DNA of 24,215 nt, taken from the IMG/VR virus record IMGVR_UViG_3300036983_000046, positions 1 to 24,215 of that record; one strand, 5' to 3'. Source of the DNA: a virus. Position numbers and translations under genes: made by a program. How positions within the stretch are numbered: position 1 is the first letter of the stretch; each line of letters opens with the position of its first letter. The notes beneath the pieces are model-generated. The model had not been told where the DNA came from. It searched no databases and saw only the letters and a program-made list of their open reading frames with translations. Positions 1-24,215 of the stretch are shown here, piece after piece.

Positions 1-127
1 TCGCAGGAGTGTGCAGAATGTGGCGCGTGATCAGTTGCGAGTTTGAGGACCTGCCCTGGCATCTGCGCGCATGGGTTTACCTGCTTGCCGGTTCACTCGC
101 ATTCGGGGCAGGTTGCAAGGCATACGA
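1..127. repeat. terminal direct repeat, left copy (circular closure)
   Basis: These 127 bases are identical to the last 127 bases of the window. An exact overlap of 127, a common maximum k-mer length of short-read assemblers, is what a circular contig cut at an arbitrary k-mer looks like. Here it falls inside two overlapping small genes, so it is probably not a biological terminal repeat. A packaged direct terminal repeat cannot be fully excluded. The circular unit would be 24,088 bp. Confidence 0.93.
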
Positions 128-161
128 CCTTGCAGTATCACTTCTCGGTGTTGTTCGCTAG
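18..161 (+). CDS. small membrane protein, 47 aa
   Basis: The gene starts at ATG with an AGGAG Shine-Dalgarno nine bases upstream and ends at TAG. It overlaps the last 13 bases of the preceding gene, whose end is at position 30 here and at 24118 in the other copy, so the two are translationally coupled. The protein begins MWRVISCEFEDLPWHLRAW and then has one hydrophobic stretch (about residues 20-45) that could span the membrane. I recognise no family. Its first 110 bases are repeated at the right end only because the contig is circular. Function unknown; possible inner-membrane early protein. Confidence 0.7.
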   Translation: MWRVISCEFEDLPWHLRAWVYLLAGSLAFGAGCKAYDLAVSLLGVVR

Positions 162-188
162 TTGCGAACAGAGGAAAGGAACAGACCA

Positions 189-428
189 ATGGAACTAGTA
201 CCTTGGGGACCGAATCAGACGATTATCCGCTTCAGTGATGGAATGGAAATCTTCTTCAGTTACCGCACGCCAGTTGCCGCCTTCGTGCCAGGCACAGGAT
301 ACCTCAAGACGGAGGAAAAGCACAGCGTGATGACCTCCAAGCACATCGCGCACTATACGAGCAAGCGAGACTGCCAGACCCGCCCTCAGCGATTCTTCTT
401 TGACCTTTCGAGCCTGCTCGAAAGATAA
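189..428 (+). CDS. hypothetical early protein, 79 aa (DUF8033-like)
   Basis: I chose the ATG at 189 because a purine-rich Shine-Dalgarno (AGGAAAGGA) precedes it, followed by the CAGACCAATG leader seen at several genes here. A longer reading from 162 lacks such a signal. The 79-residue product has the sequence pattern GMEIFFSYRTPVAAFVPGTG followed by SVMTSKHIAHY. This resembles a small family common in phages and plasmids (DUF8033-type: a short beta region, then S-x-T-T-S-R/K-H-I). The family's function is not known. It is followed within 12 bases by a strong hairpin. Confidence 0.75.
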   Translation: MELVPWGPNQTIIRFSDGMEIFFSYRTPVAAFVPGTGYLKTEEKHSVMTSKHIAHYTSKRDCQTRPQRFFFDLSSLLER

Positions 429-439
429 ACGGCACCGCA

Positions 440-470
440 ATCCTGCCGGCTGAGACCCAGCCGGCAGGAT
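440..470 (+). other. intergenic hairpin (12-bp perfect stem)
   Basis: Arms at 440-451 and 459-470 are perfectly complementary around the 7-base loop GAGACCC. No T-run follows, so it is not a classical terminator. It lies between two co-directional genes and could be an attenuator, an mRNA-processing site or a 3' end stabiliser. Confidence 0.6.
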
Positions 471-490
471 ACTTCAGAAAGGACAGACCC

Positions 491-754
491 ATGACATACA
501 CCATACGAAGCATAGACGAGGAGACGACCTGCACGCAATGCGGTATGCCGCTTTACGAAGGCGACACCGTACACGAGATTGATGGACTGCCATTCTGCAC
601 CGAAGCTTGCCAGACCCGCCACCTGCGCGACCGCCAGCGCAAAGAAGAAGCACGCCAGCGCCAGAACGCCGCCCGCCGCGCGATCAGCGCCGCCTACCGC
701 GACGCCGGTATGGTCCGCGTCACAGGAAACCTCGGCGGATGCTACTGGGAATAG
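491..754 (+). CDS. small zinc-finger-like protein, 87 aa
   Basis: The start follows an AGAAAGGACAGACCC leader identical to that at 3336. Near the N-terminus the protein carries a probable four-cysteine metal site: CTQC at about residues 15-18 and CTEAC at about 36-40, a zinc-ribbon-like spacing. After this comes a strongly basic, Arg/Gln-rich helix (about residues 42-65). The architecture suggests nucleic-acid binding, but I cannot assign a family or function. It sits between two hairpins (440-470 and 767-791). Confidence 0.72.
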   Translation: MTYTIRSIDEETTCTQCGMPLYEGDTVHEIDGLPFCTEACQTRHLRDRQRKEEARQRQNAARRAISAAYRDAGMVRVTGNLGGCYWE

Positions 755-766
755 ACGCCTGCGCCC

Positions 767-791
767 TGCCGCCGCCACCCAGGCGGCGGCA
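767..791 (+). other. intergenic hairpin (10-bp perfect stem)
   Basis: TGCCGCCGCC and GGCGGCGGCA flank the loop ACCCA in the gap between the zinc-finger-like gene and the gene at 829. There is no T-tract. It is the second hairpin placed between consecutive early genes. Confidence 0.55.
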
Positions 792-828
792 TCACGGAGG
801 CAGCCCCTCCCAAGGAGAACACAGACCA

Positions 829-1053
829 ATGAACACCCGAGGAAAAGCAACCGCAGCCGAGACCCGCGACGCCGAAGCCTTCGACCGATGGAAGCGAAGC
901 ATGTCATCATGCATCGAAGGCCGAATCGGCATCAGCACAGACCAAATCGCAGACGCCCGACTGTGCGAGGACCTGTACGCCGACGGGTACACCCCCAGCG
1001 CCGCCGCGATGGTAGCCATCCGCGAAGCCGAGGACACACTGTGCACATGGTGA
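829..1053 (+). CDS. hypothetical early protein, 74 aa
   Basis: The ATG at 829 is preceded by AAGGAG and the ACAGACCA leader, which is why it is preferred over upstream in-frame starts. The product is a small, charged, mostly helical protein (begins MNTRGKATAAETRDAEAFDR). No family is recognised. The next gene starts at 1047 inside its 3' end, so the pair is probably translationally coupled. Confidence 0.65.
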   Translation: MNTRGKATAAETRDAEAFDRWKRSMSSCIEGRIGISTDQIADARLCEDLYADGYTPSAAAMVAIREAEDTLCTW

Positions 1054-1394
1054 TGTTCGTTTATGGCGACGTAGTTTTTGCCGCCCGCGTCATCCAAGAC
1101 GCGGGCGGCGACTCCATCCTTGTACGCGTAACCCACCACCCCGACGACTACGCCAAGCAGCGCACATTCGCGCGCCGCCAAGACTACCGCCAATGGCAGA
1201 ACGCCGCCCTCCCGCCCATAGGCGAGGAGCTCGAAATACCGCGCGCGTACACCGCCCCCTGCAGCCGATACCCCCGCTTCAGACGCGCCAGAACGGCGCC
1301 GAAGCCCCGGCAGCACTGGACACCTTTAGACCTTGCCCTCTGGACGGCCGCAACCGCCGCCCTTGCCTACCTCGCCTTCCGACTCTTCGCTTGA
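1047..1394 (+). CDS. hypothetical protein with C-terminal membrane anchor, 115 aa
   Basis: The start (ATG 1047) overlaps the stop of the previous gene; a GTG at 1041 is an alternative. The first 90 residues are hydrophilic with many Arg and aromatic residues (for example VRVTHHPDDYAKQR). The C-terminal 20 or so residues (LALWTAATAALAYLAFRLFA) form a clear transmembrane helix, so this looks like a tail-anchored membrane protein with a cytoplasmic head. Its TGA stop lies within the -35 box of the promoter at 1391. Family unknown. Confidence 0.65.
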   Translation: MVMFVYGDVVFAARVIQDAGGDSILVRVTHHPDDYAKQRTFARRQDYRQWQNAALPPIGEELEIPRAYTAPCSRYPRFRRARTAPKPRQHWTPLDLALWTAATAALAYLAFRLFA

Positions 1395-1420
1395 CACCTG
1401 CCAAGCCCGAGCACTATAAT
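1391..1420 (+). promoter_or_regulatory. sigma70-like promoter (TTGACA-18-TATAAT)
   Basis: TTGACA at 1391-1396 and TATAAT at 1415-1420 are both perfect consensus hexamers with an 18-bp spacer. The -35 box contains the stop codon of the upstream gene. The first gene downstream starts at 1488. The element begins CTTGACACCTG, as does the promoter at 3057. Confidence 0.85.
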
Positions 1421-1487
1421 ATCAGTATGCACTCAGTAGGCCACCGCGACCAGCGCGCCCTACACTAGACAGAAAGGACGATAAACA

Positions 1488-1799
1488 ATGCGCACCCAAG
1501 TACAGACCCTGCGACGCAACCCGACGTCAGCAAACGCCCTCCTCAAGTACGCCCTTGCCGCGTACGACCGCGACGACATCGACCTCGTAACCCTCCCGAC
1601 GCAAGACGCCATCAACCAGATGGACAGCGGCGACACCCTCCGCGACTTCATAGTAATGGAGCTCCGCGAAGGCATCATCCCCGCCTCATTCGACGACCAG
1701 GGACTACAGGCAATCGCCCTACTCCAGACCGCCATTGACGACCTCGAAAGAGCAAAGACCGGTATCTATGACCTTCTCACATCCAAGGAGAAGAAATGA
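1488..1799 (+). CDS. hypothetical early protein, 103 aa
   Basis: This is the first gene after the 1391 promoter, with AGAAAGGA 9-16 bases before the ATG. The acidic, probably helical protein starts MRTQVQTLRRNPTSANALLK. I recognise no domain. It overlaps the next gene by four bases (ATGA), so translation is coupled. It opens a run of five genes (1488-3067) linked by ATGA overlaps. Confidence 0.75.
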   Translation: MRTQVQTLRRNPTSANALLKYALAAYDRDDIDLVTLPTQDAINQMDSGDTLRDFIVMELREGIIPASFDDQGLQAIALLQTAIDDLERAKTGIYDLLTSKEKK

Positions 1800-2086
1800 A
1801 CAACCCGACGCCCCACCAGCGCGCGATGGACTTAGTCGACAGACTCACAGCCGCCGCCGCCCGCACCCAAGAACTACTTGACGACGCCACATGGCCGCAC
1901 GCCGAAGCCCTGCGCGACGCCGCCCGCGACTTCCGCAACGCCGACATTGACCCCGACGCCAAGGCCACCACCATCGGCAAAACAACAGCCGAGGCGCTGG
2001 CCGACACAGCCGAAGCACTTTACCTAACCCTCCGCTCAGCCGCCAACCTCGCGGAACTACTCAACCGCAGACTAGGAGAAATATGA
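1796..2086 (+). CDS. hypothetical helical protein, 96 aa
   Basis: The ATGA overlaps at both ends (1796 and 2083) fix the reading frame and start. The protein is Ala-rich and mostly predicted helical (LVDRLTAAAARTQELLDDA), with no cysteines or hydrophobic segment. It may be an oligomeric or small regulatory protein. No homologous family is recognised. Confidence 0.75.
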   Translation: MNNPTPHQRAMDLVDRLTAAAARTQELLDDATWPHAEALRDAARDFRNADIDPDAKATTIGKTTAEALADTAEALYLTLRSAANLAELLNRRLGEI

Positions 2087-2622
2087 GACTCACCACCCAG
2101 CACCTTTACGACACGTTCCCAACGATGCGCGCCCTGAGCCCACCCGGCTCAGGGCCGCGCGCGATCCTCGCCGCCCTTGAGCCCCAAATATGTGCGTTTA
2201 CCGACAACTGGACATACGCCAAGGACCTCGCCGCAGTCATCATGGACCACATAGCCGACACCCCGTATTCAGCGACCCCGCCCCGATTCCTGCCCTACCG
2301 CGCGACAACAGACGCCTTCCTCCAGGGCGCCGACCCAGCGCGCGCGACAACCTACCTGCGCGCCCTGTGCAGAGCCACCGCCCTGCCCCGAAGGCCACGC
2401 GCCTTCCGCAACGCCCTCTTATCCATAGCCCGGCAACACCGCCTGCCAATCTCCACCGCCATGCTTGCACACGCCGACGACACAATGACCGTGCCGGTAC
2501 GCGTGCGCCTGCCGCGAACCCTTGCCGCCGCCCTGCGCGACCGAGCCGCCGCCACCGGAGACACCCTGACCGACATCATACGACGCGCCACCTACGACGC
2601 ACTACAGAAGGAGACACCATGA
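2083..2622 (+). CDS. hypothetical protein with C-terminal ribbon-helix-helix-like segment, 179 aa
   Basis: The gene is coupled to its neighbours by ATGA overlaps. The last 45 residues contain a beta strand followed by two helices, TVPVRVRLPRTLAAALRDRA then GDTLTDIIRRATYDAL. That is the usual pattern of an Arc/MetJ/CopG ribbon-helix-helix DNA-binding domain. The N-terminal 130 residues are unrecognised. The family suggests DNA binding, perhaps as a regulator; the inverted GTTCAC array at 23378-23427 is one conceivable target. Both the assignment and the target are inference. Confidence 0.65.
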   Translation: MRLTTQHLYDTFPTMRALSPPGSGPRAILAALEPQICAFTDNWTYAKDLAAVIMDHIADTPYSATPPRFLPYRATTDAFLQGADPARATTYLRALCRATALPRRPRAFRNALLSIARQHRLPISTAMLAHADDTMTVPVRVRLPRTLAAALRDRAAATGDTLTDIIRRATYDALQKETP

Positions 2623-2789
2623 CCGTCGACAACATCATACGAGCCGCGACCGACGTTTACACCATAGCCGCAGTGATCTACACCGGCATCGTACTTGCGC
2701 GCCACCTGTGCAGATGCATAGCCGCCGCCCTTGACCCGCAGCCGAGGACCACCCCGCGCGCCCTGCGTCACAGAAGGCCAGGACGATGA
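2619..2789 (+). CDS. small membrane protein, 56 aa
   Basis: ATG at 2619 overlaps the preceding TGA (ATGA) and has a GAAGGAGA Shine-Dalgarno. The protein has one hydrophobic helix (about residues 14-38, DVYTIAAVIYTGIVLARHLC) and a very basic C-terminus (ALRHRRPGR), giving N-out/C-in topology by the positive-inside rule. It overlaps the following nuclease gene by four bases. Function unknown. Confidence 0.65.
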   Translation: MTVDNIIRAATDVYTIAAVIYTGIVLARHLCRCIAAALDPQPRTTPRALRHRRPGR

Positions 2790-3067
2790 CCCAACCGGAA
2801 TCCAGACTCAGAACCGCAATAGCCGCCGCCCTCCACGCGAAGGGCGCCAGAACCATAAAGTACCACGGCAGCATATACGGAGAATCCGGAGTCGCCGACC
2901 TCCTCGCGTGCTACCAAGGATACTTCGTCGCCATCGAAGTAAAGCGCCCCGGAGAACACCCAACCGCCATCCAGGCCAGATTCCTCGACTCCATACGCGA
3001 AGCCGGAGGACGCGCCGGAGTCGCGACCACCATCCCCGAAGCACTCAAAATAATGCTTGACACCTGA
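2786..3067 (+). CDS. VRR-NUC domain nuclease, 93 aa
   Basis: The whole protein is a minimal VRR-NUC (PD-(D/E)XK) domain. An N-terminal ESRLR helix with Glu5 comes first, then GVADLL with the catalytic Asp38, then AIEVK with Glu51 and Lys53, and a following Gln63 in TAIQARFL. Stand-alone phage VRR-NUC proteins are typically about 90-120 aa and are thought to act as structure-specific or Holliday-junction-like nucleases in replication and recombination. The gene ends an ATGA-linked block, and its last codons contain the -35 box of the 3057 promoter. Family call firm; the precise substrate is inferred. Confidence 0.88.
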   Translation: MTQPESRLRTAIAAALHAKGARTIKYHGSIYGESGVADLLACYQGYFVAIEVKRPGEHPTAIQARFLDSIREAGGRAGVATTIPEALKIMLDT

Positions 3068-3086
3068 CAAGCCCCCGTGCTATCCT
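3057..3086 (+). promoter_or_regulatory. sigma70-like promoter (TTGACA-18-TATCCT)
   Basis: A perfect -35 box (3057-3062) is followed after 18 bp by TATCCT (3081-3086). The -35 lies in the end of the VRR-NUC gene. The sequence around the -35 matches the 1391 promoter closely (CTTGACACCTG then ACAAGCCC). It should drive the HTH gene at 3112 and those after it. Confidence 0.72.
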
Positions 3087-3111
3087 TTGTCCAGAAAGGA
3101 GCCGACACCCG

Positions 3112-3339
3112 ATGAAGCCACGAAGAAACTCGAAAGAGGAAGCAGCCGAAAGGAACACATTCCTACGGCACAACACGACCCTCGCGCGATACCTCCATAA
3201 GAACCTGCGCGCGGGACGCTCGGTTTGCGACCTCGCACGCGAATTCAAGGTATCCAGGCACACCATAGACCTATGGATGGTACACGCCGGAATAAGCCGG
3301 CAGACACGCATCATAGTCACAGAAAGGACAGACCCATGA
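3112..3339 (+). CDS. small helix-turn-helix protein, 75 aa
   Basis: The start has an AGAAAGGAG Shine-Dalgarno 19-11 bases upstream and lies just after its own promoter (3057). Residues about 37-62 (SVCDLAREFKVSRHTIDLW) make a typical helix-turn-helix, with the DLAREFKVS turn and the recognition helix RHTIDLWMV. The N-terminus is basic. Its position directly after a promoter is consistent with a transcription regulator, possibly of the early region, but the operator is not identified. Confidence 0.75.
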   Translation: MKPRRNSKEEAAERNTFLRHNTTLARYLHKNLRAGRSVCDLAREFKVSRHTIDLWMVHAGISRQTRIIVTERTDP

Positions 3340-3839
3340 CCACCGAGCAATTCCAACTCACCAACGAAGCCCTGCGAACCGCAACGAACGACGCCATCGA
3401 CAACGACGCCGCCGCCCTGAACTACGGATACGAGGCGCAGGACCTCCAGGCCGCTCAGGACCAGTGGGACGCCGCCCAGTCTCAGGACATCAACAACGCC
3501 GTTGACCCCGAGACCGGCAAGCCCGCATTCTCCAACGCCGAGAAGCGCGCCGCCGAACTCGCGATCCGCCAGACCAACGACGACGAAAGCCAGAAGCGCG
3601 CCGAGACCATCGAAGCGCTCAAGAGGAAAGCCGCCGCGCAGCGCATCCTTGCCGACCGCAAGCGCGCGGAAGCCACCTACCTGCGAAACGAAGTCGCGTA
3701 CGCCGTAGCGCACCCAGCCGACGAACTAGCACTTGAGCTCCAGGCACTCAAGCACAGCATACAGACCGTTGTTGACACCGCCGCAGCCGCCGCGGTACGC
3801 CGCACGCTTGCCGAGCTTGCCGGAACCTCCTCAGGTTAA
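3336..3839 (+). CDS. hypothetical coiled-coil protein, 167 aa
   Basis: ATG 3336 overlaps the HTH gene's stop by four bases and follows the repeated AGAAAGGACAGACCC leader. The protein is highly charged and Ala-rich, with long helical stretches (KRAETIEALKRKAAAQRILA), so coiled-coil oligomerisation is likely. No catalytic motif is visible. It lies in the early/replication operon. I do not recognise the family. Confidence 0.75.
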   Translation: MTTEQFQLTNEALRTATNDAIDNDAAALNYGYEAQDLQAAQDQWDAAQSQDINNAVDPETGKPAFSNAEKRAAELAIRQTNDDESQKRAETIEALKRKAAAQRILADRKRAEATYLRNEVAYAVAHPADELALELQALKHSIQTVVDTAAAAAVRRTLAELAGTSSG

Positions 3840-3855
3840 GTACCGGCAATGGCAG

Positions 3856-3890
3856 ACGGGGCCGCCCGAGTATCCCTCCGACGGCCCCGT
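3856..3890 (+). other. intergenic hairpin before the HARP-like gene
   Basis: ACGGGGCCG (3856-3864) pairs with CGGCCCCGT (3882-3890) around a 17-base loop. It lies in the only long gap between the coiled-coil gene and the helicase pair. No T-tract follows, so an attenuator or processing role is possible. Confidence 0.5.
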
Positions 3891-3915
3891 GACATCAACG
3901 AAAGAGAGTCAGACC

Positions 3916-4161
3916 ATGTTCCCAATCATCACCGCCACCCGATACTCAGACGGAAGATCAGACATCACCATGACCTGCCCCTACGACGCCAAGACCGTTG
4001 ACGCCCTCCGCAACATGCGCGGCGCTAAGTGGGACAAGCACTCCAAGCTCTGGCGATTCCCCTGCGACCGCAGCATAGCCGAAGCACTACTCGCGCTCAT
4101 GCCCAACGCCTCCTACCAGCAGCACGGAGTGGACTTGAAAGTCAGAGGACCGCAGAAGTGA
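3916..4161 (+). CDS. HARP-like domain protein, 81 aa (helicase partner)
   Basis: The ATG at 3916 has a GAAAGAGAG Shine-Dalgarno and the CAGACC leader. The centre of the protein, CPYDAKTVDALRNMRGAKWD followed by KLWRFP, matches the pattern of HARP/SMARCAL1-N-like modules: F-x-Y with a short helix, K/R-x-x-x-G-A-x-W-D and K-x-W-x-F-P. In SMARCAL1 such modules sit N-terminal to an SNF2 motor and confer strand-annealing activity. Here it is a separate gene whose TGA overlaps the GTG start of the SNF2 helicase. This suggests a two-subunit annealing helicase. The family match is by eye; the functional link is inferred. Confidence 0.68.
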   Translation: MFPIITATRYSDGRSDITMTCPYDAKTVDALRNMRGAKWDKHSKLWRFPCDRSIAEALLALMPNASYQQHGVDLKVRGPQK

Positions 4162-5552
4162 TAACAGCCGACCCGAAACCATGGCCGCATCAGATGGCCG
4201 CACTTCGCCGCATCCACAACCAGCGCGGAACCCTCCTGTGGATACCAATGGGCGGAGGAAAGACGCGCATAGCAGTCGACTACATTCAGAACATGCTCGC
4301 CGGCAACACGCTCATCCTGTGCCCCCTGCGCGTCATCCCAGTTTGGCGCGACCAAATCGCGCGCTACTGGACAGCGCAACCCGCACCCTACGTCAGGGCC
4401 CTCGACACCGGAACCATAGCAGCACGGGCCGCCACAGCCTCCGCCCCACCAGCCCGCCCGCACACCATCACCATCCTGAACTACGAGACACTCGCCTCAG
4501 ACCTCATGACAAAGACCCTCGCCGCCATCCCATGGAGCCGCGTAATCCTTGACGAATGCCACCGGATAAAGGCAGCCGGAGGAGTACAGAGCAGACGCGC
4601 CGCCCGACTGTGCAGCACCGCCCACAAGATAATAGGACTGTCAGGCACCCCACTCAGCACAGGCCAGCGCGCCGGCAACCGCAAGATTGGCGCATGGCTC
4701 GACATCTATGGCCAGGCACGAGCAATATGGCCCCACCTATTCCCCAGAACGCACGCCGCATTCAAGGCACAGTACGGACGATGGATGGTAACGCCATTCC
4801 CGAAACTGCTTGACGATTGGAACCAGGACGACTTCCACGCGCGAATGAATCGACTATGCTACCACATCACAGAGGACGACCTCGCGATCAGTATCCCCGA
4901 ACCGCTCGACACCACCCTGCCCGTAACCCTGCCACCCGCAGCCGCCGCCACCTACGCCGAGCTCGAAACCGAGATGATAGCCGACACCCCCGAGGGCGCC
5001 ATCACCGCAGAGAACATCCTCGTAAAGCAACTCAGACTTCAGCAGATAGCCGGAGGACACATACAGCTTGACGGCGCGCCAGCCCCAGCCCTCCTGCACA
5101 CCGCGAAGTTCGACGCCATCGTAGACACCATGGCCGACATCCCCGACACCGACAACGTCGTAATCTTCGCCCGCTTCAGGCCGGAGATCAACGAACTCAC
5201 GCACCGCATCAAACAACACCGAGCCGTGTACCACATCATCGGCGGCCGCGACACATCAGACGCATGGAAGCACGACCCAGGCAGCGCCCTGATTGTGCAG
5301 ATCAACGCCGGCAGCGAAGGAATAGACCTCACCGCCGCGCGCTACGCCATCTACTGTTCACTATGCCACAGCCTCAAGGACTACCAGCAGAGCCGGAAGC
5401 GCCTGCACCGCCCCGGCCAAACACGCACAGTAACCTACATCAACGTAGTGGCCACAGGGACCATAGACGAAACGATCATGGACGCCCTCGCCACCAAGGC
5501 CGACGTCATCGAAGCAGTCAGCGAACGACTACGACAAAGGAGAACACAATGA
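4158..5552 (+). CDS. SNF2-family (SF2) DNA helicase/translocase, 464 aa
   Basis: The full set of SNF2 motifs is present: GGGKT (Walker A, about 32-36), a Ia region LILCPLRVIPVW, DECH (132-135, motif II), GLSGTP (motif III), a NVVIFARF strand, GSEGIDLT (motif V) and QSRKRLHRPGQ (about 411-421, motif VI with arginine fingers). At 464 aa it is a compact phage-type enzyme without accessory domains. I chose GTG 4158 because its G-TGA overlap with the HARP-like gene and the upstream AGAGGA fit; in-frame upstream residues are a shadow of that gene. It probably remodels or anneals forked or recombining DNA by ATP-driven translocation. Confidence 0.93.
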   Translation: MITADPKPWPHQMAALRRIHNQRGTLLWIPMGGGKTRIAVDYIQNMLAGNTLILCPLRVIPVWRDQIARYWTAQPAPYVRALDTGTIAARAATASAPPARPHTITILNYETLASDLMTKTLAAIPWSRVILDECHRIKAAGGVQSRRAARLCSTAHKIIGLSGTPLSTGQRAGNRKIGAWLDIYGQARAIWPHLFPRTHAAFKAQYGRWMVTPFPKLLDDWNQDDFHARMNRLCYHITEDDLAISIPEPLDTTLPVTLPPAAAATYAELETEMIADTPEGAITAENILVKQLRLQQIAGGHIQLDGAPAPALLHTAKFDAIVDTMADIPDTDNVVIFARFRPEINELTHRIKQHRAVYHIIGGRDTSDAWKHDPGSALIVQINAGSEGIDLTAARYAIYCSLCHSLKDYQQSRKRLHRPGQTRTVTYINVVATGTIDETIMDALATKADVIEAVSERLRQRRTQ

Positions 5553-6358
5553 CAAAGACCACCGCACTCGCGACACCGGAACAGACCGCAGACAAGTACC
5601 CCATCGTATCACCCGGAACAGCCGAGGAAGCAATCCAGATCATCAGCGAGAACCTCGGACCCGAAGGCGCGCAACTCTCAGCACTGGACCGAGTCACAGT
5701 CCCGACCGCCGGAGGACTCGCGTTCACCGTCACGACCGAACGCGGTCCCGAGCCGCAGACCAACCTCTCAGGCATAATCGTGCTTGCACAGCCGCAGAAC
5801 GCCATGTGGGCGGCCAGCTTCGATGAAGCCCCGAACGACCCGCCGGTATGCTTCAGCGCCGACGCCATCACAGGCAACGGAGACCGGTTCCAGACCGGAA
5901 GCCCGTCAGATCAGACCTGCGCGACCTGCCCGTTTCAGCAGTGGGGAAGCGGCCCCGACGGCAAAGGCAAACGATGCCGCAACCTCCGGCCCCTATTCCT
6001 CCTCCAGGAGGGAGACTACCTGCCAATCGTTATCTCAGTCCCGCGCATGAGCCTGAAGCCCCTCACCGCATATCTCACCCTCCTTGCGCGCAAGGGAATC
6101 CCGTACTACGCCGCAGTCACCACGATAGGGCTTGCACAGGACAAGAACGACGCCGGCATCACCTACTCAAAACTCACGTTCGCAATGGCAGACCTCATTC
6201 CGAAAGAGAACCGGCAAGCCATCCGCGATTATCGGGAAGTACTTCGCCGCTCAGTAGCAGCCGCGCGGGCGCCGATCGAAGCCACGCCACACCCGCCAAC
6301 CGAAGGCGACGCAACCGTATTTGACGAGGACGAGGACGCCAACGGACCGCAGGCTTGA
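5549..6358 (+). CDS. zinc-motif phage replication protein, possible ssDNA-binding protein, 269 aa
   Basis: ATG 5549 overlaps the helicase stop (ATGA) and has an AAAGGAG Shine-Dalgarno. A conserved-looking metal site spans CATCPFQQWGSG (Cys124, Cys127) and KGKRC (Cys143), with Cys101 nearby as a fourth ligand candidate. The C-terminus is acidic (VFDEDEDANG), as in many single-stranded DNA-binding proteins that recruit partners through an acidic tail. Proteins with a CxxCPFNQWG-type motif occur beside phage replication genes. I infer ssDNA binding or recombination mediation from context and tail; no enzymatic motif is seen. Confidence 0.65.
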   Translation: MTKTTALATPEQTADKYPIVSPGTAEEAIQIISENLGPEGAQLSALDRVTVPTAGGLAFTVTTERGPEPQTNLSGIIVLAQPQNAMWAASFDEAPNDPPVCFSADAITGNGDRFQTGSPSDQTCATCPFQQWGSGPDGKGKRCRNLRPLFLLQEGDYLPIVISVPRMSLKPLTAYLTLLARKGIPYYAAVTTIGLAQDKNDAGITYSKLTFAMADLIPKENRQAIRDYREVLRRSVAAARAPIEATPHPPTEGDATVFDEDEDANGPQA

Positions 6359-6382
6359 CACCACACCGGCCCGTAGTATAAT
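6355..6382 (+). promoter_or_regulatory. sigma70-like promoter (TTGACA-16-TATAAT) for the primase gene
   Basis: TTGACA at 6355-6360 and TATAAT at 6377-6382 are perfect hexamers with a 16-bp spacer. The -35 box contains the TGA stop of the upstream gene, as at 1391. The predicted transcript start (about 6388-6390) lies just before the hairpin at 6393. Confidence 0.83.
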
Positions 6383-6392
6383 CGCACTCACA

Positions 6393-6412
6393 GGCCCCGC
6401 AGCCGCGGGGCC
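6393..6412 (+). promoter_or_regulatory. 5' leader hairpin of primase mRNA
   Basis: GGCCCCGC-AGCC-GCGGGGCC is a perfect 8-bp, all-GC stem with a 4-base loop, beginning about four bases after the expected transcription start. It would cap the 5' end of the primase transcript and could stabilise it or regulate elongation. The Shine-Dalgarno (AGGAG, 6423-6427) lies downstream and is not sequestered by it. Confidence 0.6.
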
Positions 6413-6436
6413 GCAACTTCACAGGAGTTCAGGCCA

Positions 6437-8023
6437 ATGATCACCGTCCACCCAGGCACAGACCCCCTCCTCCGCGCTATGTTCGCGCCAAAGGCGCCGG
6501 AGGACGCGATACTTATCTGGACCCTGCCCTCCAAGCACTCGACATGGATACCCAGCACCGACGTCGACATCATCCTTGAGCCGAACTCAGACGCATACTT
6601 CGGAGTAGGAACCCGCGACGCAGACGCCGCGCGCCACTTCGGACGCAGAGCCAGGGGAAAGTCATCAGACGTCACCGGTATAGGGGCCGTGTGGATTGAC
6701 ATAGATATAGCCGGCGCAGCGCACCAGAAGAACCACCTGCCGGCCACGCACGCAGACGCCCTGCAACTTGCCGACGACGCCTTCCACACGCCGCCCTCGT
6801 TTGTCGTAGACTCAGGCCACGGCCTCCACCTTTACTTCCTACTTGACGAATGGCTCAACCTGCGCAACGGCGCCAGAGAGGACACGCAGGCCACGCTAAT
6901 GGGAGTCGCGCAACATTGGCGCGCCACCTGTGCAAAACACGGCTTTGACGCAGACTCAGTTCACGACCTCTCGCGCGTACTTCGCCTGCCCGGAACCATC
7001 AACCGCAAGCTACAGGACGCGCCGAGGCCCGTAACGATAATCACGGCCAACCCCGACGCCAGATACCCGCTGGCACTATTCCAGCAGTGGGCATCACGCG
7101 CCCCGCAGCCGCCCCCCAAGCCGGAACCCAAGGCCAAGCCAGAGCCAGAGCCGGAAGCCACGGACCCCGACGCGCCGACATTCGCAGACATGTGGGAAGC
7201 CCTGTGCGCAGCCGACCCGCGCGCCAAGGCCAGCTTCCTGCACAACAGGCCGGACCTCATGGACCAGAGCCCCTCCAGCTACGACATGTCACTTGCCGCC
7301 ATAGCCCTGCGCGCCGGATGGACACACGCCCTAACGATGCAACTTCTCCAGTACTGCCGCGCGCACCACGCGAACCCGCCCAAGCCCCACGCCCTCCGAC
7401 TCACGATCGACAAGGTAAGCCAGGAAATAGCCACCGCCGCGACCGCGGCGCAGACAGCCGCACAGGCAGCGCCCCAGCCGGCGCCGATCATTGACCACAT
7501 CATACGATACGACTCGACACCGCCGGCCTACGTAATCATCACGCCCGACGGCACACGCATAGCCGCCGGAACCATCGACACAATCACCGACCAACGCAAG
7601 TTCAGGAACGCCATAGCCGCCGGAACAGGCATCCTGCCGCCAGCGATGAAACCGGCAGCATGGGACAAGGCCGCCCAAGCGATGCTAAACACCACCGTTC
7701 ACGAGTCAGCAGGACCGGAAGCCACCGACAACGGGCAGACGCTTTCATGGATACAAGCCTACCTCGAATCAGCGCAAATACACACGACCGCAGCCGACGG
7801 ACTCGCCGCCGGAGAGCCGTTCATATCAGAGGGACACGTTCACATCACCGGCACCGCCCTGCGCGCATGGTTGACCTCGGCACTCGGAGAGCGTACCGAC
7901 TCGCGCCGGCTTGCCCTTGCCCTGCGCGCGATCGACGCCGCCCCCGTCACCGTCGAACTCGCTCCAGACAAGCCGCGTCGAGCAGCTTGGAGGATACCAC
8001 AGCATATCTGGACAGCCAGATAG
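6437..8023 (+). CDS. archaeo-eukaryotic-type primase (RepB/PrimPol-like), 528 aa
   Basis: The N-terminal half carries the AEP primase signature: WIDIDI (Asp88, Asp90) for metal binding, SGHGLHLY (126-133, with the His131 nucleotide-binding motif) and RVLRLPGTINRK (about 180-191). Residues about 225-245 are a Pro/Lys/Glu linker (PKPEPKAKPEPEPEATDPD). The C-terminal 280 residues are helical and unrecognised; no D5/SF3 helicase motifs are visible, so priming and unwinding are separate here. It makes primers for, or perhaps extends, phage DNA. It has its own promoter (6355) and an AGGAG Shine-Dalgarno. Confidence 0.88.
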   Translation: MITVHPGTDPLLRAMFAPKAPEDAILIWTLPSKHSTWIPSTDVDIILEPNSDAYFGVGTRDADAARHFGRRARGKSSDVTGIGAVWIDIDIAGAAHQKNHLPATHADALQLADDAFHTPPSFVVDSGHGLHLYFLLDEWLNLRNGAREDTQATLMGVAQHWRATCAKHGFDADSVHDLSRVLRLPGTINRKLQDAPRPVTIITANPDARYPLALFQQWASRAPQPPPKPEPKAKPEPEPEATDPDAPTFADMWEALCAADPRAKASFLHNRPDLMDQSPSSYDMSLAAIALRAGWTHALTMQLLQYCRAHHANPPKPHALRLTIDKVSQEIATAATAAQTAAQAAPQPAPIIDHIIRYDSTPPAYVIITPDGTRIAAGTIDTITDQRKFRNAIAAGTGILPPAMKPAAWDKAAQAMLNTTVHESAGPEATDNGQTLSWIQAYLESAQIHTTAADGLAAGEPFISEGHVHITGTALRAWLTSALGERTDSRRLALALRAIDAAPVTVELAPDKPRRAAWRIPQHIWTAR

Positions 8024-8036
8024 AAAGGAGCCACGC

Positions 8037-8279
8037 ATGAACAGACTGATTGCATTTTTCGCCCGACTGGTTTTGAAGCTCCACATCACGCCCGAGATGA
8101 TAGCGAAGGCGCTCGACATAGTAGCATCCTACGCCAAATGCGCGAACCTATCGAACGTCGACAAGGCCAAGTACGCCCGGAAAGCCCTGATCAGACTATG
8201 GCCGCAACTATCAGACCAGGCCGCGAACTGGTTAGTCGAGACCGCCCTCCGGCTTTACAAGCTGGCCGCGCGACGATAG
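8037..8279 (+). CDS. hypothetical small protein, 80 aa
   Basis: The ATG has an AGAAAGGAG Shine-Dalgarno and lies 13 bases after the primase stop. The product is basic and helical; the first 16 residues (MNRLIAFFARLVLKLH) form an amphipathic/hydrophobic helix. The middle part, NVDKAKYARKALIRLWPQL, is also helical. It may associate with membrane or DNA. No family is recognised. Confidence 0.65.
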   Translation: MNRLIAFFARLVLKLHITPEMIAKALDIVASYAKCANLSNVDKAKYARKALIRLWPQLSDQAANWLVETALRLYKLAARR

Positions 8280-8320
8280 CCAGCGCCGCCGGCCACAGGT
8301 AAGGCAAGGCGCCACTTCTA

Positions 8321-8348
8321 GGGGCGCGCGGGTATGATCACGCGCCCC
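8321..8348 (+). other. intergenic hairpin
   Basis: GGGGCGCG (8321-8328) and CGCGCCCC (8341-8348) form an 8-bp GC stem. It is followed at 8356-8377 by a smaller stem (GAATCG/CGATTC). Both lie in the 124-base gap before the microprotein at 8404. No T-tract follows, but together they could terminate or attenuate the primase transcript. Confidence 0.5.
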
Positions 8349-8403
8349 ATTCTCAGAATCGAATCCTAGAGCGATTCCACGCTCAGAACAGGAGACACAC
8401 ACA

Positions 8404-8487
8404 ATGAACTGGACCATTCTATTCGTATCTTTTGTGGCATACCAGATCGGATACTGCTTAGGCTATTGGAGAAGGGGGCAGCGATGA
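8404..8487 (+). CDS. membrane microprotein, 27 aa
   Basis: ATG 8404 follows AGGAGACACACACA. The reading frame encodes one hydrophobic helix (MNWTILFVSFVAYQIGYCLG) ending in a basic tail (YWRRGQR), then TGA. The stop overlaps the ATG of the next reading frame (8484). Size, Shine-Dalgarno and the hydrophobic-plus-basic design support a real transmembrane microprotein of unknown role. Confidence 0.55.
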   Translation: MNWTILFVSFVAYQIGYCLGYWRRGQR

Positions 8488-8671
8488 GTGAAGTCAGCTT
8501 GACCTATGCGGCGAAATCGACACATACCACCTCCGCCGCGCGGCATGGCGCGACGCAATCGGCATCCATTGGATGAGCAAACAGGAACTTACGCAGGCAA
8601 TCCCGCCGGCCTACACCGAATTCATCGGACGCCAACTTATCGCCGCGATCAGGGACGAGAGCCGATGGTAA
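8484..8671 (+). pseudogene. remnant resembling the C-terminus of a phage DNA methylase
   Basis: In the frame ending at TAA 8671, the sequence reads CGEIDTYHLRRAAWRDAIGI then HWMSKQELTQAIPPAYTEFI and GRQL. The pattern W-M-x-x-x-E-L-x-x-A-I-P-P-A-Y-T-E-x-I-G-x-Q-L is how I remember the C-terminal end of many phage DNA (cytosine) methylases. The catalytic part is absent. This frame has a TGA at 8489-8491 and no start before ATG 8573. The well-placed ATG at 8484 (after AGAAGGGGG) opens a different frame that stops after about 30 codons. The simplest reading is a deleted, frameshifted relic; a sequencing frameshift or a recoding site could restore only about 60 residues. Family recall is from memory. 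Confidence 0.55.
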
Positions 8672-8943
8672 TGCGCGCCCTTGCCCTGTGCTTCACGATC
8701 TACGCCGGCGCCTCATTTGGCCCAGGAGACCACGAAGCCGAGCCAGCGGGAATCACCCTGCACTACAAGGCCCACTTCCAAGCCGGACGAGTAGCAGCCG
8801 GAAGCATCCTGCCGCACACCCGTCAGGTTTGGTACTACCAAGGCGGCTCGATAGACACGGCCCACGGCCAACCGGACGGGCCGGACGCGATCATCATTGA
8901 CGGGTATCGCCTGACGGTCGAACCCGACGGACGCGCACACTAA
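8665..8943 (+). CDS. hypothetical protein, 92 aa
   Basis: I chose ATG 8665 because AGGGACGAGA lies at suitable spacing; ATG 8671, which overlaps the preceding TAA, is an alternative. The first 18 residues (MVMRALALCFTIYAGASFG) are hydrophobic enough to be a weak signal or membrane segment. The rest is probably beta-rich (ITLHYKAHFQAGRVAAGSIL, VWYYQGGSID). The protein ends 14 bases before the SF1 helicase gene. Family unknown. Confidence 0.6.
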   Translation: MVMRALALCFTIYAGASFGPGDHEAEPAGITLHYKAHFQAGRVAAGSILPHTRQVWYYQGGSIDTAHGQPDGPDAIIIDGYRLTVEPDGRAH

Positions 8944-8957
8944 GGAGACATAGACCA

Positions 8958-10544
8958 ATGATTGAGAACCGCATATACGGACCCCCAGGCACCGGCAAGA
9001 CGACTTTCCTAACCAACCTTGTCAGCAAGGCCGCCGCGAAGTACGGCGCCGGCAGCGTCATCGTCACCAGCTACACGACCGCCGCCGCGGCTGAAGTAGC
9101 CGAGCGCGCCGGAGAGATTCCCGAGGACAACATAGGAACCCTGCACAAGTTCTGTTATGCCGCCATCAACCGACCGCCCATAGCAGAAACGAAGTCCAGC
9201 CTCCTGAAAGAGTGGAACGAGCACGCGCCGGCCTACCGGATGAGCATGCCCGGATGCAGGGACATCAACGCAGGCCTCGAGTACGGAGAACACGCCCTAC
9301 TCGGAGACGCACTCCTTGCACACGCCACCCTCCTGCGCAACCGCATGATACCGCCCGAGCAATGGCCGGCCAACGTGCAGACGTTCCACGACCTCTGGAC
9401 TTCATGGAAGATCGGAGCCGGATGCATCGACTTCACCGACATGCTCGACATAGCCCTCGCCCAGACCACGGAAGCCCCCTCCTGCCCGCGCGTCATATTC
9501 ACAGACGAAGCCCAGGACTGCACCGCCCTCCAGTTTGCCGTACTCAAGAAATGGGCGCAGACCTGCGAGAGACTGGTGATGGTAGGAGACGACGATCAGT
9601 GTATCTACCAGTTTGCCGGCGCCACGCCGGAAGCGTTTGCCATCGGACAGCCCGGAGAACACGACCACGTCCTGAGCCAGAGCTACCGCGTGCCGCACGC
9701 CGTTTGGGAGAAAGCCTCCGAGTGGATATCTCGAGTACGCGACCGCGTCACCAAGACATACGCGCCACGCCCCGAGCCCGGGTTTGTGCACAGATCGGCC
9801 GCCACCTACAAAGACGGCCAACGGATCCTCGCGGAAGTCACAAAGCAGCTTCAGACATACTCCTCGGTGATGGTAATCACATCCTGCTCGTATATGCTTG
9901 ACCCGATCAAGAAGGCCCTGACCGACGCCGGCGTGCCATTCCATAACCCCTACCGCCTCATCCGCGCGGACTGGAACCCCCTGAAACTACAGAAAGGGAC
10001 CACAATGGCCGAGCGCGTAATGGCGATCTTCGGCCCCGAGATGCACGACCGGAAATGGTGGACACCCGCAGAAGTCGCAGCGTTCGCATCAGTGTTGAAA
10101 GCCGACGGAGTATTCGTCAGAGGAATGAAAGGCAAGGTCGAGAATATCCCGACCGTCAACCTCGACACCCTCTTTGAATACTTCACGCCCGAAGCCGTGA
10201 ACGCCCTCATGACCAACGACCTTGACTGGTGGAACGAGCACCTACTCAACCACGAGACCCAGGCCAAGGCGGCCTACCCTCTCAGGATAGCGCAGAACCT
10301 CTCGCCATGGGCGCTCGACACCACCACCAACAAGCCGCAGGTAATCATCGGAACCATCCACTCAGTAAAGGGAGCCGAGGCAGACGTCGTAATCATGGCG
10401 CCGGACTTGTCGCAGCAGGGAATGGTGGAATGGACAGGAGCCGGACGCGCAGCGATCCGACGCGTATTCTATGTAGGTCTCACCAGAGCCCGGCACGGAG
10501 TCATCCTCCTCCAGCCGGCAAGCCCCATCACCTGTGACATATGA
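8958..10544 (+). CDS. UvrD/Rep-type SF1 helicase, 528 aa
   Basis: All SF1A motifs can be read: GPPGTGKT (8-15), SYTTAAAAE (Ia), DEAQD (183-187, motif II), GDDDQCIYQFAGA (210-222, motif III), QSYRVP (motif IV), TIHSVKGAEADVV (motif V) and FYVGLTRARHGV (motif VI). At 528 aa it is shorter than UvrD or Rep (about 670-720), lacking most of the 1B/2B insertions, which is usual for phage versions. It probably unwinds DNA 3' to 5' during replication or repair. The start has AAGGAG and the AGACCAATG leader. It is the last gene of the rightward block and ends just before the 10548 hairpin. Confidence 0.93.
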   Translation: MIENRIYGPPGTGKTTFLTNLVSKAAAKYGAGSVIVTSYTTAAAAEVAERAGEIPEDNIGTLHKFCYAAINRPPIAETKSSLLKEWNEHAPAYRMSMPGCRDINAGLEYGEHALLGDALLAHATLLRNRMIPPEQWPANVQTFHDLWTSWKIGAGCIDFTDMLDIALAQTTEAPSCPRVIFTDEAQDCTALQFAVLKKWAQTCERLVMVGDDDQCIYQFAGATPEAFAIGQPGEHDHVLSQSYRVPHAVWEKASEWISRVRDRVTKTYAPRPEPGFVHRSAATYKDGQRILAEVTKQLQTYSSVMVITSCSYMLDPIKKALTDAGVPFHNPYRLIRADWNPLKLQKGTTMAERVMAIFGPEMHDRKWWTPAEVAAFASVLKADGVFVRGMKGKVENIPTVNLDTLFEYFTPEAVNALMTNDLDWWNEHLLNHETQAKAAYPLRIAQNLSPWALDTTTNKPQVIIGTIHSVKGAEADVVIMAPDLSQQGMVEWTGAGRAAIRRVFYVGLTRARHGVILLQPASPITCDI

Positions 10545-10547
10545 GAA

Positions 10548-10568
10548 AGGCCCCCGCAATGGGGGCCT
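10548..10568. terminator. hairpin between convergent operons (probable bidirectional terminator)
   Basis: AGGCCCCC and GGGGGCCT form a perfect 8-bp stem with loop GCAAT. It lies four bases after the SF1 helicase gene and just beyond the last leftward gene. On the minus strand the stem is followed by TTTCTCAT, a weak U-rich tail; the plus side lacks one. Position between convergent blocks supports a terminator, possibly assisted. Confidence 0.7.
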
Positions 10569-10572
10569 CCTC

Positions 10573-10602
10573 TCACCGACACTTCCGCTTCTTACGCGCC
10601 AT
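10573..10602 (-). CDS. putative 9-residue basic peptide MARKKRKCR
   Basis: After the last appendage gene the minus strand has GGGGAGGTGTTGCTG followed by ATG, nine codons (MARKKRKCR) and TGA, directly before the terminator hairpin. The Shine-Dalgarno is good and seven of nine residues are basic or cysteine. A 9-codon ORF can arise by chance, so this is tentative. Confidence 0.3.
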   Translation of the reverse strand: MARKKRKCR

Positions 10603-10621
10603 CAGCAACACCTCCCCGAGA

Positions 10622-11203
10622 TCAGGAGAAATAGATCGTCAACTGAATAGCATCACACATCGCGAAGTTATTCATCGTAGCCAAATCGCACACGTCGAAC
10701 TTCACATAGGCCGCAGTCAGAAGATCAGCCAACTCGCCGGCATCCAAACCCCAAGTATCACCAACCCCACCAAAGTCATGCGCAACGCAGTCCCCGCCAA
10801 TATCGTGAGGATCACCAAGGCTGCACTTGGAATCAGACCACGCCGGACCGCCACCGGACCCGACCCTCAACTCGACAACCGACATGGGCATATCGCCGCC
10901 GGCCAGCAGCGACACCCCGATACCCGTGACAGTGGAACCAGCAGGAATAGACGACAGATCAAACGTCATTTGGAGGACAGACCCATCAGCAGGATTAGCA
11001 GACGGGAAGACAGTGGCTTTACTCTCATCAGCTTCCAACTCAGCCGAATCGGGATCACTCCACGGAAACAGGCCGGAAGTCGAACCGCCGCCAAGCGACC
11101 CCCAGACAGACACAGGTGACGTAACACCAGAGGACGACGGCCCCTCGGGATACACGTCAGGAACCGCAGCCGGAATGACCGCCGGAACACTTGCAGGTAT
11201 CAT
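10622..11203 (-). CDS. probable virion surface-appendage protein, 193 aa
   Basis: The ATG overlaps the upstream stop (ATGA). The N-terminus has a Pro-Val/Ile repeat (MIPASVPAVIPAAVP) also found in the preceding gene. Residues about 80-190 follow a pattern seen in phage tail-fibre/adhesin beta-sandwich domains: SSIPAGSTVTGIGVSL, then VVELRVGS, then FGGVGDTWGLDAGEL, then FDVCD and IQLTIYF. Such domains are generally receptor-binding or decoration parts. No trimerisation or hydrolase motif is visible. It is the second-to-last reading frame of the late operon, a usual place for host-contact proteins. Confidence 0.6.
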   Translation of the reverse strand: MIPASVPAVIPAAVPDVYPEGPSSSGVTSPVSVWGSLGGGSTSGLFPWSDPDSAELEADESKATVFPSANPADGSVLQMTFDLSSIPAGSTVTGIGVSLLAGGDMPMSVVELRVGSGGGPAWSDSKCSLGDPHDIGGDCVAHDFGGVGDTWGLDAGELADLLTAAYVKFDVCDLATMNNFAMCDAIQLTIYFS

Positions 11204-11550
11204 GTCAGCTCAACCACTCCAGGAACGAGATCACTGCCAAGCACGCGCACGGACCCCACCCACCCGAGCCCGTTGTCATCGTCATAGAACCCGCAGGTAA
11301 AGGTCCCATAGGGAATCGCACCAGACCACGACCCACCACCAGTCGCGCCACCAGTAACAGAATCCCACTCGGCATAGCCGGCGCCGGCAGAAGACGGCTG
11401 GCGGTCGATACCGCCCACCCTGATGTAGCACGACGCCTGCGTTATCGGCGCCTCCGGATCAGTGGAAAGGAGCCGCAAGGTCTGACGACCCTGCGGCTCA
11501 GAGCAAGGAGCAGAAGAAGGAACTACCGATGGAACAAGCTCAGGTATCAC
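11200..11550 (-). CDS. small virion-associated protein, 116 aa, GTG start
   Basis: I chose GTG 11550 because the resulting N-terminus (VIPELVPSVVPSSAP) matches that of the next gene and because GAGGAAG lies ten bases upstream. An upstream in-frame ATG only extends into the overlapping gene. The GTG overlaps the end of the CxxCxxCC gene by 11 bases. The C-terminal part is Gly/Ser/Asp-rich and beta-like (GGSWSGAIPYGTFTCGFYDD). Probably a short decoration or appendage component sharing an anchor with its neighbour; family unknown. Confidence 0.6.
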   Translation of the reverse strand: MIPELVPSVVPSSAPCSEPQGRQTLRLLSTDPEAPITQASCYIRVGGIDRQPSSAGAGYAEWDSVTGGATGGGSWSGAIPYGTFTCGFYDDDNGLGWVGSVRVLGSDLVPGVVELT

Positions 11551-11785
11551 GGCACACTTCCTCGCAGTAGAAATCCTTACACGCGATCGGTTTCTCCGAC
11601 GGCCCAAAGTCGCAATCGTTGCCGACCAGATGAGGACACACATGCGGAACCCACACCCGCAAATATCCCTCGTCTATATCCCACCGCACACCGCGCGCGC
11701 TCAGAAACTCGCGAACCTCGTCACCGTCAACCAGCGGAAACATCAACTCGCGGCAGCAGTCGCCACACCGCCGGCACTCAGGCAC
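11540..11785 (-). CDS. CxxCxxCC (YkgJ-like) cysteine-cluster protein, 81 aa
   Basis: I chose GTG 11785 because GGAGGT lies about ten bases upstream and GTGCCTGA overlaps the previous stop by eight bases. The mature sequence begins VPECRRCGDCCRELMFP and later has HVCPHLVGNDC and KPIACKDFYC, nine cysteines in all. This is the layout of the YkgJ/UPF0153 zinc- or iron-chelating domain: C-x2-C-G-x-C-C, then C-P-x-L, then x-P-x-x-C-x-x-F-x-C. That family probably binds metal, but its role is unclear. Its placement inside a virion operon is unusual; a capsid- or appendage-associated metal protein or a host modifier are both possible. Confidence 0.72.
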   Translation of the reverse strand: MPECRRCGDCCRELMFPLVDGDEVREFLSARGVRWDIDEGYLRVWVPHVCPHLVGNDCDFGPSEKPIACKDFYCEEVCRDT

Positions 11786-12686
11786 GCCGGACCTCCGCAG
11801 ACACCCAGAACGCATCATACGTCTGATCACCAGGCGACACCGTAATCCTGCCACCAGACGCGCCGAGCGGCCAGCCCTGGACAACCTTGCCCTCCATGCC
11901 GGCCACGTTCACCAGATACGTGCCAGCCGCCCACTTCGCCAGCGTGAACGACGTCACAGCGACGAACTCATCAGACAGCTTTAGAATGACGGCAGTAGTG
12001 GCGCCGACGTTGACCGTCGAACCGCCACGAGTAGCCGACAACTGAAAGCTCAGCGTAGTGGGAGTGGCGATCACGTAATACGTCGTGAACACCGTCAGGC
12101 AGTCGACAGTCGCAGACGTCGAGAGCATCACGGTATCACCAACCGTCAACCCGTGAGGAGTCGCGGTCTCGTACACATCAGTAGCAACGACACCAGCAGC
12201 CGACGGCAGCAGGAGCTCCGGAGACGGAACAAAGTCGAACGCGTTTGTCTCAGAATCAGAATCAACATTGAACGCGGCCCCGCCCGGAGTAGCCGAGAAC
12301 TGGAACACGAAATCAGTGAGTCGCGCAGAGTCAATAACGTAGTAATAGACGTTCGCCGTGACCCCACCGCCATCGCCCTCGAACGCGATACGATCACCAG
12401 GAGCCAAGCAATGCGGCAGCACCGTAGTCACCGTGTTCGCGCTATTCTGGCACGTATTCTCTCTGCGCACATGGCTACGCCGAGGAAACGGCCTGAACTT
12501 ATGCACATGCCCGACCACGACCGCCAAATCCTCCAACGCCGAACCGTTCCGCATCGACAGGAGCAACCTCTCCTCCGAGCCGACGCCCAGCGCCGGCACG
12601 TCGATTGTGCGCATAGCACCATCGGCGCCAGTCGCAGCAGGAAAACCGCAGCCGCCCTGCCACAAAACCTCACCACGCCCCATCAT
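11778..12686 (-). CDS. FCCH-repeat virion protein, 302 aa
   Basis: The start ATG overlaps the upstream stop (ATGA). Residues about 82-142 and 169-228 are two copies of a beta-rich module: H-x-L-x-x-G-D-x-V, then YYVI, then FQ-x-SAT-x-GG. This is the pattern of the E1-FCCH-like domain common in phage structural proteins. A third copy is in the neck protein at 16547. The N-terminal 80 residues and the last 70 (GRITVSPGDQTYDAFWVSAE) are also likely beta. It probably forms a head decoration or a tail/appendage part. No enzymatic motif is seen. Confidence 0.68.
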   Translation of the reverse strand: MMGRGEVLWQGGCGFPAATGADGAMRTIDVPALGVGSEERLLLSMRNGSALEDLAVVVGHVHKFRPFPRRSHVRRENTCQNSANTVTTVLPHCLAPGDRIAFEGDGGGVTANVYYYVIDSARLTDFVFQFSATPGGAAFNVDSDSETNAFDFVPSPELLLPSAAGVVATDVYETATPHGLTVGDTVMLSTSATVDCLTVFTTYYVIATPTTLSFQLSATRGGSTVNVGATTAVILKLSDEFVAVTSFTLAKWAAGTYLVNVAGMEGKVVQGWPLGASGGRITVSPGDQTYDAFWVSAEVRRA

Positions 12687-12904
12687 TGCACACCGCCTTC
12701 CTCGGAGGACTCCTCGACAACGACCTCCGTAATCGTAATTCGCGAATCCTCGCGCATAGCTTGAGTGACCTCCGACTCAGGGACGTCCGTGCCAGTATTA
12801 GACCAGAACCGCCCCGACCGCCAATGACCACCATACTGCCCAGCGAGAGACCGCACCACCACTATCTTCTCAGACTTCGCGACAGACGCCTTCTTACCTG
12901 CCAT
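12683..12904 (-). CDS. Mu-like (FluMu N-terminal/HI1506-type) small virion protein, 73 aa
   Basis: I chose ATG 12904 because the product then begins MAGKKASVAKSEKIVVVRSL and GAGTGGGGG precedes it; longer readings run through the terminator. The core GHWRSGRFW, then TDVPESEVT, then DSRITITEVV fits the FluMu N-terminal pattern (x-R-A/S-G-R-x-W, x-V-x-x-x-E-L/V-T, D-x-x-I-x-V). This domain is found next to the major capsid gene in Mu-like phages. Its exact role (head-completion or decoration) is not settled. It overlaps the FCCH gene by four bases. Confidence 0.65.
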   Translation of the reverse strand: MAGKKASVAKSEKIVVVRSLAGQYGGHWRSGRFWSNTGTDVPESEVTQAMREDSRITITEVVVEESSEEGGVQ

Positions 12905-12924
12905 AATACCCCCACTCACAATCC

Positions 12925-12959
12925 AAAAAGGGCCGGACCGAGTAAACCCAGCCCGGCCC
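12925..12959 (-). terminator. Rho-independent terminator after the major capsid gene
   Basis: On the minus strand GGGCCGG and CCGGCCC (12953-12959 and 12930-12936) flank a 16-base loop and are followed directly by TTTTT. It lies 30 bases after the capsid stop and before the next gene. It would cap the abundant capsid transcript, with read-through needed for the downstream appendage genes. Confidence 0.82.
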
Positions 12960-12989
12960 AAGGCAACGGACGACAACCCAGAGCCGACA

Positions 12990-13934
12990 CTAACCAGCCC
13001 CAGCGTTACCCTGTATGCAGAACCACGCCCCAGCGCCGACGTTATACCTCGCCCTCGTGCCGAAGTAGAACATGTCGCGCATGAAGCCGGACTCCGACTC
13101 CTTCTCCAGCGACCCGAACTCAACCGGAACCCTGCTCTGGAAGATCAGCGGCTTGACAACCCCACTGGTAGAGAGCAGGAACCAGTTCCCGTTCGCGACA
13201 GTCGCAGTACTGTAGAGGTACGGAGAGACAATGCACTCGATGTTCATGTCTTTCAGCACCTTTGCCTGCGCAGCGCCACCCGTAGTTGACGGCCACTCAC
13301 CCGAAAGAAGCTCCTTCCCGGTCTGAGCCAGGCACGGCTCAACCAGAAGCAGATCGGGAGTAATACCCATCGGAACGCCAGCGTCATTTTTGAGCATCAG
13401 CATAGCGTTGATGGCGGTCCAGAGCGTAGCCACCGCCAACGCCGCGCCAGTGGGCTTGTTCGACTGCGAACCGGAATCGCCGCTGACATGGTCAGTGTCG
13501 ATAAAGCCCTGCCCGTCGTAACACAGGTACGGAGAAGCAGCAGACCCGAGGGCGCCGGTCAGGAACTCGCAGCAGAGCTGATCGGGATACCTCGCGGCCT
13601 CGATTGCAAGCTGCCGAACCCGCAACTCCAACATCCCGAGCTTGTTATCCTCCATGTCGGAACGAAGGACCCCGAGAGTATTCTCCCAAGTTTTGTTCTT
13701 GATGTTGAAATTGAAATTGGACAGATCACGCGCCTGCCGCTCACCGAGGAACTCGCGAACCTGCGGCACAGCGCCGAGCCACGGATAATCCTCGGAATCA
13801 GTATCGGACGGCACGATCGTACAGATACGCTTGTGCAGCCCCTTAGCGACCTCGTCACGGTACGCCTTCATGAAGATAGCCTTGAGCCCCTTAGTCAGCG
13901 GGCCGGCAGGCAGATCACCAACACCAAACGCCAT
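12990..13934 (-). CDS. Mu gpT-like major capsid protein, 314 aa
   Basis: The sequence matches the Mu gpT family layout: an N-terminal segment ending in VPSDTDSEDYPWLGAVPQ, then REFLGERQARDLSNFNFNI with KNKTWENTLGV, a hallmark of the family. A long central domain follows and a C-terminal MFYFGTRARYNVG. The length is close to Mu gpT (305 aa). It forms the HK97-fold shell of the head. No N-terminal delta domain is visible, consistent with a separate scaffold encoded nearby. It lies between the decoration protein and a terminator, as expected for the most highly made protein. Confidence 0.9.
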   Translation of the reverse strand: MAFGVGDLPAGPLTKGLKAIFMKAYRDEVAKGLHKRICTIVPSDTDSEDYPWLGAVPQVREFLGERQARDLSNFNFNIKNKTWENTLGVLRSDMEDNKLGMLELRVRQLAIEAARYPDQLCCEFLTGALGSAASPYLCYDGQGFIDTDHVSGDSGSQSNKPTGAALAVATLWTAINAMLMLKNDAGVPMGITPDLLLVEPCLAQTGKELLSGEWPSTTGGAAQAKVLKDMNIECIVSPYLYSTATVANGNWFLLSTSGVVKPLIFQSRVPVEFGSLEKESESGFMRDMFYFGTRARYNVGAGAWFCIQGNAGAG

Positions 13935-13971
13935 AACAACACCCTAACCCTTCTCTGGCATCCAGCCAGGA

Positions 13972-14469
13972 CTAAGAGGCCACCGCAGACCACGCGGAAA
14001 TGCGAACGCGACACTTCGTCGCGGCAGTCTGAGTACCTATAAGCTCAACGATCACGCCAACGATGCACGGATGAGCGGGCGCAGCGCGAAGTATCATCCG
14101 CGGAGTATCAGTCCCGGAACCCTCCGAAGCCCACGCCGTCAACCCGAGATCGGTCTGAATTGTGGCAGACGCACAATCGAACTCGAAAACGCCCTCCTGC
14201 CAACAACGAATTTGGCGGTCACCAGCACTCGCCGCACCAGACCCGGAATCCCCCTCGGTGAGATACCGATTATCCAGAGTCTCAGCAGCCACGCCGACGA
14301 ACTGATCACCAGTCGCGCCAGTGGCATACGCCGAGTAGCAGTATCCATCGGTCTTAAGAACGACGATGTCGCCCTTGAAGATCTTCGTGATACCCATGCG
14401 AATCGCCAGGAGATCACCGGCAGCACGCTTGGCATCATGCGCAATGGTAGAAGCAGTGAACGAACCCAT
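13972..14469 (-). CDS. head decoration/stabilisation protein (DUF2190-like), 165 aa
   Basis: The ATG directly follows the stop of the protease/scaffold gene, with GAGGT nine bases upstream. The protein is Gly/Ala/Thr-rich and beta-like. IFKGDIVVLKTDGYCYSAYA, then GDQFVGVAAETLDN, then CWQEGVFEFDCA is a repeated G-D-x-V / F-V-G-V-A pattern seen in phage head decoration proteins and capsid fibres. Its position just before the major capsid gene matches that role. It probably sits on the outer head surface. Confidence 0.72.
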   Translation of the reverse strand: MGSFTASTIAHDAKRAAGDLLAIRMGITKIFKGDIVVLKTDGYCYSAYATGATGDQFVGVAAETLDNRYLTEGDSGSGAASAGDRQIRCWQEGVFEFDCASATIQTDLGLTAWASEGSGTDTPRMILRAAPAHPCIVGVIVELIGTQTAATKCRVRISAWSAVAS

Positions 14470-14922
14470 TTAGGCAACCTCACCCTTCTCCGAGGCCCGA
14501 ACATCATCCTCGGAAACCCCGAGCTTCGCGAACACCGCGCGCTCCTCGGCAGTGAACTCGTCAGTCTCGACCTTCTCGCCGACCATCGGGACCACGCGCG
14601 GAAGGTTCGTCATGAACTGGACAAACGCCTCCATCACAGGCATGTGCCCGCCATCGGCAAACGTGACCTCGGCGGCCCCGTCGACAAGAATCCCCTCCGC
14701 GAACTTCACGCACGCCGGAGGCAACTTGCCCTCCGCAACCCAGCCGGCCAACTTCACCGACGCCGCATCGCGCGCACTCTTGCGCTTGAGAGCAGCGTTC
14801 TCCTGCGCAAGAGGAGTCAGTTGCGCGTCGAACTGCGTCCGAGCCTCGGCAGCACCCTCGGTGCGGCCCATATCACGAGCAGCATCGATAGCAGCCTGAA
14901 CCTCAGGAGAATACTCAGCCAT
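14470..14922 (-). CDS. nested scaffold protein (Mu gpZ-like), 150 aa, in-frame internal start
   Basis: Within the protease gene, ATG at 14922 (Met143 of the fusion) is preceded by AAAGGGG ten bases upstream. It marks the exact junction between the protease and the scaffold domain, beginning MAEYSPEVQAAIDAARDMG. Mu I/Z and lambda C/Nu3 use this arrangement to make extra scaffold. The protein is helical and charged as expected for a scaffold. The internal start is inferred. Confidence 0.62.
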   Translation of the reverse strand: MAEYSPEVQAAIDAARDMGRTEGAAEARTQFDAQLTPLAQENAALKRKSARDAASVKLAGWVAEGKLPPACVKFAEGILVDGAAEVTFADGGHMPVMEAFVQFMTNLPRVVPMVGEKVETDEFTAEERAVFAKLGVSEDDVRASEKGEVA

Positions 14923-15348
14923 CACACCCACACCCCTTTCAGTGACAAACCGAACACTATTGGTGAACGACACACCATCAGCGATACTACTACCAAACGC
15001 ACGCGCCGTCAAGACGCGCGGGAAATCAACGACGGAAACCTCCGCAATCTCGCCGGCACGGCTCAACCCAAGCGACAGACACTTCGTACCCATGGCGCAC
15101 AGAAAATCCCACACAGCACGAGGCCACGATATCTTGCCATACAGCCGCTTGCCATCACGCCGCACGTCGACAAGCCGGCCAAGGCGGCCATCCCACGGAC
15201 TACCAGCGTGCTGCACACGCACAGGCACCTCACCACGAAGCCGGAACGCAGAGATCATCACGTCGAGATCATTCTCAGTAATCACCACCCCCTTGTCAGG
15301 ATAAGACCCCGCCTCAAACAGCAGAGCATCACGCACGACTTCAGACAT
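14470..15348 (-). CDS. prohead protease-scaffold fusion (Mu gpI-like), 292 aa
   Basis: I chose ATG 15348 because GGAGGTAGGGTC precedes it. Residues 1-125 form the protease: RVQHAGSPWDGRLGRL with candidate catalytic His47, KCLSLGL with Ser92, and GEIAEVSVVDFPRVLTARAF, the usual E-x-S-V-V-x-x-P motif of prohead serine proteases. Residues about 143-292 form a helical scaffold region (MAEYSPEVQAAIDAARDMG, then ENAALKRKSARDAASVK). Mu gpI has this organisation and cleaves the scaffold and itself during head maturation. The catalytic assignment is from motif position only. Confidence 0.85.
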   Translation of the reverse strand: MSEVVRDALLFEAGSYPDKGVVITENDLDVMISAFRLRGEVPVRVQHAGSPWDGRLGRLVDVRRDGKRLYGKISWPRAVWDFLCAMGTKCLSLGLSRAGEIAEVSVVDFPRVLTARAFGSSIADGVSFTNSVRFVTERGVGVMAEYSPEVQAAIDAARDMGRTEGAAEARTQFDAQLTPLAQENAALKRKSARDAASVKLAGWVAEGKLPPACVKFAEGILVDGAAEVTFADGGHMPVMEAFVQFMTNLPRVVPMVGEKVETDEFTAEERAVFAKLGVSEDDVRASEKGEVA

Positions 15349-15352
15349 GACC

Positions 15353-15424
15353 CTACCTCCGAACCACAAGAACCAGGACCACGATCACAACGCCGATGAA
15401 AGTAGCAATCTCCATCCAGTCCAT
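15353..15424 (-). CDS. 23-aa membrane microprotein in the lysis cassette
   Basis: The ATG at 15424 overlaps the stop of the candidate holin gene (TGATG) and follows GTGGGGGG. The 23-residue product is MDWMEIATFIGVVIVVLVLV ending VRR: one almost pure hydrophobic helix with a basic C-terminus. Its TAG stop lies inside the Shine-Dalgarno of the protease gene. Overlap on both sides suggests a coupled real gene, perhaps a second holin-like or pinholin-like peptide or an antiholin. Confidence 0.6.
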   Translation of the reverse strand: MDWMEIATFIGVVIVVLVLVVRR

Positions 15425-15726
15425 CACAACCCCCCACTCTCTTTCGCCGCCTTCGCGGCAGCAAGAACAGCGTTCGCCGCCGCCTCCGCAGAAGCCTTCA
15501 CCGCAGCCGCCGCCTCACGGGTATCACGGCGCCGGCACTCGTCACAATCAACTATATGCTTGTCAAGACTCGCCTTGATTCCAGTCTCAAGCCCCTCAAT
15601 AACCGTATTCTGCACAGACAGTTGCCGCCCTACCACGTCAACCATCAGCTTAAAACCGTAACCCAGCGCGCCAGCCATCCCGACCATGCCGCCAAGAGCG
15701 GCACCCATAGACGTATCAAAGGCCAC
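15424..15726 (-). CDS. candidate holin, 100 aa, GTG start
   Basis: I chose GTG 15726 because GGGGGG lies 8-13 bases upstream and 15 bases separate it from the amidase stop; the longer ORF start lacks a Shine-Dalgarno. Residues about 8-30 (GAALGGMVGMAGALGYGFKL) form a single transmembrane helix. It is followed by a CDEC motif and a long Ala-rich amphipathic helix (about 65-98). One membrane helix plus a cytoplasmic tail directly after the endolysin gene is the argument for a holin or other lysis-control protein. Confidence 0.58.
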   Translation of the reverse strand: MAFDTSMGAALGGMVGMAGALGYGFKLMVDVVGRQLSVQNTVIEGLETGIKASLDKHIVDCDECRRRDTREAAAAVKASAEAAANAVLAAAKAAKESGGL

Positions 15727-15740
15727 GAGAGCACCCCCCA

Positions 15741-16247
15741 CTAAATACCGTCGAGCCACCGTCTCACAATACCAGAAAACAGCACCCAGGGAAACTCTCG
15801 CGGATCACTCTTACGCCCACGAGGCAGAGCAATGGCCCGATGCGACGTTATACAACCATCAGACAAGTCGAGGCCGAATTCCTCCACCAGCCAGGCACAT
15901 AATTTGCCACTCGCCTCAACCTGCGCCCCCGGCCACTCGTCACCATCGAAATGCTCATGCTCAATGCCTATACTGATCTCGTTGACATCAGACCGACCGC
16001 CAAACTTCGACTTACCAGCGTGCCACGTATAGAACGACTTCATATCAGGATTCAACTTGACGATCACACCAGCCTTCGACACCATGAAATCGGCAGACAC
16101 GCCCGACGCCTCATTCGTAAGCCACGCCACCCCGCCCTGCATAGACCCGCCACTCGAATGAAGCACGATCACCCGAACCGGCAACTTCCGAGGGCTCAAG
16201 TTTTTGGTAGCGAACACGGTCCAGCCAGGAAACGGAACCTTATGCAC
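15741..16247 (-). CDS. N-acetylmuramoyl-L-alanine amidase endolysin, 168 aa
   Basis: This is an Amidase_2 (T7-lysozyme/AmpD-like) domain. IVLHSSGG carries the first zinc ligand (His30), SHRAIALPRGRKSDP carries the second and third (His136, Asp148), and FYTWHAGKSKFGG (His76) and IGIEHEH lie between, all at the usual spacing. It has no separate cell-wall-binding domain and no signal peptide, so it depends on a holin for release. I prefer GTG 16247, which overlaps the previous stop by eight bases (GTGCATAA) and has GGGGG upstream; ATG 16295 is the longest alternative. Confidence 0.9.
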   Translation of the reverse strand: MHKVPFPGWTVFATKNLSPRKLPVRVIVLHSSGGSMQGGVAWLTNEASGVSADFMVSKAGVIVKLNPDMKSFYTWHAGKSKFGGRSDVNEISIGIEHEHFDGDEWPGAQVEASGKLCAWLVEEFGLDLSDGCITSHRAIALPRGRKSDPREFPWVLFSGIVRRWLDGI

Positions 16248-16563
16248 TCGCGACCCCCGACAACCCGACAGCCTCATCACGAACGCGATGGACAAACACC
16301 TTCAGGACAGTGTAATTAGACCCGTCACGCGCAAACACGTCATCAACGATTATGCCACTGTCGGCAGCCGCAAAGAACTTGAGCGACGGGCGCGCAAGCC
16401 CAAGGACCTCAGTATCATCCAGCATAGTCCGCATAGTGCCACTGTCGAGAACCTGAACAACGCACACAGCCGAGCCGGCGCCACCACCGGCCAGTTGAGA
16501 GAACGTAAGGGTCTCGCCAATCGCCGTCACGGCAGTCTTATACCTCTCAGCTATCACTGTCAT
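16240..16563 (-). CDS. putative head-tail joining (neck) protein, 107 aa
   Basis: ATG 16563 has GGGGG six bases upstream and overlaps the preceding gene by 17 bases; longer readings are shadows of that gene. The product begins MTVIAERYKTAVTAIGETLT and continues TMLDDTEVLGLARPSLKFFA, then DSGIIVDDVFARDG and YTVLKVFVHR. That is the small beta-barrel pattern (R-x-L-x-F, D-x-V-x-x-D-G-x-x-Y-x-V) typical of phage neck proteins between portal and tail. Its position after the portal supports this. Exact family uncertain. Confidence 0.55.
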   Translation of the reverse strand: MTVIAERYKTAVTAIGETLTFSQLAGGGAGSAVCVVQVLDSGTMRTMLDDTEVLGLARPSLKFFAAADSGIIVDDVFARDGSNYTVLKVFVHRVRDEAVGLSGVASA

Positions 16564-17497
16564 AAGCCCCCGCATCAGCCCCATGCACAGCATACTCGTC
16601 AGCGTCGATATCGAAAACACCGCCGGACGGGTCCGACGATCCGAGAGCCACATCAGCAGCGAGGGACGCATCCTCGATAACCATCCTCGCCAACCGCTGA
16701 GCGTTCAAATCAGCCCGGCCCTGATAATCAGCCGCCGCCGCGGTCGACATGCCCGTATCGGCAGTCACCTTCGCGACCTTAGCCGCCTCCACGAGAGCTT
16801 GAGCCTCCACCAAATCCGCATCAGCCACAGCCTTCGCATTTTCCGCAGCCGCCATCGTAACAGCGTGATCATCCCGAGCCTCAGCCAAAGCCTTCTTCAA
16901 GGCATCTTCGGACTTCACGGCAAGACCACCGGCATAACCGTTGACGGTGAAAGGAGCAAGAACAGCCAGACCGCGCGCGATCAACGGATCCCCACTCTCA
17001 GGAACGCCACCGACCGCGACGCCGCCAGCAGTCACCGCCTCAGCCCAGCCCGGCACACGCCGCAACGCGTTCAGGAACTCGCCGGCAATCACCTCGATTA
17101 TCCCGTACTCGCAAGCCGCCTCGTACGTCGACTTCGCCGTAGAATCCAGAGTAGCTTCCAGCCCCTCCTTGATCTCCGTAATCATCGAATCCAGATCGGC
17201 ATCATACGCAGTACGCACGGAATACGCGTTCGCGCCATCACCAGTAATCGCGAAAGCACCACCGCCACGAGTAGCCGAGAACTGAAACACATCCGGATTA
17301 GTGACACCAGACACCCAGTACGGAGTCGAGGCCGTAACCCCGCCAGTCGTTCCGGTGAACTCGATAACATCACCGACCGCAAGGCCATGCAGAAGCGCCG
17401 TCACGGTATCGCCACTATTCGCCATAGTGCAAGAAACCGTGCCAGCAGGCAACTGAAGCCGCCGCTTGATATCATTCCGCGCAACAGTAATAGCCAT
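16547..17497 (-). CDS. putative head-tail connector with FCCH-like insertion, 316 aa
   Basis: The ATG overlaps the portal stop by one base (TGATG). Residues 1-20 (MAITVARNDIKRRLQLPAGT) and the helical region about 95-160 look like a gp6-type connector. Residues 28-86 form an E1-FCCH-like module (LLHGLAVGDVIEF, then PYWVSG, then VFQFSATRGGG). The second half has long Ala-rich helices (about 200-275) and an acidic C-terminus. At 316 aa it is far longer than a simple connector (about 100-150 aa), so the extra modules may be surface-exposed. Assignment rests mainly on position after the portal. Confidence 0.5.
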   Translation of the reverse strand: MAITVARNDIKRRLQLPAGTVSCTMANSGDTVTALLHGLAVGDVIEFTGTTGGVTASTPYWVSGVTNPDVFQFSATRGGGAFAITGDGANAYSVRTAYDADLDSMITEIKEGLEATLDSTAKSTYEAACEYGIIEVIAGEFLNALRRVPGWAEAVTAGGVAVGGVPESGDPLIARGLAVLAPFTVNGYAGGLAVKSEDALKKALAEARDDHAVTMAAAENAKAVADADLVEAQALVEAAKVAKVTADTGMSTAAAADYQGRADLNAQRLARMVIEDASLAADVALGSSDPSGGVFDIDADEYAVHGADAGAYDSDS

Positions 17498-18780
17498 CAG
17501 GGAGCCACCTTTACACGCACATCGTTGCCATTCCCGACGGGGCCGTCATGTTGCCGCGTCACGGACGGCACAATCCCGCGCGCCGGCGCCGGCCCAGCGC
17601 CCTCCAACCCAAGGAACGTCCGAATCCAAGGATCGTCAGGCTTTAGGACGCCGGCAGTGATCATTTCCGAGACCACCTTCGACAAGACCCCTATCTCGCG
17701 GTCCTCCATCGGCCCAAGCGTGAACAGAGGCACAGCAGCGTCGGCCCCGAAGTTATACCGCACCAGTGGCCGCAAAATCTGTTCGCGAACGACAGTCTCC
17801 TCCAGATCACGCTTCAGCGTCATAAGACACATGTGCAAGACGTCCAGGTGCACCTTCGCCATCGCGAACGACCCGACGCCGTTGTTGTCAGTGTCAGTAA
17901 TCAGCGTCATATTGAGAATCGCCTTCGCAATCTCCTTATCGTGGAACCCCACCGCCAACCTGTAGCCAACGTCGCCCTGCCGGATGGTCTCAAGAAGCTC
18001 CACGGCGCAATCGTCAGGAATCACCACGGCACTCTGCTGTTGAATAGCCGAGAGAACACGCAGAAACTCCTGCTGGGCAGCCAAAGGAGTGCCACGCTTG
18101 TAAGAGCCCTTCGCAGTAGGAGAGCCGTATTTTTCGAGGTAGAGATTCCAGAAGCGAACGAGGAAATCCTTAGACCACCAATTCCGATAAGCAGCCGTCA
18201 GATCAGAGTGGCCATACGGATTGCCGTACTCGGGATGGTAGGTGTACACAACGAACCGCGACCGATCGACAGTCTTGTCAGAGACAAGCTCACGCAAAGC
18301 CACGACGTTTTTGTACGCGTCGACATCGAAGCCCCAATGCGAAGGGTCCATAGGCTTGATGTAGCTCAGATACCACTTACCGGACCACTCGCCGGACTTG
18401 CACACATCCCAGACCAAGCTCTGAATAGAGTAACCCTTCGCAATGGCATCACAGACGTTCCACAGCACCGTGAGCATGGAACCGTCGATAGCCTCCAGCG
18501 CCCACCGGCAGAACTCGACGACGTCACTAGACGTGCCCTCGTCAGACTCCACCTTCCACCCGCGCGACAGCACAGCCGACTTCTTGATAGACAGGCACGC
18601 CTTGACCTGCCCATCCTCCTGCATCCGATCGTAAAGCTCCAAGCCCTTACTCGCAGCCAGCGCATCGGGATTGTCATATCGCCCGAACGCGCCGATCAGA
18701 TCAGGAGCCGGCACATCCCCCTTCGGAGGGACAGACCGATCACGACCAAAGACCGACTTCACCCAAACTGGCACCTTCAC
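17497..18780 (-). CDS. Mu gp29-like portal protein (DUF935), 427 aa
   Basis: I chose GTG 18780 because GGAGGG lies eight bases upstream and the N-terminus then reads VKVPVWVKSVFGRDRSVPPK. This overlaps terL by 41 bases. The family pattern is clear: LYDRMQEDGQVKACLSIKKS, then KPMDPSHWGFD, then YTYHPEYGNPYG, then LVRFWNLYLEKYGSPTAKG with FHDKEIAKAIL and MAKVHLDV, as in Mu gp29 and other DUF935 portals. It forms the dodecameric DNA channel at one capsid vertex and docks the terminase. At 427 aa it is slightly short for the family (about 500). Confidence 0.9.
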   Translation of the reverse strand: MKVPVWVKSVFGRDRSVPPKGDVPAPDLIGAFGRYDNPDALAASKGLELYDRMQEDGQVKACLSIKKSAVLSRGWKVESDEGTSSDVVEFCRWALEAIDGSMLTVLWNVCDAIAKGYSIQSLVWDVCKSGEWSGKWYLSYIKPMDPSHWGFDVDAYKNVVALRELVSDKTVDRSRFVVYTYHPEYGNPYGHSDLTAAYRNWWSKDFLVRFWNLYLEKYGSPTAKGSYKRGTPLAAQQEFLRVLSAIQQQSAVVIPDDCAVELLETIRQGDVGYRLAVGFHDKEIAKAILNMTLITDTDNNGVGSFAMAKVHLDVLHMCLMTLKRDLEETVVREQILRPLVRYNFGADAAVPLFTLGPMEDREIGVLSKVVSEMITAGVLKPDDPWIRTFLGLEGAGPAPARGIVPSVTRQHDGPVGNGNDVRVKVAP

Positions 18781-20209
18781 GCTTAGACCCTCCCACGGCA
18801 GGCATCCCGCCACCAGACCCCCCATACATCATCACCGATTGTATGCCCGCGATGCTCGCCGTGTCAACGAAGTCATCGTGACGCCCGGGAAACTCCAAGA
18901 GCTCATGCTCGACAACAGGTAGATATTCCCCATTCTTCCGGTGAAACACCTTCCCGCACTTGTAACGAGCCAGAATAGTTGTAGCCCGAGTGATCTTGTC
19001 ATTTTCAGCCGGCACAGGATACACCGGAAGCCCGTCGGCCGCAGCCGAAGCCACCAAATTCGTCCCAAAAGTCTTGTTCTCAACATACTGACACCCCGGT
19101 GACCACAACGCGAAAGCGTCACGCAAAGCCCCCAGATGGTCCTCAACCCCCAACTGACGACGGAACACGTCGAGAAGAATCAACTCAGATCCAGGACACA
19201 GCCCCCACGTCGAGATAACGAAGTAATCCGCCCTCTGAGACGACGACCCGTTAACGTCGACAGTCTGAAACACGAACACCTCAGCCTTCTGGTAACGAAC
19301 CTCGCCGTCGAGGCCGCCAAGGACGTAATACGTGTCCTCAACCCAGAAATACCGGAACCACTCGCGACGAAATACCCGACCACCAGACGACTCAGGCTCC
19401 TGCTGATGAAGCGCCTGCCAAAAATTGACAGGACCACTGCTCATAGCCAACTCCTGAGCCTGCAACTCCTCCTCAGAGTAGAACTCAGGCCACAAAGGCG
19501 CCCCCTCAGGCCGACCGAGCGGATCGTCATCACCCAACGACCTCGCCGGAAGGCTCAAAACCTCCCACTCCTCACCCACCCCATCCTTCATCCGAGACAC
19601 CAGCCGGCCAGTCTGATCATCCTTATCCCACCGATTATGAATCAGCACGATAGCACCGCCAGGAAGAAGCCTAGTCCGCACCGCAGACATGTAGTTCGCG
19701 TCGACAGTGTCGCGCACAGCCACCGAACTCGCCTCCTGCCAATTCTTATACGGATCGTCTATCACCGCGTAGTTCGCACGCCGGCCAGTCACAGCAGACA
19801 TTATCCCCACAGCACGCACACCACCACCAACCACAGCCGGACCAGCATCCACCAGCCACCGATCGACAGCCTTCGACTCAGTCGATACCACCCGGCCAGT
19901 GATCTTCGGAGACCAATACGAGTAGAATTGACGTGCAGCAGCCGAGTGTTCCCTGATTAGATCGTCACCGTAACTGGTGAGCAAAATCTCAGCACTCGGG
20001 TTCCGCATCAGACACCAAGCCGGAAAACATCTGCTGCACAAATATGACTTCGCATACCCAGGCGGGATGTTGATGATCAACCGTCGCACATCCAACCGCT
20101 CCACCGCCTCCAACTTCGCGCAGATCAGATCAATGTGTCGACCCTCGACCCACACAAAAGGACTCACCAACTTCGCATACTCCTTCAGACGATGGTAAGC
20201 ACGCGCCAT
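18740..20209 (-). CDS. terL: terminase large subunit (TerL), 489 aa
   Basis: The ATPase has Walker A NIPPGYAKS (about 47-55), Walker B YAVIDDP (147-153) and the coupling motif HNRWDKDDQTG (about 191). The RNase H-like nuclease has its metal-binding acids at FQTVDV (Asp318), YVENK (Glu377) and GRHDDFVDTAS (Asp445/446). So both motor and nuclease look intact. I chose ATG 20209, with AGGTGAAG before it, since the protein then begins like other TerL proteins (MARAYHRLKEYAKLVSPF). It overlaps terS by 80 bases in another frame. Confidence 0.93.
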   Translation of the reverse strand: MARAYHRLKEYAKLVSPFVWVEGRHIDLICAKLEAVERLDVRRLIINIPPGYAKSYLCSRCFPAWCLMRNPSAEILLTSYGDDLIREHSAAARQFYSYWSPKITGRVVSTESKAVDRWLVDAGPAVVGGGVRAVGIMSAVTGRRANYAVIDDPYKNWQEASSVAVRDTVDANYMSAVRTRLLPGGAIVLIHNRWDKDDQTGRLVSRMKDGVGEEWEVLSLPARSLGDDDPLGRPEGAPLWPEFYSEEELQAQELAMSSGPVNFWQALHQQEPESSGGRVFRREWFRYFWVEDTYYVLGGLDGEVRYQKAEVFVFQTVDVNGSSSQRADYFVISTWGLCPGSELILLDVFRRQLGVEDHLGALRDAFALWSPGCQYVENKTFGTNLVASAAADGLPVYPVPAENDKITRATTILARYKCGKVFHRKNGEYLPVVEHELLEFPGRHDDFVDTASIAGIQSVMMYGGSGGGMPAVGGSKREGASLGEVGLWS

Positions 20210-20675
20210 CTTCACCTGCTCCCTCGTCACATTCGCCAACTCGGAAGATCCCGTCAAGGACCTCAAGCTCCGATTCGCTGAGCCGCCCGAGAATCCCACC
20301 CAATACACCCCCCTCCGATACCTCACCAACACCCAACAACAACCGCTGAGGAGCCTCTACACCCCAAATCTTGCGCACGTCAGCAAGCACACCACGCATT
20401 ATCTCCGCATACCTCGGGTCACGAGTCGATTCCCATTCCCGCAACGCGTCCGAATACAATGCCGTTAACTGCCCAGTCTGACGAATCGCATGAATCCGAG
20501 CAATCTCGCCAGCCTCAGACTGCACACGCGCCGTCAAACACTCGATGACACCCTCGACACTCCTCCGAGGAAGCCCCACCAACTCACTTAACTCCTCCTC
20601 GGAAGCCCCGTCAGATATCCCCGCCGCAATCCTGCGCTCCAACTCAGCCCTGCGGAATATGCTCAATGATTCCAT
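20130..20675 (-). CDS. terS: probable terminase small subunit (TerS), 181 aa
   Basis: The gene directly precedes terL. The N-terminus from Met20675 (MESLSIFRRAELERRIAAG) leads to a helix-turn-helix-like region SEEELSELVGLPRRSVEGVI, suitable for binding a pac or cos site. A helical oligomerisation region follows (about 70-130), then the acidic C-terminus that usually contacts TerL. The tail (after about residue 155) is unusually long and Cys/Gly-rich because its frame runs through the terL start. No Shine-Dalgarno stands out, but a small ORF ends two bases upstream. Confidence 0.72.
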   Translation of the reverse strand: MESLSIFRRAELERRIAAGISDGASEEELSELVGLPRRSVEGVIECLTARVQSEAGEIARIHAIRQTGQLTALYSDALREWESTRDPRYAEIMRGVLADVRKIWGVEAPQRLLLGVGEVSEGGVLGGILGRLSESELEVLDGIFRVGECDEGAGEDGACLPSSEGVCEVGESFCVGRGSTH

Positions 20676-20677
20676 AC

Positions 20678-20770
20678 CTACACTATACAACACCACCAGC
20701 AGAAATGCCACGATGCGCGCGGGGGCACTCGCTTATAGGCTTTCTTCTTCTTCAAAACACGCATCATCAT
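20678..20770 (-). CDS. possible 30-aa basic peptide upstream of terS
   Basis: From ATG 20770 the minus strand reads MMMRVLKKKKAYKRVPPRAS then WHFCWWCCIV and stops two bases before the terS ATG. AGAAGA precedes the first ATG. Since terS lacks its own clear Shine-Dalgarno, translational coupling from this ORF would make sense. Composition is odd (basic start, Trp/Cys end), so it is only a candidate. Confidence 0.3.
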   Translation of the reverse strand: MMMRVLKKKKAYKRVPPRASWHFCWWCCIV

Positions 20771-20892
20771 ATCTTCTTTCAACGACGGTTCCTCTATCCT
20801 AACGCCAACTTCAACGACTGTAACCACCGTGCCTATCTGATAGACTGCACCGGAACGACAACGACCGTGACCACCGTGTCAACCGCGGCTTC

Positions 20893-20946
20893 GGCTGGCT
20901 GGCTGCTTCCGCTCGAAGGGAACGATGCTCCAGCAGCCAGCCAGCC
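20893..20946. repeat. inverted repeat, 14-bp arms
   Basis: GGCTGGCTGGCTGC (20893-20906) pairs with GCAGCCAGCCAGCC (20933-20946). The 26-base loop contains CCGCTCGAAGGGAACGATGC, which resembles the loop of the 21204 hairpin. Confidence 0.8.
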
Positions 20947-21011
20947 TCGCCGCTTTGTCACCTCATTCTATGGTGAAACAGTGACGGGAACATTGTGCTT
21001 GTTCAAAATCG

Positions 21012-21053
21012 CCGCCGAACCTCGCCGCGCTTCCGCGCGGCTCGGTTCGGCGG
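21012..21053. repeat. inverted repeat, 10 + 7 bp stem, 4-base loop
   Basis: CCGCCGAACC pairs with GGTTCGGCGG and, after a 2x2 internal mismatch, GCCGCGC pairs with GCGCGGC around the loop TTCC. One of the most stable stems in the region. Confidence 0.82.
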
Positions 21054-21127
21054 TCTATGTATGTTGTGCTTGATTCAACGACGATGCCACTGTAGTAGCC
21101 GGCAGCTTGATTGCTTGGTATCACCGT

Positions 21128-21151
21128 GTTTTTGAATCACCATTCAAAAAC
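21128..21151. repeat. inverted repeat, 10-bp AT-rich stem
   Basis: GTTTTTGAAT and ATTCAAAAAC flank the loop CACC. The stem is A/T-rich, unlike its GC-rich neighbours. On neither strand is it followed by a T-run. Confidence 0.8.
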
Positions 21152-21203
21152 GACGGAGGGAAGGGAACGGAAGGGACTTGTTGTGGTAGCTGCACTGTGC
21201 CTC

Positions 21204-21261
21204 GTGGCCGCGCGCCCTCTGCTTCGCTGAAGGGAACGCTACGCGTCGGGCGCGCGGCCAC
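21204..21261. repeat. inverted repeat, 14-bp all but one GC arms
   Basis: GTGGCCGCGCGCCC (21204-21217) pairs with GGGCGCGCGGCCAC (21248-21261). The 30-base loop carries GCTTCGCTGAAGGGAACGCT, related to the 20893 loop. Confidence 0.82.
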
Positions 21262-21331
21262 TCGGCAGTCAGCTTGTCGTCATCACAGAACCAGAACGGA
21301 AGGGACCTATCGTGACAGCTTCAACTAGACC

Positions 21332-21385
21332 GCGCGCCGTGCCTGCTCTGCTCCGCTTACGCTACGCATCGGGCACCAGGCGCGC
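21332..21385. repeat. inverted repeat, 7 + 5 bp stem with bulge
   Basis: GCGCGCC-GTGCC (21332-21343) pairs with GGCAC-CA-GGCGCGC (21372-21385), with a 2-base bulge. The loop GCTCTGCTCCGCTTACGCTA is again built on the GCTNCGCT...CTACGC theme. Confidence 0.7.
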
Positions 21386-21584
21386 TATGAAACCACCGTG
21401 GAGACCGTCTCAACCGACAACAACGATTCTACGTAGTTAGTGAGTGGCAACTTGGTAGCTGGGTCGGCCCTCCTCGGGCGGCGCTCGCTCGTGTTGCTTC
21501 GCCACGGCGCGCCGCCCTCGTCGGGCCGTAACGGTATCGGGCCGCCTCGGCCATCCTCCTTCGTCGGGTGGCACTCGGCGGCCC

Positions 21585-21609
21585 GCGGGGGCGCCCCCGC
21601 CTTCGGCGG
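21585..21609. repeat. 16-bp perfect palindrome plus adjoining hairpin
   Basis: GCGGGGGCGCCCCCGC (21585-21600) is self-complementary. Overlapping it, CCGCC-TTC-GGCGG (21597-21609) forms an alternative small hairpin, so the two structures are mutually exclusive. Confidence 0.75.
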
Positions 21610-21671
21610 TAGGCAGCCGCGGCGCCCGTTGGTTGCCGCCCGTGCTCGCGTTCTGCGCGCTCTCGCGGCTC

Positions 21672-21702
21672 GGGTAGGGTCGTCGTGCCTCCTTCCCTAC
21701 CC
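21672..21702. repeat. inverted repeat, 8-bp stem
   Basis: GGGTAGGG and CCCTACCC flank a 15-base loop containing TCGTGCCTCC, a variant of the loop found at 21761 and 21903. Confidence 0.68.
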
Positions 21703-21754
21703 CTCGGGCCGTTCGGGCCTCCTCGTGCCTCGTTGTCCCTCTCTCTGCCTGTCA

Positions 21755-21775
21755 TTGCCCTCGTGCCTCGGGCAA
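21755..21775. repeat. hairpin with loop TCGTGCCTC, copy 1
   Basis: TTGCCC pairs with GGGCAA around TCGTGCCTC. The central 17 bases (21757-21773) are repeated exactly at 21899-21915, where the outer stem sequence differs but still pairs. Confidence 0.75.
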
Positions 21776-21895
21776 AGTCGCAGCGGCGCGAAATCAGTGC
21801 GCCTTGCTCCTAACCCTGGCGGGCGCGCGCTCGCTACGCTCGGGATTCGCGCTTGCTCCGCTGCCCCCGAGCCCCTGCCCACCCCCGCCCAGATT

Positions 21896-21918
21896 GCGGC
21901 CCTCGTGCCTCGGGCCGC
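21896..21918. repeat. hairpin with loop TCGTGCCTC, copy 2
   Basis: GCGGCCC pairs with GGGCCGC around the same 9-base loop as at 21755. The outer pairs differ between copies while pairing is kept, which resembles compensatory change. Confidence 0.75.
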
Positions 21919-22155
21919 TGTTGGCGCGGGGACCGCCGGCAAAGCGTTGATGCCAATGTTCCGCGTCTGTTACCTGCATCACGGAGGGAAGAAGAAGAGA
22001 ATATAGATACTCACGGTATTCAGTGCGAAGCTGAGTGCCACGAACCAGGCCACTTGCTCGGCGGAGGGCTGATTCGGAGAATGAAACCCGGGCCAGCTTC
22101 AATTTTCGGACTGATCTGGAAAACTACCCGAAACCACAGTGCCACGCGACCGCTC

Positions 22156-22208
22156 GCCTGCGCGCCGTCAGGCCACCAATGATAATGGCGTGGCGACGGC
22201 GCGCAGGC
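22156..22208. repeat. inverted repeat, 14-bp perfect arms plus inner stem
   Basis: GCCTGCGCGCCGTC (22156-22169) pairs with GACGGCGCGCAGGC (22195-22208), with an inner GCCAC/GTGGC stem (22172-22176/22190-22194). Directly followed by the even longer hairpin at 22219. Confidence 0.83.
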
Positions 22209-22218
22209 TCGCTGCCCC

Positions 22219-22269
22219 GGCTGGCGCGCGCTGATGTCGATGATGATAGCACATCAGCGCGCGCCAGCC
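22219..22269. repeat. inverted repeat, 19-bp perfect arms
   Basis: GGCTGGCGCGCGCTGATGT (22219-22237) pairs without mismatch with 22251-22269, around the 13-base loop CGATGATGATAGC. This is the longest perfect hairpin in the genome. Confidence 0.87.
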
Positions 22270-22360
22270 TCAGTGGAGTACCGCCACATAGTACTAGACC
22301 GGTCCGATGGTGCCGCCCTGTTTTTCAAGGGGGCGGGGATCTTCGCGACGGGTCCGTGGA

Positions 22361-22388
22361 GGGCCGAGGCCGCAGGCGGCCTCGGCCC
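22361..22388. repeat. inverted repeat, 13-bp arms, 2-base spacer
   Basis: GGGCCGAGGCCGC and GCGGCCTCGGCCC are separated by only AG, so cruciform extrusion or a tight RNA hairpin is possible. No T-run follows. A weaker CCGCCC/GGGCGG stem (22313-22336) lies just upstream. Confidence 0.8.
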
Positions 22389-22497
22389 AGTCGATTTGCA
22401 CACCCCATCTTTATACGCGTGAGGAAAGTAGTGTTTTTGCTAGCAGGAGAATCCGCTACCTTAAGCCTCATCACGTAACGGTTTGAAGCACCTGAAC

Positions 22498-22526
22498 TTG
22501 ACATTTACGAGGTTAGGTAGTAGTCT
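22498..22526 (+). promoter_or_regulatory. sigma70-like promoter (TTGACA-17-TAGTCT)
   Basis: A perfect -35 box at 22498-22503 is followed after exactly 17 bp by TAGTCT. It marks the end of the hairpin region and lies 52 bases before the gene at 22578. Confidence 0.68.
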
Positions 22527-22577
22527 GGTGGTGTAGCAAAAAAACTACTTTTACGCATGTAATAGGAGGGCAATGCA

Positions 22578-22862
22578 ATGGTATCAGGTATCTATGCGCG
22601 CCGGAGGGCGGTCTTTGACCGTGCCGCCGGCAGTGACGCGACGACTCAACCCAGCGTCACGGTGTTCCGGTCAGGTCCGTTTTTGGAGGTCCAGGTTAGC
22701 GGTGTTCCCGTTGGCAAGGTGATGAGGACTCAGCCCGTGTATATCGGGGCAACGATGGGCGACGCGTCCGGCCAGTGCCTTCGGCTACCGGCCTGCACGG
22801 TGATTCTAAGTGATGAGGAGCTTCTGGCCGTGCTGTGTGAGCTCAATAGCGATGTAGCCTAG
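22578..22862 (+). CDS. hypothetical protein, 94 aa
   Basis: The ATG has a strong AGGAGGG Shine-Dalgarno and its own promoter (22498). The protein starts MVSGIYARRRAVFDRAAGSD and contains beta-like segments (VTVFRSGPFLEVQVSGVPVG). The C-terminus SDEELLAVLCELNSDVA is a likely helix. No family recognised. Its codons favour G/T in the third position, unlike the C/A preference of the other rightward genes. It stands alone between the hairpin region and the control region. Confidence 0.72.
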   Translation: MVSGIYARRRAVFDRAAGSDATTQPSVTVFRSGPFLEVQVSGVPVGKVMRTQPVYIGATMGDASGQCLRLPACTVILSDEELLAVLCELNSDVA

Positions 22863-22914
22863 TGACAGCGAGGGCGCCGACCTTGCGATCGACGCCCCAG
22901 CAGAGTACAGACCA

Positions 22915-22947
22915 ATGCACCGTTGTCCAGTTTACCACGCTCGATGA
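22915..22947 (+). CDS. possible 10-aa leader peptide MHRCPVYHAR
   Basis: ATG 22915 carries the same ACAGACCAATG leader as seven larger genes here, though its Shine-Dalgarno is weak. It encodes ten residues and TGA, and is followed 33 bases later by the GC hairpin at 22981. That order recalls an attenuator leader peptide. Tentative. Confidence 0.25.
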   Translation: MHRCPVYHAR

Positions 22948-22980
22948 GCCGTGTCAATGCTATACAATTCTTGGTAGGTC

Positions 22981-23002
22981 GGGCCCCACTTTCGCGGGGC
23001 CC
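22981..23002 (+). other. GC hairpin downstream of an extended -10 element
   Basis: GGGCCCC and GGGGCCC flank ACTTTCGC. It starts 12 bases after TGCTATACAAT, so a transcript starting there would begin with this structure. TTGCCTC follows, not a strong U-run. Confidence 0.55.
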
Positions 23003-23067
23003 TTGCCTCAGCCTCCGTGCGCAATTTCAAATCGAACGCCGGTTCGGGATTCAGGTTATCGCAGTAT

Positions 23068-23220
23068 ATGAGAGTGCGAGGGTATGGCGCGTTGTTCGCG
23101 GGGCTTGGTCTCATCCTTGGTGGGTATTGCCTTGCAAGGTGGTTTGGCGAAGCACGCTCCTTCGTGTTCCCAGGCGCCTCCGCGCGGTATGTACGCGCGC
23201 TCCGGCTGGGAACACGATAG
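23068..23220 (+). CDS. possible small membrane protein, 50 aa
   Basis: From ATG 23068 the frame encodes MRVRGYGALFAGLGLILGGY then CLARWFGEARS, a plausible basic N-terminus plus transmembrane helix. The Shine-Dalgarno is weak (CAGGTT). The second half of the ORF runs over an 11-bp inverted repeat (CGTGTTCCCAG 23163-23173 with 23206-23216), which suggests the DNA may serve another purpose. Uncertain. Confidence 0.35.
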   Translation: MRVRGYGALFAGLGLILGGYCLARWFGEARSFVFPGASARYVRALRLGTR

Positions 23221-23270
23221 TCGCTCACGTGTGCATGTCATCGAGTCGCTACGCGATAAGGGAATGTAGA

Positions 23271-23343
23271 GAAGGGAGCCGGAGTAAGGTGTGACTGCGT
23301 CACGATTTTGACTGGGTGACTGCGTCACGGGAAGGGAGCCGGA
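23271..23343 (+). repeat. 13-bp direct repeat, 60 bp apart
   Basis: GAAGGGAGCCGGA occurs at 23271-23283 and 23331-23343. The two copies bracket the GTGAC palindromes at 23291-23328. Confidence 0.8.
23291..23328. repeat. two copies of palindrome GTGACTGCGTCAC
   Basis: The 13-bp sequence with GTGAC/GTCAC arms is at 23291-23303 and 23316-23328, starts 25 bp apart. Palindromic arms repeated in direct orientation suit iterons or dimeric repressor sites. Confidence 0.82.
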
Positions 23344-23377
23344 ACCTTCCAGGTTGTTGTCGCGGAGCGCGCGCGGT

Positions 23378-23427
23378 GTTCACCATAATTGAACGTGAAC
23401 GCGCGTTCACAGCCATTTGACGTGAAC
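23378..23427. promoter_or_regulatory. symmetric GTTCAC/GTGAAC operator-like array
   Basis: Half-sites are GTTCAC 23378-23383, GTGAAC 23395-23400, GTTCAC 23405-23410 and GTGAAC 23422-23427. They make two inverted pairs, each with an 11-bp spacer, separated by four bases (GCGC). The inner two halves also make the 16-bp palindrome GTGAACGCGCGTTCAC. This is regular enough to be a cooperative protein-binding array. Confidence 0.8.
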
Positions 23428-23428
23428 T

Positions 23429-23444
23429 TGTTTCACGTGAAACG
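23429..23444. promoter_or_regulatory. chromosomal-type parS-like site
   Basis: TGTTTCACGTGAAACG matches the widely conserved bacterial ParB-binding parS consensus (TGTTTCACGTGAAACA) at 15 of 16 positions; the central 14 bp are a perfect palindrome. It adjoins the GTTCAC array by one base. No parA or parB gene is recognised in the genome. The match is seen directly; ParB binding is inferred. Confidence 0.78.
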
Positions 23445-23562
23445 AGCCAGGCGGACGCCCAAAAAAAACTGAAAAAACCTCGGTCGACAAGCAGGACACT
23501 GTCCAGCCCGTGACGAAGAAGTCCTTAGAGACACGGGGTAGAACCCCGAGAGGAGACAGACC

Positions 23563-23835
23563 ATGCCACTGCAATTCCAGTATCACGAGCCCGCCGGATG
23601 GTGTTGGCAAATGGCCGGAGAGTGGGTAACGCGCGCCCTGCTCGAGTACCTCGACCTGAAGGTCACAATCGTAAACGATGGCGGCGCATCCGCCGCGTGC
23701 TCCAGAGCCTACGCCAGAGGGCTGGCCCACAGCCTCATGGCGCTGGGCAGCTCCGCTTATGCCGATCTTGTGGCGGCCGTAGAGAGCCCCGAGTATTATG
23801 GCCGTGCCGACAGGAGCTATTCCAATGACTTCTAG
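23563..23835 (+). CDS. hypothetical protein, 90 aa
   Basis: ATG 23563 follows AGAGGAGACAGACC, a strong Shine-Dalgarno with the shared leader. It starts MPLQFQYHEPAGWCWQMAGE; the middle is helical and Ala-rich (CSRAYARGLAHSLMALGSSA). A small hairpin (CGGGGT/ACCCCG, 23534-23548) precedes the Shine-Dalgarno. It is the first gene after the control region and overlaps the next by 11 bases. No family recognised. Confidence 0.72.
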   Translation: MPLQFQYHEPAGWCWQMAGEWVTRALLEYLDLKVTIVNDGGASAACSRAYARGLAHSLMALGSSAYADLVAAVESPEYYGRADRSYSNDF

Positions 23836-24118
23836 CCCCGTGATCGGTCAGTGTGTGTCGGTCCGCTTGCCTTCGGCGAGCGGGCCGGTTATCCTCCGTG
23901 TGGTAGCGGTCCGCCCGGATGGCGCCCTCTGTTGTGTGTCCGCGCTGTCGGCTCCGCAGCCGAAGTCCTGTTTAGGCGCATGGTCCGGCATAGGCAGCGT
24001 GCGCGTGCCGGTAGACAAAGTATCCGGCATATTCCCCACTTCAGACGCGGGGCCGTTCCGCCGCCCAGCGTGCTACCCGCCCTTGCTGTCGCAGGAGTGT
24101 GCAGAATGTGGCGCGTGA
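23825..24118 (+). CDS. hypothetical protein, 97 aa
   Basis: ATG 23825 has AGGAG nine bases upstream and overlaps the previous stop. The protein is probably beta-rich (VSVRLPSASGPVILRVVAVR) and ends with a Cys pair (LLSQECAECGA). No family recognised. Its last 30 bases are also positions 1-30 of the window because the contig is circular; the following gene (18-161) overlaps it. Confidence 0.7.
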   Translation: MTSSPVIGQCVSVRLPSASGPVILRVVAVRPDGALCCVSALSAPQPKSCLGAWSGIGSVRVPVDKVSGIFPTSDAGPFRRPACYPPLLSQECAECGA

Positions 24119-24215
24119 TCAGTTGCGAGTTTGAGGACCTGCCCTGGCATCTGCGCGCATGGGTTTACCTGCTTGCCGGTTCACTCGCATTCGGGGCAGG
24201 TTGCAAGGCATACGA
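24089..24215. repeat. terminal direct repeat, right copy
   Basis: Identical to positions 1-127. It should be counted once in the circular molecule. Confidence 0.93.
24106..24215 (+). CDS. partial second copy of the 47-aa membrane protein gene
   Basis: The frame starting MWRVISCEFEDLPWHL is the same gene as at 18-161 and is cut by the window end. It is not a second gene but the overlap of a circular assembly. Confidence 0.85.
   Translation, partial: MWRVISCEFEDLPWHLRAWVYLLAGSLAFGAGCKAY

Follow-up and report, generated by a model that had tools for sequence, protein, structure and literature searches.

Can a virus with an HK97-fold head infect bacteria without any tail of its own? To our knowledge, bacterial viruses with this fold are all tailed, or are satellites that take the tails of others. 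The question is raised by a viral DNA of 24,215 nucleotides (IMGVR_UViG_3300036983_000046; this whole stretch is the window below), in which a sequence-only reading had noticed head, packaging and lysis genes but no tail genes, and for which it had offered two options, a satellite or a podovirus with a stub tail. Both remain live, and a third, a virus made of head and neck only, now appears somewhat likelier. If the lineage is self-sufficient and has no room for a tail, tails would prove dispensable; otherwise no tail-borrowing satellite described so far would be as self-sufficient. Both outcomes bear on the origin of tails and satellites, and the question can now be put to the test on a defined gene set.

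A closed genome with a Mu-type head

The two ends of the window are an exact repeat (Table 1), and the record is a complete genome of ~24.1 kb, either a circle of ~24,088 bp or circularly permuted. Its lineage comprises the relatives G006 (~23.4 kb), which is also closed, with an end overlap of 153 bp, G001 (24.9 kb, near complete) and six shorter contigs. The Mu-type head module is common to all members. The tail-less gene order of the window is found again in G001, G006 and the fragment L007, and L005 has the same order, without a tail, over the other half of the genome. It is very improbable that we are looking at a fragment, a deletion variant or a mis-closed assembly of an ordinary tailed phage. 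In principle, the assembly graph could have produced the end repeat, 127 being a common assembler k-mer length, but independent contigs keep the tail-less order with capsid and portal proteins 52–68% identical, and G006 is a second closed circle, one gene of which crosses the join. We rejected this explanation on the end repeat of the window, the gene order in G001 and G006 and the closure of G006.

The window and its relatives form a new lineage of small dsDNA viruses of bacteria, probably non-integrating, whose head is of the Mu type and has the HK97 fold. A Pfam scan of about 37 window ORFs gave no match to an integrase or to parA/repA plasmid partition and replication genes. TerL profile scans returned generic phages and neither a prophage nor a host; an IS3 transposase in G006 was discarded as a host marker, its best plasmid matches being ~51–57% identical and from unrelated genera.

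The head and packaging genes lie where they had been placed, with family matches for TerL, portal, major head, protease/scaffold and decoration-type proteins. The head is of Mu type: portal, gpT major head protein and I-type protease are all present (PF06074, PF10124, phrog_976). The protease/scaffold also resembles PF10123 (1.2e-4, below the Pfam cut-off), and the major head protein is 52–68% identical to the copies in L007, G001 and G006. None of the window structural ORFs matched a gpF/MuF minor head protein, looked for after the portal. The true start of TerL is probably further in than its ORF bound. Two plus-strand ORFs (14071–15399 and 16583–17965) run antisense to head genes and are presumed spurious. 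The call of lysis genes held for the amidase, which has a clear family match. The terS, holin and two neck-like genes are candidates, named from their position and conservation. The putative TerS is conserved in six relatives (38–59% identity) and had no convincing family match; the holin candidate keeps its position in L007, L008, G001 and G006 and matched no family.

The window also carries a replication module of its own, common to many phage contigs of 30–100 kb, tailed phages among them. Its UvrD-type helicase is 53–59% identical in relatives, and its SSB-like gene, which probably starts near 5546, is conserved within the replication module of many phages.

Table 1. Features of the window, with strand and the evidence for each name.
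Feature	Position	Strand	Evidence
Terminal direct repeat, left copy, 127 bp	1..127	.	exact identity with 24089-24215
VRR-NUC / Holliday-junction-resolvase-type nuclease	2786..3067	+	phrog_93, 5.1e-19
SNF2-type helicase	4029..5552	+	phrog_62, 6.2e-94
SSB-like replication protein (putative name)	5264..6358	+	phrog_23155, 6e-44, no function annotated
Primase-polymerase	6437..8023	+	phrog_2478, 7.5e-21
UvrD-type helicase, borders structural module	8958..10544	+	PF00580, 6.6e-22
Variable post-capsid protein, attachment candidate	10622..11203	-	related protein in L007 (36%)
Variable post-capsid protein, attachment candidate	11200..11643	-	no family or structure match
11778 family, candidate neck, vertex or fibre protein	11778..12686	-	conserved in 4/4 genomes covering the locus
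Small protein after capsid gene	12683..12907	-	weak phrog_10420; C-terminal part conserved in L007
Major head protein, Mu gpT-type	12990..13934	-	PF10124, 2.6e-60
Head decoration-type protein	13972..14469	-	phrog_1731, 7.2e-8
Head maturation protease/scaffold, Mu I-like	14470..15369	-	phrog_976, 1.6e-9
Small membrane-type protein, holin candidate	15424..15759	-	adjoins endolysin
N-acetylmuramoyl-L-alanine amidase (endolysin)	15741..16295	-	PF01510, 9.5e-23
Stopper-like neck protein (putative)	16240..16563	-	conserved directly after adaptor-like gene
Adaptor-like neck protein (putative)	16547..17497	-	kept directly after portal
Mu-type portal protein	17497..18825	-	PF06074, 1.1e-63; phrog_113, 5e-73
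Terminase large subunit (TerL)	18740..20332 (ORF bounds)	-	phrog_38, 2.6e-80
Terminase small subunit (putative)	20130..20711	-	upstream of TerL, conserved in relatives
Terminal direct repeat, right copy, 127 bp	24089..24215	.	exact identity with 1-127

Space for a tail

Family searches of the window confirmed the lack of recognisable genes for a tail tube, sheath, tape measure or baseplate, and gave no sequence match to tail nozzle, knob or spike proteins. We did not accept this as sufficient proof: in a control, the uncultured phage G007 (IMGVR_UViG_3300032360_000025, 38.4 kb), the genes after the capsid gene are mostly unrecognised too. The case is built on the space available and on what is conserved between genomes. 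G007 shares with the window the replication module, TerL (33%), a Mu-type portal and a related capsid protein. Its capsid gene is followed by ~10–12 kb of large genes (a neck1 match, then products of 340, 236, 486, 777 and 774 aa), whereas in the lineage genomes the capsid stop and the opposing helicase stop are 1.7–3.3 kb apart. With antisense ORFs set aside, the structural modules of the window, G001 and G006 hold no ORF above 422 aa that lacks another role. Three full-length or near-full-length genomes and a co-linear fragment thus have no space for a normal tail. The argument that 24 kb as such leaves no room fails, since complete podoviruses of 16.7 kb (PMC10586137) and of 18.5–27.2 kb (PMC9965433) exist; space in the window is short because replication uses ~9 kb and ~4.9 kb are nearly gene-free.

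Sister phages that share both head type and replication module carry tail genes; MMP17 does, and G007 probably does. The Meiothermus phages MMP7 and MMP17 (33 kb) have a Mu-type head and a contractile tail. They share with the window Mu-type portal, protease and gp36 annotations, a UvrD helicase (33% identical over 98%) and related primase-polymerase and SSB-like proteins. MMP17 encodes a sheath, a tape measure, a baseplate and an SPP1 gp7-type head morphogenesis protein, none of which was found in the window, and its head proteins gave no tblastn match to those of the window at E 0.01.

A minimal podovirus would reconcile a short gene set with a tail, if the adaptor-like, stopper-like, 11778-family and variable proteins formed a stub that has diverged past recognition. 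Genome size is no obstacle, as complete podoviruses of 17–27 kb exist (PMC10586137, PMC9965433) and the phi29-like ones are of the same range; moreover, most putative tail proteins of G007 are also missed by PHROGs, so non-recognition is weak evidence. Yet phi29 encodes collar, knob and appendage proteins in full, and in the window we see neither recognisable counterparts nor space for them. The unassigned structural set amounts to about 1,140 aa in the window, two neck-like proteins included, and to about 840 aa in G006, whereas the phi29 tail appendage protein by itself has 691 residues. We regard a stub tail as rather unlikely.

Neck-like proteins and the post-capsid cassette

From their position and conservation, the product of 16547..17497 may be the adaptor and that of 16240..16563 the stopper. 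The adaptor-like gene directly follows the portal gene in the window, L005, L006, L007, G001 and G006, that is, in every relative covering that spot. In its product the N-terminal domain and a C-terminal EY motif are conserved; there are also a copied FCCH-like repeat and an Ala/Glu/Lys-rich stretch that varies in length. The adaptor-like protein matched neither solved structures nor Mu gp36-type adaptors, and the coiled-coil periodicity of its extension was not above that of shuffles. The stopper-like protein (107 aa counted from an internal Met) matched neither solved structures nor neck1-type profiles.

The gap between capsid and helicase codes for one 11778-family protein and for one or two further products that are variable and in part lectin-like. 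The 11778 family is lineage-specific and is predicted to have a single jelly-roll core into which one or two FCCH/endosialidase-barrel-like repeats are inserted. The core of the G006 copy was modelled by AlphaFold with pLDDT of about 70–88 (an earlier fold from a three-row alignment, pLDDT 51, was discarded). The model resembles Ena2A (Z 9.3) and picornavirus jelly rolls (Z 8–9), with no podovirus nozzle or tail-tube structure among the fold matches listed. The 11778 family is the sole conserved candidate for a stub tail, on which these matches carry little weight either way. In favour of a stub tail, the FCCH-like repeat weakly matches a barrel domain of phage endosialidase tailspikes (E 0.013). 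The phrog_9370 'tail fiber' matches at 11778 and 16547 cover only a ~70-aa repeat.

In place of the 10622 gene, G001 has a 422-aa protein and a LamG protein, and G006 a LamG-like protein (PF13385, 2.3e-19 for the LamG domain among the post-capsid genes of the relatives). Because they vary between relatives and include a LamG domain, we consider the post-capsid proteins to be candidates for attachment. Searches of solved structures with the 10622-type, 11200 and G001 422-aa proteins gave nothing useful. A resemblance of the last to polysaccharide deacetylases, seen by eye, was backed by no family or structure search and was dropped.

Head and neck, or a borrowed tail

We favour, with a probability of roughly 0.4, a self-sufficient virus that has a head and a neck and lacks a tail tube; this reading, drawn from sequence, is somewhat likelier than either rival. 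DNA would be packaged via the portal and held in by two small proteins of the neck, the adaptor-like and the stopper-like one. The large tail-type genes of the sister phage would be replaced by a short cassette, encoding the jelly-roll protein along with one or two exchangeable proteins of glycan-binding type. Mounted on neck or capsid, these proteins would fix the head to the host envelope, and the DNA would exit straight through the neck. Such a virus would copy its own DNA and lyse the cell unaided. In favour of the head-and-neck reading are the two closed genomes, the conserved tail-less order, the short space behind the capsid gene, the replication module, the amidase, the lack of an integrase match among the ORFs scanned, the variable post-capsid genes and the tail genes of sister phages. 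Its prior is low, since we know of no HK97-fold virus of bacteria established as both tail-less and self-sufficient, and literature searches turned up none. We also count against it that the adaptor-like and stopper-like proteins matched no known counterparts, and that DNA would have to pass the host envelope with neither a tail nor ejection proteins. We are more doubtful of its fullest form, in which a wholly tail-less, self-sufficient HK97-fold bacterial virus, with a bare portal-neck vertex and glycan-binding proteins on capsid or neck, arose from tailed Mu-head phages when a short attachment cassette replaced the tail module.

Head and neck-like genes without a tail are also the hallmark of capsid-forming satellites, and the window could belong to one that uses helper tails, or to a virulent satellite of the MiniFlayer kind, riding on the neck of its helper; we consider this, too, rather unlikely. 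Like the window, cf-PICI and cf-PISP satellites have their own head and packaging genes and no tail genes. Non-integrating or plasmid-like forms are published, namely MiniFlayer (PMC10690885) and cf-PISP, the latter with two satellite-plasmids of 15.8 and 11.1 kb (PMC13230959). MiniFlayer and MulchRoom, satellites from Streptomyces, resemble the window in having head and adaptor or adaptor-like genes and no helper-independent long tail. MiniFlayer has no integrase, and its adsorption module is placed similarly to the post-capsid cassette. However, MiniFlayer and MulchRoom have no primases and carry terminal repeats of ~1–1.6 kb, whereas the window has a primase-polymerase and SNF2 and UvrD helicases. 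In tblastn searches, window proteins did not match MiniFlayer, and MulchRoom gave only a weak TerL match (E 0.001). Published capsid-forming PICIs and cf-PISPs integrate or have plasmid functions; in the window we found no integrase and recognised no satellite regulator, but a full replication module (primase-polymerase, two helicases, nuclease and SSB-like protein) and an amidase of its own. The capsids also differ, PF10124 in the window and PF05065 in the cf-PICI set (PMC13230959). Finally, exchangeable lectin-type proteins should be needless for a borrower of tails, and in this lineage these variable genes sit where sister phages have large tail-type genes.

Genome closure, gene order and space for a tail

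The window spans an entire IMG/VR record. Its bases 1–127 are identical to the last 127, and it therefore closes to a circle of ∼ 24,088 bp; on the same exact identity we reject the window as a tail-less fragment, in the ordinary sense, of a larger genome. The structural module encodes, in order, a TerS-like protein, TerL, a Mu-type portal, adaptor-like and stopper-like proteins, an amidase, a holin candidate, a protease/scaffold, a decoration-type protein, a Mu gpT-type major head protein, a small protein and the products of genes 11778, 11200 and 10622 (named by start coordinate). The amidase and holin candidate sit within the row of head genes, between the stopper-like and protease genes. 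The replication module (plus strand) comprises a VRR-NUC nuclease, SNF2 helicase, conserved SSB-like protein, primase-polymerase and UvrD helicase. Pfam scans covering ∼ 37 window ORFs found no integrase. The ∼ 4.9 kb surrounding the circle join and preceding TerS carry almost no genes.

Scans of viral contigs gave a lineage of nine, window included. G001 (24,914 bp, unclosed) is full-length or nearly so; G006 (23,581 bp) closes at ∼ 23.4 kb, given a terminal overlap of 153 bp (99.3%) and an SNF2 gene that spans the join; L003–L008 are fragments covering part of the genome. Wherever covered, gene order from TerS to capsid is that of the window, ending with the 11778 family, variable proteins and the opposing UvrD helicase. 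The exception is L007, with a different, unassigned small ORF at the amidase position.

Features of the window and its relatives
Feature	Genome	Coordinates	Strand
Structural module	window	20711 down to 10622	-
Adaptor-like gene	window	16547–17497	-
EY motif region	window	16547–16620	-
Stopper-like gene	window	16240–16563	-
Amidase, holin candidate	window	15424–16295	-
11778	window	11778–12686	-
11200	window	11200–11643	-
10622	window	10622–11203	-
Shared stretch, 11778	window	12021–12047	
Shared stretch, adaptor-like	window	17261–17287	
Gene-free region	window	20712–22577	
Gene-free region	G006 (L222)	5516–9028	
IS3-family transposase	G006 (L222)	6400–7329	
Tandem stopper-like genes	L005	12222–12875	
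ORF at amidase position	L007	3303–3770	
CxxCxxCC protein	L007	8204–8482	
CxxCxxCC look-alike	G001 (L101)	23242–23535	

The sequence-only reading, that head and packaging genes occur here without recognisable tail genes, holds for the window, and the space from capsid stop to helicase stop is small throughout (2,445 bp in the window, 3,265 in G001, 1,731 in G006 and 2,036 in L007). In G006 it holds two proteins of 210 and 254 aa; the longest structural protein without assignment in any of these genomes has 422 aa (G001). Replication genes and a mostly non-coding region occupy the other genome half in L005 and in all three genomes that are full-length or nearly so. The argument of the sequence-only reading from a 24-kb size fails on its own, because PMC10586137 and PMC9965433 describe complete podoviruses of 16.7 kb and 18.5–27.2 kb, respectively.

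Sister phages with the same replication module and a Mu-type head do encode a tail or proteins of tail type. Genes annotated as sheath, tape measure and baseplate are present in Meiothermus phage MMP17 (33 kb); in uncultured G007 (38.4 kb) a neck1 match follows the capsid gene, then proteins of 340, 236, 486, 777 and 774 aa. PHROGs recognise almost none of the latter, so that absence of tail-gene recognition is weak evidence and the tail-less case depends on the lack of room seen in one genome after another.

We tentatively favour a self-sufficient virus whose particle would be head plus neck, because the lineage has its own replication genes, an amidase and exchangeable attachment-type genes, and no integrase was found. 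A tail-borrowing satellite would come second: capsid-forming satellites are published, non-integrating ones included (PMC10690885, PMC13230959), but these lack such replication genes or else carry plasmid functions, and the Mulch and Flayer satellite proteins show no detectable relationship to those of the window save for a weak TerL match. A stub tail built from these few proteins would come third.

Post-capsid proteins

The 11778 family occurs in all four genomes covering its place; outside the lineage, only its shared repeat was found. Its core, ∼ 122 residues long, is broken up by one or two FCCH-like repeats. In an AlphaFold model of the G006 copy (210 aa) the core blocks mostly have pLDDT ∼ 70–88 and the insert is poorly predicted. 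VIA-align gave Z 9.3 against the Ena2A fibre subunit and 8–9 against picornavirus coat proteins, values only slightly exceeding those reached by unrelated models; Foldseek found no PDB match at E 0.001. The core is probably a single jelly roll, a fold that assigns no function.

A 27-base stretch, 96% identical, is common to the 11778 and adaptor-like genes and falls within the FCCH-like repeat of both. In the window and L005 the adaptor-like protein has this repeat as an insert; in L007, G001 and G006 it lacks the insert, a distribution that suggests domain copying from one virion gene to the other.

Behind 11778 lies a variable cassette: 11200 and 10622 in the window (10622 has a relative in L007, 36%), the 422-aa protein, without family match, and a LamG-domain protein (PF13385) in G001, and a LamG-like protein matching the phrog_8510 virion protein in G006. 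Exchange among relatives and lectin-type domains are consistent with attachment proteins. A small CxxCxxCC protein of zinc/iron-chelating type (PF03692, 2.7e-5) adjoins the cassette in L007; a look-alike, recognized by eye only, lies in a gene-poor region of G001.

Nearly gene-free region and putative neck proteins

Upstream of TerS there is a long stretch with almost no genes. It contains direct repeats as well as perfect inverted repeats (one of 19 bp in the window, two of 23 bp in G006), had no Rfam match, and is possibly an origin or packaging region. In G006 an IS3-family transposase, which gives no host inference, is inserted there, close to 33-nt imperfect inverted repeats.

Position, size and conservation suggest the adaptor and stopper identities; with shallow alignments, neither profile comparison with Mu gp36-type and neck1-type proteins nor comparison with solved structures gave a match. 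In the adaptor-like proteins an EY motif is conserved close to the C-terminus, after a stretch of highly variable length, as if this were a tether with a binding tip. L005 has two tandem stopper-like relatives (hhalign probability 96%, E 1e-9); the comparison covered these two, and a third may follow.

Follow-up and report, generated by a model that had tools for sequence, protein, structure and literature searches.

Why should a phage genome of about 24 kb keep nearly 2 kb of DNA that holds no gene and is crowded with hairpins? The window, that is, the whole stretch of 24,215 nt analysed here, has identical first and last 127 bases and gave a closed circular map of 24,088 bp; since this overlap has the length of a typical assembly k-mer, it shows the assembly to be circular and does not map physical ends. 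The original prediction, made from the sequence alone, had described about 7% of the genome as lacking genes and lying between divergent transcription units, and had offered as explanations a large structured RNA, a multi-hairpin replication origin, or a packaging or recombination locus. The gene-free stretch (hereafter the slot) was confirmed at 1866 bp, or 7.7% of the genome, with no conserved ORF, and so was its divergent setting, with terS on the minus strand at one side and g22578 on the plus strand at the other:

20130–20711, minus strand: probable small terminase subunit gene terS, assigned by position and conservation beside terL; start at 20675 or 20711
20712–22577, no strand: noncoding hairpin-rich region, delimited by ORF and homology checks and noncoding in relatives
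22578–22862, plus strand: g22578, encoding a 94-aa protein, with homologues in the same place in L010, G001 and G002

A coding explanation was rejected, as the ORFs inside the slot had no homologue in relatives at E ≤ 0.1, whereas the same check returned three homologues for g22578. The product of g22578 was predicted to be β-rich with a C-terminal helix (mean pLDDT of the fold model, 79); it matched no known family, and searching PDB and BFVD with its fold model gave nothing at E ≤ 0.001. The phage encodes two helicases and has a primase-like gene. No par, integrase or repressor gene was recognised among the window ORFs searched, and ARAGORN found no tRNA in the window. The structural block (10622–20332) comprised terminase, portal, protease, major head protein and amidase, with no tail tube or tape measure recognised, and a tail-fibre-like PHROG domain was common to two window proteins (11778–12686 and 16547–17497). 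Downstream of g22578, the intergenic stretch 23271–23343 contained GTGACTGCGTCACG and GAAGGGAGCCGGA, two copies each, interleaved. Direct DNA similarity to the window was not found in phage records. Attempts to name the host were set aside: a terminase search of species genomes returned distant relatives only, and the annotated phages with the closest helicases, at about 33% identity, infect Thermus and Meiothermus, a similarity too low for that purpose.

Hairpins were strongly concentrated in the slot. Seven stems reached a net score of at least 10, whereas 30 dinucleotide shuffles yielded 0.3 such stems on average and never more than 2; at a score of at least 12, six stems were found in the 1.87 kb of the slot and three in the other 22.2 kb, a density about 24 times that of the rest of the genome. 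With loops of up to 60 nt allowed, nine stems had a net score of at least 9:

20893–20946, no strand: hairpin with a 15-bp perfect stem, loop containing CGAAGGGAACGATGCT
21012–21053: hairpin with 17 pairs and a tandem TC/TC mismatch (tandem GA on the minus strand)
21128–21151: hairpin with a 10-bp stem
21198–21267: hairpin with a 14-bp core stem extended beyond a TC/TC mismatch, loop containing GAAGGGAACG
21465–21528: imperfect hairpin with TC/TC mismatches
21538–21585: hairpin with a 9-bp stem
22156–22208: hairpin with a 14-bp perfect stem, loop with AATGATAATGG
22219–22269: hairpin with a 19-bp perfect stem, loop with GATGATGATAGC
22361–22388: hairpin with a 13-bp perfect stem

At least twelve inverted repeats, described as perfect, had been claimed for the region. 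The named stems were indeed present, those of 14 bp (21204–21261 and 22156–22208), 19 bp (22219–22269) and 13 bp (22361–22388) as described, and that of 17 bp (21012–21053) with its 17 pairs interrupted by one 2-nt mismatch. A repeat search of the slot listed 13 inverted pairs, some of them long-range and likely due to chance, so that convincing local hairpins numbered about nine rather than twelve; some stems were perfect, but several carried a tandem TC/TC mismatch.

Relatives were found through portal, terminase and terS searches and formed a small clade (L005/L011, L008, L009/L010 and L012), with G001 and G002 more distant. G001, a contig of L106, was self-closing with an overlap of about 141 bp, and G002, a contig of L107, was near-complete and broken within the slot. 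Identity of TerS to that of the window was 50–60% in L005, L008 and L010 and about 40% in G001 and G002. The interval between terS and the g22578 homologue was again noncoding and hairpin-rich in L010, G001 and G002, and so was the terS side of the slot, the only part visible in the partial contig L005. Thus the slot was kept although the relatives' TerS is only 38–54% identical to that of the window, and its length across the clade was 1.9–3.5 kb in compact genomes; such recurrence over deep divergence indicates that it is either under selection or repeatedly formed by one process. Enrichment of hairpins was clearest in the window and G002, whereas G001 had three very long stems and no enrichment of weaker ones; near-perfect stems reached 23–27 bp in G001 and G002. 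A transposase-like ORF, IS3-family-like by eye, lies inside the G001 slot (L106, 3324–4253), with similar CCCACCC-type repeats on both sides.

The stems could not be aligned among genomes, whereas certain loops, a number of directional motifs and an inverted repeat at the flank persisted; an alignment of the region from the window, L010 and L005 (mean column identity, 51%) was discarded as not meaningful outside the g22578 flank. The CGAAGGGAACGATGCT loop of the hairpin at 20893–20946 had a near match in an L010 hairpin loop carried on a different stem. Within single genomes, too, pairs of hairpins shared like loops on different stems: GGAGAGCG in G001, ACTGCTTNCNNCGCAG in G002, and, in the window, both GAAGGGAAC and ATGATRAT. 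The motifs and the inverted repeat of the window were located as follows:

20753–20761: CAAAACACG motif close to where terS starts, found at this position in every relative
20915–21305, plus strand: GAAGGGA directional motif, five copies (20915, 21160, 21170, 21229 and 21299)
21864–21890: C-run cluster, G-quadruplex-capable on the minus strand
22425–22551: long-range inverted repeat, arms 22425–22442 and 22534–22551, 17 of 18 positions complementary

The CAAAACAC motif was conserved near the terS start, with AAAACAC in G002. GAAGGGA did not occur on the opposite strand anywhere in the window genome, and orientation counts were 12:0 for GAAGGGA, 17:0 over all five regions for CCCACCC (runs of which, in relatives, shared the orientation of the C-run cluster) and 10:1 for CTAGAC; shared 10-mers were in the same orientation 98 times and in the opposite one 57 times. 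A reading of GAAGGGA as KOPS, which it resembles (GGGNAGGG or GAGAAGGG), was not adopted and is a lead only, as the motif lacks the genome-wide distribution of KOPS and occurs only rarely in G001 and G002. The inverted repeat beside g22578 had counterparts in G001 and G002, whose arms are unrelated in sequence, and in L010, whose arms are partly similar, pairing being kept throughout; it is possibly an operator or a divergent promoter pair. A promoter scan of the region gave four sites against 1.1 in shuffles, none of them at this repeat. Iteron-like AATAACG repeats were present in G001 and G002 only, and the window had none.

Rfam covariance models run on the whole window gave no family at gathering thresholds. 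At E ≤ 10 the region and L010 yielded sub-threshold matches only, mostly to microRNA precursors, which any long hairpin will match, and to small RNAs, with neither GOLLD nor ROOL among them. Twenty-five hairpins from six stretches contained 434 Watson-Crick pairs and 49 mismatches, and potential G-U pairs among the latter numbered 4 on the plus strand and 2 on the minus strand, a low count that may partly reflect the way stems were chosen, since every non-Watson-Crick pair was penalised. C-T mismatches accounted for 24 of the 49 on the plus strand, and many were tandem TC/TC, corresponding on the minus strand to tandem GA in a CGAG context, which forms stable pairs in RNA as well as DNA. When RNA helices evolve under selection, G-U pairs are the normal intermediates; the scarcity of these in the stems thus favours selection or repair at the DNA level, and is no proof of it. 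Template switching in DNA synthesis can keep stems perfect in RNA genes too (PMC8794818), which weakens the argument. Folding gain was similar on both strands, with z-scores slightly better on the minus strand in all three regions tested; choosing the strand by folding energy or by the G-U content of predicted folds was given up because the results were inconsistent. Taken together, pairing and loop orientation suit hairpins of single-stranded DNA in which one strand, probably the minus strand, is functional.

Nucleotide skew was computed on the three complete or near-complete genomes (window, G001 and G002). A skew minimum is expected near a replication origin, and the minima lay at or near the terS end of the slot in all three. 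The detrended GC-skew minimum fell in the slot at 20884 in the window, 14888 in G001 (oriented map; slot 14553–18019) and 23702 in G002 (slot 23698 to the end plus 1–1006), and the keto-skew minimum at 20711 in the window, the slot border itself, 14878 in G001 and 23951 in G002. Because minima of both kinds fall in the slot in all three genomes, the option of a multi-hairpin origin is favoured. However, the slot is also the point at which the gene blocks diverge, and gene divergence alone would place a minimum there if skew follows transcription, as may hold in G001; the skew is therefore support for an origin and not proof. Third-position GC and AT skews, computed on mechanically chosen ORFs, had the same sign for genes of both strands in the window and G002, and more weakly in G001, which points to replication rather than to gene direction or transcription. 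Over the whole map (1–24088) the plus strand showed negative GC skew and positive AT skew whatever the gene orientation, a pattern unusually uniform for a phage.

Resemblances to host chromosome-segregation signals were found in or beside the slot. One of them lies in the window beyond g22578, outside the interval of the original prediction:

23429–23444, no strand: parS-like palindrome TGTTTCACGTGAAACG, 15 of 16 positions identical to chromosomal parS

The chromosomal 16-bp palindrome TGTTTCACGTGAAACA, thus present in the window with one mismatch, was exact in G002 (C1:22790–22805), just downstream of the g22578 homologue, where it overlaps the start codon of a small ORF (MFHVKH...). No further match with at most one mismatch was found in 1.43 Mb scanned. 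Exact parS was present in at least 120 IMG/VR contig stretches and is thus common in viral contigs, so that finding it is in itself unremarkable; what stands out is that two distant genomes have it in the same interval. As no par family was recognised among the window ORFs searched, and hence no phage-encoded ParA or ParB, host ParB would be needed at this site. Elsewhere, the viral contigs L147, L174, L183 and L193 each had three to five exact parS copies close together, which may mark phage partition loci or else pieces of chromosome misassigned as viral.

In the slots of L010 and G001, two dif-like sites (XerC/XerD; spacers, 8 and 6 bp) lie in inverted orientation and fold into one hairpin; the layout of two 11-bp half-sites flanking a 6–8-bp centre was seen in both. 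No dif-like site of comparable score was found in the window, and the inverted pair was absent from G002 too; the proposal of a recombination locus therefore holds for these two relatives but not for the window. An exact-pattern scan of IMG/VR returned the pair in only four contigs, namely L010, G001, the unrelated 40-kb phage L128 and one probable chance match within an ORF; in L128 (4205–4300) the pair sits between genes within a hairpin, which parallels L010 and G001. Only two genomes had the parS site and only two the dif-like pair, and they were not the same two.

We tentatively read the slot, at chances that fall somewhat short of even, as a region that serves a small phage as replication origin and for genome maintenance, its hairpins acting as single-stranded DNA and aided by borrowed host segregation signals. 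From sequence comparison we infer origin activity, the single-stranded role, a plasmid lifestyle and the use of host ParB or Xer alike. Replication would start in or beside the slot and run mainly leftward via the terminase side around the ring. The hairpins would come into play on single-stranded DNA, most likely by offering the phage's own primase and helicases strand-specific structures for loading or priming, and members of the clade may have added host signals in or beside the slot, parS in the window and G002 and the dif-like pair in G001 and L010. The phage would probably be able to persist as a circular plasmid, a state that is conjecture because the ORFs searched included none recognisable as parA/parB, integrase or repressor. 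The plasmid RSF1010 has two short single-strand initiation hairpins, ssiA and ssiB; those of the slot may, by analogy, be strand-specific hairpins read by the phage primase, but they are about nine in number and longer. This reading is weakened by the restriction of the iteron-like repeats to G001 and G002 and of each segregation signal to two genomes, and we know of no origin with functional arrays of about ten single-stranded DNA hairpins.

The same hairpins could be the helices, with conserved loops, of a new class of large structured noncoding RNA spanning the region, with a role like that of GOLLD, ROOL or the abundant ~800-nt ICP1 transcript. Strand-specific motifs, loops conserved on differing stems, tandem GA mismatches tolerated on the minus strand and the slightly better minus-strand z-scores in all three regions tested would agree with this, and abundant ORF-less transcripts are known in phages (PMC7567579). 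GOLLD and ROOL are, like the slot, large structured noncoding loci in phages (PMC12286853), but the slot lacks their covariance-model match, their tRNA neighbours (a frequent though not obligatory trait) and an RNA pairing signature. We consider such an RNA rather unlikely, as Rfam was empty at gathering thresholds and unconvincing at E ≤ 10, almost no G-U was found across 434 paired positions, folding gain was similar on both strands, there was no tRNA neighbourhood or terminator excess, and the relatives are too divergent for a covariation test. Among the options first proposed, an origin is thus the best supported and recombination applies to some relatives, whereas the large RNA is without support.

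A further reading, which we judge unlikely, is that most of the hairpins are side effects of template switching, arising and being made perfect where a replication fork stalls or is often restarted, and are tolerated in a spacer that owes its length to something else. Template switching has been documented both to generate hairpins and to make them perfect (PMC8794818), and the perfect stems of unrelated sequence in each genome, the paralogous hairpins with replaced stems and the scarce G-U pairs all fit it; but it would invert the loops along with the stems, whereas loop motifs kept a single orientation (GAAGGGA, 12:0), and the slot was retained at 1.9–3.5 kb in compact genomes over deep divergence. 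A pac or cos site for TerS, with hairpins and phased motifs assisting the initiation of packaging, would explain why the region lies directly upstream of terS in every relative and why the CAAAACAC motif is conserved near the terS start. Such a site requires far less than 1.9 kb, however, the hairpins extend far from terS, and the k-mer-like 127-bp terminal overlap maps no physical end; we hold a packaging locus to be very unlikely.

For the reading as an origin and maintenance region, the nearest precedents are the RNA-based origins of mycobacteriophage prophages (PMC7157519) and the attP hairpins of Xer-exploiting elements (PMC5357621). In the extrachromosomal prophages of RedRock, Alma and LadyBird a noncoding region likewise drives plasmid-type replication beside partition functions, but it is about 600 bp long, produces a noncoding RNA and is associated with parA, parB and repeat-type parS of the phage itself (PMC7157519), whereas no par genes were recognised in the window and its parS-like site follows the chromosomal 16-bp palindrome. 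The two inverted dif-like sites of L010 and G001, folding into a hairpin with no integrase recognised nearby, recall the folded attP of the CTXphi type and other Xer-exploiting elements (PMC5357621). Those elements are mostly filamentous single-stranded DNA phages, and the CTXphi sites lie about 90 nt apart and match on the XerC side only, whereas in L010 and G001 both arms match across the 8- and 6-bp spacers; the window has no such sites.

In very small phages, long stretches of noncoding DNA are usually passed over. The fuller proposal, that a clade of minimal phages uses a long array of single-stranded DNA hairpins as origin and host parS or folded dif copies for chromosome-like inheritance without recognised partition or integration genes, is quite unlikely to hold. 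If the slot is an origin, it would represent a hairpin-array way of starting phage replication, and if the parS- and dif-like sites work, tailed-type phages would be directly borrowing the chromosome-segregation signals of their hosts.
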